Positions 1 to 64,000 of a stretch of 64,000 nt of DNA are shown here, piece by piece. Made by a program: the position numbers and the translations under genes. Each line of letters begins with the position of its first letter. Position 1 is the first letter of the stretch. The DNA comes from Gracilimonas sp. Its GTDB lineage: Bacteria > Bacteroidota > Rhodothermia > Balneolales > Balneolaceae. The notes beneath the pieces were generated by a model. That model did not search any database. It worked only from the letters and a program-made list of their open reading frames with translations, and was not told the origin of the DNA. The stretch is taken from contig NZ_JAVJQO010000008.1 in NCBI RefSeq assembly GCF_040218225.1, forward strand, positions 862,186 through 926,185, in the 5' to 3' direction.

Positions 1-65
1 CGCAACCTATTTATATAAACCAGCGTACATCTGCCGTGTTTTTTCTATACCAACTAACTTTATCT

Positions 66-749
66 ATGAATACTTCTTCCCATCCTCTTAAAACAACCGC
101 CAGAATCACCGGTATTTGGTATTTGTTTATGGCAGTTTCAGGTGTGCTTGGATTTTTGGTCTTCCACCCGAAAATATTTATAACTGGAGACCCGGCAACC
201 ACACTACAAAATATTATCGATGGTGAGTCGATTGCCAGAATTCGTTTGTTACTGGAATTTGCCATTATTCTTTCCCAGGTCTTAACTGCCGTCTGGTTCT
301 ACAAATTGTTCAGCCCCATCAATGAATGGGCGGCCTGGTCCGTAGCGATCTGGGGCACTGTGAATGCCGTAGCCATTATGATCAGTGCTATTGGAATGGC
401 ATCGGCTCTTGAGATTGCAGACTCTTCCATGCCATTAGATGAACAGGTAATGCTGATCTCAGTGCTCCAAAGTGTAATTAAAAATGCTTGGGCTGCGGGA
501 AGCACATTCTTTGGTCTGTGGCTTATTCCCATGGGATTTATTGTATTTTCCTCCCAACGTATGCCGATATGGCTTGGCTACACTCTTATGATTGGAGGGG
601 TTGGGTATATTCTTAGCACACTACTTTATTATGCAGGAATAGAAGCATCAATCGTAAACTACCTGACTATACCAGCCACGATAGGTGAATTCTGGATGAT
701 CGGGTATCTGCTAATTTTCGGTATCCGGCCGAATACAAATGAGTCCTGA
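66..749 (+). CDS. DUF4386 family integral membrane protein
   Basis: A hydrophobic protein of 227 residues with about six membrane helices and the DUF4386 pattern: RITGIWYL near the N-terminus, then a GDP motif and a helix starting RIRLLLEFAI. The family has no assigned reaction. An in-frame GTG lies 30 bases upstream, but the ATG at 66 gives the usual family start (a short polar stretch, then TARITGIWYL), so I chose it. The upstream region is cut by the window edge, so operon context on the left is unknown. Ends in TGA, showing that chromosomal genes here use TGA as a stop. Confidence 0.85.
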   Translation: MNTSSHPLKTTARITGIWYLFMAVSGVLGFLVFHPKIFITGDPATTLQNIIDGESIARIRLLLEFAIILSQVLTAVWFYKLFSPINEWAAWSVAIWGTVNAVAIMISAIGMASALEIADSSMPLDEQVMLISVLQSVIKNAWAAGSTFFGLWLIPMGFIVFSSQRMPIWLGYTLMIGGVGYILSTLLYYAGIEASIVNYLTIPATIGEFWMIGYLLIFGIRPNTNES

Positions 750-1053
750 TTATTAAGGTGCATTTGACTTAAATTTACTTTCATTCTATGACTCCATGAA
801 AAGACTATCACCCAAATATCAAAAATAAACTTAGTGCATTATGGGCATCAGTGATATCGCTTCGAAATAGACTGGAATAAATTGCTCAAAACTACCTTTT
901 TTGGATCATGCGAGCCTTTTAAAACCGATTAATCCTGCTAACTCTACTGACAAGACTGGCAGGTATAAATGTGAAAGTAGCGTTTAAACAAGTAATTGAA
1001 GAGCGCAGATAAGCCAGGCATTTTATTGATTCAATCAATAACCTTATGTAAAT
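750..1053. other. intergenic, no gene seen
   Basis: About 300 bases without a convincing reading frame or RNA gene. It separates a rightward gene from a leftward gene, so their 3' ends face each other here. No repeat of families A or B is present. Confidence 0.5.
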
Positions 1054-1091
1054 GAAAAGGTTCCATTCGTAATTGAACGGAACCTTTCATT
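1054..1091 (-). terminator. hairpin downstream of lipoprotein gene
   Basis: Inverted repeat AAAGGTTCC / GGAACCTTT with a loop of about 14 bases, followed on the minus strand by TTTTCATTT. It lies just after the 1114-1533 gene. The T tract is interrupted, so termination strength is uncertain. Confidence 0.5.
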
Positions 1092-1113
1092 CTTAGCACT
1101 ATATCTACTTAAT

Positions 1114-1533
1114 TTATTCAAACTCGATGATATCAGCGGTAATAGAAACCGATGCTTTTGTATAAACCATAAAGTTCGACGTGTTGGAGTCATATTGAAT
1201 GTTAATAAGCGCTAGCGTTCTCCCTTCTATCGATTCTCCCTGTTCCTCGAAGTTATCCCAAAGCGATTCACGAGCTTCTTTATATAACATTTTATTTCCA
1301 TCAAGAGGAATGATACCTACAGAATTAGTGGCAACGCCCCATGAATAACTGGCTCCAAATAAATACGATGTTTCTGAGGTGCCCGTCACATTTTTAGCCA
1401 CAATAGTATAGTTTCCTTCTTTTAGCTGAACCTCGGTACTATTAGAGGCTACAAACATACCTGCGTTTCCACAGCCAGTAAGCAGAAATGCCACGGCCAT
1501 AAGAATGATAAATGTATAAGATTTCATGTTCAT
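1114..1533 (-). CDS. small lipoprotein, DUF6567-like
   Basis: A 139-residue protein with a lipoprotein signal: two Met codons, a hydrophobic stretch and the lipobox LLTGC around residues 17-21. It should be lipidated and membrane anchored. The mature part contains NYTIVAKNVTGT and repeated beta-type segments, resembling short Bacteroidota/Balneolota lipoproteins grouped as DUF6567 (assigned from memory). Function unknown. The stop of the upstream oxidoreductase is a few bases before this start, so the two are probably co-transcribed. Either of the first two Met codons (residue 1 or 3) could be the start. Confidence 0.75.
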   Translation of the reverse strand: MNMKSYTFIILMAVAFLLTGCGNAGMFVASNSTEVQLKEGNYTIVAKNVTGTSETSYLFGASYSWGVATNSVGIIPLDGNKMLYKEARESLWDNFEEQGESIEGRTLALINIQYDSNTSNFMVYTKASVSITADIIEFE

Positions 1534-1537
1534 AAGA

Positions 1538-2413
1538 TTATTTTTGATTGGATTGTTGTTTTAGTTGTTGTACTTCTTGGTTAAAAAAATCCTGTAAGCG
1601 ATGAGTGCCGTAGCGGGTTGCAATGCTTTCGCGCGAGATAAGTGTGAGAAAGAATTCGAGCGGTCCAAATCTTTGTCCGGGTAGAAAAATCTTAGCTGTA
1701 TGTAGTATCAATAACCTGATCCAGCCCGGAAGGTGAACAATGTCAGGCGGTTTATTCCAAGCGCATAAAGCCATTTCTGCTATCTCATTTTGAGTAAGGA
1801 TATCTGGTCCGCCTACCGCTATCTCTTTATCTTTCTGAGCAATAGCCCGTACGCACACTTCCGCAAGGTCAGCTCCGTGGATAGGATTTAGCTTAGACTC
1901 TCCATTCCCGAATAACAAAACTCTTCCTTTTTTGGCCATATGGAGTACGTCCCGCAGATCTGAAAAAAATCCATTAGTTCGAATAACGGTATATTCTAAT
2001 CCCGAAGCTTTAAGGGCATCCACAAATCGTTCTTTAGCTTCAGTGATCTTAAGATGGCGTAGCTTGTCTCCGTCTATGACAGACACATATATAAATTTCC
2101 TAACCCCGGCTCGTTCTGCTTCCTTTAGTAGGTTTAAATTTGCCCGGTAATCCACATCCATGTAGGTAAACCCATCTTTTTGGCGGGTGATGCCTATGGT
2201 TGATATCACGGTATAGACACCTTTACAAACACCACTCAGTGTTTCTGGCCGGGTTACTTCAGCCTGCACTATCTTGATATTTCGGTGTTTCAGGTCTTTC
2301 AACTTTTCCGGAGCCCGAACAAGAGCTAAAACTGGGATTCCCCAGCTATCCAGTTCTTCAAGTATATATTTGCCGAGATAGCCACTGGCTCCGGCAACTA
2401 ATATTTTTGTCAT
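1538..2413 (-). CDS. NAD(P)-binding SDR / NmrA-like oxidoreductase
   Basis: An atypical short-chain dehydrogenase. The N-terminus has a Rossmann fold with GASGYLGKY as the dinucleotide-binding glycine motif (residues ~7-15); later come VSTIGITR and FIYVSVIDG strands typical of NAD(P)H-binding NmrA-type proteins, and GNGESKLNPIHGADLA in the substrate-side part. The substrate cannot be read from sequence. I start at 2413 because AAGGA lies about eight bases before this ATG and the fold begins at residue 3; a further in-frame ATG 30 bases upstream adds a non-family extension. First gene of a two-gene unit with the lipoprotein that follows. Confidence 0.85.
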   Translation of the reverse strand: MTKILVAGASGYLGKYILEELDSWGIPVLALVRAPEKLKDLKHRNIKIVQAEVTRPETLSGVCKGVYTVISTIGITRQKDGFTYMDVDYRANLNLLKEAERAGVRKFIYVSVIDGDKLRHLKITEAKERFVDALKASGLEYTVIRTNGFFSDLRDVLHMAKKGRVLLFGNGESKLNPIHGADLAEVCVRAIAQKDKEIAVGGPDILTQNEIAEMALCAWNKPPDIVHLPGWIRLLILHTAKIFLPGQRFGPLEFFLTLISRESIATRYGTHRLQDFFNQEVQQLKQQSNQK

Positions 2414-2857
2414 GGTGCATTCCTTTTTTAATTCCAGAGCCAAGATCAGCAGGAAGCATCTAATAATCGTGCGGAATGATATTTTCGGCGCTTTTTATGA
2501 AATCTCGGACTTTTTAGAAAAGAGAAAGGACTGTTAGCAACAGAATGAGAAGACTCAACCACTCTGCACTGAAAATTCAGCGTTTTCAAACCCTTGGCTG
2601 GGACCAATGTAGGAAGTAATTAAAATGAGAGAGTAGGTAACTACTTATTCTGAGGCCTAAGCTTTGACCTCTCTTCCTGAAAATCGGGACTCCTTCTCAA
2701 TGAGAGACTTTTTCCAGGCTTCTTTAAAAACCTATTCCTATGTAAGTCTCTGACGTGTTATGTGCGTCTTTCTCCTTGTGAAGGAGAAAACAAATGAGGT
2801 CAAAAATGAAGATTCTGTTGCAGATTAAGACTCCTTGCAGGCTTAGAATCAAGCCTC
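2414..2857. other. intergenic, no gene seen
   Basis: About 440 bases between two leftward genes. No reading frame, RNA gene or strong hairpin was recognised. It presumably holds the promoter of the oxidoreductase gene at its left end. Confidence 0.4.
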
Positions 2858-4666
2858 CTACTGATGCTTCTTCAACCACTTGCGTGGGGTAATACCTGTT
2901 TTCTTTTTGAAGTAATCATTGAAAGTGGATTTAGAATTAAACCCACTTTCAAAAGCTAAACCCAGTAAGGTGAAATTCTTATTAGCGGGATCCAGTGACT
3001 TCTGCTTAAAACACTCCAACCGGAAATTATTAACATAATCGTTGAAGCTTACCCCCACCTGATCGTTCAGCATCCATGATAATTTATTTGGATGAAGTCC
3101 GGCTTCATCAGCCAGGGTTCTCAAAGTCAATGCCGTATCAAGATAGCGTTCATCTTGTTGCATTAACTGATCGAGTTTTTTTATAGCCATGTCGATCTCT
3201 TCAGGCTGCATCAATAATCTGGCATCAACCTCATTATTCTTATGCGCATTTCCATTACTCAGCTCCTGCCCTGATCGTTTGTTGGGTAACCGGGATGGTT
3301 TGAATGTTTTTGTGACCAACTCTTTATAACCATCTGTTTCTCGAATTTTGTCAAGAAATAGGCGGCTTAGGAAGTTTGCGAACTGACCTCTTTTTCCAGC
3401 CACGGCATTTTGAAGAAGGTCCAGTGCTTTTTCTTTCTCCCCAAACTGCGTATATAAAAACAAAGGCCAGGGCACAATTGAAAAACCTTCTTCTTCTTCT
3501 ACGATCTCATCAATATCCTCACGCTTGATACCATGATCGACAGGTTGATGAGTCAATGTATACAGCATGCTACATGATTTCGGAGATTGAGCCAATGGCG
3601 TATTTTCTAAATAGGCCTCCAAGGCTTCTTTACGCTTTAACTTGATCAGGCTAAGTTGCTTCAAGGTGATGGCATGCGTGAAATTCGGATCGGTCCGGAG
3701 AGCGGCTTCTATACTTGCAAGGGCCGATTCATAGTCTTCCTGCAAATAATGAATGTTCGCTTTGGTAAAATGATGGTTGGGCGAAAGTGGATCCAGCTGA
3801 AGGATATGTTTTGTATGATCCATAGCTTCATCGAACCAACCAATGGCCGTATATAATTCAGCTAACCCTTCCTCGGCTTCCGTATAAGATGGATTTAAGG
3901 CCATTGACCTTAGATATAGCTTTTCTGCTTCCCGATAATTCCAGTGCCCCCAAAATTCAAGCGTTGCTTTGCTATAGTATCCCAGAAATGACTGATCATC
4001 GACCTCAAATCCGCGACTTATATAATCTGCTGCAATGTCAAGTGATGCAATATTTGGGGTCCAGGACCCAAACATTGAATGACAAAAACCCGCTCCAAAA
4101 TATGGCCAGGAAAAATCTGGATCCATCTCTATACATTGCTGATAAAACTTCATTGCATTATCGATCCCTTCACGGTCCCAACGCAAGTGATTATATCGCG
4201 CCTTTAAATAGAGATTATATGCCTGAATATTCTGAGTGGGCACAGCCACCAGGCGTTCACCGATTTCCAGGTGACCAAAATTTTCCCTGATCTGTTCCGC
4301 GATAGCTAAGCTAATCTCATCCTGAAGCTCAAAGATATCCTCAATATCACGATCAAAGCGACCCGACCATATTTGAAATCCATCTGTCGTTTGTATCAGC
4401 TGAGCAGAGATCCGGACTCTTTTCTTTGACTTACGTACACTCCCCTCCAGCACCGTAGATACACCCAACTGATTACCAATATGACGCACATCCATATGTC
4501 GCCCTTTGAACGCAAACGAAGAAGTTCTCGCAGTCACCTTTAAACCCTGAATCCGGGTCAAGGCATTAATGATATCTTCGGTGATGCCATCACTGAAATA
4601 TTCATTTTCAGGATCTGAACTGAGATTCAGAAATGGCAGAATAGCTATGGATTTATTATCGATCAA
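2858..4666 (-). CDS. TolB-like N-domain / TPR / AraC-type regulator
   Basis: A predicted cytoplasmic transcription regulator of 602 residues. Residues ~1-125 match the adenylate-cyclase-associated TolB-like domain (SIAILPFLNLSSDPENEYF, GSVRKSKKRVRISAQLI). Residues ~150-350 are TPR-like helices (EAEEGLAELYTAIGWFDEA, HHFTKANIHYLQEDYESAL). Residues ~500-602 are an AraC helix-turn-helix pair (AGLHPNKLSWMLNDQVGVSF and FESGFNSKSTFNDYFKK). Such proteins probably sense a protein or ligand through the TPR part. The only start I can place is TTG at 4666, without a good ribosome site, and it cuts straight into the first beta strand; the N-terminus may be shortened. No target gene is evident next to it. 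Confidence 0.85.
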   Translation of the reverse strand: MIDNKSIAILPFLNLSSDPENEYFSDGITEDIINALTRIQGLKVTARTSSFAFKGRHMDVRHIGNQLGVSTVLEGSVRKSKKRVRISAQLIQTTDGFQIWSGRFDRDIEDIFELQDEISLAIAEQIRENFGHLEIGERLVAVPTQNIQAYNLYLKARYNHLRWDREGIDNAMKFYQQCIEMDPDFSWPYFGAGFCHSMFGSWTPNIASLDIAADYISRGFEVDDQSFLGYYSKATLEFWGHWNYREAEKLYLRSMALNPSYTEAEEGLAELYTAIGWFDEAMDHTKHILQLDPLSPNHHFTKANIHYLQEDYESALASIEAALRTDPNFTHAITLKQLSLIKLKRKEALEAYLENTPLAQSPKSCSMLYTLTHQPVDHGIKREDIDEIVEEEEGFSIVPWPLFLYTQFGEKEKALDLLQNAVAGKRGQFANFLSRLFLDKIRETDGYKELVTKTFKPSRLPNKRSGQELSNGNAHKNNEVDARLLMQPEEIDMAIKKLDQLMQQDERYLDTALTLRTLADEAGLHPNKLSWMLNDQVGVSFNDYVNNFRLECFKQKSLDPANKNFTLLGLAFESGFNSKSTFNDYFKKKTGITPRKWLKKHQ

Positions 4667-5491
4667 AAATAAAGAAGGTGTTTAAGTACTACCCGTTATT
4701 CATATATACAGGAAGAAGATATAAAATCATGGGAATAAAGGAACAGAAATAAAAAGGTCAGACGATAGGTGTCATTAATATCCTTTACAGTAACTCGGAC
4801 ACGGGGAGCCGTCCTTGTTTTATTTCTAATTGGATTACCCTCCTTTTATTATCAGCACGTAATGGGAGCATAGCCTCAGCTGAGCATCCGGGAAAAGAGC
4901 TCCGGTTAGGGGACAAAGACGAATACTATAACCTATTGTATCAAATCACCAAGTACCTCCGCTCTCTTTTTAATCCCATCAATTATTCCAGTTGATATTG
5001 AAGTCCATTCGACATTAAAAAAAAGAGCGTTAAGAAGATGACGAAATGAAGCGTGAAGAAAGAAATCATACCGCATGGCACTTGATCTACAGGCAAACCC
5101 GGCCGGGGAGCATTGATTTCTTTTAGCGGAATGTAGCCATCTTTAGCTCTTTTTTCGCAGTCGAGAGCTTTTGGTTCTTTTGTCGGTACAAAAGAACAAG
5201 GAAAACAATGACAGGCAACCAAGTCCTTTCCTGCACGAGAAGCCGGAGCTTCCGGGACAGCATTGCGAAGATGGATCTTCGCAACAAGGTAAAAGCCACT
5301 GGTCTAATCCCTTTCTCCATAAGCACTCTTAAAGTCCAAAATTTCATCAATACGTCCGTGATTTCATTTCAGGACGTTTGACCTGCTATTTCTTACGATC
5401 ATTGATCTGTCGATTCGATTAAGTGGATTTTTAAAACTGAATCTATCGACAAATATCAAATCATTCATTTAATCATTTAAAATTTAGAACA
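4667..5491. other. intergenic with degenerate repeated element
   Basis: 825 bases without a credible gene. Weak minus-strand frames at 4983-5350 look like translated repeat rather than protein: no conserved domain and low-complexity ends. The stretch contains the inverted repeat TTCTTTTGT / ACAAAAGAA near 5175 and a segment GCATTGCGAAGATGGATC at 5261 that recurs as GCGTTGCGAAGATGGAAT at 29042, beside the family B array. It is best read as a decayed interspersed repeat plus the promoter of the next gene. Confidence 0.5.
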
Positions 5492-6139
5492 ATGAAAAAC
5501 CTACTTATTATTGTTTTTACGCTTGTCTCAATTAGTTCTTTTGCTCAAACTAGCTCACCGGAGGGTAAAGAAACTGAAGTAGCCTATAAGTGGCGGGTAA
5601 GTATGCCTTATTTAGTTCCAGATGAGATTGCCTATGGTTATGGAAAGCGAACTAGTATTCAAATGGTAGAATTACATATAAAACGTAACCTTGATGATAA
5701 GAGCATCATTGGAGTGAAGTTTGCTACATGGCGATTATTTCAACCCATGGGAATCACATGGTGGCAGGGTGTTGTGGATAAAATAGAATCTGGGACTGAA
5801 TACTACGATGGATACTTAAGAGAAACAGGAATTGGCGTCTCATATCAACGCATGCTTTGGAAAGGGCTTTTTGCATCTGTTGAAGTGCTACCACAAATTC
5901 AAACCTATACCGATCTAGACGGTAAAAAAATCAAAAATGGATTTAAGCTTTATAACTCGGTTCATTTGGGTTATCACGCAGCATTTGGGAAGAAAAAACG
6001 ATTTTTCATAGAACCTCAGGTTCATATCAACCAGTGGATGTTTGATAACAACTCGCCTGCTGGATTTAAGGAGTTTGATGACAAATATGGAAACTTTTTC
6101 TTTTTTGAGCCAAATATTTATTTAGGGTGGAAATTTTAA
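5492..6139 (+). CDS. secreted outer-membrane beta-barrel-like protein
   Basis: A 215-residue protein with a clear Sec signal peptide (a hydrophobic stretch ending SSFAQ, cleavage near residue 19). The mature part is a series of amphipathic beta strands ending in aromatic residues (GVSYQRMLWKGLFASVEVL, VHLGYHAAFGKKKRFFIEP) and the last strand ends YLGWKF, with the terminal Phe typical of outer-membrane barrels. About eight strands would fit. Function unknown. The closely following hydrolase and oxidoreductase genes run the same way, so an operon is possible, although the gap of about 77 bases leaves room for a separate promoter. Confidence 0.7.
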   Translation: MKNLLIIVFTLVSISSFAQTSSPEGKETEVAYKWRVSMPYLVPDEIAYGYGKRTSIQMVELHIKRNLDDKSIIGVKFATWRLFQPMGITWWQGVVDKIESGTEYYDGYLRETGIGVSYQRMLWKGLFASVEVLPQIQTYTDLDGKKIKNGFKLYNSVHLGYHAAFGKKKRFFIEPQVHINQWMFDNNSPAGFKEFDDKYGNFFFFEPNIYLGWKF

Positions 6140-6216
6140 AGTTTAGCGGCCTCATAGCAGCGATGGGATATGCCCAAAAGAATAACTCCACTAAGAAAGA
6201 CTAATAACCTGATACT

Positions 6217-7062
6217 ATGTTTAAATCCAAACAGGGCAAGAAAGAAATACTTCAACTATACGATGCAAAGCTGGATAGCCTAAAGATTGAATATGAATAC
6301 TTAACGGTACAAACCAGTTTTGGAAAGACCAACATCATAGCAACAGGAGATCCTGCAAATCCGCCGATCATAATTGTTCATGGTTCAAATGGGTGTGCCC
6401 CTATTGCTCTCGAGACCTATGCTAATCTGCATAAAACCTATAGAGTTTTTGCGGTGGATGTCCTGGCTCAACCCAATAAAAGTGCTGAGACCCGCTTAAG
6501 TATGAAAGATGATTCCTACGGTATATGGATGAATGAAATCATCACAAGTCTGGATTTAAGCTCGGTTACCCTGGCAGGATTTTCATTTGGCGGATTGATC
6601 ATTCTGAAAACGCTGGAACATGATGAGAGCAACATCAAAGAAGTGTACTTATCAGCGCCAGCATATATCGTAAATGGAAATCCATTGAAGGCCATTTTCA
6701 AAGTGTTTATCCCTATGAAAAGGTATATGAAAACTAAAAAAGTAAAGTATGTCGAGAAGTTTCTGTCCCACTTGTTCACCGATCGGGATGAGTTTGCTAT
6801 CGAATTTCTTTCCAAAGTCTTTTTAGAATTTGAGATGGACTTTACCCCGGTTCCTGTCATAGATGCTAAGGCAGCCAAAGAAATCACAACTCCGATTACC
6901 ATTTTCGCAGCTCAAAACGACATCATGTTTCCCGGAAATAAAATGATAAAACGGGCAGCAAAGATATTTCCGTCGCTTATAAAAAGTACGCTTTTGGATC
7001 ACTCAAAACATGTTCAAAACAATGAACAAAACGAAATGATTGAACGGGAGATCATGAGATAA
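6217..7062 (+). CDS. alpha/beta hydrolase
   Basis: A 281-residue alpha/beta-hydrolase fold protein without signal peptide. The oxyanion-side motif is IIVHGSNGC, the nucleophile elbow is GFSFGG (Ser near residue 124), the acid is probably Asp in AAQNDIMFP and the base His in LLDHSKH near the C-terminus, so the catalytic triad appears complete. The substrate is not predictable; esterase, lipase and haloperoxidase-like enzymes share this pattern. It sits between a secreted barrel protein and an MDR oxidoreductase in the same direction. Confidence 0.85.
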   Translation: MFKSKQGKKEILQLYDAKLDSLKIEYEYLTVQTSFGKTNIIATGDPANPPIIIVHGSNGCAPIALETYANLHKTYRVFAVDVLAQPNKSAETRLSMKDDSYGIWMNEIITSLDLSSVTLAGFSFGGLIILKTLEHDESNIKEVYLSAPAYIVNGNPLKAIFKVFIPMKRYMKTKKVKYVEKFLSHLFTDRDEFAIEFLSKVFLEFEMDFTPVPVIDAKAAKEITTPITIFAAQNDIMFPGNKMIKRAAKIFPSLIKSTLLDHSKHVQNNEQNEMIEREIMR

Positions 7063-7104
7063 GGAGTGCTAGAAATTTGGTTCACCTTAAACTTTGTAAT
7101 CATT

Positions 7105-8043
7105 ATGAAAGCGATTAAATGTTTGAAATACGGAGGTTCTGAAAACCTGGTACTGGCAGATGTTGAAAAACCAAACCCAAAAAACAATGAGGTGTTGATA
7201 GAAATAAAAGCTACCTCAGTCACCGCCAGCGATGTGCTTATACGAAGATTGGATGAGCCGCTTATTTCAAAATTTATACTTCAAATCATCTTCGGTTTTG
7301 GGAAACCACGCAACCCCATTTTGGGGATGGTATCATCCGGAGTAGTGGTAGCAAAGGGCGAAAAAGCAACCTCCTTCCAGATAGGTGATGAAGTATTTGC
7401 CTACGGTTCTATTTCCCCTACCAATCACCGCTTTGGGTCTTATGCAGAGTATATATGCCTGCCCGAAGACTGGAGTATCGCCCTGAAACCGCCCAACATC
7501 AGTCATAATGAGGCTGCCGCTACTCCCTATGGTGGCTTACTGTCTATGCATCTACTGAGCAAAACCTCCATTCAGAAAGGCGATGAAGTCTTAATCTACG
7601 GGGCTTCTGGCAGTATTGGGACCATGGCGGTGCAATTAGCCAAAATTGCCGGCGCAAACGTAACCGCTGTTTGTAGCGGCAAAACCGTTGACTTGGTCAA
7701 ATCGCTGGGTAGTGATCGGGTGATTGATTACACCCTTCAGGGTGCTGAAAAACAGTTATCCACTTATAAATATGTATTAGACGCCGTCGGAAACTCAAAG
7801 TCCTCAATACTGAAAGAAAAAAGCAAAAAGGCGTTACATAAAAATGGTAAATACATATCCATTGATACTGGCGTACCCAAAACCCCTAAAAGTGCTTTTA
7901 TACAATTGAAAAACTACCTCGCAGCAGGGAAAATCAAACCGGTAATTGATAGAGTCTTCCCATTAGAAAAAATGGCCGAGGCCCACGATTATGTTAAACT
8001 TGGGCATAAGCAAGGTAATGTCATCATAAGTGTTTCCCTTTGA
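7105..8043 (+). CDS. MDR-family NAD(P)-dependent (quinone) oxidoreductase
   Basis: A 312-residue medium-chain dehydrogenase/reductase. The N-terminal GroES-like part begins MKAIKCLKYGGSENL and contains GMVSSGVVVAKGEKATSFQ; the cofactor motif is LIYGASGSIGTMAVQLAK (AxGxxG class of zinc-free quinone reductases), and the typical cysteine/histidine ligands of zinc alcohol dehydrogenases are absent. The predicted reaction is NADPH-dependent reduction of an enone or quinone. I start at ATG 7105; an upstream in-frame ATG at 7066 adds 13 unusual residues right after the stop of the hydrolase gene. Probably co-transcribed with that gene. Confidence 0.85.
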   Translation: MKAIKCLKYGGSENLVLADVEKPNPKNNEVLIEIKATSVTASDVLIRRLDEPLISKFILQIIFGFGKPRNPILGMVSSGVVVAKGEKATSFQIGDEVFAYGSISPTNHRFGSYAEYICLPEDWSIALKPPNISHNEAAATPYGGLLSMHLLSKTSIQKGDEVLIYGASGSIGTMAVQLAKIAGANVTAVCSGKTVDLVKSLGSDRVIDYTLQGAEKQLSTYKYVLDAVGNSKSSILKEKSKKALHKNGKYISIDTGVPKTPKSAFIQLKNYLAAGKIKPVIDRVFPLEKMAEAHDYVKLGHKQGNVIISVSL

Positions 8044-8110
8044 CCTGTCAAAGAACAAAACAAAAATAACCATGAATTCAGCGCTAAAATCATTATCAAA
8101 AAAAACAAAG

Positions 8111-8704
8111 ATGAAAACTCAACTTATTACACTCTTATGCTTGATTATATTAAGTGCTTGCGATAGCCAAAAGAAACCTGACCTTACCCAACAACCTACT
8201 ATCGAAGATTATCAACTTGGCGAAACGTGGGTTTGGAAATACAAAGGCGTAACGACTGAAGGAGAAGTACGTTCAGATGGCACCGACAAACGAATGATCG
8301 TACAAATGAATGAAGGATTGGGAATGACCATAGGCAATGACACCATTCCTCTCGCCGACATCGTGAAGCCGGATGAAAGCGAAACACCTAAGTATGACTG
8401 GCCATTGGAAGTAGGTAAGACGTGGAAATATGAAAACAGCTGGACCAGTCAGGATGGTACCACGGGAACACAGAGTCAACAAGCCGAAGTGTTATCCTAT
8501 CAGGAGGAAACGGTAGAAGCCGGAACATTCATGGCATATACCATCAAGTACACCGGTAAAACCACAAATTCCAGAGGATATAATGCGGATGAAGAGGAGA
8601 TTTGGTTGTATGCTCCGGTAGTAAAAACTTTTATTAAACTGACTCAGTCTCAAGGTGATTTTTTGTATGTCGAGGAACTCATTGAATATTCTAAACCCAA
8701 TTGA
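8111..8704 (+). CDS. lipoprotein of unknown function
   Basis: The protein from ATG 8111 has a short positively charged start, a hydrophobic stretch and the lipobox LSAC (Cys near residue 17), so it should be a lipoprotein of about 197 residues. The mature part is beta-rich with a repeated style of W-containing strands (GETWVWKYKG, GKTWKYENSW), similar to other Bacteroidota extracytoplasmic proteins of unknown role. Two upstream in-frame starts (8030, 8072) overlap the previous gene or precede the signal peptide and are less likely. Confidence 0.75.
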   Translation: MKTQLITLLCLIILSACDSQKKPDLTQQPTIEDYQLGETWVWKYKGVTTEGEVRSDGTDKRMIVQMNEGLGMTIGNDTIPLADIVKPDESETPKYDWPLEVGKTWKYENSWTSQDGTTGTQSQQAEVLSYQEETVEAGTFMAYTIKYTGKTTNSRGYNADEEEIWLYAPVVKTFIKLTQSQGDFLYVEELIEYSKPN

Positions 8705-8766
8705 TCCGGAAAAATAAAAGTGCAAGACATACCTGACAAAAGGCTTCAGGCGAAATGGAGAGACAT

Positions 8767-8798
8767 AAAAAAAGCCGGCCATCTTGCGATGATCGGCT
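8767..8798 (-). terminator. rho-independent terminator of tRNA-Asn
   Basis: On the minus strand AGCCGATCATC, loop GCAA, GATGGCCGGCT, then seven T. The GCAA tetraloop and T run make a textbook terminator placed directly after the tRNA. Confidence 0.85.
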
Positions 8799-8804
8799 GT
8801 TAAG

Positions 8805-8876
8805 CTCCCCGGGTAGGATTCGAACCTACGACCAATTGATTAACAGTCAACTGCTCTGCCACTGAGCTACCGAGGA
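8805..8876 (-). tRNA. tRNA-Asn (anticodon GTT)
   Basis: The minus strand folds as a tRNA: acceptor TCCTCGG pairs with CCGGGGA (one G-T pair), D arm GCTC...GAGC, anticodon arm TTGACTGTTAATCAA with anticodon GTT, and T arm GTAGGTTCGAATCCTAC. The discriminator is G and CCA is not encoded. It stands alone, with its own terminator downstream and truA upstream on the same strand. Confidence 0.95.
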
Positions 8877-8914
8877 ATGTTTGTAGCTTTTTGACTTTAT
8901 TTACTTCAATAAAT

Positions 8915-8938
8915 AAAAAAAGCCCCGTTGAAGGGGCG
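8915..8938 (-). terminator. rho-independent terminator after truA
   Basis: On the minus strand GCCCC, loop TTCAAC, GGGGC, then TTTTTTTAT. It ends the truA transcript and insulates it from the tRNA. Confidence 0.85.
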
Positions 8939-8980
8939 ACAAATATAAAGACATTATCCGCCTACTTTCAACACTTTTCT

Positions 8981-9715
8981 TCACTTTTTATAGAAAACTT
9001 TCTGAAGCACCAATCCCCCCGCAGGTGCTGTAAAAGTTGGAATGTTTGAATCCGGGTTTGTTAAAGCCTCCTCAAACTGTGACATCGTCATTTTGTCTTG
9101 TGCTACGCGCACCATTGTTCCCACCAGTCGGCGTACCATATTCCTCAAAAACCGATTGGCTCTGATATGATACCGGATCACCTCTCCCTCCTGCTCAAAT
9201 TCCGAAAGCTGGATTTCACAAAGGGTCGTCATGTTGTCTTCATTGAACTTAGAAAATCCTGCAAAATCAAACTCCCCTTTCAAGATATTGGCACAACTTT
9301 CCAGTTTAGCAAAGTTGATGGGTTGATTGAGCTGCCACGAATAACGTTCCTTCAACGGCATCCATCTTTTAGTGATGGTGTATTCATACTGTCGGCCAAC
9401 TGCATCAAAACGAGCGTGGAACTCAGCGCCCACCTTTTTTATATCCGTGATTTGAATTTCTTTCCCAATCAGCTTGTTTGCTTTATAGATAAGATCTTCG
9501 GCAGCAACAGTTTCGGGTAAATCTATATGTGCTGTTTGTCCGGTTGCATGTACACCGGCATCGGTTCTCCCCTGCCCTATTATATCAATACTGGATTGCA
9601 GAATCGTAGAGAATGCATCCTCAATAGTTTGCTCAACGGTAGGTGCATTGGGTTGAATCTGCCAGCCTGAAAAATCGGTGCCGTCGTACTCAATCGTAAG
9701 TAGATATCTCTGCAT
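8981..9715 (-). CDS. truA: tRNA pseudouridine(38-40) synthase TruA
   Basis: Converts uridines 38-40 of the tRNA anticodon arm to pseudouridine. The family hallmarks are intact: the start RYLLTIEYDGTDFSGWQIQ, the catalytic loop GQGRTDAGVHATGQ with Asp52 as nucleophile, and the C-terminal FLRNMVRRLVGT RNA-binding segment. Length of 244 residues is normal. I start at 9715, where the family begins; an ATG 27 bases upstream adds a non-conserved tail. The gene is followed by a strong terminator and reads toward a tRNA gene. Confidence 0.95.
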   Translation of the reverse strand: MQRYLLTIEYDGTDFSGWQIQPNAPTVEQTIEDAFSTILQSSIDIIGQGRTDAGVHATGQTAHIDLPETVAAEDLIYKANKLIGKEIQITDIKKVGAEFHARFDAVGRQYEYTITKRWMPLKERYSWQLNQPINFAKLESCANILKGEFDFAGFSKFNEDNMTTLCEIQLSEFEQEGEVIRYHIRANRFLRNMVRRLVGTMVRVAQDKMTMSQFEEALTNPDSNIPTFTAPAGGLVLQKVFYKK

Positions 9716-9834
9716 GTCTGCAATATATGAATGTGATTTCACATTCTTGACATTAGAAAATACATATTCAGTTTCGTCCTGAATTTTATCATCTTTCGTA
9801 AGTAACTGTTAGCCTGAAATTTTGAAAAAATATT

Positions 9835-10875
9835 ATGCGCATAGAACTAGATATCAAGCTTGGTTTTAAAAATGTAATGATCCGGCCAAAACGATCTACC
9901 CTGAAATCACGGGCAGACGTTTCCCTGGAACGGACTTTTAAATTCCTGCATGCCGAAAAAGACTGGACCGGTGTTCCTGTAATGGCTGCCAACATGGATA
10001 CAACGGGGACCTTCGAAATGGCGAAAGCTTTGGCTGAATACAAAATGTTTACCGCCATCCACAAGCATTATTCAATTCAGGAATGGAAAGCTTTCTTAAA
10101 GTCGGCCGATAAAAATATCACGGAGTATATTGCTGTAAGTACCGGAACCGGGTCTTCAGATATGGATAAGCTGGATACACTTATGGAGGAATTTCCTCAG
10201 CTTCGCTTCATTTGCATTGATGTAGCCAACGGTTACTCTGAACACTTCGTAAAGTTCGTGAAAAAAGTACGTGAAAAATATCCCGCAAAAGTAATTATTG
10301 CCGGAAACGTGGTAACAGGTGAAATGGTAGAAGAGTTATTGTTAGCCGGAGCTGATATCATAAAAGTTGGGATTGGCCCCGGATCGGTTTGTACAACCCG
10401 ACTCAAAACCGGTGTAGGTTTTCCTCAGCTGTCTGCTATCATAGAGTGCGCGGATGCTGCTCATGGGCTTGGCGGACAAATTATATCTGATGGGGGCTGT
10501 AAATCCCCTGGTGATGTTTCCAAAGCTTTTGGCGGAGGGGCTGACTTCGTAATGCTTGGCGGGATGTTTTCCGGTCATGAGGAAAGCGGTGGAAAACTGA
10601 TAGAAGAAAATGGCGAAAAATTTAAATCATTCTACGGCATGAGCTCTGAAACCGCTATGGATAAATATGCCGGAGGTGTTGCCGAATACCGGGCCTCAGA
10701 AGGGAAGACAGTGAAAGTGCCTTACCGAGGACCAGTGGAAGATACCGTTCAGGATATCTTGGGTGGGGTGCGTTCTACCTGTACCTATGTAGGTGCCAAA
10801 CAACTAAAAGAGCTGACCAAAAGAACTACCTTCATTCGTGTTCAGGAACAGCTGAATGAGATGTTTTCTGAGTAG
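9835..10875 (+). CDS. guaC: GMP reductase
   Basis: Reduces GMP to IMP with NADPH, linking guanine back to adenine nucleotides. The IMPDH/GMPR barrel is complete: [17 protein letters not shown] near residue 45, the phosphate-binding loop [10 protein letters not shown] with the catalytic Cys at residue 186 (the same number as in E. coli GuaC), and [20 protein letters not shown]. The 346-residue length and the lack of CBS domains separate it from IMP dehydrogenase (guaB). Transcribed away from truA from a shared ~120-base promoter region. Confidence 0.95.
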
Positions 10876-10946
10876 GATTAACTTGGTGCTTTTACATGGT
10901 AAGCGATGCCGTAAACGACTTACTTCTCCAATGACTGAAATAAAAT

Positions 10947-11093
10947 TGTCATCCTGAGCGAAGAGACTTTTATGCAGGTTTTGCTGATTGTCGCGAAGGA
11001 TCTCAACGTCAAACATAGCTGATGATTCATGATTTGAGGTCCTTCGTGTTATCTTCCCCAACCCTTCGCTATTCACTACACACTCAGGATGAA
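10947..11093. repeat. family A palindromic repeat, copy A1
   Basis: Begins TGTCATCCTGAGCGAAGAG and ends with CACTCAGGATGA. The outer ends are inverted copies of each other and an inner pair CGAAGGATCTC / GGTCCTTCG is also inverted, so the unit can fold on itself. Other copies are at 11772, 12281, 25152 (diverged) and 63783. Lies between the convergent ends of guaC and the DinB-like gene. Confidence 0.85.
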
Positions 11094-11134
11094 AATATTA
11101 CTCATGAACATCACCCTTTGCTACCCTTTTGACT

Positions 11135-11614
11135 TCACTCCTTATTCAACAACCGAAATATAATCGCCAGCTGACCAATATGATATGCGTTATGTTCCAG
11201 AACCAGTAAGGCTTCACGAAGTAAGGTTTGTCCATCACCGTGGGAAATTTCGGTCTGCAGGTCATTTTTTGGATCCAGAATAAAATTCATCATCTCATCA
11301 CGTTCGTCAAAGAACTGCTTTTTCAGTTCTTCCCATTCTTCTTCACTTGCAGGAGCCTGCTCCATCGGCCAATAATCATCAGGCCAGGTCATTCGCTCAT
11401 AATGGCTGTTTCTGCTAAAATCCAGGATATCATACTGAGCAACCCGTAAATGAAAAAACTGTTCGTAAAAAGAATATGGAAGTCCATCCGGGCGCTTTCC
11501 CAAATCTTCGAAATCAATTTCATCCAGTAAATCCTCTATTTTTATAAATGCCTGCCCGCCTTCCAGTTGGTGTATTAAATGCTCGCGGGTTACCCGCTCT
11601 GAATGCTGTTCCAT
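11135..11614 (-). CDS. DinB-like four-helix metal-binding protein
   Basis: A 159-residue helical protein of the DinB/YfiT-like superfamily. Three His form the expected metal site: one in the N-terminal half (FFHLRVAQYD) and two in HNAYHIGQ near residues 145-152. Members act as thiol-dependent transferases or have unknown roles; the DinB name here is unrelated to DNA polymerase IV. The acidic middle part (ASEEEWEELKKQ) is loop or helix. No partner gene is adjacent. Confidence 0.8.
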   Translation of the reverse strand: MEQHSERVTREHLIHQLEGGQAFIKIEDLLDEIDFEDLGKRPDGLPYSFYEQFFHLRVAQYDILDFSRNSHYERMTWPDDYWPMEQAPASEEEWEELKKQFFDERDEMMNFILDPKNDLQTEISHGDGQTLLREALLVLEHNAYHIGQLAIIFRLLNKE

Positions 11615-11771
11615 GAAGTGCTTTGGCTTTTGTTAGGTTTGAATTCATCCCTTAAATACATGTTATGGGAGAATCATTCAAACTGCATTTAATTCGGATT
11701 TAGAATCGTGAAGCCGTAAATGACTTGTTTGATTTCTTATCGACTCCTCAAACCAATCAAGCAACAAAAAC

Positions 11772-11919
11772 TGTCCTCCTGAGCGAAGAGATGCCATACA
11801 GGTTTAGGTTATAAACGCGAAGGATCTCAACGCCTGACGTCAACGATAAATTACAATTTGATATCCTTTGTGTTCTCCAGCACTACCCTTCGCTACTCAC
11901 TACTCACTCAGGATGACAA
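11772..11919. repeat. family A repeat, copy A2 (left flank of GIY-YIG gene)
   Basis: 148 bases, nearly identical to copy A3 on the other side of the GIY-YIG gene; only a handful of bases differ. Outer arms TGTCCTCCTGAG / CTCAGGATGACA, inner arms CGAAGGAT / ATCCTTTG. Same orientation as A3, so the gene is bracketed by direct copies of a palindromic unit. Confidence 0.9.
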
Positions 11920-11974
11920 TTGAGGGTAGCCGGAAAAATCTGTAAGTAATTCTTTTAAATGTGCTCTAACAAAC

Positions 11975-12265
11975 ATGAGTAAATCTTATTATGCATACAT
12001 ATTGAGCAATAGCTCCAGGATGCTTTACACTGGAATGACTAATGATCTGCAGCACAGAGTTTATCAGCACAAGCAAAAGCTGATTGATGGTTTCACTAAG
12101 AAATATAACTTACACAAACTGGTCTATTATGCCGAAACAGATGATGTTGGATATGCCATTCAGAGAGAAGAAGAAATCAAGGGTTGGAGTCGAAAGAAGA
12201 AAAAGCAATTAATAGATAGTATGAATCCGAAGTGGAATGACCTGGCCAAGGATTGGTATTCATAA
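11975..12265 (+). CDS. single-domain GIY-YIG nuclease (family A repeat associated)
   Basis: A 96-residue protein that is just a GIY-YIG endonuclease domain: YAYILSN and LYTGMT stand for the GIY and YIG strands, HRVYQHK holds the catalytic Arg, EEEIKGW holds the metal-binding Glu, and the tail is SMNPKWNDLAKDWYS. No DNA-binding extension is present. It is bracketed by near-identical repeats A2 and A3, only 55 bases upstream and 15 bases downstream. Its ending DLAKDWYS reappears as a gene remnant at 63976 next to repeat A4. I infer that the gene and the repeats move or spread together; the nuclease target is not known. Confidence 0.9.
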   Translation: MSKSYYAYILSNSSRMLYTGMTNDLQHRVYQHKQKLIDGFTKKYNLHKLVYYAETDDVGYAIQREEEIKGWSRKKKKQLIDSMNPKWNDLAKDWYS

Positions 12266-12280
12266 ATCAGCAACAAATAT

Positions 12281-12427
12281 TGTCATCCTGAGCGAAGAGA
12301 TGCCATACAGGTTTAGGTTATAAACGCGAAGGATCTCAACGCCTGACGTCAACGATAAATTACAATTTGATATCCTTCGTGTTCTCCAGCACTACCCTTC
12401 GCTACTCACTACGCACTCAGGATGACA
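12281..12427. repeat. family A repeat, copy A3 (right flank of GIY-YIG gene)
   Basis: 147 bases with perfect 12-base outer arms TGTCATCCTGAG / CTCAGGATGACA and inner arms CGAAGGAT / ATCCTTCG. Nearly identical to A2 over its whole length, implying recent duplication or gene conversion. Confidence 0.9.
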
Positions 12428-12582
12428 TTGTGAAACTGATTCTTTCATCCCTTGAAGAAAAGTCGTAATGAACCCTTCATCCATACCTCACTCCGACCAA
12501 CTCCAAATAAAAAATAATGGATTTATATCCCCTTCAGATTGTTTAATTTCCATAACAGTTTCAATTTAATACTTACTACTGC

Positions 12583-15036
12583 ATGAACACTTTTTTAAAG
12601 CTGTTGATCTTCTTTTTCATTCTGATCCTGGGCTTTGCCGGCCTGGCTTTCTACTGGACCTTCTACAAACCCCTGCCCGATTATGAAGAAACCATTACCA
12701 TGAATGGGCTTTCTGAAGAGGTTCAAATTCATTGGGACGCATACGGCGTTCCTCATATCTATGCCCGCAATGTGCAAGATTTATACTATGCGTTAGGCTA
12801 TGTTCATGCACAAGACCGGCTTTGGCAAATGACACTCACACAGATCGCTGCCGAAGGCCGGTTTGCGGAGTTCTTTGGAAATGATCAGGAGCTTATCAAT
12901 CTGGATAAATATCAGCGGACGCTCGGCTTCTGGAAAATTGCGCAACAGCTTGTAGATACTCTTGGACAGCAAGAGCGATCTGTATTGAATGCCTATTCAA
13001 ATGGAGTGAATGCATTTGTAGATGACAACTCAAATCGTTTGCCGGTTGAGTTTTCATTGACCGGAATCCAGCCGCTTGAATGGAATCCCGCCCGTTCACT
13101 GGCCGTCAGCCGGCTCATGAGCTGGGAATTGAATATGGGCTGGTGGAGTGAAGTTACCTACGGTTATTTACAGGAAAAACTACCAGCCAACCAGTTTGAT
13201 CAGCTTCAATTGAGATTCCCTGATACAGCTCCAACCTCATTGGATGATACCGAATCCATGGGCTTTTCTTCAGCGCTGATGCCTATGCTGCAACAGGAAA
13301 TTAACAAACGTGAACTGCTTGAAATGGAAGGAACTCATGTTGGGAGTAATGCATGGGTGATAGATGGTTCCAAATCAGAATCGGGTTATCCACTTCTTGC
13401 CGGTGATCCGCATCTTGGATTGGATATGCCCGGTAAATGGTATGAGGTACACCTGAATCTGAATGGAAAGAACGTATCGGGTGCTACCCTTGCCGGAGTG
13501 CCGGCTATAATCATTGGCCAAAACGATCGGATGGCATGGTCATTTACCAGTATCATGAGTGATGACACTGACTTCTTTCTCGAGCAAGTAGATCCACAGG
13601 ATCGTGGCCGATATGTAGCCGATTCTCTAAACGACTCCACTGCTTCTTACCAACAGTTCAATAAAATTCGGGAGATTATAAAAGTTAAAGACGGTGATGA
13701 CCAGTCTTTTGAAATTCGCTACACCAAACACGGACCGGTCATTTCTGACATCTATCCGGTTCAGGCTTTGACGGAAGATAAAGTTATAACCATGCAGTGG
13801 ACGGGCTATGAAATGAGTAACGAGATGCGGACGCTGTATCAAATCAACTGGGCAGATAATTTTCAGGATTTCAAGGACGCCCTCCCAACTTTTGGTGTGC
13901 CGGGTTTGAACCTGATGTATGGTGATGTAGAAGGCAACATCGCAATGTATTCGGTGGCCAAACTTCCTATCCGAACCGGCGACCCGATTACCTTGAGACG
14001 AGGCTGGGACCCATCACAGGACTGGCAGGGCTTTATTCCTCATGAACAAATGCCCCGGCTAATTAATCCGGAAGATGGCTGGATTGCCAATGCCAACAAT
14101 AAAATCACTACCGACAGTTACCCTTATTATATTGCCACATTCTGGGAGCCCCCTTCAAGGATTGAACGCATTGAACAAATTCTGACTTCAGATTCCACTT
14201 TGGGATACGACCAATTTCAGCAGCTACAAAACGATTCTTACTCTGCCTTTGCAGCCAAACTGACGCCAAAGATCCTCGAGATCATTAAGGGGCAGGATGC
14301 ATATAATTTTGACCTTCCCATTTCCTACCTGGAGAACTGGAACTATCAGTACGATTTGAAATCAACCGCCGCTTCTATTTTTGACGTTTTCTTTGTGAAC
14401 TTTACACAAAACACGCTTAAGGATGACTTCGGCGATGTAGCCTACTCCAATTTCATTCATCATGAGAATATCCCGGTCCGGACTATGTCATCGCTCATAG
14501 ATACAGAAAGTTCTTTATTCGATAATCTGGCTACCGACTCCGTTGAGACCAAAGAAGATATGGTGGTAAAAAGCATGCAGGATGCCATTCTGTTTTTAAG
14601 TGATTCTCTGGGCAGTGAACCATTTGAATGGAGATGGGAGCAGCTTCATACACTCAGGCTGGAACCGCCACTCTTATCTCAGGCAGCCAAAGACCCGGAA
14701 GCACCAAAAGCATTGAAACTCATTGTGGATAACGTACTCAGTAAAGGTCCATATAAAGTCCCCAGCCACGGTATGAGCGTAAATAATGGTCAATATCGCT
14801 GGAATAATGCTTTTGAAATGATACTTGGGCCTTCCATACGTCGTATTTCTGATTTATCTGATATGAGCAAGAGCAAAAGCATCCTGCCTACCGGACAATC
14901 CGGGAATCCGTTATCAGACCATTATGGCGACCAAACCGATCTGTGGCTCGATGGTCAGTACAGATGGCTTTACCAGGATTCAACCCTTTTTGAAGAGGTG
15001 GAAATCCGAACGATGCGATTGGTGCCGGTGGAGTAA
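12583..15036 (+). CDS. penicillin acylase family (Ntn) hydrolase
   Basis: An 817-residue N-terminal-nucleophile amidohydrolase precursor. Residues ~5-27 form a membrane/signal segment, followed by the alpha part (IHWDAYGVPHIYARN, ALGYVHAQDRLWQM). The autoprocessing site is THVG/SNAWVIDG with Ser255 as the new N-terminal nucleophile of the beta chain. Other family marks are LLAGDPHLGLDMPGKWYEV, ATLAGVPAIIIGQNDRMAW and WIANANNKI. Related enzymes cleave beta-lactam side chains, acyl-homoserine lactones or acyl peptides; the substrate here cannot be told. Probably periplasmic and membrane anchored. Transcribed alone. Confidence 0.9.
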   Translation: MNTFLKLLIFFFILILGFAGLAFYWTFYKPLPDYEETITMNGLSEEVQIHWDAYGVPHIYARNVQDLYYALGYVHAQDRLWQMTLTQIAAEGRFAEFFGNDQELINLDKYQRTLGFWKIAQQLVDTLGQQERSVLNAYSNGVNAFVDDNSNRLPVEFSLTGIQPLEWNPARSLAVSRLMSWELNMGWWSEVTYGYLQEKLPANQFDQLQLRFPDTAPTSLDDTESMGFSSALMPMLQQEINKRELLEMEGTHVGSNAWVIDGSKSESGYPLLAGDPHLGLDMPGKWYEVHLNLNGKNVSGATLAGVPAIIIGQNDRMAWSFTSIMSDDTDFFLEQVDPQDRGRYVADSLNDSTASYQQFNKIREIIKVKDGDDQSFEIRYTKHGPVISDIYPVQALTEDKVITMQWTGYEMSNEMRTLYQINWADNFQDFKDALPTFGVPGLNLMYGDVEGNIAMYSVAKLPIRTGDPITLRRGWDPSQDWQGFIPHEQMPRLINPEDGWIANANNKITTDSYPYYIATFWEPPSRIERIEQILTSDSTLGYDQFQQLQNDSYSAFAAKLTPKILEIIKGQDAYNFDLPISYLENWNYQYDLKSTAASIFDVFFVNFTQNTLKDDFGDVAYSNFIHHENIPVRTMSSLIDTESSLFDNLATDSVETKEDMVVKSMQDAILFLSDSLGSEPFEWRWEQLHTLRLEPPLLSQAAKDPEAPKALKLIVDNVLSKGPYKVPSHGMSVNNGQYRWNNAFEMILGPSIRRISDLSDMSKSKSILPTGQSGNPLSDHYGDQTDLWLDGQYRWLYQDSTLFEEVEIRTMRLVPVE

Positions 15037-15321
15037 ATCTGTATAATTGTTTTTCTCCATCATCTCTTATAAATGATGCCGTAAACGACTCGCTTGCTTA
15101 CCGGAATGCACCCAATCATCAAACACCATCTTCCCATCTGCAACCCTCTCTTCCGGTAAACAAGCGAAGGGTTTCAGCCCTTCGTGAAGTGTGATGGGGC
15201 GCATATGTTTGCACCCTCGCTGCATTCACCAATTTTAACAAATCCATCCGCAACAAGAATATTTACAGCAGCGTATTTCCCCACCACGTATATTCCGACT
15301 TAACCAAACTCAACACATCCC
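15037..15321. other. intergenic, small inverted repeats
   Basis: 285 bases between two rightward genes. Holds the phrase GATGCCGTAAACGACT, also seen after guaC near 10905 (and diverged near 11709), and the inverted repeat GCTTACCGGAA / CTTCCGGTAAACAAGC spanning 15092-15165. These look like another minor interspersed repeat. The promoter of the M16 peptidase gene must lie at the right end. Confidence 0.4.
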
Positions 15322-18159
15322 ATGAAGCCACGCATTCTCTATCTTTTCTCCACACTTTTACTCACTTCTTTTCTCGCCATATCTTGTGTACAAAAGCAAA
15401 ATGAGTTCTCTGTTGACTATGAAAAATTCACGCTAGACAATGGTCTGGAAGTTATCTTTCATAAAGACAATTCCGACCCTGTTGTTGCGGTAGCACTGAC
15501 TTTCCACGTCGGTTCAGCCCGTGAAATTGAAGGGCGCACCGGTTTTGCCCACCTATTCGAGCATCTGCTGTTTCTGGAATCCGAGAACCTTGGCAAAGGC
15601 GGGTTGGATAAAATGAGCAGCCGAATCGGAGGTTCAGGAGCAAACGGCTCAACCAGTCGTGACCGAACTAATTATTTCCAGACAGTTCCTAAAGATGCCC
15701 TGGAAAAAATGATTTGGGCCGAAGCTGATAAACTGGGCTTTTTCATTAATACCGTAACCGAAGCGGTACTCGCCAAGGAGAAGCAGGTGGTCAAGAATGA
15801 GAAGCGCCAGGGAGTGGATAATGCGCCTTATGGTCATGCCAATTACGTGGTTGGCAAGAATATGTATCCAAAAGAACACCCATACAACTGGCAGGTTATT
15901 GGTTCTCTGGAGGACCTCCAGAATGCCACTCTTCAGGATGTAAAAGACTTCTACAATCGCTGGTATGTTCCAAATAATGCCACTTTAGTACTTGCCGGTG
16001 ATTTTGATTCTGATCAGGCCAAGGAATGGATCCACAAGTATTTTGATGAAATTCCCCGTGGCGAAGAAATTGAACCGCTACCGGATATGCCAGCATCTTT
16101 GGATCAAACCAAGAAAAAATATTATGAAGATAATTTCGCCCGTTTGCCTGAATTACGAATGGTTTGGCCGGGTGTCGATTTATATCATGAAGATGCATAC
16201 GCACTGGACATCCTCACCGAACTTCTGGCTGATGGGAAAAAAGCGCCGTTTTATAAAGTGTTGGTTGAAGAGCAGGAATTGACTTCCAATGTGTTCATGA
16301 ACAGCGGAAATTCTGAATTGGCTGGTGAAATTTCGTTCATCACCCGTGCATATCCGAATACGGACCTGAATGACGTTGCCGGAGCCGTAAACGAGGCTTT
16401 TATGTTGTTTGAGCAAGAAGGATTTACACAAGCTGACCTTGATCGCATCAAAGCGGGCATCGAAACCGATTTCTATAATGGTCTTTCAAGTGTGCTTGGA
16501 AAGGCATTTCAGCTGGCTCAGTACAACATCTTTGCAGATAACCCCGGTTATATCAACAAAGACATCCAGAAAACGCTGGCTGTGACTAAAGAAGATGTAA
16601 TGCGGGTATATCAGAAATACATCAAAGGCCAGCATTTCGTAGCCACCAGCTTTGTACCACAGGGCCAGGAAGAACTGGCGCTGAAAGGATCTGAACTGGC
16701 TGAAGTAGTCGAAGAAGAGATTGTTCAAAATGGAGAAGGCGAAAGCTTTACCCTTCCCGAGGAAACAGCTTATGAAAAAACGCCATCCAGCTTTGACCGT
16801 TCTGTGGAACCTCCCTATGGTGAAAGTCCGGATTTGAAAGTACCTGAAGTTTGGGAAACGGAGCTTTCGAATGGACTGGATGTATATGGAATTGAAAACT
16901 ACGAGCTGCCTTTGGTTGAATTTGAGATCACCATTAAAGGCGGATTGATGCTGGAAAATCCAGATAAAACCGGTGTAGCCAATTTGGTTGCAGAACTCTT
17001 AACCAAAGGAACTGCCAATAAAACCCCGGAAGAACTGGAACAAGCCATCGATGAGCTGGGCGCAAGCATAAATATAAACTCAGGCCGTCAATCTATTACC
17101 ATCAGGGGGAACTCACTTGCTCGTTATTACGATGAAACCCTTAAGCTGGTAGAGGAAATGCTGCTGGAACCCCGCTGGGATGAACGCGAGTTTGATCTGG
17201 CTAAACAGAGCACGATGAGTCAGATTGCTCAGCAAAGTGCCAATCCAAATAGTATTGCCACCAACACCTTCAATAAATTACTGTATGGTGAAGATCATAT
17301 TTTATCCTTCAACCCTATCGGTACTACAAACAGTATCGAAGCAATAACGCTGGATGACCTGAAATCCTATTATGAAAATTACTTGTCTCCTTCCGTAGCT
17401 GATATGCATGTGGTTGGAGCTATTGATCAGGGTGAAGTTGTAGCCTCGCTCAAAAGCATTAACGAGCGATGGGAATCAAAAGAGGTTGAAATCCCTGAAT
17501 CTGAATCGCCGGAATCTCCTTCCGCTTCAAAAGTATATTTCTATGATGTACCGGATGCCAAACAATCCGTTTTGCGATTTGGTTATCTGGCCATGCCTGA
17601 AACCCATCCCGACTTCTATCCGGCTGAAGTAATGAACTACAAGCTTGGTGGCGGTGGTTTTGCTTCCCGTTTCACTCAGGAACTCAGAGAAGGTAAAGGC
17701 TACACCTATGGAATTGGCTCCGGATTTTCCGGTTCTGATATCGCCGGTCCGTTTATGATTTCAAGTGGTGTACGAACCAATGTGACATATGAATCAGCGG
17801 CTCTGGTCAAAGAAATTCTGGAAAATTATCCCGACACTTTCACCGAAGAAGATCTTGAAAACACCAAGAGCTTCCTGCTGAAAAGTAATGCCCGCCGGTT
17901 TGAAACCTTAGGCGCCAAACTGAATATGCTGGAAAATATCAGTGCTTATGGCTGGTCACCTGACTACATCAAGCAGCGCGAAGAAATCGTTAAGAATATG
18001 ACCCAAGAGCGTATCCGGGAGCTGGCCGAAACCTATGCTAATCCGGATAAAATGATCTGGCTGGTGGTGGGCGATGCCAAAACACAAATGGATCGTTTAG
18101 AACAACTTGGCTTTGGAGAACCTGTGTTGGTTAACGAATCCTTCAAAGAAGGCAATTAG
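15322..18159 (+). CDS. M16 (insulinase-type) zinc metallopeptidase, lipoprotein
   Basis: A 945-residue protein with two fused M16 halves. A lipoprotein signal ends in AISC (near residue 22). The first half has the inverted zinc motif HLFEH at residues 77-81, with the distal Glu likely in EKQVVKNEKRQ. The second half (from ~residue 500) lacks the zinc motif but keeps GGGFASRFTQELREGKGYTYG, the substrate-binding R/Y segment. This active plus inactive arrangement is normal for the family. It should degrade peptides on the periplasmic side of a membrane. The neighbouring convergent M23 gene is separated by an inverted repeat. Confidence 0.92.
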   Translation: MKPRILYLFSTLLLTSFLAISCVQKQNEFSVDYEKFTLDNGLEVIFHKDNSDPVVAVALTFHVGSAREIEGRTGFAHLFEHLLFLESENLGKGGLDKMSSRIGGSGANGSTSRDRTNYFQTVPKDALEKMIWAEADKLGFFINTVTEAVLAKEKQVVKNEKRQGVDNAPYGHANYVVGKNMYPKEHPYNWQVIGSLEDLQNATLQDVKDFYNRWYVPNNATLVLAGDFDSDQAKEWIHKYFDEIPRGEEIEPLPDMPASLDQTKKKYYEDNFARLPELRMVWPGVDLYHEDAYALDILTELLADGKKAPFYKVLVEEQELTSNVFMNSGNSELAGEISFITRAYPNTDLNDVAGAVNEAFMLFEQEGFTQADLDRIKAGIETDFYNGLSSVLGKAFQLAQYNIFADNPGYINKDIQKTLAVTKEDVMRVYQKYIKGQHFVATSFVPQGQEELALKGSELAEVVEEEIVQNGEGESFTLPEETAYEKTPSSFDRSVEPPYGESPDLKVPEVWETELSNGLDVYGIENYELPLVEFEITIKGGLMLENPDKTGVANLVAELLTKGTANKTPEELEQAIDELGASININSGRQSITIRGNSLARYYDETLKLVEEMLLEPRWDEREFDLAKQSTMSQIAQQSANPNSIATNTFNKLLYGEDHILSFNPIGTTNSIEAITLDDLKSYYENYLSPSVADMHVVGAIDQGEVVASLKSINERWESKEVEIPESESPESPSASKVYFYDVPDAKQSVLRFGYLAMPETHPDFYPAEVMNYKLGGGGFASRFTQELREGKGYTYGIGSGFSGSDIAGPFMISSGVRTNVTYESAALVKEILENYPDTFTEEDLENTKSFLLKSNARRFETLGAKLNMLENISAYGWSPDYIKQREEIVKNMTQERIRELAETYANPDKMIWLVVGDAKTQMDRLEQLGFGEPVLVNESFKEGN

Positions 18160-18164
18160 GAATA

Positions 18165-18230
18165 AGTAGTGAGTTATGAGGACTGAGTAAAATGGTTAAG
18201 TCAAAATCTCATAACCCGTAACTCACTACT
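18165..18230. terminator. inverted repeat between convergent genes
   Basis: Perfect 12-base arms AGTAGTGAGTTA / TAACTCACTACT separated by about 42 bases that include further pairing (ATGAG / CTCAT). It lies between the M16 and M23 genes, which converge, so it may stop both transcripts, though it has no T run. Confidence 0.45.
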
Positions 18231-18244
18231 CATAACTAACCAAA

Positions 18245-19051
18245 TCAATAACCGATATAACTCTGGCCTTCTTTTAGTTCAATAATGCCATCTTTGGTGG
18301 TGAATTTCACCGGTATCGAAATAAAACCACCACCTCTTTTGGCTTTTTTGACCGTAAAATGAAGGTGCGGACCGGTAGCATATCCTGTAGCGCCGGAATA
18401 CCCGATAAGCTGGCCTGTTCTCACTTCCTGGCCCAAACGAACTTCAACGCCCTGATGTCTCAAATGTGAGTAATCGGCAAAAGTGCCGTCATCATGCAAA
18501 ATGGTGATGAAGTTAGCGTACTCCATCATGTCTTCTGTACCTCCTCCCCGATTATGCTCCTCCTCCATCATCACGACCTTACCGCTGCGTGCTGCATAGA
18601 TTCTTGTGCCCTTTGGCATGTTGAAGTCCAGCGCATGCTGCAAATCCCCATAATGAGAAAACGATCCTCCAAATCCCTGATCTACTTTATAGGTCTCTCC
18701 CACAGGAAATGGCAGCCGATAAGCAAATGAATCATTATGACGGGCAAAAATGCTACCCACATAATACCGGTATTTGGTGCTGAGATCCCATCCCTGGCTA
18801 AGGTCGGTATATTTGAAACTTACCAAAAGCTGGTTGCTCTGAGGCGGAATAAAGTCAATTACCGGGAGTCTTTTGTTCTCCTCCAGTCTCTCTGTTTCTG
18901 CATCCAGTTCAATCGTCACAGGAAATAAATGCGTATTCCTTGCGTGCAATTCAATATGCTCTTCCTTTTCTACCCTGTAAACTTCAACCGATCCTTCGTC
19001 CTGAGCTAAAAATCCTATACTCAACAATAATATGAACCAAAATGACTTCAT
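18245..19051 (-). CDS. secreted M23 peptidoglycan endopeptidase
   Basis: A 268-residue protein with an N-terminal signal peptide (hydrophobic run ending FLAQ). The C-terminal half is a LytM/M23 domain: HALDFNMPKGTRIYAARSGKVV supplies the first His and Asp ligands, SHLRHQG the middle part, and GPHLHFTVKK the final HxH. All expected zinc ligands appear present, so it should cut peptide cross-links in peptidoglycan. The N-terminal half is beta-rich and probably an extracytoplasmic accessory domain. Divergent from the ECF sigma gene. Confidence 0.9.
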   Translation of the reverse strand: MKSFWFILLLSIGFLAQDEGSVEVYRVEKEEHIELHARNTHLFPVTIELDAETERLEENKRLPVIDFIPPQSNQLLVSFKYTDLSQGWDLSTKYRYYVGSIFARHNDSFAYRLPFPVGETYKVDQGFGGSFSHYGDLQHALDFNMPKGTRIYAARSGKVVMMEEEHNRGGGTEDMMEYANFITILHDDGTFADYSHLRHQGVEVRLGQEVRTGQLIGYSGATGYATGPHLHFTVKKAKRGGGFISIPVKFTTKDGIIELKEGQSYIGY

Positions 19052-19107
19052 CTGATTTCTTATTCTAAGGTATTTTATTGAAATTCGGTCCTAATTAAAT
19101 TTCATCT

Positions 19108-19713
19108 ATGGATCTATCCATTATTCACTTACTGCTGCTTCTGGGTACTTCGCTCGACGGGGAGTCTAACGAAACGCAGATTTATTTAAAAATTAAAAAC
19201 GGTGATCAAAAAGCATTTAAAAAATTTTTTGATGCCCATCATAGTGAATTGTTTCGATATTTATCTGCCCGAGGTGTTGCAAAAGAAGCCGCTGAAGACC
19301 TGATCCAGAAAGCCTTTGTGTATATTTGGGAGAACCGCTCTTCAATTGAAGAACATAAATCATTGCGGGCTTATCTTTTCCGAATTGCCTATACGCGAAT
19401 GCTCAACTTGTTTCGTGATAACGAGAAATTCGATCAGAATAAAGAAGTTCAGGATTTGGACTACAGTGACTCCGGCAACCGTCCTGATCAGAATATTCAT
19501 CAGGAAGAATTAAACAGAACCATTGAACAGGCCATTTCCGCAATGCCCGAAAAGCGACAACATGTATTCAGGCTCTGTTTTCTGCAGGAATTCACTTATA
19601 AAGAAGCCGCAGAGTTTCTGGATGTATCCGTCAAAACCATCGAAAACCATATGGGGCTGGCCCTTAAAGATCTCCGCTCCTCGCTTTCTGAAGCTGCAAA
19701 AGATTATCTATAA
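19108..19713 (+). CDS. ECF RNA polymerase sigma factor
   Basis: A 201-residue ECF sigma factor with region 2 (FFDAHHSELFRYL, AEDLIQKAFVYIWENR) and region 4 (MPEKRQHVFRLCFLQEFTY, EAAEFLDVSVKTIENHMGLA). The first ~18 residues are unusually hydrophobic; the true start may be a later codon, near the TQIYLKIKNGDQKAF segment. It is the first gene of a FecI/FecR/FecA-like locus with an extra lipoprotein, and it probably directs transcription of the downstream genes once released by the FecR-type protein. Confidence 0.88.
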   Translation: MDLSIIHLLLLLGTSLDGESNETQIYLKIKNGDQKAFKKFFDAHHSELFRYLSARGVAKEAAEDLIQKAFVYIWENRSSIEEHKSLRAYLFRIAYTRMLNLFRDNEKFDQNKEVQDLDYSDSGNRPDQNIHQEELNRTIEQAISAMPEKRQHVFRLCFLQEFTYKEAAEFLDVSVKTIENHMGLALKDLRSSLSEAAKDYL

Positions 19714-19853
19714 GTCAATTTCCATCTGATTCTCAGGTAAATATAACAGGACTTTTTCTTGCATGAATTCTGTGGAAATTTATTTACTATGTGATTAGGG
19801 GAACTTTGAATCTGATGTGTACTAGTAGTGAACACATAATTAATTGAATCATT

Positions 19854-21113
19854 ATGAAATCACTATTCAATAAAATTCCTAAAAAAATACTTCCGCTCGT
19901 AGTACTGGCAGCCATGCTCTCTGCCTGTACCCTGGACGATATCTCCGACGATATCAACAATCAGGAACTGACAGCAGAAGAAATAGAAGCCGCCAGCCAG
20001 ATTATGGGTCAGGCCCTTTCTGATGATAATGACGGCGTTTTCTCCAGCCTGAACGATGCACTTACCAATGTTTCATCCTCAGGATTCGGATCCGACAACC
20101 AAATGAAAGGTTACCAGGATCATGATGATGACGACCATTCTGGCCGCGGAAGAGAAAGCAACTATCAGTATGAGTATGATCCGGAAACGGGAACGCATAC
20201 CATCAGTTTTGACCGGGAAGTGAACAACCCGAATTTCCAGAAAAGCCTTTCTGCTGTGCTAACCTATGTATTCACCGATTTGAACGGAGAGTATATTGCA
20301 GCTCCAAGAATGAATCGTGAGCGCATTGAAAACATCGATTTCACTTCCGATAAAACAGGAACTACTCAAAATCGATTCAAGAGTTCTGAATTTAGTCGTG
20401 CAGATACTTTTTCAATAACCGGTGTCAGCAGTGCCAGCTCCATTCTCACCATTGATGGAAACCATTATGGCAATGGCTCTATTGACGGGGTAACCAGAGA
20501 AGGTGATACGTTCGAACGTTCTTTCGTGAACGAGATCAATTTCCTGGATATTCAGGTGAATAAAGATACCGTAGCCGCTTACGGTTCACTCACACAAGGT
20601 GTAACCGGAACGCTGACCTATGAACTGAACCTATTCAGAAGCAGTAATGGAGAAGGTTCCTCCAAAACCATTTCCGGGACTATTGAAATGGACGGTGACG
20701 GAACAGCCCTTCTTCGCTTTGCGAATATTAACCGCTTGTTCAAAGTAAATCTGCGTACTGGTTTTGTGAGCGATAATGAGATTGACATTGAATCTTCTGT
20801 CGTGGCTGTAGATACCCTGAATCAAACCGTAACCCTCAGAAACGATATTCTGGTTCAGGTCTCTGATCGTACAGAAATCGAAGGTGATGACGGACTGGAT
20901 TCGCTGGAAGCTGTAGCAAGAGCCCTGGAAGCCGGAATAGGTGTTACTGCTGAAGTGGAAGGATACCGAAATCCGAATAACCGCTCTGAATTTATCGCTG
21001 AAGAAATCGAGTTCGAACTTTCAGAAGATGATGGAGATGGAGACGATGATGATGACGATAACGACGGTGGAGACGATGATAGTGATGATGACGACGATGA
21101 TGACAATGACTAA
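19854..21113 (+). CDS. lipoprotein with DUF5666-like end and poly-Asp tail
   Basis: A 419-residue protein with a lipobox (LSAC, Cys near 25). The middle is beta-rich (ITGVSSASSILTIDG, TYELNLFRSSNGEG), and residues ~320-390 look like a DUF5666-type beta-barrel (DRTEIEGDDGLDSLEAVA, GVTAEVEGY). The last ~30 residues are almost all Asp, Gly and Asn, a strongly acidic, possibly cation-binding tail. It sits between the sigma factor and the anti-sigma gene, a place normally empty in FecIR loci, so it is likely a product or partner of this system. Function unknown. Confidence 0.75.
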   Translation: MKSLFNKIPKKILPLVVLAAMLSACTLDDISDDINNQELTAEEIEAASQIMGQALSDDNDGVFSSLNDALTNVSSSGFGSDNQMKGYQDHDDDDHSGRGRESNYQYEYDPETGTHTISFDREVNNPNFQKSLSAVLTYVFTDLNGEYIAAPRMNRERIENIDFTSDKTGTTQNRFKSSEFSRADTFSITGVSSASSILTIDGNHYGNGSIDGVTREGDTFERSFVNEINFLDIQVNKDTVAAYGSLTQGVTGTLTYELNLFRSSNGEGSSKTISGTIEMDGDGTALLRFANINRLFKVNLRTGFVSDNEIDIESSVVAVDTLNQTVTLRNDILVQVSDRTEIEGDDGLDSLEAVARALEAGIGVTAEVEGYRNPNNRSEFIAEEIEFELSEDDGDGDDDDDDNDGGDDDSDDDDDDDND

Positions 21114-21136
21114 CCCAAACTAATCTTCAAACATTA

Positions 21137-21173
21137 CCGGGCAGACTTTTGAACGGGTCTGCCTGGTTTTTCC
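21137..21173 (+). terminator. terminator/attenuator between lipoprotein and fecR-type gene
   Basis: CCGGGCAGAC, loop of ten bases, GTCTGCCTGG, then TTTTTCC. Good stem and T run just after the lipoprotein stop and only ~20 bases before the fecR-type start, so it may reduce rather than block downstream expression. Confidence 0.7.
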
Positions 21174-21190
21174 TTAGACCAATAATTTTA

Positions 21191-22153
21191 ATGGCTGACA
21201 ATCAAAACATATCACCGGACGATCAAGACCTTCAGCTGGCGCGTCAAATTGGCGAGGCTTTGCCGAATCTCAGTGTCCTGAAAAGTTCTTCAGATCCTTT
21301 GTTGGGCAGGCTTTTTGAGTATAAAGACTCTGTAGGAAAGTCCGAAACAGCCATCAGCTCTGAATCTATCTGGGATTCCATTCAAACCGAAATTAATGAA
21401 AACACTGGTTCAGCACGAATTCTCAAATTATCCCCGGCCATCCGAAGATATGCGGTAGCCGCGGCCTTAGTCATCGCAGCATTTGCAGGAAGCTATCTGT
21501 ACCAAAACCTGACCGCTCCTGTTTTGATTGGGGAAAGTTTAGCGACAGCTGAAACCATTTCACTGCCCGATGGCTCATCAGTCACCCTTCGCCCCCATTC
21601 GAAATTATACGAGATGGATATTTCTGAACAAACAGCCGGGTACAAACTGACTGGTGAAGGCTTTTTTGAAGTAACCACAAATCCGGACCGGATATTTTCG
21701 GTAAAAACAGGCCAATCAGAAGTACAGGTACTGGGAACCAAATTTATACTGAGTGACTGGGGCAACGCCTCCACCGTATACCTTCAGGAAGGACGCATTC
21801 AATATACTTCCCTGAATAGCCGGCAGTCGGTAGAACTTGCTCCGGGACAATCATCTACCGTGAATGAAACTACAGAAACCCCGCAGATAGCTAATACAGA
21901 TGAGACATCATTTACCGACTGGCTGAATAATGAACTGATATTCCAAAATGAAGCCGTAAAACAGGTGTTCAGTGAACTGGAGCAGCATTTCAATATCCAT
22001 ATTCAGGCTGAGCCCGGAATTCTTCAGGAAAACCTGAGCGGTTCTGTTCAGCTGACTGATCTGCCTTCTGTACTTAGCGATCTTGAGCTGGTATTGGGTG
22101 GAACCTTCACACAAACCGGTCAAGATTCATATGTCTTTAAATCAAATTCATGA
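21191..22153 (+). CDS. FecR-family anti-sigma factor
   Basis: A 320-residue inner-membrane protein. The cytoplasmic N-terminal part (~95 residues) should bind the ECF sigma factor; a single membrane helix follows (AAALVIAAFAGSYLY); the periplasmic part has the FecR domain (ISLPDGSSVTLRPHSKLYEM, GEGFFEVTTNPDRIFSVKTG, VLGTKFILSDW) and ends with a DUF4974/STN-like segment (AVKQVFSELEQHFNIHIQ). Start at ATG 21191; an in-frame start at 21149 falls inside the upstream terminator. The stop overlaps the start of the TonB receptor gene, indicating coupled translation. Confidence 0.9.
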   Translation: MADNQNISPDDQDLQLARQIGEALPNLSVLKSSSDPLLGRLFEYKDSVGKSETAISSESIWDSIQTEINENTGSARILKLSPAIRRYAVAAALVIAAFAGSYLYQNLTAPVLIGESLATAETISLPDGSSVTLRPHSKLYEMDISEQTAGYKLTGEGFFEVTTNPDRIFSVKTGQSEVQVLGTKFILSDWGNASTVYLQEGRIQYTSLNSRQSVELAPGQSSTVNETTETPQIANTDETSFTDWLNNELIFQNEAVKQVFSELEQHFNIHIQAEPGILQENLSGSVQLTDLPSVLSDLELVLGGTFTQTGQDSYVFKSNS

Positions 22154-24792
22154 TGAGAGAGAAATGGCTGATCATATTTTTCGGGGCGATCATTTGCCTT
22201 GTTTTACCCCGCTTTGTCAGTGCACAATATGACTTTGATCAGACTCCGGTACTTGAAATTATTGATGCTATTGAATCCGAAGACCAATACCGATTTCTGT
22301 ACCGGGAATCTCAACTTGCTGGTATCAGCTTAAGCTTTTCGGCCTCTTCTGAATCTATAATCGACTCACTGCGGGCCGGACTTTCCCGCTTCAACATCGC
22401 CGTTGAAGCCGATACCTCCAGAAAGCAAATCATCCTGTATAAGCAGTCAACATCCTCAGCTGCACAATTTTCTGTATCGGGACAGGTAGTAGATGCCGAA
22501 ACCGGCGAGCGCCTACCCTACGCTACCGTTTACTTTGAAAAGAACGGAACTAAAAAAGGCGTAGCTACCAATGCCTCCGGTGTTTTCAGCATTAAGGAAA
22601 CCTTATCCGGGAAATCGGTTATCCTGAATTGCTCCTATCTTGGATATGAAAACAACCAGATTCAGCTTAATCTGAATGAGCATACATCGTTCAAGGATCT
22701 GACTATCCGGCTCATGCCAACCGCTGTTCAGGCAAACGATATCATTGTAACCGGGTTTACCTACCCGTCAGGCTCCGACAGCATCTACCGCAATTTTGTA
22801 AACGCCGGCGTGCTGAATCCTCTGGGAGAAAACAATACCACCAAAGCCTTACAGGCCCTTCCCTCCGTCACCAATGGAACCGCGCTTAATAATGGAATCA
22901 ATGTACGGGGCAGTTCAGCTGATGCCACACACATCCTGCTGGATGGCATTACGATTTACAATCAAAGTCATCTTTTCGGGCTGCTGGATAGTTTCAACCC
23001 AAGCGCACTTCAAACCTCCGGTTTTTTCTATGACGTGACGCCCGCACAGTTTCAGTCCTCGCCCGGCGGAACCATAGCCATGCTCACCAAAACCGGCTCA
23101 TTGAATGATTTTGGCGCTTCAGCCGGACTCAGCAATACTGCCTTTAACGCCACTCTTCAGGGTCCTATTGTTCCGGGTAAAAGCAGCTGGCTGTTTTCCG
23201 GACGCACGTCCTATATGAATGCCCTGAATTGGTTTCAGAATGATGAACTGATTGCTTTTGGACTGAACATCGACCGGCCCAGCAATCTCTCCGGCGATAA
23301 CATCACCAATCTGGAATCGCGACTGGTTTTTCCGGGGGAATATGACGCTGCTTTCTTTGATCTTCATGGAAAAATGTATGTTGAATTTGAAAACGGAAGC
23401 CGACTGATCGCCGGTGCTTATTATGGAGCCGATGATGTGAGCCAGAATGCTGAGCGACTCGTGCGCCGGTTCACCCCCAACAATCCCGGACAGCGTTTTG
23501 CCCGGGAAGAAGTAAAAACCCTTAATGAGTGGGGAAATTTTAGTTCCAGTTTGTCCTATAAATCTCCGGTTTCTGGCCGGCTCTACAGCAGCTCGATGGC
23601 GGCGGTCAGCATCTATAACTCCGAATTCAGCAAAGATGATTTTGTCTATAACCGCGTGCAACAAAACGGTGCAAACATAGAAGTATTTACCTTTCCGCTT
23701 CAAAACGAAAGCATTTTCAACGAAGTAAAACTGGATCAATCTTTCGATCTGGTGCTGCCCAACACCCAATGGACATTCGGAGCATCGTACCAGTATTTTC
23801 TGGGGGAATATTTCGAAGAATCTTTTGACCGTCCCGGATTCCTGACCTCTTTCGAATCCAGCCTGGCCGACCTTTATGCCCAGCTTGATGTTACCTCTCT
23901 GGATATTGTGGATGTCCATCTCGGTTCACGGTTGCATTACTATACAGATGGTGATTACCTGTACTATTCCCCACGGGTAAAACTGAAATTCTTTAACGAG
24001 CGTGATGTTTCTTTAGGACTGGGATACAGCCGGAATTACCAGTTTACGCACCGGCTGGCGTTTTACAATATCAGCAGTCCGGATGTCTGGATTCTCAGTT
24101 CGGAGGAGCAGCCGCCAACGGCTTCAGATTACTTTACTGCGGGCGTTTATTTCAGGCTTCTGAACAACACGTTGTTCCAGGTGGAAGGCTATCATAAGTC
24201 GCTGGATAACGCCCGGTTATTTGACATTAACGCTCAAACACTGATCAACAGCTTTAATGCCCCGCCCTGGTTTTATGACAACGACGGTACGGCTAAAGGA
24301 CTTGAGTTTTTGCTGAAGAACCGTTTTCAGAAGTGGACGCTAACCCACTCTTATACCCTTTCGGAAGCCACTTTTCAAAATCCAAATCTGCTGGGTGGAG
24401 AAGAATTCCATGCCGAATGGGACCGGACGCACAGCTTCAATTCAACCATTGAATACCGGGTTATTCCCAACCTGAAAACCTTTTTCAGCCTGACCGTTGC
24501 TTCCGGAACACCAAACCGATTGTACTTTTTACAGGTGGAAGATCAGCAGCGACTGGATGATTACCGTCGTGTTGATATCGGTTTTGAATATGATATGGAA
24601 CTGGACGGAACCCAGGTAGAAATCGGGGCTTCGGTTTTCAACCTGCTGGACCATCAGAATACCTGGTACCGCGAACTGGATTTAGTGATCGACACTTCTG
24701 TACCGGCCTCGCAGCGTCGACTCAGCTCACAAGCCGTGAACGTCTATGATTTAGGCATCCAGCCTTCGTTTAATGTGATGGTTAGATTTTAG
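22150..24792 (+). CDS. TonB-dependent outer-membrane receptor with STN and carboxypeptidase-regulatory domains
   Basis: An 880-residue receptor. A signal peptide ends near SAQYDF; residues ~28-100 are an STN domain that signals to FecR; residues ~108-190 are a carboxypeptidase-D-like regulatory domain (SGQVVDAETGERLPYATVYF); the plug contains ALPSVTNGTALNNGINVRG and ILLDGITIYN; the rest is the barrel, ending in FNVMVRF with a terminal Phe. The transported substrate is unknown. The gene overlaps the FecR-type gene by four bases (ATGA), with a second ATG three bases on. With the sigma factor and FecR it forms a surface-signalling system. Confidence 0.9.
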   Translation: MMREKWLIIFFGAIICLVLPRFVSAQYDFDQTPVLEIIDAIESEDQYRFLYRESQLAGISLSFSASSESIIDSLRAGLSRFNIAVEADTSRKQIILYKQSTSSAAQFSVSGQVVDAETGERLPYATVYFEKNGTKKGVATNASGVFSIKETLSGKSVILNCSYLGYENNQIQLNLNEHTSFKDLTIRLMPTAVQANDIIVTGFTYPSGSDSIYRNFVNAGVLNPLGENNTTKALQALPSVTNGTALNNGINVRGSSADATHILLDGITIYNQSHLFGLLDSFNPSALQTSGFFYDVTPAQFQSSPGGTIAMLTKTGSLNDFGASAGLSNTAFNATLQGPIVPGKSSWLFSGRTSYMNALNWFQNDELIAFGLNIDRPSNLSGDNITNLESRLVFPGEYDAAFFDLHGKMYVEFENGSRLIAGAYYGADDVSQNAERLVRRFTPNNPGQRFAREEVKTLNEWGNFSSSLSYKSPVSGRLYSSSMAAVSIYNSEFSKDDFVYNRVQQNGANIEVFTFPLQNESIFNEVKLDQSFDLVLPNTQWTFGASYQYFLGEYFEESFDRPGFLTSFESSLADLYAQLDVTSLDIVDVHLGSRLHYYTDGDYLYYSPRVKLKFFNERDVSLGLGYSRNYQFTHRLAFYNISSPDVWILSSEEQPPTASDYFTAGVYFRLLNNTLFQVEGYHKSLDNARLFDINAQTLINSFNAPPWFYDNDGTAKGLEFLLKNRFQKWTLTHSYTLSEATFQNPNLLGGEEFHAEWDRTHSFNSTIEYRVIPNLKTFFSLTVASGTPNRLYFLQVEDQQRLDDYRRVDIGFEYDMELDGTQVEIGASVFNLLDHQNTWYRELDLVIDTSVPASQRRLSSQAVNVYDLGIQPSFNVMVRF

Positions 24793-25353
24793 TGGTTAAC
24801 AGTCATCCTGAACCCGTTGCTGATATGCCCCGGAACCACAAACATGAGATACTTCGCTCCGCTCAGTATGACAGGGTTATTGGGAAACAATCTTAAGCCG
24901 CCAACTGCGGCTTACTTGTTATATAGTAATAGCACTGTCATCCTGAACGAAATGTAGCGTAGCGCAATGCAGTGAAGGATCTCCCTTTCCTTACTAATGT
25001 GCTTTATTATGCCCAATGCAAAAACCACAAAGCTTGCCATCTACAAGGATGATAATGGGGAAAAAACAAAGTCATCCTGAGGATACTTCCGAAGAACTCT
25101 GGCCATGATGCTCACCAGACAATTCCCGGCACAGCCCCTTTTCATACTCGTTGTCATCCCGAGTGTACTATAGCTTGACAGGATTCTAAACTACATCACG
25201 AGGGATTTCAAAGGTTAAACCACTTGCTATGCCAGAGGTTGAGATCCTTCGTGTTAACGGGCACTGCCCCTCGTTCTTTACTACGCACTCAGGATGACAA
25301 TGGGGGGGAAAACAGAGTCATCCTGAGGATACCTACGAATGACTCACTAAAAC
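24793..25353. repeat. intergenic field of short palindromic repeats (incl. diverged A5)
   Basis: 560 bases without a gene. It holds several related pieces: GTCATCCTGAACCCG...CAGTATGACAG at 24802-24874, a half-element GTCATCCTGAACGAAATG...GAAGGATCTCCC at 24938-24986 (also at 28892), a remnant GTCATCCTGAGGATAC at 25071, and a diverged family A copy at 25152-25299 whose right end (TACGCACTCAGGATGACAA) still matches. All share the GTCATCC.../...GGATGAC frame. Confidence 0.75.
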
Positions 25354-25734
25354 CTAAACCACCGCATCCATCTCAATCTCCACCAGTAAATCCGGATGGA
25401 TGAGCCGCGAAACCTCCACCAATGTAGCCGCCGGTTTAATTTCCCCGAAAAACTCCTGATGAGCTTTCCCGAATTCCTCCCACCGGTCTATGTCCGTGAT
25501 GAACGTCCGCGTACGAACCACATCCTCCAGTGAAGCACCAGGCTCCTTCAGCGCCTTCTCAATATTCAGGATGCATTGTTTGGTTTGAAGGTAGATGTCA
25601 TTTTTACCCACAACGTCCCCGTTTTCATCAATGCCTGTGGTACCGGAAACAAAGATCTGATTCCCTGTCTTCACCGCCCGGCTGTAGCCGACTTTATTTT
25701 CCCACTCCGCCCCGGAGGATATATTCGTTCTCAT
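25354..25734 (-). CDS. RidA (YjgF/YER057c) family protein
   Basis: A 126-residue RidA-fold protein. Family marks include AVKTGNQIFVSGTTGID, the middle ASLEDVVRTRTFITDID with the conserved Arg, and the C-terminal PAATLVEVSRLIHPDLLVEIE. RidA proteins hydrolyse reactive enamine/imine intermediates from PLP enzymes, but this branch, with IHPDLLVEIEM, includes members of unknown reaction. Flanked on both sides by repeat fields. Confidence 0.9.
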   Translation of the reverse strand: MRTNISSGAEWENKVGYSRAVKTGNQIFVSGTTGIDENGDVVGKNDIYLQTKQCILNIEKALKEPGASLEDVVRTRTFITDIDRWEEFGKAHQEFFGEIKPAATLVEVSRLIHPDLLVEIEMDAVV

Positions 25735-25817
25735 GGTTTCTTATTCTGAATTTTGAATGAATGATCGGTTCGCTGACAAGTTCTTCAATTCTGGAAAGTT
25801 GGACAAATAAAAACTCA

Positions 25818-26153
25818 GTCATCACGAGGAGCATCTTTGTTTAGACTTAGACTACACCACCTGCCGACGACGCGATCTCCCTAAGCCACTTGGGATGCCG
25901 ATTCCGGGAGATTGCTTCGTCGTTATGCACCCAGCCCTACATTCGGATTTGCGCCTCCTCGCAATGACGTTGGATATGGATGTGGTTAGTAGTAAGCCCG
26001 GTCATCGCGAGGAGTATTATACGGTAAGTCAGGACTCCATTGCCCGACGACGACGCGATCTCCTTAAGCCACATGGGATGCCGATTCCGGGAGATTGCCG
26101 CGTCGTTATGCACCCAGCCCTACATTCGGATTTGCGGCCTCCTCGCAATGACG
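25818..26153. repeat. family B palindromic repeats B1 and B2
   Basis: Two copies (25818-25969 and 26001-26153) of a ~153-base unit. Outer arms GTCATCGCGAGGAG / CTCCTCGCAATGAC and inner arms GACGACGCGATCTCC / GGAGATTGCTTCGTCG are inverted. They lead into the second GIY-YIG gene. The unit has the same four-arm plan as family A but different sequence. A frame open across it (25895-26170) is a chance product of the repeat. Confidence 0.9.
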
Positions 26154-26176
26154 GGGCGTTTTTATTATAATCTGTA

Positions 26177-26488
26177 ATGCCAAGAGATAAAGACCTTTAC
26201 GTGTACATCCTGACCAATAAACATCATACAGTCCTGTATACCGGGGTTACAAGTGACTTAGTAAATCGGGTTTGGCAGCATAAGAACAAACAAATCAAAG
26301 GTTTTACTAAAAGATATAATGTAGACAGGCTGGTTTTCTTTGAGGGACCCGGTGATCCTATTCACGCTATTGAAAGAGAGAAACAAATTAAGGCAGGATC
26401 GCGACAGAAAAAGATTGATTTGATTAATGACTTCAACCCGGAGTGGAAAGACCTTTACTACGAGATTATTCCTAAGAACTATAAATAA
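26177..26488 (+). CDS. single-domain GIY-YIG nuclease (family B repeat associated)
   Basis: A 103-residue GIY-YIG domain protein: VYILTN and LYTGVT core strands, NRVWQHK with the catalytic Arg, EREKQIKAGS with the metal-binding Glu, and FNPEWKDLYYEIIP at the end. It is a diverged paralogue of the 11975 gene, with the same length and layout. Family B repeats end 24 bases before its start and resume 3 bases after its stop. So each of the two GIY-YIG genes has its own repeat family around it. That pattern suggests cognate pairs, comparable in plan to REP elements with their RAYT proteins but with an unrelated enzyme. Confidence 0.9.
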   Translation: MPRDKDLYVYILTNKHHTVLYTGVTSDLVNRVWQHKNKQIKGFTKRYNVDRLVFFEGPGDPIHAIEREKQIKAGSRQKKIDLINDFNPEWKDLYYEIIPKNYK

Positions 26489-26491
26489 ACC

Positions 26492-27209
26492 CGTCATCGC
26501 GAGGAGTTTCTTTAGCCTGGGCTTAGGCTTCCACTTTTTTTCGACGACGCGATCTCCTTAATCCACTTGGGATGTCGCTTCCGGGAGATTGCTTCGTCGT
26601 TATATATACCAAACCTGTACTTCACATCCCAAGCTCCTCGCAATGACGTTGGATATGGATGTTGTTAGTAGTAAAAGCCCGGTCATCGCGAGGAGTATTA
26701 TACGGTAAGTCAGGACTCCATTGCCCGCCGACGACGCGATCTCCTTAACCCACCTGGGATGCCGATTCGGAGAGATTACTTCGTCGTTAAGCTTCCCAAT
26801 CCTGTATTCCACAACACAGCCTCCTCGCAATGACGTTGGATATGGATGTGGTTAGTAGTAAAAGCCCAGTCATCGCGAGGAGTATTATACAGTAAGTCAG
26901 GACTCCCTTGCCTGCCGACGACGCGATCTCCTTAATCCACTTGGGATGCCGATTCCGGGAGATTGCCGTGTCGTTAACCTTCCCAACCCTGTATTCCACA
27001 TCCCTGCCTCCTCGCAATGACGTTGGATATGGATGTGGTTAGTAGTAAAAGCCCTGTCATCGCGAGGAGTATTATACGGTGAATCAGGACTCCATTGCCC
27101 GCCGACGACGCGATCTCCCTAAGCCACTTGGGATGCCGATTCGGGGAGATTGCCGCGTCGTTAACCTTCCCAACCCTTTATTCCACAACACAGCCTCCTC
27201 GCAATGACG
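26492..27209. repeat. family B repeats B3-B6, tandem
   Basis: Four copies at 26492-26648, 26682-26835, 26869-27022 and 27056-27209, all in the same direction, separated by a conserved ~33-base linker (TTGGATATGGATGT...GTAAAAGCCC). The linker repeats with the unit, so the real period is about 187 bases: a tandem array rather than independent insertions. Confidence 0.9.
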
Positions 27210-27557
27210 GGGAGGAAGGCATGAGCAAAACGAATATCAGGCTTGTCAGCCTGAACGAAATAAAGCACAGCGAAATGAAGTGTAAGATCTTTCTGACCTG
27301 CCTGTGCCACCTTTATTCCTCCTCATTACACCACTAAAAAATCACATTGAATACATATTACCTGTTATTACTTATACATAATCAGCCATTGGTCGGCCAA
27401 AATAAATTAGATTTGGTCAGCCGGGCCCTGCCGCCGTATATTGATTGAAGTTACTTGAAACAAAAGCCCTTCCCCCTTCAAGTTATTCCTTTTGCACCTC
27501 TCCCGAACATATTAAGCGACGAATGGCAGCCTGTTCGAAAGAACGTCAGAAACACTC
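27210..27557. other. intergenic, half-repeat and remnant
   Basis: Holds a diverged half-element CTTGTCAGCCTGAACGAAAT at 27242 that matches the piece at 24938, and the phrase CCATTGGTCGGCC at 27388, related to CCCATTGGTCGGACG near 33411. No gene recognised. Confidence 0.45.
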
Positions 27558-28022
27558 TCACTTGTCGACGATTACTTTCGGTTGGTCTTCATTCGAAAAT
27601 AATTCTTTCAAAAAAGAGATCGCCTTTTCTTTGTCCTTATATTTGAAATCAATCAGGTAAGCTTGGGCATTCCCCAGTACTTTGCCAGTAGCACTGAATT
27701 GCCAATAATGGTCGGTAAAACGAATCTCCTCCATATCTTTATAGTATATAACTTTGCTATTATACACACCATGGCGGGTCATCTTTTCATTATCAAAGAC
27801 AATTCGATGACGAAAACTGTAAAGCATGGTGTACATCATACCCATGCAAAAAAGAATCATAATTGCTCCGAAAAGCAGCGCCTGATTCTTTTCCATAAAC
27901 TCCCAAAGTTCTGTCATCCCATAGAAAAGGAAACCGACAGCACCGGTACATAGTACCCCGGTGGTCAGTTGATAGATTTTCATACCTTTTTTTACTTCCA
28001 GTACCACTTCGTTTTGTTGCAT
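27558..28022 (-). CDS. small membrane protein, PH-like C-terminal part
   Basis: A 154-residue protein with two membrane helices (VLCTGAVGFLFYGMTELW and ALLFGAIMILFCMGMMYTML) followed by a ~75-residue soluble part with the strand pattern HRIVFDNEKMTRHGVY...YYKDMEEIRFTDHYW, seen in bacterial PH-like (YdbS/DUF304-type) domains. Function unknown. It sits as an island of ordinary coding sequence between two blocks of family B repeats. Confidence 0.7.
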   Translation of the reverse strand: MQQNEVVLEVKKGMKIYQLTTGVLCTGAVGFLFYGMTELWEFMEKNQALLFGAIMILFCMGMMYTMLYSFRHRIVFDNEKMTRHGVYNSKVIYYKDMEEIRFTDHYWQFSATGKVLGNAQAYLIDFKYKDKEKAISFLKELFSNEDQPKVIVDK

Positions 28023-28107
28023 AATACCCCTTTTTGATTTGTACGCTTCTAAAATAATCTACAATATCAGGATGTCAAATTTTAGGAGTTTGCTTCAAGT
28101 TATCCCC

Positions 28108-28830
28108 GTCATCGCGGGGAGTATCTTTATTAGCCTGAACTTAGCAACACCACCGGCCGACGCGATTTCCTTAACCCACCTGGGATGCCGATTCGGGGAG
28201 ATTGCCGCGTCGTTAACCTTCCCAACCCTGTATTCCACACCTAAAGCTCCTCGCAATGACGTTGGGTGTGGGTGTGGACGTTAATTAGTGGTAAAAGCCC
28301 GGTCATCGCGAGGAGTATTATACGGTGAATCAGGACTCCATTGCCTGGCGACGACGCGATCTCCTTAAGCCACTTGGGATGCCGGTTCGGGGAGATTGCT
28401 TCGTCGTTATATATACCAAACCTGTATTTCACATCCCAAGCTCCTCGCAATGACGTTGGGTGTGGGTGTGGACGTTAATTAGTGGTAAAAGCCCGGTCAT
28501 CGCGAGGAGTATTATACGGTTAAACAGGACTCCATTGCCTGGCGACGACGCGATCTCCTTAATCCACCTGGGATGCCGATTCGGAGAGATTGCCGCGTCG
28601 TTAACCTTCCCAACCCTGTATTCCACAACACAGCCTCCTCGCAATGACGTTGGGTGTGGGTATGGACGTTAATTAGTAGTAAAAGCCCGGTCATCGCGAG
28701 GAGTATTATACGGTTAAACAGGACTCCATTGCCTGGCGACGACGCGATCTCCTAAATTCACTTGGGATCTCGGTTCGGGAAGATGCTTCCCTCCGTCTCC
28801 CTACAGGTCGACTCCGTTCAGCATGACAAG
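28108..28830. repeat. family B repeats B7-B10, tandem
   Basis: Copies at 28108-28261, 28302-28455, 28496-28649 and an incomplete one from 28690. The linker here is ~40 bases (TTGGGTGTGGGTGTGG...AGTGGTAAAAGCCC), giving a ~194-base period, longer than in B3-B6. The last copy loses its right half and runs into a different end (CTCCGTTCAGCATGACAAG at 28810), as if recombined with another repeat type. Confidence 0.88.
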
Positions 28831-29094
28831 CGGGAGGGGAAATCACCATAAGCCGTCAACGGCGGCTTTCATCATGATTAAAATGCCCCGTCATCCTGAA
28901 CGAATGTAGCGCAGCGAAATGTAGTGAAGGATCTCCCTTTTCCTCTCCCGGTTTGAACCTTGATGTGCAGGATGGAAGGATGAGCTTGATTTATGCTCCA
29001 GCTTGATCAAATGGCTCCCCTTCTGTAACCTTTTCCAGACTGCGTTGCGAAGATGGAATTTCGTAGCGAAGGTAAAAATCCTATTCAGGTTTCT
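28831..29094. repeat. half-repeat and shared intergenic motif
   Basis: Contains GTCATCCTGAACGAATGTAG...GAAGGATCTCCC at 28892-28938, a close match to 24938-24986, and GCGTTGCGAAGATGGAAT at 29042, a match to 5261. No gene. Confidence 0.6.
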
Positions 29095-30018
29095 TTATGC
29101 TTTATTGTAAGCCTGCTCTATAAGATAAATAGCGTATTCAATATCACTGTCAGAATTCACTTTATATTTATAGTCGCCATTACCCCAGTGACCTTTTTCA
29201 CTCATATCCTGTGTTTCCTTTCTTGGATCTTCAAGCTCATCTTTCTTCACATTAATAACGGCGACTACTCCTGAATTGTAGATAATCAGGTCAACAATAG
29301 ACTTATCAATTTTAAACTGAACAGTTTGTGCTAAATACTTGATTTCAATATCGTCTCCTAAATCAAGAATTCGCTCTTTTAATTTATAATAAAGGTCGAT
29401 AGTCTCTTGTGGGCGATTTTCATTCTTGTACAGATGATAATCTTCATTATAGACTTTTACTTCCCTGGAAACAGAATCTACAACCGATCCAGATTTACCG
29501 GAGGAAGTCATTTGAATGCTTGCACTCGACGAAGGTTCATGTTTTTGTAAGCCTATAGTATCGTTCTCGTATTTATGAATTTCCCAAAGTTCAAAGGGTA
29601 CGTCTTTAAAATTCACCGAATGTTTCTGGTATTCAGTAAACCTTGGTGAAATAAATAACACCCGTGATTGCGACCAGTCAATATCATCTCGCTTTAAAAT
29701 CCCATCTTTCGATTCATTGTATTCCAAAATGAATTCAGCCCTGTTATTTAAAAGTAAAGACAGATAAGTGTACCCCTGGTCAATTACTGAAAACTTTTTG
29801 TCGTTTTTATACTCAATAATCACAAAGGAATTAGATTCTTTGTCGTAGCATAGTGTATCAAGCCTGAAGCTTTCCACAGTAAATTCGGACCTTACGTACT
29901 CCAGGTTGAATAAAGTACCGGTATTATTTTCAACCAGCTTTTGTATGTCCTTTTCCAACTTAAAAGGGGAAGAATGTACCCGGACGACACTACCTTCTTT
30001 TATATTAAACAACTTCAT
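29095..30018 (-). CDS. PD-(D/E)XK-like nuclease with DUF5655 domain
   Basis: A 307-residue protein. The N-terminal ~130 residues look like a PD-(D/E)XK nuclease: the acidic residue in FRLDTLCYD, then FVIIEYKND as the E-x-K strand. The C-terminal ~110 residues match DUF5655 (HLYKNENRPQETIDLYYKL, IEIKYLAQTVQFKI, AVINVKKDELEDPR). Such proteins are common beside restriction systems. It follows the large restriction-modification gene in the same direction after ~75 bases, so they are probably one defence locus. A role in cutting or binding DNA is inferred. Confidence 0.75.
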   Translation of the reverse strand: MKLFNIKEGSVVRVHSSPFKLEKDIQKLVENNTGTLFNLEYVRSEFTVESFRLDTLCYDKESNSFVIIEYKNDKKFSVIDQGYTYLSLLLNNRAEFILEYNESKDGILKRDDIDWSQSRVLFISPRFTEYQKHSVNFKDVPFELWEIHKYENDTIGLQKHEPSSSASIQMTSSGKSGSVVDSVSREVKVYNEDYHLYKNENRPQETIDLYYKLKERILDLGDDIEIKYLAQTVQFKIDKSIVDLIIYNSGVVAVINVKKDELEDPRKETQDMSEKGHWGNGDYKYKVNSDSDIEYAIYLIEQAYNKA

Positions 30019-30092
30019 AATTGCTGTTTCTTATTTTAAAATTCAATTCTGGGTCAACCAGAACCACGTATACCTAATGTTCTCTCAAGCTT

Positions 30093-33000
30093 TTACCCGG
30101 CACTCCCCTCCACAACTCCAATCTCTTCCTCACTTAACCCATACAACTCATACACCATCGCGTCAATCTCAGAATCTGTTTGGGCAATTTGGGATTTGAG
30201 GTCGTCGGCCTGGGCTTTTTGCTGATTGAAGTATTCCATCCATTCGGCTTCTTTATCGAGGTTGAGTTCTACTTTTTTCTTTTTCAGCTCTTTCAGGAAT
30301 TGCTTGAAGGTGAGCTCGTGCCAGCTTTGGAGTTTCTGAGATAGTTTTTCTATGTCAAATTTGGATAGCAATAAATTTGAAAACTTTTCAGTATGCTTTT
30401 GAAGCTTGTTATTAGTGGTTATAATCTTTTCTACATGACCTTTAAGATTACCATTTAATTTTTTTGGAATAGGAATTTGCCCAAAATATTTCCATATCAA
30501 CTGATAACCATTTCGTATCTGTGTACAATATTGCTTAATTAACCACCAACCAACTTTTGAATTCAAAATACCGACAAGGCTGATTTCATTAGTTGGTATT
30601 ATCCACATCGAATTATTACAGTAGAAGCCTTCAGTATCATAAATAAAACAGGGTTTTACCTGCAATACTTGATACATAATTTTTTCTTTTTCGAACTCCT
30701 CATAATAATCACAAGTTCTAAGTTCCCACCAAAAATCACCCTGATCAGTTCTTTTTTTTCCTTTTTCTTCAAATGGTGCTAACCATTTCGTTATTCCAGG
30801 ATATTCACCTTTTAACCATTTCCACGCTTCTTCTTCTGTACAATCACCTAACCTATCTTTAGTAAATCCCTTTTTAAAAAGAATTAGATAACTATTTACA
30901 GTAGCATTAGAATATTTTGTTATATCACGACCTTGTAAAAAGGGCTCAATATGATCCTTAGCTTTAGGATCAATTTCGAGTATTTCATTTTTTGTTTTTT
31001 CGGAAATCAAGAATGCTTTAGTAAGGCCAGTTTTTAATCCATATTTAGCATTTCCTTTAACAAAATCTTTCATAGGAATTGCATTACTATTTATTCTTTC
31101 TAGTATTTCTTTTTCTCTCTTAGAAGATATAACCCAAGTTTTTTCACTAAAATCATTAACAGAAAATGTTTCTAAATTAGAACTAACAATTGTGTTAAAA
31201 TCTTCTTCACCAGCTGTTACTAATACAGCAACATCAATACTACTTTTTGGTTGATCATTTCGCGCAACAAAAATACAGGGATAAGTTGTTGCTCCATCAA
31301 AAATCTGAAGATCTCCAAAGTCAATTAGCTGAACCAATTCTTTTGATAGAAACAATTTTCTCAATGGTTTCCCATAACCAGCTTGCAACCATTTATTAGG
31401 CATAATATAAGAGTAGATTCCTTCTGGCTTTAAGAGGTCAAACCCTTTTTCAACAAATATTCCATATAAATCTCCCCGCATGCTGAATGTTTCATAACCT
31501 TGTTTCTTTAAAGCTGTTGCAGTTTCTTTTATCGTGTCCAACTTCACATAAGGCGGATTCCCAATCACCACATCAAAGCCGCCGTTGGCAAATACATCCG
31601 GGAATTCTTCTTCCCAGTCAAAGGCTTTGTCGCCGGCCACTTCGGGATCATCGATCAGCGAGTTTCCACATTTTATGTGATTGTTCAGCGAGGTGAGCTT
31701 GCGGCCTTTTTGGGCGGTGCGCAGCCACAGGGAGAGCTTGGCGATCTCCACCGACTCCTCGTTTATATCTACCCCAAAGAGATTGCTTTCTAAAATTTGG
31801 GTTTCAATATCAGACAGACCTAAAGAATCCCCGTGATACTTTCTTTGCAATTCATCAATGTATGAATGCTCCGCAATCAAAAACTCCAGCGTCTGGTTTA
31901 AAAATGCTCCACTACCACACGCAGGATCACAAATGGTCAGGTTCAGCAGCCAATCCCTGTATTTCTTCAGATCGTCAATGCCTTTTTGGGTTCTTCGCTT
32001 TGCTTCTGTAAAACGCTCATCTACAATTTCCAGTTCGGCTTTCTTTTCTTCGCATAGCTTGCCAACCGTATTTTCCACAATATACTTGGTGATGTATTTG
32101 GGCGTATAAAACACCCCGTCTTTTTTACGCCGGGTTTTGGAGGTGTCCACTTCCTGCCCTTCCAGCTCGGCGGTAATTTCCTCGATTTCGTTCAGGGAAT
32201 GCTCAAAAATATGGCCGAGGATGTTTACGTCTACTTCCGAGTCAAAGTCATAATGACTGAGCTGCGTTGCGTGTTTGTAGAGCAGGTCGTCGTCAATGGA
32301 CAAATCGTTCAGTACTTCGTCTTCGGCAAACAGTCCGCCGTTGTAGGCAAAAATCTCGTGGTTCTTGCCCTTATGGCCTTCATTCATATACCCGAAGTAT
32401 TTCTTAAAGCGCTCGTACAGCGGAACATATTCATCGTACTTATCCCGCAGGTCCATCCACTGCTTGATGATCTCGCGGATGGAATTGGGCGGAAGCAGGT
32501 TCCGGTCTTCGGCAAAAAAGATGAACAAAAAGCGATCCAGCAGTTTCTGCGTTTTCTTGAAAAGCAGCAGCTTGTCGTATTCCGGGTTGTGTTTTTTGAT
32601 GCTTTCAAACACCGCGTGCTTAAAGTCGGAATAATCCTTGTACAGCTTTTTGGTAACGTTTTCTTCTTCCGCTAATGAACTGTCCTTGATCTTCTTTGGC
32701 AGCCCCTTCGCAAAATTGGAATAACCGAGACACAGCCACAGTACCTTGAATTCCTCTTTGGTGAGCGTGAAGAGGTTGAACTCAATGAAGTCCACCGCGT
32801 TGTCAATATAGAACCGCAGCTTCTCAAAGTTGGAAATGATGACATAGAGGGCATCCGGCTGTTTGTTCTTATACCCAAAAGCCTGTGTTTCTACTTTACC
32901 CAGATCAGTGGTTTCAGTGCCCTTAAGCTCAATCACCCCGCGGACTTCATCTCCATCCAAAAGTGCTCCATCTGCTTTTTTGGAATCACTTAGGTTTTTC

Positions 33001-33233
33001 TGCTCCACCACCAGGTTATAATTTGGAGAGGGATTTTTGGTATAACCCAATACTTTCACAAACAGGTCATCCAAAAACCCTTCCTGATACGATTCTTCTT
33101 TAGCTTCGCGGATGTTTTGTTGAACTTCGGTATTGTGGAAATGAGCGGTAAAAGCTTCCCAGGCTTGCTCAACCTTCTTTTCATCAATCCCCGACAAATA
33201 TTTATTCAGTACCGCGTTTTGGAATAGTGGCAT
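30093..33233 (-). CDS. single-polypeptide restriction-modification enzyme (Eco57I / type IIG-like)
   Basis: A 1046-residue protein uniting cleavage, methylation and target recognition. N-terminal part: a PD-(D/E)XK nuclease motif, DGALLDGDEVRGVIELKG. Middle: an N6-adenine methyltransferase with SAM motif I DPACGSGAFLNQTL (near residue 435) and catalytic motif IV NPPYVK (near 560). C-terminal ~350 residues: a TaqI/Eco57I-like recognition domain (EPFLQGRDITKY, NSMWIIPTNEISLVGILNS) and a coiled-coil end. All catalytic motifs look intact. No separate methylase is present, as expected for the type. Its recognition site cannot be read. It lies just outside the left end of the island. Confidence 0.9.
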   Translation of the reverse strand: MPLFQNAVLNKYLSGIDEKKVEQAWEAFTAHFHNTEVQQNIREAKEESYQEGFLDDLFVKVLGYTKNPSPNYNLVVEQKNLSDSKKADGALLDGDEVRGVIELKGTETTDLGKVETQAFGYKNKQPDALYVIISNFEKLRFYIDNAVDFIEFNLFTLTKEEFKVLWLCLGYSNFAKGLPKKIKDSSLAEEENVTKKLYKDYSDFKHAVFESIKKHNPEYDKLLLFKKTQKLLDRFLFIFFAEDRNLLPPNSIREIIKQWMDLRDKYDEYVPLYERFKKYFGYMNEGHKGKNHEIFAYNGGLFAEDEVLNDLSIDDDLLYKHATQLSHYDFDSEVDVNILGHIFEHSLNEIEEITAELEGQEVDTSKTRRKKDGVFYTPKYITKYIVENTVGKLCEEKKAELEIVDERFTEAKRRTQKGIDDLKKYRDWLLNLTICDPACGSGAFLNQTLEFLIAEHSYIDELQRKYHGDSLGLSDIETQILESNLFGVDINEESVEIAKLSLWLRTAQKGRKLTSLNNHIKCGNSLIDDPEVAGDKAFDWEEEFPDVFANGGFDVVIGNPPYVKLDTIKETATALKKQGYETFSMRGDLYGIFVEKGFDLLKPEGIYSYIMPNKWLQAGYGKPLRKLFLSKELVQLIDFGDLQIFDGATTYPCIFVARNDQPKSSIDVAVLVTAGEEDFNTIVSSNLETFSVNDFSEKTWVISSKREKEILERINSNAIPMKDFVKGNAKYGLKTGLTKAFLISEKTKNEILEIDPKAKDHIEPFLQGRDITKYSNATVNSYLILFKKGFTKDRLGDCTEEEAWKWLKGEYPGITKWLAPFEEKGKKRTDQGDFWWELRTCDYYEEFEKEKIMYQVLQVKPCFIYDTEGFYCNNSMWIIPTNEISLVGILNSKVGWWLIKQYCTQIRNGYQLIWKYFGQIPIPKKLNGNLKGHVEKIITTNNKLQKHTEKFSNLLLSKFDIEKLSQKLQSWHELTFKQFLKELKKKKVELNLDKEAEWMEYFNQQKAQADDLKSQIAQTDSEIDAMVYELYGLSEEEIGVVEGSAG

Positions 33234-33268
33234 AGATAATATTCTGCTAAAGTAGTTTTAATTAGGGT

Positions 33269-33361
33269 CATTCCTGCGGAGGCAGGAATCTAAATGTCGT
33301 CATAAAATCAAGTCTTGTATTCAATAACACATTTGGATTCCGGGCATGCGCCGCGGAATGA
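33269..33361. repeat. short palindromic repeat, third family
   Basis: Starts GTCATTCCTGCGGAGGCAGG and ends CGCCGCGGAATGAC; the ends are inverted. Only one copy is in the window. It resembles families A and B in its GTCAT.../...ATGAC ends but not inside. Confidence 0.6.
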
Positions 33362-33711
33362 CTTTTTATAACAATTTAAGTTTATCCCTGTATCAAGAAG
33401 CCAAATCCACCCATTGGTCGGACGAGCTTGGAGTCGTCAGACCAAGAGCTTTGGTTTAAATCAATTTAATATCAACGGATTATAGGGAAAGCATCAGTCT
33501 TAGGAAAGCTGATCAAAAACAAAAAAGTCAGTACACACTTTGACTATTCCAACACATAAGCATCGCTGACCAAAATCATAAGCATCAACCAGATGGTTGA
33601 TGCGCAACAATTTGCTGAACGATAAGCATCGTTTGGCAAGCCCACTGGAAAAGCTATTAAAACTGCTTTTTCAGCTATCTGTATGTTCTCAAAAAACGTC
33701 TATGTGAAAAC
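33362..33711. other. intergenic before island, short recurring motif
   Basis: No gene found. ATAAGCATC occurs three times within ~75 bases (33555, 33580, 33620), and an inverted pair GTCGGACGAGCTT / GAGTCGTCAGACC lies near 33417-33445. Role unknown. Confidence 0.35.
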
Positions 33712-33751
33712 AAAAAAAAGCCATCACACTCTTTCGAATATGATGGCTTTT
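33712..33751. terminator. ancestral ssrA terminator, now outside the island
   Basis: AAAAAAAAGCCATCA, loop, TGATGGCTTTT: a stem with an A run on one side and a T run on the other, able to work in both directions. It lies nine bases before the left attachment repeat. Before insertion it would have followed the tmRNA 3' end directly on the minus strand, so I read it as the original ssrA terminator. Confidence 0.7.
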
Positions 33752-33759
33752 GAAGTATA

Positions 33760-33776
33760 AAGTGGAGGTGCGGGGA
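33760..33776. repeat. left attachment site (attL)
   Basis: AAGTGGAGGTGCGGGGA, identical to the 3' end of ssrA at 62378-62394. Similarity stops right after it (ATTCAC versus GTCGAA), as expected when the island brought only a short stretch of the target. Confidence 0.85.
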
Positions 33777-33868
33777 TTCACGGTTCACCCTCGCTATATG
33801 GCCCTGAAAGCCTCATTTCAACTTTTCGAGTCACGAATTTTCATGTTTTTTCACACTTTTTCATGGAA

Positions 33869-33897
33869 TTCGTCTAGTTTTCGTCTTGTTTTTATGG
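33869..33897. repeat. candidate integrase arm-type site, left
   Basis: Two tandem TTCGTCTNG motifs followed by TTTTTATGG. The same layout occurs at 62283-62312 inside the other island end, in the same direction. Sites of this kind inside both ends fit integrase arm binding. Confidence 0.5.
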
Positions 33898-34560
33898 CTT
33901 CAATTCCTTTATCCAATCGACTAAATCCCTATACTTCCATCTCTTACTACCACCTATTATCACAGGGTTAATTATCTCACCTTTCGATAATTTATTCTGA
34001 AAGGTTCCTTTGCTCATTTTTAAATATTCAGCTACTTCATCAGCTGTTAGTAAATCATCAACGGTATACTCAGGTTTAGAATTATCCATCTTACTCCTCT
34101 CAAACAATATGTGTCTAATTCGGGAATCAGTGGGAGAAGTACTAATCAGGCTTTCAATATAAGAGCCTTTTACCTTACGACCCTGAATAACAATGTCTGA
34201 GCTTCCAGTCATATAAAAAGCATAGATCAATCTCCCCATATCAGAAATAAATATATTTTTTAGCATTCCTGAGTCTTCTAAAATCAGATCCTGAAATTCG
34301 TACCCCTTCTCTAATTCTATATATATTGCGGTTGGCTCCTTAATTTTCCTGCTAAACACAAAGTGCCCATGTTTGTCAAAAAATCCTGATAACTCTTTTT
34401 CATCAACTATTTGAGAACCTGATGGATTTTCGCCCCACAATTTATTGATCTCAGCCAACTCAACATTTATATCAACCTGTTCTGGGAATTTTATATGAAG
34501 CAGAAACACACTATCTACGTGATCGCGTATTGAAATTATATGTTTTGCTTGATATATCAT
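33892..34560 (-). CDS. excisionase-like HTH protein with extra N-terminal domain
   Basis: A 222-residue protein. The last ~55 residues are an excisionase/MerR-type winged helix (LLTADEVAEYLKMSKGTFQN, then KRWKYRDLVDWIKEL). The N-terminal ~150 residues are not a known excisionase part; they share a domain with the divergent 34860 gene (FDKHGHFVFSRK here, YDEHGNFSYSRE there, with matching strands after it). Position at the left island end, opposite the integrase, supports a role in excision control. All its Trp codons are TGG and its stop is TAA. The UGA-containing small gene upstream ends 17 bases before it. Confidence 0.7.
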   Translation of the reverse strand: MIYQAKHIISIRDHVDSVFLLHIKFPEQVDINVELAEINKLWGENPSGSQIVDEKELSGFFDKHGHFVFSRKIKEPTAIYIELEKGYEFQDLILEDSGMLKNIFISDMGRLIYAFYMTGSSDIVIQGRKVKGSYIESLISTSPTDSRIRHILFERSKMDNSKPEYTVDDLLTADEVAEYLKMSKGTFQNKLSKGEIINPVIIGGSKRWKYRDLVDWIKELKP

Positions 34561-34577
34561 TTTTAGAAGTTTATATG

Positions 34578-34790
34578 TTAACCGCCTTCATAAATCCTCA
34601 AAATCAACGACTCTGCTTTTTGAGTCTTCTTTGCTGGGAATAGTGATTTCGAGATTCCCGGTTCCGTAATACCCAAATTTCTAACATCTCAGGTAAAACC
34701 ATCTTCAAAATGTATCTCTTCGGGATTTAACTTCACTGAATGTTCAATTAGGAAATCATTATTCCCTCTTTTCAGCACATTTGCTAACAT
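34578..34790 (-). CDS. small protein of unknown function with one in-frame UGA
   Basis: Reading from ATG 34790 gives 70 codons closed by TAA, with a single TGA at codon 34 (context GFT-UGA-DVRN), where Trp would fit. On both sides the sequence reads as ordinary protein (NDFLIEHSVKLNPEEIHFED before, NLGITEPGISKSLF after). It ends 17 bases before the excisionase-like gene and runs the same way. With a standard code it would be a 33-residue peptide or a pseudogene. It shows the same pattern as four longer frames at 36.6-39.9 kb. No family recognised. Confidence 0.5.
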
Positions 34791-34859
34791 TTTATTTGAT
34801 ATTATTACCGACAAATTTGATTATTTTTTTATAAAACGAGCCATAAAATTGCAATTGTA

Positions 34860-35639
34860 ATGAACATTGAGTTAAAACAACATGCGAGAATACAGGGTAA
34901 ATTGAATTCACCTCAATCAGAATTTGAGTATTCAGAAATAGATACTATTGAAAGTATTAACTCACCCTATTATGAATTTAATAAAGATATAGCTGGCATT
35001 GAAAGCTATTTTGACAATTTAAATCTTTATGACGAGCATGGAAACTTTAGCTATTCAAGGGAGAAACCGGGAAAAAGCATCATAGAGTTCCTGATTCCTA
35101 AAGGTTATTGCCTTAAAAAAGTGTTATATGATCACGAACGTATTGACTTCATTTTACTATACAGCTTAAAGTCAGATAAATTACGATATATATTTTATGT
35201 CAAAGAGAAAATGCATGTATATATCACGGCCGTATGCCTAAAGGATCAATATGGAATAATTAATAAAATTAAAAAAGCAGATATTGGGTCTAGATTAAGA
35301 AAAAGGGTTGAGAGTAGTGTAGTCATCAAATTAGCTGATAAAAGGGAGCGATTACGAAAAAATTTCGGGGGGTTTATCCGAGCTATAAAGAAAGGTAAAA
35401 TAACTACTATTCATGACTTTGAGACCGAACTTAAGAAAATCTCAGAGCAATACACTCTTACTAGTCGTTCAAGGACTTATTTGTTTAAACAAAAAACAAA
35501 TAAAATAAATAACACTAAATACTGGACCTATCATCAAGGTAATATGTGTTCTGAGATTGCATATGCATTTGATAAAATGTATCCGGACACCATTACAGAC
35601 TCCTGGATTAAAAAATATTGGAATAGCTTAAAAATATAA
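34860..35639 (+). CDS. unknown protein sharing a domain with the excisionase-like gene
   Basis: A 259-residue protein. Residues ~45-150 resemble the N-terminal domain of the divergent 33892-34560 protein: YDEHGNFSYSREKPGKSII, a GYCLKK strand, then DKLRYIFYVKEKMHVYI and IGSRLRKRVE. The C-terminal ~100 residues are different, basic, and end YWTYHQGNMCSEIAYAFDKM, which may be DNA binding. The two genes diverge from a common region, a layout often seen for regulator pairs. TGG is used for all three Trp. Function unknown. Confidence 0.6.
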   Translation: MNIELKQHARIQGKLNSPQSEFEYSEIDTIESINSPYYEFNKDIAGIESYFDNLNLYDEHGNFSYSREKPGKSIIEFLIPKGYCLKKVLYDHERIDFILLYSLKSDKLRYIFYVKEKMHVYITAVCLKDQYGIINKIKKADIGSRLRKRVESSVVIKLADKRERLRKNFGGFIRAIKKGKITTIHDFETELKKISEQYTLTSRSRTYLFKQKTNKINNTKYWTYHQGNMCSEIAYAFDKMYPDTITDSWIKKYWNSLKI

Positions 35640-35734
35640 TTTGGGATGATCTTTTACCTGTAATCCCAATCCCACAATATAGTTTCCCTATCATTTCCTA
35701 TCAATTAAAACATTAATCCTTTTAATGGAGGAAA

Positions 35735-36151
35735 ATGGAAAAATCCATAAATAATATATCCTATATATCGGAAACTAAAGTCTTTACTCATCATAAAGAC
35801 CCCGAAATAGCAGATCAACACCTAGCTACTATAACTGTCACACATGGTAAGGATAATCCAGGTGATCATTACGACATTATTGAAATGTTCCATTATGATT
35901 TAAAAGAAAAATACCCTGATCAAATTCAGGATATCGATCTTGAAACCCATGATGAAGAGCAGTTGTACTTTATATCTGAACATATAGCGATCGTAGACCG
36001 TGGAGATCAAGTCGAACATATTTACCTAGATGGACGGTATACAGGTAATGACCTGAAGCAAGAACTAAAGAAATGGTCAGCCGCTTTAGAAGAGTTTTAC
36101 TCTAACAAACGCGAAGAGAAGAAACACTCAATTAGCAAAGCAGGAGGCTGA
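35735..36151 (+). CDS. hypothetical acidic protein
   Basis: A 138-residue acidic protein with a beta-type first half (DQHLATITVTHGKDNPGDHY) and a helical C-terminal half (ELKKWSAALEEFYSNKREEK). No family recognised. A GGAGG site lies upstream. It ends in TGA one base before the ATG of the next gene, whose ribosome site (AGGAGG) lies inside its last codons, so the two are translationally linked. If UGA were read through, it would gain only three more residues. Confidence 0.6.
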   Translation: MEKSINNISYISETKVFTHHKDPEIADQHLATITVTHGKDNPGDHYDIIEMFHYDLKEKYPDQIQDIDLETHDEEQLYFISEHIAIVDRGDQVEHIYLDGRYTGNDLKQELKKWSAALEEFYSNKREEKKHSISKAGG

Positions 36152-36152
36152 A

Positions 36153-36509
36153 ATGAATATTAAAATTAGCGGAAAAATTAAAGTATTCAGCCATCTAAGT
36201 AATGGTAAAGGTAGTTTATACTGCGAATCAATCATGACAAGTCCCAAAAAAGACTTAGCTGAACAACTAAAAGAATTAGAGATTATATATATGTACCGTG
36301 TTGGGCAGATGCATGGCTCTATATTTTTTGGTCGTTTGAGACTTACTGATCACAAAACTCAGATACCTAATATTACTGGTCATTTTGAAGCAGTACTGAT
36401 GGCTGATATAGAATCTAGTGGCAAATCAAGTAGACTAATCATTTACAAAAACGAACGTATAAATAAATCTGAGCATAAAAGATTGATGGAGGCAATTGCA
36501 AAAAGCTAA
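36153..36509 (+). CDS. hypothetical protein
   Basis: A 118-residue protein, beta-rich (KISGKIKVFSHLSNGKGSLY, GSIFFGRLRLTDHK) with a short helical end. No family recognised. Second gene of a pair with 35735-36151 and closed by TAA, then a hairpin terminator. Confidence 0.6.
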   Translation: MNIKISGKIKVFSHLSNGKGSLYCESIMTSPKKDLAEQLKELEIIYMYRVGQMHGSIFFGRLRLTDHKTQIPNITGHFEAVLMADIESSGKSSRLIIYKNERINKSEHKRLMEAIAKS

Positions 36510-36547
36510 CCTGATTTATATAAACAACTAAACCTTTCTTAATAAAT

Positions 36548-36583
36548 GAAAAATCTCTGGTACGCGCGCTACTGGAGGTTTTT
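36548..36583 (+). terminator. terminator after the 36153 gene
   Basis: AAAAATCTCTGGTA, loop around GCGCGC, TACTGGAGGTTTTTC. The stem includes G-T pairs but has both an A run and a T run. It separates the small-protein pair from the VapE-type gene. Confidence 0.6.
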
Positions 36584-36662
36584 CATAATTATTCTAAAAT
36601 TCACTTGACTTGTGCTTTATTATATAATAGAATTAATTATAACATATAAACAAAATAAAATT

Positions 36663-37922
36663 ATGAAAAAAAATAATACCGGGTTATGAAGTACTGACCC
36701 CACCAATTTCGGAGCCTCCACTCGTATCCAACAACAGGTCATAATTGACCCCAATGACTTACGAGCTTACCTGAGTCACTTGTACAACTTTCGATATAAT
36801 ACTGTAAAAAGCTATACTGAAATAGAAGAGAACGGTTCATGGAAACAACTCGATGACCGGCGCTTTAACAGCATTTATCAGCAGCATAAAAAAGATGGTG
36901 GTAAAACTACCGAAGCCAATCTTAGGAGCCTGCTGAACTCTGACTTTGTTCCGGAGTATGATCCTATTAAAGAATACTTCACAGGACTTCCTGCTCTTCC
37001 TTCAAAAAACGATTACATAGAAGAACTCGCCAGCGAGGTTAAAACTACCGATCAAGCCTACTGGGAGCTGTGCCTCCGCAAATGACTAGTTGCTACCGTA
37101 GCATGTGCCATGGAGCTACGAACAGTTAATCATACCGTTCTGGTACTCAAAGGAGTTCAAGGATGTGGTAAATCTACCTATCTGGGAAGGTTAATGCCCA
37201 AATCCATCCAAGATTACTATTACTCAGGACAGCTAGACCCCAATAATAAGGACTCCATAATTAATCTAGCGGAATGCCTAATTATTAATGTCGATGAGCT
37301 GGAAGCCCTTACCAAATATAAAGAAGCGGCGCTGAAGGAAATTATCACAAAAACGGATATCAGAGTCCGGCGACCGTATGATAAATTTTCTCAGAACCTC
37401 ATGCGCAGAGCTTCATTTGTCGGAAGCGTAAATATAGACCAGATACTAAGTGATTCCACCGGTTCTCGCCGGTTCTTAATTCATCATGCTCATTCAGTAA
37501 ATTATGAGCATACCATTGATATGGATAAGGTCTGGAAGCAAGCCTACGACCTGTATAAGTCCGGCTTTAAATATTACTTTGACCAAGCTGAGATAAAGCA
37601 GATCAACGAGCGAAACACCGCTTTTGAGATCATAAAGCCTGAAGAAGAGTTGCTCTGGAAGACTTTCAGACCCTATAAAAAAGGGCATGGTGGTGCAATT
37701 AAAAAAACAGCTACCGAAATACTCAAAGAACTGCATGGTGACCGGTTACCGGGTAATGCTCGCGGCGAAGCAATAAAACTAGGATTAGCACTAACGAAAC
37801 TGGGTTTTGAATATATAAAGATCCACAATGTGAAATATTATCTGCTTCGACGACCCAGTTATCATGAAAATAATATAGCAGATACTATGCATGAGACCGA
37901 AAAGGAGAGTAATGACAGGTAA
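36663..37922 (+). CDS. VapE-like ATPase/helicase with two in-frame UGA codons
   Basis: From ATG 36663 one frame of 420 codons runs to TAA, broken only by TGA at 36687 (GL-UGA-STDP) and 37083 (RK-UGA-LVATVACAM). The product is a virulence-associated-E (VapE) type P-loop protein: Walker A LKGVQGCGKSTYL, Walker B-like LIINVDELEAL, then RRPYDKFSQNLMRRASFVGS and SDSTGSRRFL. In VapE relatives the position of the second UGA is commonly an aromatic residue, often Trp (from memory). Four other Trp codons are TGG. VapE proteins act in replication of phage-like islands. With the standard code it is a pseudogene, yet nothing else in it is damaged. Confidence 0.7.
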
Positions 37923-37946
37923 TTCATGAGGTAGTTGGGGGATGTT

Positions 37947-38113
37947 GGGTGGGTACTTACTTGCCCATCTACCCACCCTCGAAATCAGTCCCAATTATAC
38001 CCTGAAGGGGGTTTTTAACCATAGGGTGGGTAGTTATACATCTATATTCATTATAAAAGTATATATCAATAATACTATAGTTTACCCCCTATTTAACTAC
38101 TTACTACCCACCC
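37947..38113. repeat. four 9-base iterons, candidate replication origin
   Basis: GGGTGGGTA at 37947 and 38024 and its complement TACCCACCC at 37970 and 38105: two inverted pairs in 167 bases, in an otherwise A+T-rich, gene-free gap between the VapE-like and primase-like genes. The first pair is 14 bases apart. The spacing and place suit an initiator-binding or origin region for the element. Confidence 0.55.
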
Positions 38114-38143
38114 ATGTAATTTTTAATCAAAAAAGAAACAAAA

Positions 38144-39016
38144 ATGAACATACACCCATTATTTAACACACAGGTCAGTTATCTGCCCCAGTACTGAAAA
38201 CCGCCTAAACCCATCCTCTTGTATGATTGGATCCAGGAATGCAGAATCGGAGAGCAGTTCGGGCATCTGGTGCTGGAATACCGAAAATCCGGTGATAAAA
38301 CTCATAAAATGAACCTGCCTCAACTATGTGCCGGTGCGCTGCTGGAAGGTGGGCATGCAGAGAAGCACATCCTGCGGCGAACCGGCTGGCTAACCTTCGA
38401 TATTGACAAGGACGACAACCCCAGTTTTACTGACTGGACGGAGGTGAGAGAATTTGTTTCTCTGATTCCCTATGTAGCGTTTGCTGGGTTATCCGTTTCC
38501 GGTCATGGCGTCTGGGGGCTCATTCATATCGCTTTTCCGGACAAGCAAAAAGAGCACTTCCAGCAGCTTGACGCTGACTTCAAAGAACTCGGCATCCTCT
38601 TAGATTCTACCAAAGGGAAAAACGCCAATGATAAACGCGCCTATTCCTATGATCCGGATGCATACATTGCTGATGATTTTGAGGTTTACGATCGGCTTCC
38701 TAAGAAACGTATAGTGTTCAAAAAATGTCTTCCCCCTACATCGCATAGCAAAACAAAAGATCTTGTCGAACAAAAGCTCCAGGTTATAGACACCTATAAA
38801 ATTCCTATAGCCCCTGATTATTTTATATACCGGGATATAGGATTTGCGCTGGCTTCTGAGTTTGGGGAAGCTGGGCGAGATTATTTTCACCGGGCAGTCA
38901 AACATCATCATAAATACGATAAGAAACATGCCGACTCTCAGTACACCAAATGCCTGAGGCCTGGACCGATAGGCATCGGCACCTTCTTTCATATTTGCAC
39001 TAAACATAACATCTAA
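38144..39016 (+). CDS. BT4734-like primase N-domain protein with one in-frame UGA
   Basis: From ATG 38144 the frame runs 290 codons to TAA with one TGA at 38195 (LPQY-UGA-KPPKP). The product matches the BT4734-like N-terminal domain found in VapE/primase proteins of Bacteroidota elements: LCAGALLEGGHAEKHI, GWLTFDIDKDDN, LIPYVAFAGLSVSGHGVWGL, KGKNANDKRAYSYDPDAYI. The C-terminal part has LASEFGEAGRDYFHRAVK, typical of the small domain that follows. Four other Trp codons are TGG. A start at TTG 38219, after the UGA, would be an escape but has no good ribosome site. Probably works with the VapE-like protein to start replication. Confidence 0.7.
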
Positions 39017-39027
39017 AATCAATCATT

Positions 39028-39423
39028 ATGAAATATAAAAACACAAAATCATCTCGGCTTCTGGACCAATATGGCGAAGTAGCCATTCAGTCCATCTGAT
39101 ACATGTTCGGCCACCGAAAAACAGCCGAGTACTTTGATACAACAACTTCGGTAATCCGAGGTATCGTTGAAACTAACGGGTGAAAGCGGCCCATCGAATT
39201 CATGCCTATTCTAAAAAAGGCCATTGATAGCGGGAAGCGCGATCCGGAGGAATTCACACATGTAGATTTCTCTGGGGAATTCATCCAAAAACTGATTAAA
39301 AACATTAATACTGAACATAAGAGTGTTCAAATCCAGTCAGAAAACGTCATTGAACTTGCCCTGCACATCCAACAAGAACTTTTTAACAAAAAACAAATAA
39401 AGGAGAAAACCCATGCAAATTAG
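39028..39423 (+). CDS. small DNA-binding-type protein with two in-frame UGA codons
   Basis: From ATG 39028, 12 bases after the primase-like gene, 131 codons run to TAG with TGA at 39097 (QSI-UGA-YMFGH) and 39181 (TNG-UGA-KRPIEF). The N-terminal half reads as a helix-turn-helix-like stretch (YMFGHRKTAEYFDTTTSVIRG); the second half is helical (FSGEFIQKLIKNINTEHKS). No TGG codon occurs, so UGA would be its only Trp codon. Its end overlaps the ATG of the next gene by 11 bases. No family recognised. Confidence 0.6.
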
Positions 39424-39946
39424 CATAGTTAAATTTAAAGTAACCAATAACCGCTGATTACAACGGTCTTACCAATATCAAGAATTAAGTACCCAAGAAT
39501 ATCTGGGGGTATTCTGTACACAGTCTCCCCAGCTTGTAGGGGCGGCGGGTGAGCAAATATCATTGTCACCCTTTTTTAGCTGATACTTGGTTATTGACCG
39601 GGAACATGATGAAAAGCTTGATGGAGACTATCTTCAAGATAGGTTACCGTTAGCAACCCCGTGAGATGTAAAGAAATGTGTAAGCCTAATTAATGACGCT
39701 CACTTCTCAGGGAATGCTGTAAATGGTTCCATTCACAGCAAAAATAAAGCAAGAGGCAATATCATAGCCGCAAATGCTCACATTGATGGCATAGGAGACA
39801 TTGTAATGATCAATAAAGTGCACCTACACTCCTACCGGATTTCGGGAAGTTTGACTGGGAGCCTTAAGATCCATGGCGCTGCATCCATGGGCTGATGTTA
39901 TGCCCATGATGCTGAGGACTTTATGCTGGAATTCCTGCATGTTTAA
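39413..39946 (+). CDS. unknown protein with four in-frame UGA codons
   Basis: From ATG 39413, preceded by AAAGGAG at good distance, 177 codons run to TAA. TGA occurs at 39455 (NNR-UGA-LQRS), 39581 (FFS-UGA-YLVID), 39662 (ATP-UGA-DVKK) and 39893 (SMG-UGA-CYAH). No TGG, TAG, TAA or frameshift is present. The middle reads as normal beta-rich protein (HIDGIGDIVMINKVHLHSY). With the standard code no product longer than ~77 residues would be made. The strong ribosome site and overlap with the previous gene argue that it was recently, or is still, translated. No family recognised. Confidence 0.6.
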
Positions 39947-39948
39947 AT

Positions 39949-39978
39949 AAAAGCCCTCAGAGATGGGGGCTTTTTTTC
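39949..39978 (+). terminator. terminator ending the UGA-containing module
   Basis: AAAGCCCTC, loop AGAGAT, GGGGGCTTTTTTTCTTT immediately after the last UGA-containing gene. A clean rho-independent terminator. Confidence 0.8.
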
Positions 39979-40013
39979 TTTATTTTGGAATGCCTAAACC
40001 TACTCAGATACAC

Positions 40014-40145
40014 TCAATCACCTTTTTTATGCTTATGTTTCTTGAGTGAAGGAGTATTTCCAGGTGTTTTTTTATTGTCCCGCTGACGCCGGTCGGGTTT
40101 ACCGGTAGACTTAGCTATTTTCTTTGGGCCGGGTTTGATTCCCAT
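40014..40145 (-). CDS. 43-residue highly basic protein
   Basis: An ATG at 40145 follows a near-perfect ribosome site (AAAAAAGGAGGCTC). The product starts MGIKPGPKKIAKSTGKPDRR and ends KKHKHKKGD; more than a third of the residues are Lys, Arg or His. It has no hydrophobic core and is probably disordered and nucleic-acid binding. Closed by TGA. The strong ribosome site is the main reason to call it. Similar short Lys/Gly/Pro-rich proteins occur in this phylum; I do not recognise a named family. Confidence 0.6.
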   Translation of the reverse strand: MGIKPGPKKIAKSTGKPDRRQRDNKKTPGNTPSLKKHKHKKGD

Positions 40146-40233
40146 ATGAGCCTCCTTTTTTATGTTATTTGTTCTGCAATTGAAAACGAATTAAAGTCCC
40201 TACTTAGTATTAATGAATGGACTGAACATCTTG

Positions 40234-40659
40234 TCATTCGTCTTCTCCTAGAAAATATATCCTGCTTCTGATCGGGACTCCTTTCGACTTGTAATGATCT
40301 CCTTTCACAAACATCCACGGTTCATCTCGATGTTCTGCTAAAGTAAGAGACACATATAAACCAAATATTTGACCAGCTTTTTCTTGTATCTCTTCTTCTG
40401 GAAATCCCTCCATCAGCCGAGTGCATTCTCTGTATATTGGCATCAATGGAGTATTATCCCATTTGAATTTACTCCCTAACCATCCTGACGGTTGAACTTT
40501 TTCCGTTCTATTCGCAACTTCATCAAATTGACTGCTAATCCAGTTAATTATAGCCTTTTTCTCATCTTCGGAAATACTAGCGGTGTAATGATCCCACTCT
40601 GATTGTAACGATCGAGGTATAGCCTTTACTTCTTTATCTTTTATTGGGTCTTTGAGCAT
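40234..40659 (-). CDS. hypothetical protein
   Basis: A 141-residue soluble protein with a helical first part (SISEDEKKAIINWISSQFDEV) and a compact second part (MFVKGDHYKSKGVPIRSRI). No family recognised. It is ~210 bases downstream of the Argonaute operon on the same strand and might belong to it, but the gap makes this uncertain. Ends in TGA, with only nine more codons to a TAA. Confidence 0.6.
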   Translation of the reverse strand: MLKDPIKDKEVKAIPRSLQSEWDHYTASISEDEKKAIINWISSQFDEVANRTEKVQPSGWLGSKFKWDNTPLMPIYRECTRLMEGFPEEEIQEKAGQIFGLYVSLTLAEHRDEPWMFVKGDHYKSKGVPIRSRIYFLGEDE

Positions 40660-40873
40660 TAGCTTATATAACTAAATGGTGAACAATAGAAACAACTTTT
40701 TTAAAATAGAATTTTTTATAAATAATAAACTTAGCTGAATTAAATGAACATTACTTCTCACCTGTGATTCTAATTGTACCGTACAACGCTGGCTAAGACA
40801 TGCTGATTTTATAACCGTGAGCAAGTTGGAAGTGTTTTTATTTTATGATTTAATCAATAAATATGATTTTAAG

Positions 40874-41749
40874 TTATAGTAATTTCTCTCCTGAAGTTTT
40901 ACCCCAAAATTTATTGATTGCTACCTCTAATGAATGAGTTAATTTCTTCTTATTAGTCAATATTGCCCATATTGAACCAAAAGAAAGCATTGGGCTTACA
41001 ACATATTCAAGCAATGTTTTGTACCAACTTTCATCCATAGATTGGATGGTGGTTATAAACCAATATGAGAAATAAATTGCTACCAGAATTAATGCCACAA
41101 AACATAACCAAAATATAACCTTTGCAATTAGTGAGGATCTGCCAAAAAAATTATTAATAAAGGCTATTTGCATTCTTCTCTTTTCCAAGTCATCAAGCCC
41201 TTTAAGTTTTATCACCGTTTGTAATGACGCTTCTGAGATAACTCTTTCCACTTCCTCAGTTTCAATGCTCTGTTTCTCTTTAGCGATACCATAGGCTTCA
41301 ATCACATCTTGATCTACCAGCTTATCAACGGTTCCTGATAAATCTCTACAAAGAGCTATCAAATGTGCTTGACCAGCATTACTATCATTCAAAAGGAAAT
41401 GGAGTGTTTCAGTATAGTTTTTCTTGTCATCTGCTTGGTTCTTAACCCTCAATACAAAAAGTTGGTTTATCCAATCCTTATTAACATTGAATTTTAATAC
41501 ACCTACAGTTATCACGAATACCAATATATCGTCATATATCCACTGTACATGTTCATCCAGTTTTCTTTGCTTTATTTGTGAGAAAGCATTGTCAAATTTT
41601 GCTTTTTCATTAGCCTGAATAGCGATCATCAGCTTTATAATATGATGCTTGATATCAGAGCTTTTAAATTCATTTTCAATCTTAATTTCTTTTTGAAATA
41701 TGAATTGTTTGAAAGCCTCCCAATAATTTGACTGTAGGATATCAGACAT
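40874..41749 (-). CDS. Argonaute-associated transmembrane protein (bPAM-type effector candidate)
   Basis: A 291-residue protein with a long helical cytoplasmic part and two membrane helices near the C-terminus (VIFWLCFVALILVAIYFSYW and EYVVSPMLSFGSIWAIL). Its ATG directly abuts the TAG of the Argonaute gene, so both are made from one message. Catalytically inactive long-B Argonautes are known with partner effectors of nuclease, Sir2 or transmembrane type; the last act by damaging the membrane when a guide finds invader DNA. Position and topology fit that class. Assignment rests on context rather than on a motif. Confidence 0.7.
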   Translation of the reverse strand: MSDILQSNYWEAFKQFIFQKEIKIENEFKSSDIKHHIIKLMIAIQANEKAKFDNAFSQIKQRKLDEHVQWIYDDILVFVITVGVLKFNVNKDWINQLFVLRVKNQADDKKNYTETLHFLLNDSNAGQAHLIALCRDLSGTVDKLVDQDVIEAYGIAKEKQSIETEEVERVISEASLQTVIKLKGLDDLEKRRMQIAFINNFFGRSSLIAKVIFWLCFVALILVAIYFSYWFITTIQSMDESWYKTLLEYVVSPMLSFGSIWAILTNKKKLTHSLEVAINKFWGKTSGEKLL

Positions 41750-44014
41750 CTATAAAAACCATTTTTTTCTTTTCATCGCTGTTAACAAAGCCGCAGAACT
41801 GAAATCTGGAATACCTTTAAATTGTCCCAGCAATTTTGAAATCATCTTGGCATAAAATAAGGTAACTGGCGTGTGGTTGGGATTTAAAGAGCGCCAAGAA
41901 TGATGGGAAAATTTATATACCTGTTGAGTAATGTGGTGCATGTCTTTAAATGTAGATTCCTCATGTAATTTAATAAGAACTGGCCTACTTGGAGCATGCC
42001 CTTTAAATTTGATTTCATGGGCTCCCATGGTGGTTAATAAACATTCGTTATCATTGATTATCAGATTGGTTCCTCTGAGGGGTACAAAATCTTTATTGAC
42101 CTTACTTCTACCTCTTGAACCGGGTGATTTTTTATCAAAAAGAAGAAAAGGATGGTTATCTACTATTTGTACAAAAGCGAACTGTATGGAAAAATCTTCA
42201 AAACTGTTCACTAACTCTTGAACAACTTGAAGCTCAGTATTCTTCATTGGTTTGAACACATGAAATACAAACCTTACGGTTTGCCCTTTCTTCCAAGCCA
42301 TATCTTCACTCAGTTTATTAACCGAGCTTTTTAGACTTAGCAAAAGTTCATCAAAGAAATTATCGTAATCAGTTGCTTTACTATTATCAGAAAACAATAG
42401 ATTACCGTCACTGGAAAAGAAAGTTGTCAATCCAACTATTCTTTTAGAATCCCCTCCCTTATAATGGCTACTTCTTAGGTAAGTATGGCTAACACCTACT
42501 ATTATTTCCCAATCAACATCATTTGATGATGGTAGAACCCAAGGGATTCCTCCCATCTTTGAATACATTTGTAGTGCAAGAGGAGCTAAAATATATTCAA
42601 GTCCATTGGTATTTCTAGTTCTGTTTTCTTGCAACGCTTGTACAGGAATACCTTGTGATAGCAAAAAGGCCTTAACCCTATAGTAGGGATTATTCTTTTG
42701 GTCTTTGTAGGCATCTCTATTTGTACCTTCTACTACAACAAGATCATACGATTTATTTCCTGCTAGCTTCTCTTTAATTATTTTTAAATAACCTTCATAA
42801 TTATCTTCTTGAATCTCTCCGACATCAAAATTTATATCCTGTAATCTAAATAAGTCTTTCATACCCCTACGATAATACTTACTGTCAGGCATCCCGCCTC
42901 CCAGCATTCCCATAGTTTTAGAAAAACCTCCCCTCGATTCAGGCTTGCAAATAACTAGTATGTTTGGGGTCTTTGGTGTAAAAGAGGTGGAGTCAAAAGG
43001 ACCAAACTCACTAAGCCCTTTTATTATGCTTGTGTTAGCACTTCCTGTTCCATAATCGAATATGAACTTATTCTCTTCTAATGAATAATTATTATGAGGT
43101 AACTCTGAATTTTCAGAGAGAACATATTCAAAACCATCCAAGCTATGGTATCTCCAATTTGAAAGTCGCTTACTTACAACTTTATATAACTTGGTATAAT
43201 ACTGTTTATAGTCGGATTTAAGTCTGCTATTAACTTTTGCTTTGTTAACAATTTGATCTGCTTGGTTTTCACTTAAAAGTTCAACTAGTAATTTCTTAAT
43301 TGATACCGTGCTTCTTCTAATAAAGCATTGTTCAGCATTAATTTGAACTTCGCCTTCATTAGTATCAATAAAAGCGGTTCTGTTTTCAACTTTTGTCAAA
43401 CTTCCTAACAAAGTCTCTTGGGGAGCTAGAATTCCTTTTTTTCCTGGTAATGGGCGTGCGTGGATTATATCAAAACCAATTAGATTAATACCTTTATTCA
43501 TCAATTCAAGAATATTCTCAGAAACATTCCACAGATGGCTGATATTAATTGTAAAGCCATACTTGAGTTGCTTTTTCACTCCGTTTATTGTTCTTAGATC
43601 AATCTCAAACTGTCTATCATATGTTATAATGCCTTTAAGGTTATCAGGTAAAAACTCTCTTACTGCATCATGCAAATCAAGAGGTGATACAAATGAAAAT
43701 GGATAGAAACTTAATGGAACAATATCATCTGTGTTTTCAAGGAAGGCTCTAAAAAAAATGTGCTTTATTAAGGATGAAACTATTTCGGGAGAATTCTCAG
43801 TATCTACAATTACCGTTTCACCCTCAATTTGATCTCCTTTCATCCAAGATCCATATATATAATCACCAGTTCGAAAAAACGAATGTGTGTCATTGTGTTT
43901 ATCCCTTAATTCACGTAATAAAGCTAAAGAGTAAGGGAAAAGTTTAAGCTTTAACTCTTTAGGTGGGAAAAGTTCTATTGGGAAAAAGTTGGTTAGTATT
44001 TTTGTAGATGCCAT
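41750..44014 (-). CDS. long prokaryotic Argonaute, apparently catalytically inactive
   Basis: A 754-residue long Argonaute. The N and PAZ-like region covers the first ~350 residues; the MID region includes VVVEGTNRDAYKDQ and IPVQALQENRTRN; PIWI begins at WEIIVGVSHTYLRSSHYKGG and continues through VRFVFHVFKPMKNTELQV, SIQFAFVQIVDNHPFLLFD and the C-terminal FYAKMISKLLGQF. Active enzymes have Asp in GxDxS and in the HxD region; here these read GVSHT and HVFKP, so the DEDX tetrad is broken. It should bind a guide and target without cutting and hand over to the membrane protein encoded next. Codon use matches neighbouring island genes. Confidence 0.85.
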   Translation of the reverse strand: MASTKILTNFFPIELFPPKELKLKLFPYSLALLRELRDKHNDTHSFFRTGDYIYGSWMKGDQIEGETVIVDTENSPEIVSSLIKHIFFRAFLENTDDIVPLSFYPFSFVSPLDLHDAVREFLPDNLKGIITYDRQFEIDLRTINGVKKQLKYGFTINISHLWNVSENILELMNKGINLIGFDIIHARPLPGKKGILAPQETLLGSLTKVENRTAFIDTNEGEVQINAEQCFIRRSTVSIKKLLVELLSENQADQIVNKAKVNSRLKSDYKQYYTKLYKVVSKRLSNWRYHSLDGFEYVLSENSELPHNNYSLEENKFIFDYGTGSANTSIIKGLSEFGPFDSTSFTPKTPNILVICKPESRGGFSKTMGMLGGGMPDSKYYRRGMKDLFRLQDINFDVGEIQEDNYEGYLKIIKEKLAGNKSYDLVVVEGTNRDAYKDQKNNPYYRVKAFLLSQGIPVQALQENRTRNTNGLEYILAPLALQMYSKMGGIPWVLPSSNDVDWEIIVGVSHTYLRSSHYKGGDSKRIVGLTTFFSSDGNLLFSDNSKATDYDNFFDELLLSLKSSVNKLSEDMAWKKGQTVRFVFHVFKPMKNTELQVVQELVNSFEDFSIQFAFVQIVDNHPFLLFDKKSPGSRGRSKVNKDFVPLRGTNLIINDNECLLTTMGAHEIKFKGHAPSRPVLIKLHEESTFKDMHHITQQVYKFSHHSWRSLNPNHTPVTLFYAKMISKLLGQFKGIPDFSSAALLTAMKRKKWFL

Positions 44015-44317
44015 ACTTAGTTCGTAAAAGATTATTCCTTGTTAATATACACTCCATATTAGATAATAATTTAATGTATCGTAGACCCAAAATCTTCGTA
44101 AGTACGAAGGGAGTATTTAGTAAGGATAACTTTTTCAATGCTCTTCATTTGGTAACTCAATCAGATCATTTCTGTAGGAGAATTTTTCAGCATACTATAC
44201 GACTTCCCCACTGCTTAATGGCTGATTTTTTTATGACTTATATAATGAAAGAAATTACACAATAGATGCTTTCTTTATACCTAACAAATAGATTTACTCG
44301 ATTCAAGAAAATTTAAC
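44015..44317. other. intergenic, promoter region of Argonaute operon
   Basis: About 300 bases upstream of the Argonaute gene and downstream of the zinc-ribbon gene. A rightward open frame (44008-44265) lacks any family resemblance and a ribosome site and is rejected. The Argonaute promoter should lie near the left end. Confidence 0.4.
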
Positions 44318-44749
44318 TTATTGATCAATCCTAAATCCTGCTTCTTCAAGCTTCTTTCTGTATGAAGAGTCACTTAACCTATTATTTGATTCTGCAATTT
44401 CCTTACCCAATGAAAATACATGATATAAACTATATAATACCCAAATAAATAGACCGCAGATTAATGCATGAAAGTTATCAATCGTGTATTCAAATATGTA
44501 AGAGAAACCGGCATACAAAAAAATGCCTCCCATAAAGCCGTATAAAATAGTTGTATAAATTGTAATCAGTATAAAGCCAATTTTTTGGAATATATTTTTA
44601 AGACCCCACTCGGTAATATGATCGAGTTTTATTCCTTGATGGCAGCTTGGGCAATTTACTAGTGGTGGACCAATTGCATAATATTTACGCTCAAAAGACT
44701 CTAAAGTATACCCACAATGGGGACATCTTCGTGTTATATAAGTACCCAT
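44318..44749 (-). CDS. zinc-ribbon membrane protein
   Basis: A 143-residue protein starting with a four-Cys zinc ribbon (RRCPHCGYTLESFERKYY, then NCPSCHQGI), followed by two membrane helices (IGFILITIYTTILYGFMGGI and ALICGLFIWVLYSLYHVF) and a short charged tail. Function unknown. It follows the large secreted protein gene by ~27 bases on the same strand and may be co-transcribed with it. Confidence 0.7.
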   Translation of the reverse strand: MGTYITRRCPHCGYTLESFERKYYAIGPPLVNCPSCHQGIKLDHITEWGLKNIFQKIGFILITIYTTILYGFMGGIFLYAGFSYIFEYTIDNFHALICGLFIWVLYSLYHVFSLGKEIAESNNRLSDSSYRKKLEEAGFRIDQ

Positions 44750-44776
44750 TTATAACTAATTATGTTTTGAGTGTTC

Positions 44777-47182
44777 TTATTTAATCAGCATCAGTTTCTT
44801 CGTGCTCACAAACTCACCGGCCCGTATGCGGTAAATGTAGAACCCGCTGGAAAGCCAGGAAGCATCAAAAGTAGCGGTATGCCAGCCGGCGCTTTGCTTG
44901 CCATTTACTAATGTGGCTACTTTTTGTCCAAGCATGTTAAAGATAGCCAGTTCTACTCCACTAGCCTGTGGAATTCCATAACGAATTTGTGTAGTGGGAT
45001 TGAATGGATTCGGGTAGTTCTGCTTGAGAGTATACTCTGTTGGAGTGCCTTCAACTTCATTTGATGTAGAAACACCAGTAGTAAACGAGAGCACATCAGA
45101 CCAACCACTTGCACCAATATCATTATGGGCCTGCACCCTCCAATAGTAAAATGTATTATGTTTTAGGTTGTTTACTTGGTACTCTGTTTCTTTTAAACCA
45201 GAAACATTCACAGTTGTATCTTGGAAAACGTCACTTTCTGACAATTGAACTTGATAGGTTTCTGCATTACGAGAAGATGACCAGACTAATTTAGGCGATG
45301 TTGATACATCTTGCTCTCCGTTCTCTGGATCCCATTCTGGTATGTCAGGGATTCCACTTTCAGTGATGAATGTGTGAATCTTGCTCCATTCACCGTTTCC
45401 TGTTGAATTATTAGCACGGACTCTCCAGAAATATTGAGCACTAAGCTTTAAGCTATCAACAACTTGAGCAATATACCAATCATTACTTGCAGATTTGTAA
45501 GTTGCAGATTTAGGCAGGGAAAATAATGAATCAAAAGTCTGGTGGACAGATATTTGCAGCTCATAATCATCCGCTCCGCTTACAGAAGCCCATTCGAAGC
45601 GAGTAGGCACTAAAACATTTTCCGAGCTATCAGAGGGTGTTTTTGTAGTTGGAGACGGCAATGCATATTCAGTTTTGAAAATACTTACTTCACTCCATTC
45701 GCCGGTACCAGCTAGATTAGTACCTCTAACTCTCCAATAATAATCGATACCATAGCCTAGTGATCCAGATAAATCAATAGTTGTATCCTGAATGCTAGAT
45801 ATTGACACAACATTTGACTCAAAACTACTTGTTGAAGAAACTTGGATTTCATAAGTGTCTGCTTCGTTACTAATCCATTTAAACGTTGTGTCAACAGGAA
45901 CCCAGTCTTCTCCGTTAACAGGGTAAACTTTATCCACAGCATTTGGTGGATCTAAGTCAGGAGTAGGTATAGCATCAACATCTTGCCACTGTAATGCCGG
46001 GTAGGTATCAGTTAGATGCCAGGTATCTAAGAAATCAAACGATGCCATATAAAAATAAGCAGAATCTTGTTTCATTTGGCTAGACCTTAAACTGTTAACA
46101 CCCTCTTTCAAACCATGACCAACACCAACATCTGCACTATCTTTATTCCAATATGATGATTTAATACTTCCTGCATTAAGCCCAATAAAGCCGCCAAAAA
46201 TGGAGTCAGCAGTTACCTCACCTGCAGAATAACTACTACTAACACTTGTTTCTCCATAACTTGTGCCTATGAAACCTCCAATATTTTGAAATCCTTGAAC
46301 TGTACACAAAGCATATGATTGATCAATTGTATTTTGAAATGTATTGCTAGTTTCACCAACCAACCCCCCAACATGATTTTCACCAAGAATATCCCCTGTT
46401 GCAAATGAAGTTGAAATTTCACCTCCGAACCTCATGGATCCAGTTAGACCTCCTACCATATTGATCCCAGTAACATTTGCATCAGAATAAGAATTACTGA
46501 GAGTTACACCCATTTGTCCGAATAATCCCCCAGTAACACTTTCACCAGTTACATCCCCACTTATAAAAACATTATCAATAATTCCTCCTCTTGCATAGCC
46601 AATTAACCCTCCAACACTAGTAGAAGACCCTTTAACACTTATATTTAATTCTATATCACTAATTTCACCATACCTGTGAAATCCAGCAAGGCCACCAACT
46701 TCATTACCCCCTGTTACTTGACCAATTAATTTTATGTTATTTATGCTCCCGTTATTTTCTCCTACCAATGCTCCTACTATACCACCTGCATCTACTACAA
46801 TATTTTCTAATTGTAAGTTACTTATAATACTACCTCTATCTACAAATCCAAATATTCCAACTCTATATTCATCCGGCCTATGAATGACAAGATTAGTTAT
46901 TTTATAATTATCTCCATTGTATGATCCTGTAAATTTAATTATAGAATCACCAATTGGCTCAAATCCAGTACTATCATTCCAAGATAAAGTTGTACTGGCA
47001 TCTAGATCATTGATTTGAATAAAGTGCTTATTAGTGTAATCTCTAATAGATTGTAACTGTTCGACAGTAGAAATTTGATAAGGATCTTCTTCTGTACCAC
47101 TACCCCCAGCAAATTGACCAAAAGCATTTGAGGTAAATATTGTCATTATGAGTAGCCCGAAAACTGTGACTTTACGTATCAT
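44777..47182 (-). CDS. large secreted GLUG-repeat / fibronectin-III protein with Por (T9SS) sorting domain
   Basis: An 801-residue secreted protein. After a signal peptide (ending SNAFGQ) come about eight GLUG-type repeats ([19 protein letters not shown] and similar, residues ~60-370), then three Fn3-like domains (~415-700; [31 protein letters not shown], each with a YYWRV strand), then a type IX secretion sorting domain ([20 protein letters not shown] ... MLGQKVATL ... GFYIYRI). It should be exported and attached at the cell surface. Closed by TAA. The family suggests adhesion; binding partner unknown. A cargo gene of the island. Confidence 0.85.
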
Positions 47183-47440
47183 ATTCTCTTATATTCTGTA
47201 ATACTAATTGCCCTAAAGGTAGTTAAAACAATGCTTAAATGTTAGGCTAAAAGAAAGAGCTGCCGCTCCTTCTTCCGCTGACTCAGCTATTAACCGCATC
47301 AGCATAATCTGGCCGGTTTTTCAGCCGCATCATATCTCCAGAAGAGTTTTTGGCATTTTTCGCCACTTGGTCACAAGCCTTGTAATTGGGCAAAAAAGTT
47401 TAACACATAGCTTATTTTAACCCGACTATTATTACCTAAG

Positions 47441-47701
47441 CTATTTATCCACCCTTTTGCTCCTTTGGTACCATTTCCATCCCCATATCAAAGCAACTGG
47501 AAGAACAAATAGGAGAAGAAAACCAGGAAAGCCATCCATTATAGAGGGTGTAGCACTATATGATTGAACGTTATAATCGCTATCTATATAACCTCTTACC
47601 ACTGTTTTTTGTGTGGACACATACAGAACTCTAACACCAAATAGAAGCCATAATGTCGTCAGGGCTGTAATAAGTTTATTTTCTTTAATAATTTTGGTCA
47701 T
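47441..47701 (-). CDS. small membrane protein
   Basis: An 86-residue protein with two hydrophobic segments (LITALTTLWLLFGVRVLYV and GFLLLFVLPVALIWGWKWY) and a charged tail. No family recognised. Ends in TAG. Confidence 0.6.
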   Translation of the reverse strand: MTKIIKENKLITALTTLWLLFGVRVLYVSTQKTVVRGYIDSDYNVQSYSATPSIMDGFPGFLLLFVLPVALIWGWKWYQRSKRVDK

Positions 47702-47705
47702 AAAT

Positions 47706-47975
47706 TTAATTCTGTTTCAAAAATAACGTCGAATCGGTAGCAAAAGTAGAAAACAGACTTTGAAGACCGTTATCTATTTTATTGGAATTCTTTTTTACGT
47801 CTGAAATAACTCTTAAGGCATGCTTCTTAGAAAATATTCTAAATGTGTTTTCTTTTTTTGAATCGGGATTATTCCTTTTTCGATGTACCAACTTCAACCA
47901 CATGTGAAAAAAGTCAATATAAAAGCCAAAATCAGAACAACAGGTCGACTGTTTTTAGAATATCTTTTAATTCAT
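47706..47975 (-). pseudogene. possible frameshifted lipoprotein gene
   Basis: The open frame 47706-47903 encodes a 65-residue basic segment starting from an ATG with no ribosome site. In the next frame just upstream the sequence reads RPVVLILAFILTFFTCG, a good lipoprotein signal, which then hits TGA two residues after its Cys, while the ATG near 47974 is in yet another frame. The simplest reading is a small lipoprotein gene broken by one or two indels. Weakly supported. Confidence 0.3.
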
Positions 47976-47982
47976 AGATAAA

Positions 47983-48531
47983 TCAATTCAATACCGAACT
48001 CATTGTATTAAAAACAGCTTTACCTTCAAAAGCATCGTAAGCTATTAACATCAATGCTCTCGCTTTTTTGTCGTCTGTATTCAAATTGAGTAGCGTCATA
48101 ATAACGCCATTTTCATCTGTCCATCCTCCGGCTATATTCTCTATATCCCTATCCAACATTACCTCAAAATCTACAATAGATTTAAAATCACTACTACTGG
48201 TCGGGCCAATACTCAGTGTAGTAAAATCGGCTAATTTTCCTGTTGACATTCTTTTCTTCTCAAACAATGTATTTTCCACATCCAATCTATTAGATAACAG
48301 TTCAATAAAACTCTCCGCCAACATCGAGTGATCATCAAGAATATCCACTGGGATAGGTGATTGAGTTTGTGTCTCCTGAGGATAATTTTGTACCGTTGAT
48401 AGTTCATATTTTGTGTTTTCCGCCCCCTTAGAATCAAACTTAACTGCAAATATTACCAAGACAAATACAGGTAATACAAAAAGTATTATGCTGGCTTTTA
48501 AGTTGGTCATGTTATCATTGCTCTCATTCAT
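47983..48531 (-). CDS. membrane-anchored unknown protein
   Basis: Starting at ATG 48531 (MNESNDNMTN) this 182-residue protein has one membrane helix (SIILFVLPVFVLVIFAV) and then an extracytoplasmic part (SIGPTSSSDFKSIVDFEVM, NIAGGWTDENGVIM). No family recognised. Its ATG overlaps the TGA of the upstream zinc-ribbon gene (ATGA), showing coupled translation; a longer start at 48558 would overlap that gene by 30 bases. Confidence 0.6.
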   Translation of the reverse strand: MNESNDNMTNLKASIILFVLPVFVLVIFAVKFDSKGAENTKYELSTVQNYPQETQTQSPIPVDILDDHSMLAESFIELLSNRLDVENTLFEKKRMSTGKLADFTTLSIGPTSSSDFKSIVDFEVMLDRDIENIAGGWTDENGVIMTLLNLNTDDKKARALMLIAYDAFEGKAVFNTMSSVLN

Positions 48532-48743
48532 CTTCGCTCCACCCAATCTGACCCACAATTATCACATTTATAAGAATACTTTCCTTTATTTGATTGTTGC
48601 AGCTGCCCAACTCCTTCATCGCATTTAAGGCATTTGCTGGTTTTTAGCTTCTCTTCCCTCTCTTTACTCAAACTACCGGCAGCCCACAACCCATAAATGA
48701 CTATTCCTCCGGCTACAATATAGTACAACATACTGGCCTCCAT
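48528..48743 (-). CDS. small zinc-ribbon membrane protein
   Basis: A 71-residue protein: one membrane helix (LYYIVAGGIVIYGLWAAG) followed by a zinc ribbon made by KCLKCDEG and KCDNCGSDWVERR. First gene of a translationally coupled pair with 47983-48531. TGA is used here as a genuine stop, which matters for interpreting the UGA codons elsewhere in the island. Confidence 0.65.
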   Translation of the reverse strand: MEASMLYYIVAGGIVIYGLWAAGSLSKEREEKLKTSKCLKCDEGVGQLQQSNKGKYSYKCDNCGSDWVERR

Positions 48744-48806
48744 ATTTTATTAAATAACCACCCTATAGTATGTTGTTAGAACTTGTTTGTCAAGGCATTA
48801 TTGGGA

Positions 48807-49043
48807 ATGGCTACAGACGAGCAAATATCCAGAGCAATTGCCCAAACATTAAAGCATTTCAGAGCTCAGAAGAACTTATCTCAGATTGCACTGGCTGAAG
48901 AAAGTGGTGTTCACAGAACCATGGTGGAAAAGATAGAATCACTGAAGCGCAGACCAACTATGCATACGATATACCGACTCTGTAATGCAATGGATATCTC
49001 TGTTAGTGAGTTTACACAGAAGGTAGATGAAATATTAGGATGA
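48807..49043 (+). CDS. XRE-family HTH regulator
   Basis: A 78-residue helix-turn-helix protein from ATG 48807: IAQTLKHFRAQKNLSQIALA, EESGVHRTMVEKIE, TIYRLCNAMDISVSEF. The full Cro/C1-type five-helix domain is present with nothing extra, typical of restriction-control or element regulators. It diverges from the zinc-ribbon pair and may control it. Confidence 0.85.
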   Translation: MATDEQISRAIAQTLKHFRAQKNLSQIALAEESGVHRTMVEKIESLKRRPTMHTIYRLCNAMDISVSEFTQKVDEILG

Positions 49044-49308
49044 GGATTAAATTGAGTTTATTTGTGACATTAGTATTTAAGAAGTGATAAAGTGGTATAG
49101 TTTTGAAATTTAGTAGCTGAGAATAGTATTACTTATTCAACTATTACGACTAACAGTACACAGTAAAATAATCTTCAAACTTTTAGCACTCCACCACTGT
49201 TGAGCTTTTCTTTATTAGGATTGGATTGTTGGATCTAAACAGAACTGATATAAGTGCCGGATAAACCCGTAAAGATGTTACATCTCTTGGACAAGTAATC
49301 TATGGTGC

Positions 49309-49668
49309 TCATCTTTTGGAAATATTATTAGCTGGTTTCCATCCACTTCCTTGTTGTAAAATCTCATTTGTCCAGGCTAGAAGAAGACATAATCCTTTAT
49401 TTTTGATACCCCACTTCCGCTTATGGTCACCAGCGTAAGCATCATATAATGATTGAAGATGTTCCAAATAAAATTTCTCGAAGTTCTTTTTTGTGCTCAA
49501 GTGATAGCTCAGATCAATATCATCACTGCACTCATTTTTTAAGAATTGTAAGAGCGTTCCTTCATCAATATTCATATAAATATCATCAACAGTAATATCA
49601 TCATACTTCCCAGTATCCAACAATTTATTTATCTGTAGAATAAGCAATGTTAAGGCAGTGTGTTCCAT
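49309..49668 (-). CDS. cassette-borne hypothetical protein
   Basis: A 119-residue soluble helical protein (MEHTALTLLILQINKLLDTG, EKFYLEHLQSLYDAYAG). No family recognised. It starts shortly after an attC-like site (49693-49818) on the minus strand, as expected for the fourth cassette of the run. No attC-like site was found after its stop, so it may be the last, truncated cassette. Confidence 0.6.
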   Translation of the reverse strand: MEHTALTLLILQINKLLDTGKYDDITVDDIYMNIDEGTLLQFLKNECSDDIDLSYHLSTKKNFEKFYLEHLQSLYDAYAGDHKRKWGIKNKGLCLLLAWTNEILQQGSGWKPANNISKR

Positions 49669-49692
49669 ATTATTTCAGAATTAGATTAGAGG

Positions 49693-49818
49693 TATAACGA
49701 CCTACCGCATAACCGGCGCAGGGATTATGATTTTTTAAAAGGCTATCCATTTGAACAATCATTGGCAAGAAATTAAATTAAAGCCACGTCTGCGTCCGCC
49801 GTTAATGCGGTTGTTATG
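49693..49818 (-). repeat. attC-like site 3
   Basis: TAACGACCTACCGCATAACCGG at one end and CCGCCGTTAATGCGGTTGTTA at the other pair imperfectly as a long bulged stem; the core ends GTCGTTAT on the minus strand. Same plan as sites 1 and 2. Follows the 49844-50152 gene. Confidence 0.65.
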
Positions 49819-49843
49819 TACTTTTTGAATTGGTAAAATAAGT

Positions 49844-50152
49844 TTACTCACCTTTTAAAGTTGCAGTAAAACCAATGTATGAACTACCTGGTTTCCAACT
49901 TTCTGCTTTTTCTAAAAATGAGCCAATCTCGTCAGCAGGAATAAGAACATACTTTTCATTTGAAACTTCAATTTTGTACAACTGAATTAATTCTTCTTGC
50001 AATAACTCTGAAATAGCTTTCTTTGAACGGCTTATTTTTTTTGCTTCACTCAGTTCAGGAAACTCATTATTTAAACCCCAAATAATTTCATAAAGACCAA
50101 AATAGTCTTCAGTGGCAAGAGATAATATTTCCTTTTTTAAATCAGATTTCAT
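49844..50152 (-). CDS. cassette-borne hypothetical protein
   Basis: A 102-residue protein. The helical N-terminal part (LYEIIWGLNNEFPELSEAKK) and a winged-helix-like middle (ISELLQEELIQLYKIEVS) suggest nucleic-acid or regulatory binding, but no family is recognised. The ATG is about ten bases after the recombination core of attC-like site 2, the usual layout of an integron cassette. Confidence 0.65.
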   Translation of the reverse strand: MKSDLKKEILSLATEDYFGLYEIIWGLNNEFPELSEAKKISRSKKAISELLQEELIQLYKIEVSNEKYVLIPADEIGSFLEKAESWKPGSSYIGFTATLKGE

Positions 50153-50160
50153 GGAAAGTA

Positions 50161-50283
50161 CATAACGACCCAGCGTTTAAACGGCGCGGGGATTATGATT
50201 TCGTTGAAGTAGCAAAATTAATTCCTTGCAATCAAGTTTCCATCGAACTCCGTCCGCGTCCGATTTAAAACGCATTGTTAGCA
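50161..50283 (-). repeat. attC-like site 2
   Basis: TAACGACCCAGCGTTTAAACGG ... CCGATTTAAAACGCATTGTTA. The two ends are imperfect inverted copies with the GTCGTTATG core on the minus strand. The first ~30 bases are almost identical to site 1. Confidence 0.7.
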
Positions 50284-50303
50284 AGTTTTCTAAAGCTTAA
50301 TTA

Positions 50304-50669
50304 CTATTTTATAATAAGATCAATAGAATTAAAAAATACATTTTCTATACCAGTTAAACTTTCAGATCTTCTTTTAAAATTAATTGTTAGCACTTCCTTG
50401 CAACTCTCAATTTTTTTGAATGATGAACTGACCAACTCTTCGCTATTATTTTTTAGTAAATACTCGTTTGAATCAGTAATTATTCTGATTGCTTTTCTTT
50501 TGATAAAATTTGATTTCGGAACATAAGTCTCAACAATTTCTCTTGTTTTAATTTCTGAGCAATCTATCTCCATTAATTTATCTCTGAAAGAAAAACTATT
50601 TATTGATAAGAAATAAATAATAAATACTAGTAAAACACTTACCGCACTAAAAATAATCTTATTACTCAT
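50304..50669 (-). CDS. cassette-borne membrane-anchored unknown protein
   Basis: A 121-residue protein with an N-terminal membrane segment (IIFSAVSVLLVFIIYFLSI) and an extracytoplasmic part (ETYVPKSNFIKRKAIRI). No family recognised. Its ATG is about ten bases after the core of attC-like site 1. Confidence 0.6.
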   Translation of the reverse strand: MSNKIIFSAVSVLLVFIIYFLSINSFSFRDKLMEIDCSEIKTREIVETYVPKSNFIKRKAIRIITDSNEYLLKNNSEELVSSSFKKIESCKEVLTINFKRRSESLTGIENVFFNSIDLIIK

Positions 50670-50676
50670 GAAACTT

Positions 50677-50799
50677 GCTAACGACCCAGCGTTTAAACGG
50701 CGCGGGGATTATAATTTATTTGAAGTAGCAAAATTATTTCCTGGCAATCAAGTTTGATTGCACCCCGTCCGCGTCCTAGTTGAAGCCAATTATTATGCG
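50677..50799 (-). repeat. attC-like site 1
   Basis: TAACGACCCAGCGTTTAAACGG ... GTCCTAGTTGAAGCCAATTATTA, with GTCGTTAGC as the minus-strand core. Follows the lipase-like gene, overlapping its last codons as often seen in cassettes. Confidence 0.65.
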
Positions 50800-51575
50800 C
50801 CATTTTCAGCGAGGCGGTTAATGTACGATTCAATCGAGTGATCACCTACGATACTAAATATCTCAAATGGATTAAGTGCATAGAACAGCCTTCGATGCCA
50901 ACCTAAGTCTTCTACTTTGATTCTTTCTCCCAACCATATTTCTTTTCCTACATGACGATACCACAAAGGTGGAGTGAACGGTACAGCATCTGATCCATTT
51001 ACAATTCTTACAGTACGGGAATGAAGATCATCATAGTATTTATAGAATGATGAACCACCTATAGCTGGCGACCCAAAAGTTACTATCTCAATCAAATTTG
51101 CATTTACATAACTGGGATACATATAACGAAGCTTTACAGCGAATAAAATCGCAAGTGCCCCACCGAGAGAGTGGCCAATAATTGAAAGCTTTCGCTGTAG
51201 CAATTCTTCTTTGGTTAAATGATACCAGATCGCCTCAAGACTGCGAAGACCAGTCGACTTATCAACAAAATCAAGTGTTCTCTGAAAACCGCGGTGTACT
51301 CGAACACCAATATCATTATCACCACAATCATTGAGTCGTACAGGGAAGGCTTTTAAATTTGAGATAGACCAATCAACACTTTCTCTTGTTCCTCGAAACG
51401 CAATAACGACATGGTCTGAACGCCAAAAAATACGGCAGTAACCTCTGCCAAATGAACCATGGACGATACGTTGCGAGTCGTAACCAAGATTAGATTGACG
51501 GATAGGGCCTGCGTAAGTTGCCTTACACACCTGAGCAAGATTTTGGTATTCCTGATACGAAGTACTTCTCGTCAT
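50793..51575 (-). CDS. class 3 lipase family protein (cassette-borne)
   Basis: A 260-residue lipase-3 type hydrolase. The nucleophile elbow is SIIGHSLGGALAILFA (Ser near residue 146); VVIAFRGTRESVDW is the oxyanion-side strand typical of class 3 lipases; Asp is likely in VNGSDAVPFTPP and His in IVGDHSIESY near the end. No signal peptide. It should cleave lipid or ester substrates; the natural substrate is unknown. It lies in the first cassette of the run, with a partial attC-like core upstream. Confidence 0.85.
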   Translation of the reverse strand: MTRSTSYQEYQNLAQVCKATYAGPIRQSNLGYDSQRIVHGSFGRGYCRIFWRSDHVVIAFRGTRESVDWSISNLKAFPVRLNDCGDNDIGVRVHRGFQRTLDFVDKSTGLRSLEAIWYHLTKEELLQRKLSIIGHSLGGALAILFAVKLRYMYPSYVNANLIEIVTFGSPAIGGSSFYKYYDDLHSRTVRIVNGSDAVPFTPPLWYRHVGKEIWLGERIKVEDLGWHRRLFYALNPFEIFSIVGDHSIESYINRLAENGA

Positions 51576-51876
51576 TGTTTAAATATGATAATGCTTAAGG
51601 TGAAGATGGTACATAACGACCGGGAATTAAAATCGCTAGTCTCTTTAGAATTATCATAATTAACCGCTTATAATCAAATATTATCGAAATCTTTGTTAAA
51701 GACTACTAAGCTATCACATTAGCGCATAATTTTACTTTTACATTCCCAAAAAAAGTATGTATTCGCTTTGAAAATATACTTTAGCCTCAGCCCTTCTATA
51801 CTACTTGATATTATTTTTAAATAGAACTAAGATTAGCATATAAATTAAATCTTAAGTATCAACATCTGGGATTACT
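51576..51876. other. intergenic with partial attC-like core
   Basis: 51611-51638 reads ACATAACGACCGGGAATTAA, the core half of an attC-like site; its partner arm is missing. It marks the start of the cassette run. The rest is A+T-rich and probably holds promoters for the lipoprotein gene at 51877. Confidence 0.5.
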
Positions 51877-52257
51877 ATGAAAATTGTAAGAAATAGGTTA
51901 TTAATCCTATTCGGGGCATTAATACTTGTATCATGTATCAGAGTTCAGGCTGTAAATTTTGATCAGAACCAAAGGGATTCTAAACCTGATAGTTATGTTA
52001 TGAAAATATTACAGGTTGAAGATATTGAAAACGAATATGAAGTGATTGGTGAGGTAACAGCCAATGGGCCAAGTAATAGGTCAGAGAAAATAATGGAGAA
52101 GTTACGGGATAGAGCAAAGGAAATGGGTGGTGATGCTTTAATTAAATTTGAAAGTGGAAATGCTGGAACAGGATCAATGACCAATGGGATAGCTACCTTT
52201 GATGAAACGTCTAAGACAGTTTATAAAGCACAGGTAATTGTCTGGAAGGGCTCTTGA
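51877..52257 (+). CDS. small lipoprotein
   Basis: A 126-residue protein with a lipobox (LVSC, Cys near 20). The mature part, with EYEVIGEVTANGPSNRSEKI and LRDRAKEMGGDALIKFE, has the pattern of DUF4156/YbjQ-like proteins, which have a compact alpha-beta fold with unknown ligand. Convergent with the Y-family polymerase gene. Confidence 0.7.
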   Translation: MKIVRNRLLILFGALILVSCIRVQAVNFDQNQRDSKPDSYVMKILQVEDIENEYEVIGEVTANGPSNRSEKIMEKLRDRAKEMGGDALIKFESGNAGTGSMTNGIATFDETSKTVYKAQVIVWKGS

Positions 52258-52278
52258 AAATTAAGATTCTAAAGCTTT

Positions 52279-53622
52279 TTAGTTATTTCTCCCCAAAAAA
52301 TGCGTATTCCCTTTGACCCGATGTAGCATATTGGCTTTGGTAATATACTTCTGCCCGAATCGGTTTTTGATCTCATCCATGGCTTTCACCCGGGCTGCCT
52401 TATCCTCATCATCCTGGAAGAACACGTTAAGCTGATTGGTTTTATCGATCTGATGTGTACCCAGCATAATGTTTCTGATCTCGATGCCATGCTGGCAGGC
52501 CTTTTTTATAGCCGGTTCTACCTTTTCCATTAAAGCCTGGTACACGTAATCATCGATGTTGGTATGAGCCGGGGTAACAAACCGAAATCCCACCCCAGGC
52601 TTATCAGGCTCATTAAAACCAAACATCCCTGAATAGGAATTGGCCCGAATACCATACCCTCTCATCCGGTAACAAAGTCCTTGCACTCCAATGGCAAACT
52701 CCCCTTTGATGCGGTCTACTTCTGTCGACCCTTCCGAGAAAGTATGTCCATAACTGACTCCTTGTTTGGGCTTGTAATCTTCGGAGATCTCTTCCATTAC
52801 GCGGCCTTGGTCTTTACCCGTTATAGTCTGGAACAGCATCTTACCAAAGTTAGCCCCGAAAAGACGAGTGAAGATTTTCTCATTGCCTCTTTCAGCTACA
52901 TCGCCAATGGTTTTATACCCCTCGGCTAAAATGTGTTCATGCCGGCGCCTACCAACACCCCACACTTCATCTACATCTAGTGGCCAGATATCTGTACGTT
53001 CATCTTCATCAGTCAAAACCATCGTTCGACCTTTGGGCTTATTTAAGCTGCTGGAAAGCTTGGCATAAGTTTTGGATCGGGCGATGCCTACTGAACCCAC
53101 CAAATGAGTAGCCTCGTAAATGCGATCCTGTAAGCGCTTGGCAAACCCGTCAATCTCTTTCCGGGAACGGTCTCGAAGAAAGTCTATTTCCATGAAGTAT
53201 TCATCCATCGAGTAGCGCTCAACTACCGGGGCAAACTCTTTAAATATGAAATGCACTTGTTTGGAGATGGAGGTATAAGCATCGTAATCTACCTGTAGCA
53301 TACACACATGAGGGCAAAGCTGATACGCTTCAAATGCACTCATGCCTGTTTTGATGCCAAACTGCCGGGCTTCATAGGAGGCGGTGGCCACAATACCTTT
53401 CACCTGTCCGTTGTACTTTCTCCAGCCTCCAATGATCAGGGGCAGGCCATACATCTTTCTCCGGAGCTGCTCGACTTGGGCATAGAAACAGGCGAAGTCG
53501 AAGTGCAGATATAGGCGCTCTTTTTTTGAGCGATGCTGATGCTCAGGGTAGATCGTATTGTATAGGGTAATCCGGTGGACATCTTTCTCTGGCTGGTAAG
53601 GATGAGGCTTTTTATGTGGCAT
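52279..53622 (-). CDS. Y-family DNA polymerase (Pol IV / UmuC type)
   Basis: A translesion polymerase of 447 residues. Catalytic residues are in LHFDFACFYAQVEQL (Asp) and YSMDEYFMEID (Asp-Glu); finger and helix-hairpin-helix parts follow (VGSVGIARSKTYAKLSS, VDEVWGVGRRRHEHILAEGY), then a little-finger domain. I start at ATG 53622, with AGGAAG just upstream; a longer frame upstream has no family similarity. Shares a promoter region with the divergent 53689 gene, and a perfect palindrome lies there. On the island it probably serves mutagenic repair during SOS or transfer. Confidence 0.88.
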   Translation of the reverse strand: MPHKKPHPYQPEKDVHRITLYNTIYPEHQHRSKKERLYLHFDFACFYAQVEQLRRKMYGLPLIIGGWRKYNGQVKGIVATASYEARQFGIKTGMSAFEAYQLCPHVCMLQVDYDAYTSISKQVHFIFKEFAPVVERYSMDEYFMEIDFLRDRSRKEIDGFAKRLQDRIYEATHLVGSVGIARSKTYAKLSSSLNKPKGRTMVLTDEDERTDIWPLDVDEVWGVGRRRHEHILAEGYKTIGDVAERGNEKIFTRLFGANFGKMLFQTITGKDQGRVMEEISEDYKPKQGVSYGHTFSEGSTEVDRIKGEFAIGVQGLCYRMRGYGIRANSYSGMFGFNEPDKPGVGFRFVTPAHTNIDDYVYQALMEKVEPAIKKACQHGIEIRNIMLGTHQIDKTNQLNVFFQDDEDKAARVKAMDEIKNRFGQKYITKANMLHRVKGNTHFLGRNN

Positions 53623-53633
53623 AATTCTTCCTG

Positions 53634-53649
53634 TACATATTGATATGTA
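53634..53649. promoter_or_regulatory. palindromic operator candidate between divergent SOS-type genes
   Basis: TACATAT-TG-ATATGTA: two perfect seven-base arms around a two-base spacer, 12 bases before the polymerase start and ~40 before the divergent gene. A repressor site such as a LexA-type box fits the position; the binding protein is not known. Confidence 0.5.
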
Positions 53650-53688
53650 TAATATATGTGTGTAGTTTAAAATGACCAAATAGATTTG

Positions 53689-54300
53689 ATGGTCATGAAC
53701 AAATTTCCACTTGTAGATATGTTGGCAGTCTTTACCCGTTACGGGATTATAGAAGCTCCATATTGGCGAAATCCATACCAGAGAGATGTTGCTCAGGTAC
53801 GCTCTTGTCATAGTAAGATACAAGGTGGAGTTCGGCAATCTTTTTATACTATAGAAACCAAATTCGGAGATGTATTAGATCTGATATTTGATGAAGAGGA
53901 ACTGCTTTGGAGTTTGATACCGACGCCGGGTTATGAAGGTAAAACCATTGATCGGGTGCTGGTGTATGTGCAACGGCATAAACATCTTCCTTCACGGGCA
54001 CACCGGATTGTCCCATACCGGTTTGAGCTGCTACCAGAAGAGATGGCTAAAAAACACTACGATGGAACCGAACGACCACTCATCCGACGCATGCAACCAT
54101 ATAGGTTTCAGTCCGGGAAAATTAACTCAGCCCAGGTGATAGGCATTCCCACCCGGCATACGGAAAACGTGATGATTACCAAAGAGCTTAATTATGTAGT
54201 GGAAACCGATGAGCACCGGTTCTTTCACCTGGTGTATATTCTCGATCAGTTAGACTGGAGGTTGATGCAGGAAGTAGATGAAGAGTTCTTTTTTGCCTGA
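53689..54300 (+). CDS. unknown protein divergent from Y-family polymerase
   Basis: About 203 residues, rich in aromatic and charged residues (FTRYGIIEAPYWRNPYQRDV, PGYEGKTIDRVLVYVQRHKH). No family recognised. Several starts are possible (ATG 53689 or 53695). Its divergent pairing with the polymerase gene across a palindrome suggests shared SOS-type control and perhaps a common task. Confidence 0.65.
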   Translation: MVMNKFPLVDMLAVFTRYGIIEAPYWRNPYQRDVAQVRSCHSKIQGGVRQSFYTIETKFGDVLDLIFDEEELLWSLIPTPGYEGKTIDRVLVYVQRHKHLPSRAHRIVPYRFELLPEEMAKKHYDGTERPLIRRMQPYRFQSGKINSAQVIGIPTRHTENVMITKELNYVVETDEHRFFHLVYILDQLDWRLMQEVDEEFFFA

Positions 54301-54342
54301 CCAATAAATACATTAACTATATTGACAACTAATATTACTACT

Positions 54343-54834
54343 ATGGACCAAAGAGAAAAAGCTAAACAAGTCATTTCTGAATTAAGTTATCACTTAGGTA
54401 ACCTGACCTTTTCATTAAATCGCTACGTATTTGCTCTTGATTCAGAGTACCATGAAGATGATGACTCTGAACCAAAAGATGAAGCTGAAGAATACTATAC
54501 CGAAGAAGATTTATATTTAGATAACGATCCAATTGAGGATTTTGAAACTCATTTAAGCGGGCTCAACCAACTCATGAAAAAATTCATGGAAGACGTGTAT
54601 TCACCTTCAGGTAAATCAGATGAATCTTTCATTCAGGAAATATATGGCATTATTAAAGATCAAGATGAGCTTCAGGAAAGAAGTCAGGAGTTCCTTGAGA
54701 AGCTGCCTCTGTTAAATCTTCAAGAAACTGAAGGCAAAAAACAAATCACCAGATATCTGGACCTTATTTTGGCCTCAGTTGATAGAGTAGAGACTGATAT
54801 AGATTTTATAAAAGAGCACTTAAAGTCAGAATAG
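54343..54834 (+). CDS. acidic helical hypothetical protein
   Basis: A 163-residue very acidic helical protein (KAKQVISELSYHLGNL, EYHEDDDSEPKDEAEEYYTE). No family recognised. It follows the 53689 gene in the same direction after ~40 bases and overlaps the end of the convergent SRAP gene by nine bases. The acidic composition might mimic DNA, but that is a guess. Confidence 0.6.
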   Translation: MDQREKAKQVISELSYHLGNLTFSLNRYVFALDSEYHEDDDSEPKDEAEEYYTEEDLYLDNDPIEDFETHLSGLNQLMKKFMEDVYSPSGKSDESFIQEIYGIIKDQDELQERSQEFLEKLPLLNLQETEGKKQITRYLDLILASVDRVETDIDFIKEHLKSE

Positions 54835-55533
54835 TTCAGCTTTTTCAATAAGCCCAGGCTCATTATTCTGCACCTTCCCCACCGCTTTTGATACTATGTG
54901 TTCACCAATACCATCATCAGGATAAGGTTTCAAAAAATCCTTTAGATAATTTGGATCATCATTACCCGGATCAAGCCAGTCATCAAACTCGGAGGGATGT
55001 AGAATAACCGGCATTCGATCGTGTATATTCTCCATAACCTTGTTTGGTTCTGTAGTAATGATAGAGTAGGACATTCCAGCGCCGGAATTCTCTGGTGCTA
55101 AATCTGAATAAATTCCGGCAAACCCCATGAACTCTCCATTCTTCGGATAGATAAAGTGCGGGGTCTTATTACCTTTGCTTCCAGTCCATTCATAAAATCC
55201 ATTGGCAGGCACAATGCAGCGTTTATGTAAAAATGGCTTAGTCCACATTCGGCTTTTCATAACCTTATCGTCCCTGGTATTGATTGGTAAGAACGGACGA
55301 TCTCCTTCTTTGGGTTTCCAGCCCATAAAACCCCAATGCATCGGTTCAAGTATTCTTTTGCCGTCTTCATTGGTGTAAGCTACCGGCATGATATTGGTGG
55401 GAGCTACATTATAATTAGGTCGAAACTCAAACTCCCCCTGCTTCCCCGGCGCTCTGTATTTACCACTATCAACAGCATTCAGGAATTCGTCAATAGATTG
55501 TATCTGCTTAAATAATACATACCGGCCACACAT
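54826..55533 (-). CDS. SOS response-associated peptidase (SRAP / YedK / HMCES type)
   Basis: A 235-residue SRAP protein, which crosslinks to abasic sites in single-stranded DNA. The catalytic Cys is residue 2 (MCGRYV) after Met removal; the family motifs RPNYNVAPTNIMPV, CIVPANGFYEW (Asn and Glu) and NIHDRMPVIL (His) are intact. It shields abasic lesions during replication. With the nearby Y-family polymerase it makes a DNA-damage block on the island. Confidence 0.93.
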   Translation of the reverse strand: MCGRYVLFKQIQSIDEFLNAVDSGKYRAPGKQGEFEFRPNYNVAPTNIMPVAYTNEDGKRILEPMHWGFMGWKPKEGDRPFLPINTRDDKVMKSRMWTKPFLHKRCIVPANGFYEWTGSKGNKTPHFIYPKNGEFMGFAGIYSDLAPENSGAGMSYSIITTEPNKVMENIHDRMPVILHPSEFDDWLDPGNDDPNYLKDFLKPYPDDGIGEHIVSKAVGKVQNNEPGLIEKAELF

Positions 55534-55535
55534 AC

Positions 55536-55739
55536 TTACTTCTCCATCATTTTCGATTCATACCATTGATTAGCTTTATCCTTCCAGGAGTCTTTTTCTA
55601 TTTCAGGAACTTCGTCAATCCACTCAACACAGTTAATCCAGTCTCCATCTTCTCCACCTAACCAAGCTTCAAATTTCGGATTATTTTGGTGAATAATTAC
55701 TGGTGAGTCTTTCCTTGTTTCTATTTTAAACTGTGCCAT
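55536..55739 (-). CDS. small hypothetical protein upstream of SRAP gene
   Basis: A 67-residue protein rich in Trp and acid (FEAWLGGEDGDWINCVEWID). It is two bases upstream of the SRAP gene and surely co-transcribed. No family recognised. Confidence 0.6.
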   Translation of the reverse strand: MAQFKIETRKDSPVIIHQNNPKFEAWLGGEDGDWINCVEWIDEVPEIEKDSWKDKANQWYESKMMEK

Positions 55740-55852
55740 ATCACTAATAATTAATTAGAACATCTGGTAGTATTATAAACTAAATAAAACTTTTTTGTAA
55801 GGAGTGTCTGTAAAAACACTCTTACTATTGAAGGTCCATTAATTCAATACCC

Positions 55853-56866
55853 ATGAAATTAACAAAGATTCTCTCGCCAATAATGTTCCTAATTTTTAAT
55901 ACTTGCATTATTTCCGCCCAAAACCTACAGGTAAAAGTGGCCGATGTAGGTGCTGGTTTATGCGTGATTGCTGAAATACCAAATCTACAGGATTCATCAG
56001 ACCCATACTACATGCTTTATGATGTTGGAAGAGGTTGTCTGGATGACATAAATGAAATGATACCCGAAGAACAACCAATAGATCTGATCGTGTTATCCCA
56101 CAATGATTCAGACCATATCTACGATGCAGATAAAGTACTGGATGAATATTTGGTAAAAAAGATTTTATGGTCAGGATTCCAGCGCCCGGATATAGGGCAA
56201 TGGAACGAGCTCAATGAAGCTATTAATGCAGAGCACCCAGATGAGCTCATTAACCTACGAGTTCATCAGCTACCCATAGGATCTACCTGGGTTTATGGAG
56301 AAACCTATATTACATTTGTAGCTGGTTTTCATGTGCCACCTCCTCAATGGGGTTTCTCTCCATCCGAAGAAAGTGAATACCGCAATGCTGGTAGTATCGT
56401 AATGAGAATTGTACATGGGCAAAAAAGTATTCTTCTCACTGGAGACATGATTGGCCGTCATGAAACAGATAACTTTCCCAATAATGGTATTATAGCTGCT
56501 GAAAAATTTGTGGTCGCTAACCGGTTTGCGGTACCCATAGATTCAGATTTACTTGTAGCTTCTCATCATGGTGGAAATGATGCCAGTTCGATTCCTTTCA
56601 TTGAGTCAGTAAATCCGGAATATGTTATTTTTCCTTCAGGTAGTAATGACAGGTACGGACATCCAAGGTCAGCGGTTGCACAGCGTTTCTTAGATTCGGG
56701 GGTTCTATTACATAATATCTTCCGAACCGACAAGGAAGATGATGAATCTCACGCCGGACACTGGGAGCCCGATGGAGTTACGGGTGTAGTTGATGGGAGC
56801 GGAGATGACTCTGTCATTATTTCAATTACTTCGGAAGGGGTAATAAGTGTTGGTTATGAGAATTAA
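55853..56866 (+). CDS. secreted metallo-beta-lactamase-fold hydrolase (ComEC-like)
   Basis: A 337-residue MBL-fold enzyme with a signal peptide (ending CIISAQ). Metal ligands are visible: LSHNDSDHIYDADK (HxxxDH), ILLTGDMIGRHE (Asp) and VASHHGGNDAS (His). The GDM and SHHG motifs and C-terminal part resemble the MBL domain of the competence protein ComEC, here without its membrane domain. Such stand-alone versions may be nucleases or phosphodiesterases outside the cytoplasm. Substrate unknown. Confidence 0.8.
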   Translation: MKLTKILSPIMFLIFNTCIISAQNLQVKVADVGAGLCVIAEIPNLQDSSDPYYMLYDVGRGCLDDINEMIPEEQPIDLIVLSHNDSDHIYDADKVLDEYLVKKILWSGFQRPDIGQWNELNEAINAEHPDELINLRVHQLPIGSTWVYGETYITFVAGFHVPPPQWGFSPSEESEYRNAGSIVMRIVHGQKSILLTGDMIGRHETDNFPNNGIIAAEKFVVANRFAVPIDSDLLVASHHGGNDASSIPFIESVNPEYVIFPSGSNDRYGHPRSAVAQRFLDSGVLLHNIFRTDKEDDESHAGHWEPDGVTGVVDGSGDDSVIISITSEGVISVGYEN

Positions 56867-56885
56867 TTGTGCGAATGTTAATCTA

Positions 56886-56913
56886 AAAGAGAAGGTGTGC
56901 CTTCTCTTTTTTG
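56886..56913. terminator. bidirectional terminator
   Basis: AAAGAGAAGG, loop TGTG, CCTTCTCTTTTTT between the convergent MBL and 56918 genes. Works on both strands: A run upstream, T run downstream. Confidence 0.75.
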
Positions 56914-56917
56914 GAGC

Positions 56918-57430
56918 TTACGCTCCATTAACATGTTGGGCATACTCCTCGGGCTCTTTATAATTCTCCCTTTCAACTACTCGGGTATAATCACCAGAAG
57001 ACTTGAGGTCATAGAAGACGACTTTGTTGTTTTTCTTCCGGGGAAGAATGGTTTCAATGTTGGCAAATGTTTTGCCGTGCTCCTCGGATTCGTTATGCGA
57101 AATAAACAGCGTAGCATTCAACCCGATGAAGGCTTCCATATCTACTCCGTTTTCCAGCTCATCTTTGGTGAACTTAGAACTGCGCCATCGCTCTAGATCG
57201 GAACGAAGGTTGCTTTTGATGTTCATGGATTTCGTATACCTTTTGGTAACGATGAAATGCTTTCCCTCTGAGTCCGTGTCCTCCAACTCGAAGACGAGAG
57301 AAATTTTCGATTTCGGGCCCCAGGGAGTGTCAAGCTCGCCGAGGTCTACCACGTCCACGAGAACGGCATCTTGAAGTCCATCTGGAGCAAGGGGGTATTC
57401 GATTATTTCTTCTTTTATAATTAGTGCCAT
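56918..57430 (-). CDS. phage-type single-strand-binding-like protein (DUF669-like)
   Basis: A 170-residue protein with OB-like strands (LVDVVDLGELDTPWGPKSKI, FELEDTDSEGKHFIVTKRY) and the phage-element pattern of proteins encoded beside recombination nucleases. I infer DNA binding from the context: 11 bases after the YqaJ-type nuclease gene in the same direction. The DUF669 likeness is tentative. Confidence 0.6.
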   Translation of the reverse strand: MALIIKEEIIEYPLAPDGLQDAVLVDVVDLGELDTPWGPKSKISLVFELEDTDSEGKHFIVTKRYTKSMNIKSNLRSDLERWRSSKFTKDELENGVDMEAFIGLNATLFISHNESEEHGKTFANIETILPRKKNNKVVFYDLKSSGDYTRVVERENYKEPEEYAQHVNGA

Positions 57431-57441
57431 GATTATTGGGT

Positions 57442-58377
57442 TTAAGTGTTAATGGTAAAACGTCGGGTAGTGGTTTCTTTCAGGAACTGCTTGTAAAGCT
57501 GTGGGTACTCTTTGCGGAAGGTGGTGGTATCTAACCTTCGTTGGGTAGAGTTCTTCCAGCTCAAGAGCTTCCGGCCTGCAAGTGTCATATGCTCAGCATT
57601 CCCTAACTCTTCTTTGAGCAGAAGCTCCAAAGACTCCTTGTGAATTTTATACTCATCCAGACGGTCTCTTACTTTCTGAAGCTGCTGAAAGTATGCATAG
57701 AGACGAGGATTGGCCTCTACGGTTTCTCCTTCATTGGCGTCCGGGTATAAAATGAGTAGGTCTTCATCCGTCATTGCATCAGGCGGGACATCTGCAATCA
57801 CATGATCTTCCCACCATTCAATCACCTTTTGGGTGTTGATGGCGATCAGTTCTTCATTTCGCTCGATGTAGATCGGATCGTGAAACACGCCCGTATCACG
57901 TTCCATGATTTGGAGGTACGCATACTGGTAGCCCGTAAGCATCAGGTAATGTTGGATCTGATATTCCCAGCTAAGTGGATAGGCATTAGGCTCATTACGC
58001 ATTCTGAAGCTTGTAGTACTTTTTATTTCGAGTACACCAGGCCATGGATGCTTCTCAGAGCTTACAATTTGCCTATCAATGTTTCCGAGTAAGAATGAGT
58101 ACTCCTCATGCTCGTAGGGCTCAGAAATATTGCGGACTTTAAGTCCAGTCTTTTCTGTGAATTTTTCCGCGCAGACGGGCTCCAGTATATGACCCATCTC
58201 TGTGATCGGTGTGGAACCTTGCGGCTCTCTACGGCCTGTTTTCAGCAGCCACAGTTGAAAGGGTGTTTGATAGGGACTCTTACCGAGTGCTGCTGCAACT
58301 TCGCTTCCGCCCAGGTATTCTTGGCGGGCATCTACCCACTCTTTAGTGGGGATATTATCTAATAGTTTGGTACTCAT
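57442..58377 (-). CDS. YqaJ-family viral recombinase exonuclease
   Basis: A 311-residue phage-type exonuclease with the lambda-exonuclease/PD-(D/E)XK fold: YLGGSEVAAALGKSPYQTPF, then MGHILEPVCAEKFTEKTG (Glu), LLGNIDRQIV (Asp) and GVLEIKSTTS (ExK). C-terminal ~90 residues are a coiled helical extension. It should resect DNA 5' to 3' for strand annealing together with the binding protein encoded next. Confidence 0.88.
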   Translation of the reverse strand: MSTKLLDNIPTKEWVDARQEYLGGSEVAAALGKSPYQTPFQLWLLKTGRREPQGSTPITEMGHILEPVCAEKFTEKTGLKVRNISEPYEHEEYSFLLGNIDRQIVSSEKHPWPGVLEIKSTTSFRMRNEPNAYPLSWEYQIQHYLMLTGYQYAYLQIMERDTGVFHDPIYIERNEELIAINTQKVIEWWEDHVIADVPPDAMTDEDLLILYPDANEGETVEANPRLYAYFQQLQKVRDRLDEYKIHKESLELLLKEELGNAEHMTLAGRKLLSWKNSTQRRLDTTTFRKEYPQLYKQFLKETTTRRFTINT

Positions 58378-58412
58378 AGTGGTATAGTGTTAAAGGTGTA
58401 GGTTATCCCAAT

Positions 58413-58440
58413 AAAAAAGGCCGCAATACAGCGGCCTTTA
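58413..58440 (-). terminator. terminator after DUF932 gene
   Basis: On the minus strand AAAGGCCGC, loop TGTATT, GCGGCCTTTTTTATT. Clear stem and T run, so the DUF932 gene and the nuclease pair are separate transcripts. Confidence 0.8.
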
Positions 58441-58505
58441 TCTGGGTTTGTTTTTTCCTCCGGTGATAATGATGATGATCACTTTAATGATGAGTCTGGG
58501 GAGCT

Positions 58506-59273
58506 TCATAAGGCAAACACTTTGGAGACTTTGTCCTGATAGCGTGCCTGTACGTGTGGCTCCATCTCATGGGAGATACGATTTGTGAGACGGTTCAAAA
58601 GCATCCATTGGGAAATGCGTCCTATTTCCTGCTCGTCAATGGCTTCCTGAGCTAGTCGTTTAGATATCTTCTCTGAGATGTTTTCGACCAGTTGTTCGTC
58701 TACCCGAAGCACTTCCAGGCGGTTGATGCGCTCTTGAATTTCAGGAAAGTATTCGCGAGCCTCTGTCAGCTTCTCTCCCAGATTCTCAAAGGAGAACCCC
58801 TTGGTGTGACGGGAGTAGTATTTACTAAGCACCTGCCCAAAGACCATCCCATTGGAACAAATAGCACGAATGGCTCCGAAATAAAACCGAACGCCTTCAC
58901 TTTGGTCATACGAGTTGTGAATGAAAGCGGATAAGGCAATCTCAGACTCTTGGTCCCGAAGTTTTAATTCTGGAAAGGTGATCTGTAGCCTCATACGCTC
59001 ATTGCTTACAAAGGAATGAGACGGATCAATCCTGAAGGAATGTCCACAAGTGGCCAGTTGCCGAAGCAGCTGATCAATCAGCTCGGAGTTAGTCACGATT
59101 TTATAGGAATCGCGGACAATGCTTATCACTTCATTGGTATCCTCCCGGACAATAGCTTTATAGCCATTAGGGAGAAAGGAATCTTGGTCTTGGATGTCGA
59201 TAAGAGGTGTTTTGGCGTTGTCGACTGCAACGACTCTTTCCACAACGGGAAAGCAGAATGGTTGTAGGTTCAT
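58506..59273 (-). CDS. DUF932 phage/plasmid-type protein
   Basis: A 255-residue DUF932 protein: PNGYKAIVREDTNEVISIV, DSYKIVTNSELID, then EIALSAFIHNSYDQSEGVRF and GAIRAICSNGMVFG, the hallmark of the family. These are widespread in phages and plasmids, often near recombination genes; the biochemical role is unknown. Transcribed with its own promoter and terminator. Confidence 0.85.
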   Translation of the reverse strand: MNLQPFCFPVVERVVAVDNAKTPLIDIQDQDSFLPNGYKAIVREDTNEVISIVRDSYKIVTNSELIDQLLRQLATCGHSFRIDPSHSFVSNERMRLQITFPELKLRDQESEIALSAFIHNSYDQSEGVRFYFGAIRAICSNGMVFGQVLSKYYSRHTKGFSFENLGEKLTEAREYFPEIQERINRLEVLRVDEQLVENISEKISKRLAQEAIDEQEIGRISQWMLLNRLTNRISHEMEPHVQARYQDKVSKVFAL

Positions 59274-59380
59274 GGTATAAGAATTATAGATTTAATAAGC
59301 GGAATTGCTCATAATTCTTATACCTTAAAAACAATGTTTTAAATTATATATTAAGCGTTGTTTCCAACATAATTACTAGT

Positions 59381-60313
59381 ATGAAAAATTATACTATAAG
59401 TGTTCCTGAGAGGTTGACAGGAAAAAAAATTAGTGAGCTATTTGAATTATCTACTGATTTTTTAAGAGTTATTAATCAATATGACCGTGTTACATTTGAC
59501 ATTTCTAAGTGCAACTTCATAAATCCTGCTGGAACGGTATTACTGAGTGCTTTTAGAGATATTTATAAAGACAAATCTCCTGAAATTGAAACTTATGTAC
59601 GATATAAAAAAAGCAGCCGGGTAACTAAAATTCTACAATCGTGGGGGCTATATACTCTGGAAGAGTTATATCATGACTCTTACGTAAAATCTATTTCTAA
59701 TTATACTGTTCCTTTAGAACGTTGTAACAATACGGATGAGTGTTTAGATGTCCATGAAAAAATCATGGATCATATTAAAGTTAGAACTGAATGCACAGAT
59801 AATACATTTGCAACATTGGATTATATACTAAATGAAATTTGGGACAATGCAGGCACACATGGTTATGAATGTTATTACACTGAAGAGTATCCCAAACCAA
59901 TTTATTTCCAGTCATTCTCATATAAAAGTGGAGTTGAAATTGCTATCTTAGACTTAGGACAGGGTATAGCAAATAGCTTAAAAAGCAAAGATTTATACCG
60001 TAACTTTTCAACTGACCAAATACTGAAAAAAGCACTTGAGGAAAAAGTAACTGGACACCCAAATAATAGTCCAGGATATGGCTTGTATAGTTCTTCAGAA
60101 CTAATTAAATCAAATAGTGGCGAATTGCACATCTGGAGTTCCGGTAGAAGTATTAATGTCACAAATAATTCCATGAGGACAGGGATAGGTGGATTTGAAA
60201 ATGGCACATTAGTCTACTTAAAGATTAAGGCACAAATAGATACTAAATTTGAAGAGATAATGAATGGAAGAAAAGTGGAAAATTATCTCGAAGATCACCA
60301 GATTACATTATGA
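59381..60313 (+). CDS. STAS domain / GHKL-ATPase protein
   Basis: A 310-residue fusion. Residues ~10-105 look like a STAS-type domain (DRVTFDISKCNFINPAGTVL). Residues ~140-290 carry a GHKL-type ATP-binding fold: N-box YILNEIWDNAGTHG, G1 box AILDLGQGI, G2 box PGYGLYSSSELI. It resembles anti-sigma-kinase proteins. It overlaps the next gene by four bases (ATGA). Together they resemble partner-switching modules but with no sigma factor nearby. Target unknown. Confidence 0.75.
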   Translation: MKNYTISVPERLTGKKISELFELSTDFLRVINQYDRVTFDISKCNFINPAGTVLLSAFRDIYKDKSPEIETYVRYKKSSRVTKILQSWGLYTLEELYHDSYVKSISNYTVPLERCNNTDECLDVHEKIMDHIKVRTECTDNTFATLDYILNEIWDNAGTHGYECYYTEEYPKPIYFQSFSYKSGVEIAILDLGQGIANSLKSKDLYRNFSTDQILKKALEEKVTGHPNNSPGYGLYSSSELIKSNSGELHIWSSGRSINVTNNSMRTGIGGFENGTLVYLKIKAQIDTKFEEIMNGRKVENYLEDHQITL

Positions 60314-60612
60314 AGATTAAATTATCTGAATATGGAAAAACTTTAGGTCCAAGAGTTCTTGGGGTCAAAATTAAAAATGAAATCTTAGAAATAGTTGAAA
60401 AGGAAGCTGAAATTCATTTTGATCTTACTGATTTAAAAAGCCTATCAACCGGGTTTTGTAAAGAGTTATTTGGTGAGTTATATATTGAATTGGGAGATGA
60501 CTTTAAATCTAAAGTCAAGTTTAAGCTAGATGGTGCGGAAAATAATGAGAGACTTCTGAAAATTATAAATAGAGGTATCTCAAGCTCAATTCAAAACCGA
60601 GATAGTAAATAA
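60310..60612 (+). CDS. DUF4325 STAS-like protein
   Basis: A 100-residue protein with the DUF4325 pattern: GPRVLGVKIKNEILEIVEKE, HFDLTDLKSLSTGFCKELFG and FKLDGAENNERLLKII. DUF4325 proteins are STAS-like and are usually encoded beside an ATPase as here. The pair overlaps (ATGA), so they are made together and probably bind each other. Confidence 0.8.
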   Translation: MKIKLSEYGKTLGPRVLGVKIKNEILEIVEKEAEIHFDLTDLKSLSTGFCKELFGELYIELGDDFKSKVKFKLDGAENNERLLKIINRGISSSIQNRDSK

Positions 60613-60673
60613 TTTGGTATAAGAACAATGAAGGCTCTACAGCCCTCATAAATCTTAACCAACTATACCTACC

Positions 60674-61117
60674 ATGCATACCGTAGCAGAGGTATCTCTC
60701 AAATACTCTTCCCAGAAGTCTTATGATGAGATGCCCATCATTACCTCACCAGAAGAAGCCGCCCAGTTTCTCCGTTCCATCTGGGATACCGACACAATTG
60801 AGCTTAGAGAAGAGTTTTATATTGTACTTCTCAGCAATACCAAGCAAGTACTTGGGTATAGTAAAATCTCCACCGGGACAATGACCGGTACCTTAGTTCA
60901 ACCGATCACAGTATTTCAAACTGCGATTCTGGGGAACGCAAACTCAATACTGGTTTGTCACAACCACCCGTCCGGGAATCTCAAAGCATCGGGTGCAGAT
61001 ATTCAGCTTAGCAAGAGGCTCAGAGATGCAGGGAAGCTTTTAGGCATTGAAGTGGTTGATCATATAGTCCTGACAAAAGAGTCATTCACCTCCATTAAAG
61101 AGTGTGGACTTTTTTAA
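60674..61117 (+). CDS. RadC-family JAB-domain protein
   Basis: A 147-residue RadC-type protein that consists of the JAB domain alone: FYIVLLSNTKQVLGYSKIST, then the JAMM motif HNHPSGNLKASGADIQL, and GIEVVDHIVLTKES. It lacks the N-terminal HhH part of chromosomal RadC. Short RadC proteins like this are common on mobile elements; biochemical role not established. Followed by a terminator. Confidence 0.88.
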   Translation: MHTVAEVSLKYSSQKSYDEMPIITSPEEAAQFLRSIWDTDTIELREEFYIVLLSNTKQVLGYSKISTGTMTGTLVQPITVFQTAILGNANSILVCHNHPSGNLKASGADIQLSKRLRDAGKLLGIEVVDHIVLTKESFTSIKECGLF

Positions 61118-61141
61118 GAGAGCTGGTGCTCTCTTTTTTTA
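61116..61141. terminator. terminator between radC-type and integrase genes
   Basis: AAGAGAGC, loop TGGT, GCTCTCTTTTTTT. Serves the convergent radC-type gene, and the A side may also serve the integrase gene from the other strand. Confidence 0.75.
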
Positions 61142-61143
61142 AA

Positions 61144-62250
61144 TTAAACCTCTATCTGCCCTAAAACTTCAGCGTCATCAGATGGACTTAAGTGAGCGTA
61201 AATACGAGTTGTTTCAGATTTACTGTGACCTAAATAAGTCCCAATTTTATATAACTCAACTCCCTTTTGAGCTAACTGTGAAGCAAATGTATGTCTTAAA
61301 GTATGTATAGTTTTATCTTCACTAACCTTTGCTTTCCCAACGGCTCTCTTGAAAGCTCCATAAACGGTGTTAGGATGAAGTTTCATGCCCCTCTTGGAGG
61401 TGAAAACAAAAATGTCATCCTTCCCTTCTTGTTTTCTTAAAATATCAATAGCTTCAACACTCAAAGGAACATTGCGAATAGAAGATTTGGTCTTTGGCTC
61501 CCAAATTAACTCACCGTCTTCCATATATTTCTCAATCGATATTACTTTGTTCTCAAAATCAACGTTATCCCATTTAAGATGGATGAACTCCCCCAATCTT
61601 AATCCTGTAAGAACAAAAAATTTAAAGTAATCCGTATAGAACTTGTCTGAGCATTTCCAAACTTCCTGCAGCTCTGTTTTGGTGAAATACTGCACCTTTA
61701 ATTTTGGATCCGGTTTTTTTGTTTTAATATCAGCTGAAATTTTTCTCTGCATATAACCCTTTCTAATAGCTGTATTTTCAACAGCTTTTAGAAAAACCAA
61801 AAGGTTATTTTTTCTATGGTCTGATTTTGTCCTGCTCTTTAAAGTGTCGGCTAATAACTGAAATTGTGCTTCAGAAATGGTGGCTACATCTTTAAAATGT
61901 TTTTCACCTACATCTTTAATAGCCTCAACAAGATGATACTTGTTCGCACGGTATTTTTTAAGCGTACTTTCTCTAACATTTCTTTTTTTAATCCCCATGT
62001 GAATTTCAATAGCCTGCGTTAGGCTAATACTTTTTCTTCCGGTCGTTATACCTGCCTGATTTAATAGCTCATCAATTTTTTTTGACCTGGCTTGATTTGC
62101 CTGGTTTTTTGTTACAAACCCAATCCTCTCTTTGTACCTCTCTCCGTTTAAATGGTAGTCCAAATAATAAGAATTACCCTTCTTTCTTTTATCGTATCGT
62201 AGTATTACATCTGGAATTTCTCTGCTCACAATATTTAATTTTTGAATCAA
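61144..62250 (-). CDS. int: tyrosine recombinase (island integrase)
   Basis: A 368-residue integrase. A basic N-terminal arm and SAM-like core-binding region (KRNVRESTLKKYRANKYHL, TKSDHRKNNLLVFLKAVENT) precede the catalytic domain: Arg in LTGLRLGEFIHLKW, HTLRHTFASQLAQKG (His, Arg), LGHSKSETTRIYAHL (His and nucleophile Tyr). All six catalytic positions appear intact. It lies ~130 bases from the ssrA target repeat, as expected for a site-specific island integrase using ssrA. Confidence 0.93.
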   Translation of the reverse strand: MIQKLNIVSREIPDVILRYDKRKKGNSYYLDYHLNGERYKERIGFVTKNQANQARSKKIDELLNQAGITTGRKSISLTQAIEIHMGIKKRNVRESTLKKYRANKYHLVEAIKDVGEKHFKDVATISEAQFQLLADTLKSRTKSDHRKNNLLVFLKAVENTAIRKGYMQRKISADIKTKKPDPKLKVQYFTKTELQEVWKCSDKFYTDYFKFFVLTGLRLGEFIHLKWDNVDFENKVISIEKYMEDGELIWEPKTKSSIRNVPLSVEAIDILRKQEGKDDIFVFTSKRGMKLHPNTVYGAFKRAVGKAKVSEDKTIHTLRHTFASQLAQKGVELYKIGTYLGHSKSETTRIYAHLSPSDDAEVLGQIEV

Positions 62251-62282
62251 ATATAGTGATCATGGTTACAATAATCATGAGA

Positions 62283-62312
62283 TTTCGTCTTGTTTTCGTC
62301 TTGTTTTTATGA
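62283..62312. repeat. candidate integrase arm-type site, right
   Basis: Two tandem TTCGTCTTG motifs followed by TTTTTATGA, matching 33869-33897 at the other island end in the same direction. Confidence 0.5.
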
Positions 62313-62322
62313 AGAGTAAAAC

Positions 62323-62366
62323 AAAAAAGCCTGTAACATATTGTTTAATAATATATTACAAGCTTT
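62323..62366 (-). terminator. island-borne replacement terminator for ssrA
   Basis: On the minus strand AAGCTTGTAATATATTATT ... AATATGTTACAGGCTTTTTTG. It lies ~15 bases past the ssrA 3' end, inside the island, taking the place of the original terminator now at 33712. Confidence 0.7.
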
Positions 62367-62377
62367 TATTTTATTCT

Positions 62378-62394
62378 AAGTGGAGGTGCGGGGA
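62378..62394. repeat. right attachment site (attR)
   Basis: AAGTGGAGGTGCGGGGA, the end of ssrA; direct repeat of 33760-33776. Confidence 0.85.
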
Positions 62395-62745
62395 GTCGAA
62401 CCCCGGTCCGGGAAGGTAGACCTGTTAGCATCTACATGTGTAGGTACTGATTGGTAGTTCGGGTGAAGCCGAGCCCAGTACCTAAGCGACTTCAACCTAT
62501 TCTGCTAAAGTTTCACGCAAACGCGACAGAAGGCACGCTTACGATATCCTGTCTTGTATGACGTCCGGGCTGGCAATGACAGGCACTTAACCAGCGGGAC
62601 GGCTTAGCAGTTTATGCTGCTAAACGGTATGAGTAATTATTGTCAATTACTTTTGATCCATAATGAATGTTATTACGAGATTCATTGGACACTCTCGACA
62701 CGCAACCAACGGTAATACTCAACCCGTCGAATCCAGAACACCCCC
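62381..62745 (-). ncRNA. ssrA: transfer-messenger RNA (tmRNA)
   Basis: Rescues stalled ribosomes. On the minus strand the 5' end GGGGGTGTTCTGGATTCGACG pairs with the 3' end GCACCTCC, and the T arm GGGGTTCGACTCCCC is intact. The tag frame at 62612-62650 reads VIDNNYSYRLAA then TAA. The island is inserted exactly at the 3' end, leaving the gene whole. CCA is not encoded. Length ~365 bases. Confidence 0.93.
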
Positions 62746-62813
62746 AATACGTCAATGAACTGCCTTGAAGATACGAAATTTTGAGCTCTTTATTGTAATC
62801 GATCCTCGTTAAT

Positions 62814-62868
62814 CGTTATTGGTTATTTGTTATATTTGTTGCCTACTATTAACGAATAACCAATAACG
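62814..62868. promoter_or_regulatory. 19-base inverted repeat around promoter of DUF72 gene
   Basis: CGTTATTGGTTATTTGTTA and TAACGAATAACCAATAACG are inverted with one mismatch; the 17-base centre contains the TATATTTG element typical of Bacteroidota -7 boxes. The right arm ends five bases before the DUF72 start. Could be an operator or an mRNA hairpin. Confidence 0.5.
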
Positions 62869-62873
62869 AACAA

Positions 62874-63761
62874 ATGAAATTTGGCAAGGTAGATAACCCC
62901 GGCGACATCGACTTCACCCTTCCTCCCGATCACCCTGATACCCTCAAAGTATTGAATCAAAAAGGCGGTGACGGATTTGACGCTTATGTAGGCTGCGCCA
63001 AGTGGAATAAGTCGGACCTGAAAGGATTTTATCCACGGGGAACCAAAGACGAGCTGGAGTATTATTCCCGGCAGTTTAACTCCATCGAGCTGAATGCCAC
63101 CCACTACCGCACCTATGGACCGGATCAGGCCGAAACATGGGCTGAGAAAACACCGGATGATTTCAAGTTTTTCCCCAAAGTGGTGAATTCCATCAGTCAT
63201 TTTAAGCGACTGAAGAATATTGAAGCTCCGCTTGAGGAGTACCTGCATGGCATGCGCGGTTTTGGAGATCAGCTGGAAATGATTTTCCTGCAGCTTCGGG
63301 ATGATTTTAAACCCAAGGACTTTGACCGTGTGCAGCGGCTGGTGGAAATCTGGCCGGATGATATTCCGCTGGCTATCGAACTGCGGGACAGTGATTGGTT
63401 TCATGATCAGGCTGTGGCCAGTCAGTTGTACCAATTGTTCGAGGAAAACAATGTGGCCAATATCATCACGGACACGGCCGGGCGCCGGGATTTATTGCAT
63501 ATGCGTCTGACTTCCCCTGTTGCATTCATCCGGTATGTGGGAGCCAATCACGCCAGCGATTATGACCGCCTGGATGACTGGGTGGAACGCCTCAAGTTCT
63601 GGAAAGATCAGGGACTCGAGAAGCTATATTTCTTTGTGCATCAGAACCTGGAGAAGGAATCGCCGCTGCTTTCAAAGCATTTCATCAAAGCAATAAACAA
63701 AGAGCTGGGTACTGATTTGGGACTCCCCGGCGAAGGCGAACAGGGGGATTTGGGGTTGTGA
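62874..63761 (+). CDS. DUF72 (YecE-type) barrel protein
   Basis: A 295-residue TIM-barrel-like DUF72 protein: DAYVGCAKWNKSDLKGFYPR, YYSRQFNSIELNATHYR, FFPKVVNSISHF, and the C-terminal RLKFWKDQGLEKLYFFVHQN. Function unknown. The ATG follows an inverted repeat. It stands next to ssrA and reads away from it. Confidence 0.88.
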   Translation: MKFGKVDNPGDIDFTLPPDHPDTLKVLNQKGGDGFDAYVGCAKWNKSDLKGFYPRGTKDELEYYSRQFNSIELNATHYRTYGPDQAETWAEKTPDDFKFFPKVVNSISHFKRLKNIEAPLEEYLHGMRGFGDQLEMIFLQLRDDFKPKDFDRVQRLVEIWPDDIPLAIELRDSDWFHDQAVASQLYQLFEENNVANIITDTAGRRDLLHMRLTSPVAFIRYVGANHASDYDRLDDWVERLKFWKDQGLEKLYFFVHQNLEKESPLLSKHFIKAINKELGTDLGLPGEGEQGDLGL

Positions 63762-63782
63762 GATCGGAACAACCACTAGTGT

Positions 63783-63929
63783 TGTCATCCTGAGCGAAGA
63801 GATTTTACAAGAGTATCGTTGGGTATCGCGAAGGATCTCATCGTCAGACAGAGCAGCCAGTTCATGATTTGAGGTCCTTCGTGTTACCTATCCCCGCCCT
63901 TCGCTATCTACCACGCACTCAGGATGACA
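63783..63929. repeat. family A repeat, copy A4
   Basis: TGTCATCCTGAGCGAAGAG ... CGCACTCAGGATGACA with the same inner arms as A1-A3 and more diverged loops. Followed closely by a remnant of a GIY-YIG gene, the same neighbour as A2/A3. Confidence 0.9.
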
Positions 63930-63975
63930 ACTTTAGAATTATTTAAAAATTGAAGGTATAAAATCATAGTTGCAA

Positions 63976-64000
63976 GACTTAGCTAAGGACTGGTATTCAT
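63976..64000 (+). pseudogene. 3' remnant of a GIY-YIG gene, cut by window end
   Basis: The last 25 bases read DLAKDWYS in one frame, identical to the last eight residues of the 11975 GIY-YIG protein; all four base differences from 12239-12263 are silent. Upstream the frame hits TAG at 63967, so most of the gene is gone, and repeat A4 lies only ~47 bases before it. Silent-only differences imply descent from a working gene copy. Confidence 0.6.

What the first reader, a model, noticed from the sequence alone, without database searches (positions are those of the whole stretch)
34578..39946. Ten in-frame UGA codons, and no other stops, across five genes of an island module
Five reading frames on both strands (34578-34790 minus; 36663-37922, 38144-39016, 39028-39423 and 39413-39946 plus) contain 1, 2, 1, 2 and 4 internal TGA codons. 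In ~1,090 codons there is no internal TAA or TAG and no frameshift, and every one of these genes ends in TAA or TAG. If the stops came from random decay and each kind were equally likely, ten TGA of ten would have a chance near (1/3)^10, about 2 in 100,000. The contexts fit Trp (for example K-UGA-LVATVACAM in the VapE-like protein). Other island genes and the host use TGA as a true stop. Readings to weigh: the module comes from an element with UGA as Trp; it is silent until a suppressor tRNA-Trp(UCA) is supplied (for instance by a recoded helper phage); or a mutational process favoured TGG to TGA.
Basis: partly seen in the sequence, partly recalled or inferred. Interest (0 to 1): 0.95.

Follow-up and report, generated by a model that had tools for sequence, protein, structure and literature searches.

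The report
Replication genes locked behind UGA codons
A mobile DNA island in a bacterium carries replication genes in which the stop codon UGA very likely means tryptophan, so they would be readable only when a missing decoder, probably brought by an infecting phage, is supplied.

Summary
In detail: ten in-frame TGA, no TAA/TAG, in about 1,090 codons of five frames. They lie in a 28.6-kb island at the tmRNA gene (17-bp repeats, integrase, HTH_17 regulator). It is not decay. In the host family (Balneolaceae) 29 of 30 matches to three replication-module proteins contain TGA (the exception is a 70-aa fragment); 13 of 13 VapE matches sampled outside the family contain none. With TGA masked, Trp is the commonest residue in the VapE TGA columns (42% of database cells, background 1.7%). 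Two related islands show purifying selection with synonymous sites near saturation. Upstream genes of such elements use TGG only (64 to 0 in six genes). RF2 was found in 7 of 8 carriers; no UCA tRNA was found in element or host by pattern-limited searches. All nine VapE genes have a UGA within their first 20 codons. Best reading: a code-locked element, probably a phage satellite, needing a UGA decoder supplied in trans. The decoder was not found.

The parts
33760..33776 (.). attL: 17-bp copy of the tmRNA 3' end; element boundary
   Evidence: exact direct repeat of 62378-62394
33892..34560 (-). HTH_17 protein (AlpA/excisionase-like regulator), no TGA inside
   Evidence: Pfam HTH_17 6.7e-08, phrog_66 excisionase and transcriptional regulator 4.8e-08; 90.5% identical in L046
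34578..34790 (-). short frame with one TGA (34689-34691); function unknown, weakest member
   Evidence: TGA conserved in L046 over 45 aligned aa
34860..35639 (+). 259-aa protein, no TGA inside, TAA stop
   Evidence: 74% identical in L046
35735..36151 (+). 138-aa protein; TGA end (code 11) or four codons further to TAA
36153..36509 (+). 118-aa protein, no Trp codon
36663..37922 (+). VapE-type replicative helicase; TGA at codons 9 and 141, four TGG
   Evidence: Pfam VapE-like_dom 1.3e-38; phrog_1313 DNA helicase 3.2e-59; codons
37923..38143 (+). predicted replication origin: repeats of GGGTGGGTA/TACCCACCC
   Evidence: direct and inverted repeats; same kind of repeats in L046, L049, L050
38144..39016 (+). 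primase-type protein (BT4734-like N, PriCT_2); TGA at codon 18, four TGG
   Evidence: Pfam PriCT_2 3.8e-12, BT4734-like_N 9.1e-09; TGA conserved in L046
39028..39423 (+). 131-aa protein found beside the replication gene; TGA at codons 24 and 52, no TGG
   Evidence: 13 of 13 matches in the family carry TGA; both columns Trp or TGA in nine loci
39413..39946 (+). 177-aa protein of unknown function; four TGA, no TGG
   Evidence: in L046 the same columns are TGA, TGG, TGA, TGA
40874..44014 (-). cargo: class II prokaryotic Argonaute and an Aga-like partner (standard code)
   Evidence: PADLOC pAgo_II 2.9e-206, Aga_Unknown 1.8e-21; Pfam Piwi
57442..58377 (-). YqaJ-type recombinase of the island, standard code
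   Evidence: Pfam YqaJ 2.2e-28
60674..61117 (+). RadC-like protein of the island, standard code
   Evidence: Pfam RadC 5.2e-35
61144..62250 (-). tyrosine integrase of the island, standard code
   Evidence: Pfam Phage_integrase 1.4e-33
62378..62394 (.). attR at the tmRNA 3' end
   Evidence: tmRNA 62380-62745

Best explanation
This is the replication module of a tmRNA-integrated mobile island, in a likely Balneolaceae bacterium, in which UGA very likely codes for tryptophan, and its replication proteins would be made only when a UGA-decoding tRNA-Trp(UCA) is supplied in trans, most likely by a UGA-recoded helper phage. Shown by the calls: the island has att repeats, an integrase and an HTH_17 regulator readable by the ordinary code; the VapE helicase, the primase-type protein and two further proteins contain in-frame UGA; Trp is the commonest residue of homologues in the VapE UGA columns; the same holds in 12 of 92 genomes of the host family and in none of the VapE matches sampled outside it; the proteins are under purifying selection; no UCA tRNA was found in element or host by the searches made; RF2 is present. 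Inferred: between infections the host ribosome stops at UGA within the first 20 codons of VapE, so the element stays silent; when a decoder appears, helicase, primase and the 131-aa protein are completed and the element replicates from the iteron region 37923-38143. Inferred and untested: the element is a phage satellite and the decoder comes from its helper, so that the genetic code itself serves as the helper-detecting switch.
For: Recurrence: VapE in 8 of 92 family genomes, 9 matches with 2,3,1,3,3,4,1,1,2 internal TGA and no TAA/TAG; 131-aa protein in 10 of 92 genomes, 13 of 13 matches with 1-6 TGA (the single TAA flagged in two rows is the gene's own stop by coordinates); an 827-aa helicase-like protein in 7 of 92 genomes: 7 full-length matches with 5,4,3,2,2,7,1 TGA and one 70-aa fragment without. 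Control: 13 VapE matches outside the family among 296 genomes sampled, 0 TGA, one TAA; of 53 genome-collection loci outside the family 52 have 0 TGA in the aligned part (the exception L173 is frameshifted), 4 of 4 viral loci 0. Trp columns, with TGA masked as X: VapE 95 Trp of 224 database cells (background 1.7%), Trp present in 13 of 19 TGA columns; 34 of 113 cells in the other module rows (background 1.1%); 131-aa protein 14 of 63 and, in database rows that may themselves be code-4 calls, 40 of 89. The RK-UGA column of VapE is Trp in 17 of 17 homologues with a residue there, of 20 aligned out of 120 listed, and TGA in 6, TGG in 3 of nine loci. Selection: dN 0.13-0.21, dS above 1 or saturated, UGA kept at 8 columns and swapped with TGG at 2. 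Split: 97 TGA and 101 TGG in 31 module genes, against 0 TGA and 64 TGG in six upstream genes of such elements. No decoder. RF2 over cut-off in 7 of 8 carriers tested, with GGQ and SPF in G000. Early UGA: first 20 codons in 9 of 9 VapE, permutation p 0.0018 for the first 30 codons. VapE genes hold 2-6 UGA, helicase-like genes 1-7, which argues against weak leakage.
Against: No decoder tRNA and no helper phage were found; the helper is inferred from absence. No protein or transcript data exist here. The five terminase matches in the family (PF03237, 5 of 92 genomes) show no stop inside; one of them is in a carrier, G011, so the one carrier prophage candidate seen is not recoded there. Six of 19 VapE TGA columns and four of nine filled columns of the 131-aa set show no Trp in the database rows at all or fit another residue better by substitution score in part; the first TGA of the window's VapE lies in a variable N-terminus where P0002 has Trp and other rows other residues; in L053 several TGA of the 131-aa gene fall at columns with Lys or Glu elsewhere. 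UGA positions are not fixed: in G004 and G025 the two canonical Trp columns of the 131-aa protein are TGG and other codons are TGA. Conservation of TGA against TGG between the two islands was only suggestive (15 of 17 same, Fisher p 0.058). One copy of the helicase-like gene (G044) also has an internal TAG. The 177-aa protein is known only from two islands. tRNA searches were pattern-limited or capped and some genomes are incomplete; G025 showed no tRNA-Trp. Start codons were set mechanically.
Confidence: 0.55

Rival explanations
1. UGA is Trp in these genes, but the decoder is the host's own: under some physiological state (RF2 shortage, edited or modified tRNA-Trp, or a cryptic tRNA not recognised by the programs) the carrier reads UGA efficiently, and the element uses that state as its trigger.
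For: In what was searched, recoding is confined to one host family, which would fit a family trait. G013's tRNA-Trp has a 4-bp anticodon stem by my reading of the sequence, and such tRNAs were reported to promote UGA readthrough in E. coli (PMC13092985, passages seen).
Against: Eight of nine carrier tRNA-Trp read have a full 5-bp stem. RF2 is present. Neighbouring ORFs use TGA as stop in 41 of 145 cases, so efficient host reading would be costly.
Confidence: 0.27
2. Low-level readthrough by ordinary tRNA-Trp(CCA): the UGA codons only attenuate the replication genes and trace amounts suffice to keep copy number low.
For: UGA is the leakiest stop and Trp the usual misreading (recalled); replication proteins are needed in small amounts (recalled); UGA is placed early in VapE.
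Against: VapE genes hold 2-6 UGA, helicase-like genes 1-7 and the 177-aa gene four, which multiplies the loss; no common readthrough context after the UGA.
Confidence: 0.12
3. The genes are a fossil: written in a code-4 phage or host and now silent in Balneolaceae, with no present decoder.
For: No decoder found; phages with UCA tRNAs exist.
Against: Purifying selection between two collinear islands, the second with att-like repeats matching the tmRNA site; modules accompany open standard-code integrases in the window, L050 and L051; recoding was not seen outside the family.
Confidence: 0.04
4. Random decay, assembly error or a TGG-to-TGA mutational process.
For: Under code 11 the genes are interrupted; one copy in G044 has a TAG.
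Against: TGA almost exclusively, enriched at Trp columns, in 12 of 92 genomes, with pN/pS 0.19-0.31.
Confidence: 0.02

Closest known systems
Stop-codon recoded phages (code 4 and code 15, e.g. crAss-like gut phages)
   Same: Stop codon read as an amino acid in one set of genes in a standard-code host. The theta-ribozyme paper PMC10879173 (abstract and passages seen) describes suppressor tRNAs and recoded lysis and structural genes.
   Different: There the phage is described with its own suppressor tRNA; here none was found in element or host. Here the recoded genes are replication genes of an integrated element in which no structural gene was found.
Minimal phage satellites, PICMI (PMC10803314, abstract and outline seen)
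   Same: Integrated in the chromosome, core proteins for excision and replication, AlpA as key regulator (section heading), no capsid-remodelling genes, defence cargo.
   Different: No recoding is mentioned in the abstract or headings. Helper dependence of the present island is untested.
Bacteria with UGA as Trp (Mycoplasma, recalled; Zinderia, PMC13092985 passages)
   Same: UGA read as Trp.
   Different: There the genome is recoded; here neighbouring ORFs end in TGA, RF2 is kept and one module is recoded.
VapE/VirE-type primase-helicase modules of other Bacteroidota elements and phages
   Same: Homologous proteins; a companion gene related to the 131-aa protein also occurs there (L106, L107).
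   Different: There no TGA in the aligned regions, apart from the frameshifted L173.

Membership tests
Phage satellite (PICI/PICMI-like) | integrase and att repeats at a conserved gene | tested here: met
   integrase 61144-62250, 17-bp repeats at the tmRNA 3' end
Phage satellite (PICI/PICMI-like) | AlpA/Xis-type regulator and own replication module | tested here: met
   HTH_17, VapE, PriCT_2, iterons
Phage satellite (PICI/PICMI-like) | no complete set of capsid, portal and terminase genes | tested here: met
   30 island ORFs scanned with Pfam, none matched such a family; one secreted protein overlaps an Ig-like model of tail protein J within its fn3 region
Phage satellite (PICI/PICMI-like) | induction and packaging by a helper phage | not testable with these tools
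   no culture or infection data
Code-4 recoded phage | UGA read as Trp in a gene module | tested here: met
   by homology and selection, not by peptides
Code-4 recoded phage | own suppressor tRNA-Trp(UCA) | tested here: not met
   no tRNA in the module loci by ARAGORN (L046-L053, window 33001-40700) or Rfam (window 33-41 kb, L048-L051)
Code-4 recoded phage | virion structural genes | tested here: not met
   none among 30 island ORFs by Pfam
UGA=Trp bacterium | loss of RF2 and of TGA as a stop | tested here: not met
   prfB in 7 of 8 carriers tested; 41 of 145 ORFs end in TGA
Pseudogene cluster | relaxed selection, mixed stops and frameshifts | tested here: not met
   pN/pS 0.19-0.31 across four UGA genes; stops TGA only apart from gene ends; one TAG
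Conjugative or mobilizable element | relaxase | tested here: not met
   no relaxase among 30 island ORFs by Pfam

The most novel reading that the evidence does not exclude
A family of phage satellites uses the genetic code itself as a lock: integration and regulation are written in the host's code, replication in the helper phage's code (UGA = Trp), so the satellite wakes only in a cell where a recoded helper has delivered its tRNA-Trp(UCA).
Probability: 0.42. Interest if true: 0.97.

Novelty: new variant of a known kind. Interest (0 to 1): 0.91.

Why it matters
Recoded phages are known, but they are thought to bring their own suppressor tRNA (recalled; passages). Here chromosomal elements in standard-code hosts keep a replication module in another code without any decoder that I could find, over long evolutionary time and in several genera. 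If a helper supplies it, the code is a helper-sensing switch, a new principle for mobile-element control; if the host supplies it, a bacterial family has a conditional genetic code. Either way the question why phages recode becomes testable in bacteria of a cultivable group. Gene calling in the standard code cuts these genes into fragments, so such elements are probably overlooked elsewhere.

Tried and rejected
Leaky context: base after TGA was A 48, G 23, T 16, C 6, against A 36, G 28, T 20, C 16 after TGG; no constant motif. Selenocysteine: rejected because Trp is the commonest residue in the columns. Hidden tRNA in the module: ARAGORN on L046-L053 and window 33001-40700 none; Rfam on window 33-41 kb and L048-L051 none. 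UCA tRNA in G000: 36 tRNAs by RF00005 (150 of 226 first-look candidates scored), all 36 read, one tRNA-Trp (CCA), none UCA. UCA pattern candidates (list cut within G045): only matches of 25-26 bases were followed; 12 of G000 and 40 stretches of G013, G024, G029, G032 and 9 of 12 in G044 gave 0 tRNAs; the rest, G045 and G087 included, were not checked. Trp-type UCA pattern: 0 of 92 family genomes; the same pattern gave 19 viral loci, 17 with a TCA tRNA by ARAGORN, so it works, but only for that stem; a second stem gave 4 viral loci, 2 with a TCA tRNA and was not run on the family. Lead L279 (phage locus whose UCA tRNA equals G013's tRNA-Trp at 62 of 73 positions) was dropped as a Balneolaceae phage: the tRNA is 84.5% identical to a Cellulophaga phage's tRNA-Trp. 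Recoded prophage: PF03237 in 5 of 92 genomes, no stops inside. Genes shared between element loci and UCA phage loci: eight weak matches, best 27% identity at 1e-19. Viral contigs with VapE and with the helicase-like protein: no relative by single protein; four by alignment, none recoded. Literature: none of the papers listed by searches (6 to 20 listed each, no supplements) describes recoded replication genes in integrated elements or satellites by title and abstract start; the main recoded-phage paper I remember was not held. Only listings were seen, except passages of PMC13092985 and PMC10879173 and the abstract and outline of PMC10803314.

Full report
What is there. The five reading frames and ten TGA codons are as described. 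They sit in a mobile island whose ends I found: a 17-bp direct repeat at 33760-33776 and 62378-62394, the second being the 3' end of the tmRNA gene (62380-62745), plus a 28-bp repeat (96% identical) at 33869-33896 and 62284-62311. Beside the tmRNA lies a tyrosine integrase (61144-62250); beside the other end lies an HTH_17 regulator (33892-34560). Then come the 70-codon frame, three genes without internal TGA and the TGA block: VapE-type helicase, a 221-bp gap with GGGTGGGTA repeats in both orientations (predicted origin), a primase-type protein, a 131-aa and a 177-aa protein. The rest is cargo and recombination genes in ordinary code: class II Argonaute with partner, translesion polymerase and SRAP proteins, YqaJ, DUF932, RadC. 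None of 30 island ORFs scanned with Pfam matched a capsid, portal, terminase or relaxase family.

The host. The window is G000:C8:862186-926185.

Not decay. In 92 genomes of the family, VapE has 9 matches in 8 genomes, all with internal TGA and none with TAA or TAG. The 131-aa protein has 13 matches in 10 genomes, all with TGA. A different, 827-aa helicase-like protein that takes VapE's place beside the 131-aa gene in G004 and G025 has 7 full-length matches in 6 genomes, all with TGA; one of them (G044) also has a TAG, and a 70-aa fragment in G050 has no stop. Together 12 of 92 genomes carry such a module. Outside the family 13 of 13 VapE matches lack TGA, in 296 genomes sampled from the phylum, as do 52 of 53 loci from the genome collection and 4 of 4 viral loci in the aligned part. 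Relatives of the 131-aa protein outside the family have no TGA in 4 of 4 matches, one with a TAA; of the three that I read, L106 and L107 have TGG at both Trp columns and L108 has Trp at neither.

UGA means Trp. To avoid circularity I aligned with every TGA masked. In the 19 VapE TGA columns 95 of 224 residues of 16 database proteins are Trp (background 1.7%), next Tyr 33 and Phe 19; 13 columns hold Trp and Trp fits best in 10. In the other module rows 34 of 113 are Trp (background 1.1%). In the ten columns of the 131-aa set 14 of 63 module cells are Trp, and 40 of 89 in database proteins, which may themselves be code-4 calls. So the columns are Trp-like as a set, while single sites are not: the window's first VapE TGA lies in a variable N-terminus where only P0002 shows Trp, and several TGA of L053 fall at Lys or Glu columns. 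The second VapE TGA is Trp in all 17 homologues with a residue there (20 of 120 listed were aligned) and is TGA in 6, TGG in 3 of nine loci. In the 131-aa protein the columns of codons 24 and 52 are TGA or TGG in all nine VapE-type loci (9 and 8 TGA); in database homologues codon 24 is Trp in 12 of 12, codon 52 Trp in 8 and Phe in 4. In the helicase-like set one column is TGA in 6 of 6 rows that reach it. The window's own 131-aa and 177-aa proteins appear in the protein database with Trp at the TGA sites, from a 1,671-base contig (P0122, P0135), presumably because a gene caller chose code 4 there (inference).

Selection. The related island in G024 (L046) is collinear and has att-like repeats at its end. 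VapE, primase-type, 131-aa and 177-aa genes show dN of 0.18, 0.16, 0.21 and 0.13 with dS saturated, 2.2, 1.1 and 1.2. Of 17 Trp columns 15 keep the same codon and two swap TGA and TGG; against Lys, Glu and Gln codons this is suggestive but not significant (p 0.058). The stretch of VapE between its two TGA is constrained as well (pN 0.21, pS 0.86).

A bilingual element. Thirty-one module genes hold 97 TGA and 101 TGG; six large genes upstream in such elements hold 0 TGA and 64 TGG; six integrase, RepA-like and other genes that I chose in L050 and L051 hold 0 and 21; five AAA genes hold 2 and 12. The two TGA in AAA genes (L047, L048) and the one in the integrase of L051 look like true stops, since reading on adds only a short or unrelated tail. 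Of 145 neighbouring ORFs 41 end in TGA. Because the module genes were delimited with TAA/TAG only, their final stops are not independent evidence; what counts is that their C-termini align without a TGA and overshoot.

No decoder seen. G000 has one tRNA-Trp, CCA, and no UCA tRNA among 36. In ten carriers searched with the host tRNA-Trp, the 30 loci returned hold one tRNA-Trp each for nine genomes, all CCA; G025 showed none. A Trp-type UCA pattern gave 0 of 92 genomes but 19 loci in viral contigs, 17 of them with a TCA tRNA by ARAGORN. RF2 is over the cut-off in 7 of 8 carriers tested; the eighth, G045, is 81% complete.

A lock at the start. In 9 of 9 VapE genes a TGA falls within the first 20 codons although their N-termini differ (starts set mechanically); shuffling TGA and TGG labels within genes gives p 0.0018 for the first 30 codons, and TGA lies further upstream than TGG in VapE (p 0.002). 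In the helicase-like and 131-aa genes no such bias was seen (p 0.78 and 0.41).

How it most likely works. Integration, regulation and cargo are expressed by the host. Replication genes start but stop at UGA. When a tRNA-Trp reading UGA arrives, they are completed and the element replicates. The likely bearer of such a tRNA is a UGA-recoded phage; the island has the kind of minimal gene set described for satellites such as PICMI (PMC10803314, abstract and outline). Helper, induction and packaging are inferred. Several UGA in most of these genes make weak readthrough an unlikely source. A conditional host decoder remains the main rival.

Novelty. Recoded phages and satellites are known separately; seven full-text searches listed no report of integrated elements with a recoded replication module and no decoder of their own.

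Noticed in passing
window 40874-44014: Class II prokaryotic Argonaute with an Aga-like partner carried as island cargo.
   Followed up: partly
window 29095-33233: Type IIG restriction-methylase with a DUF5655/HSDR-like gene just outside the island's attL.
   Followed up: no
window 26001-28617: Six copies of a roughly 125-165-base repeat that also match L046 near the island edge (blastn).
   Followed up: no
window 52279-55533: Translesion polymerase (IMS), two ORFs without Pfam match and an SRAP protein lie together on the island, perhaps a repair cassette.
   Followed up: no
L211 (G013:C3:276-349): The tRNA-Trp (CCA) of G013 seems to have a 4-bp anticodon stem, unlike the other carriers read.
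   Followed up: partly
L273-L295 (viral contigs): Phage tRNAs with anticodon UCA; several loci have higher mechanical ORF coverage under code 4 than code 11, e.g. L277, L279, L286, L295.
   Followed up: partly
L047, L048, L052, L053, L104, L105: A gene of about 750 aa precedes the recoded module, in most of these beside a tandem AAA ATPase (IetA-like by PADLOC in L048 and L104); no TGA inside the 750-aa gene; function unknown.
   Followed up: partly
G011: This carrier of a recoded helicase-like gene (C41) also has a terminase match on another contig (C15) without stops inside.
   Followed up: no
L173 (Maribacter litopenaei): Frameshifted VapE gene with one TGA, apparently an ordinary pseudogene by contrast.
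   Followed up: no
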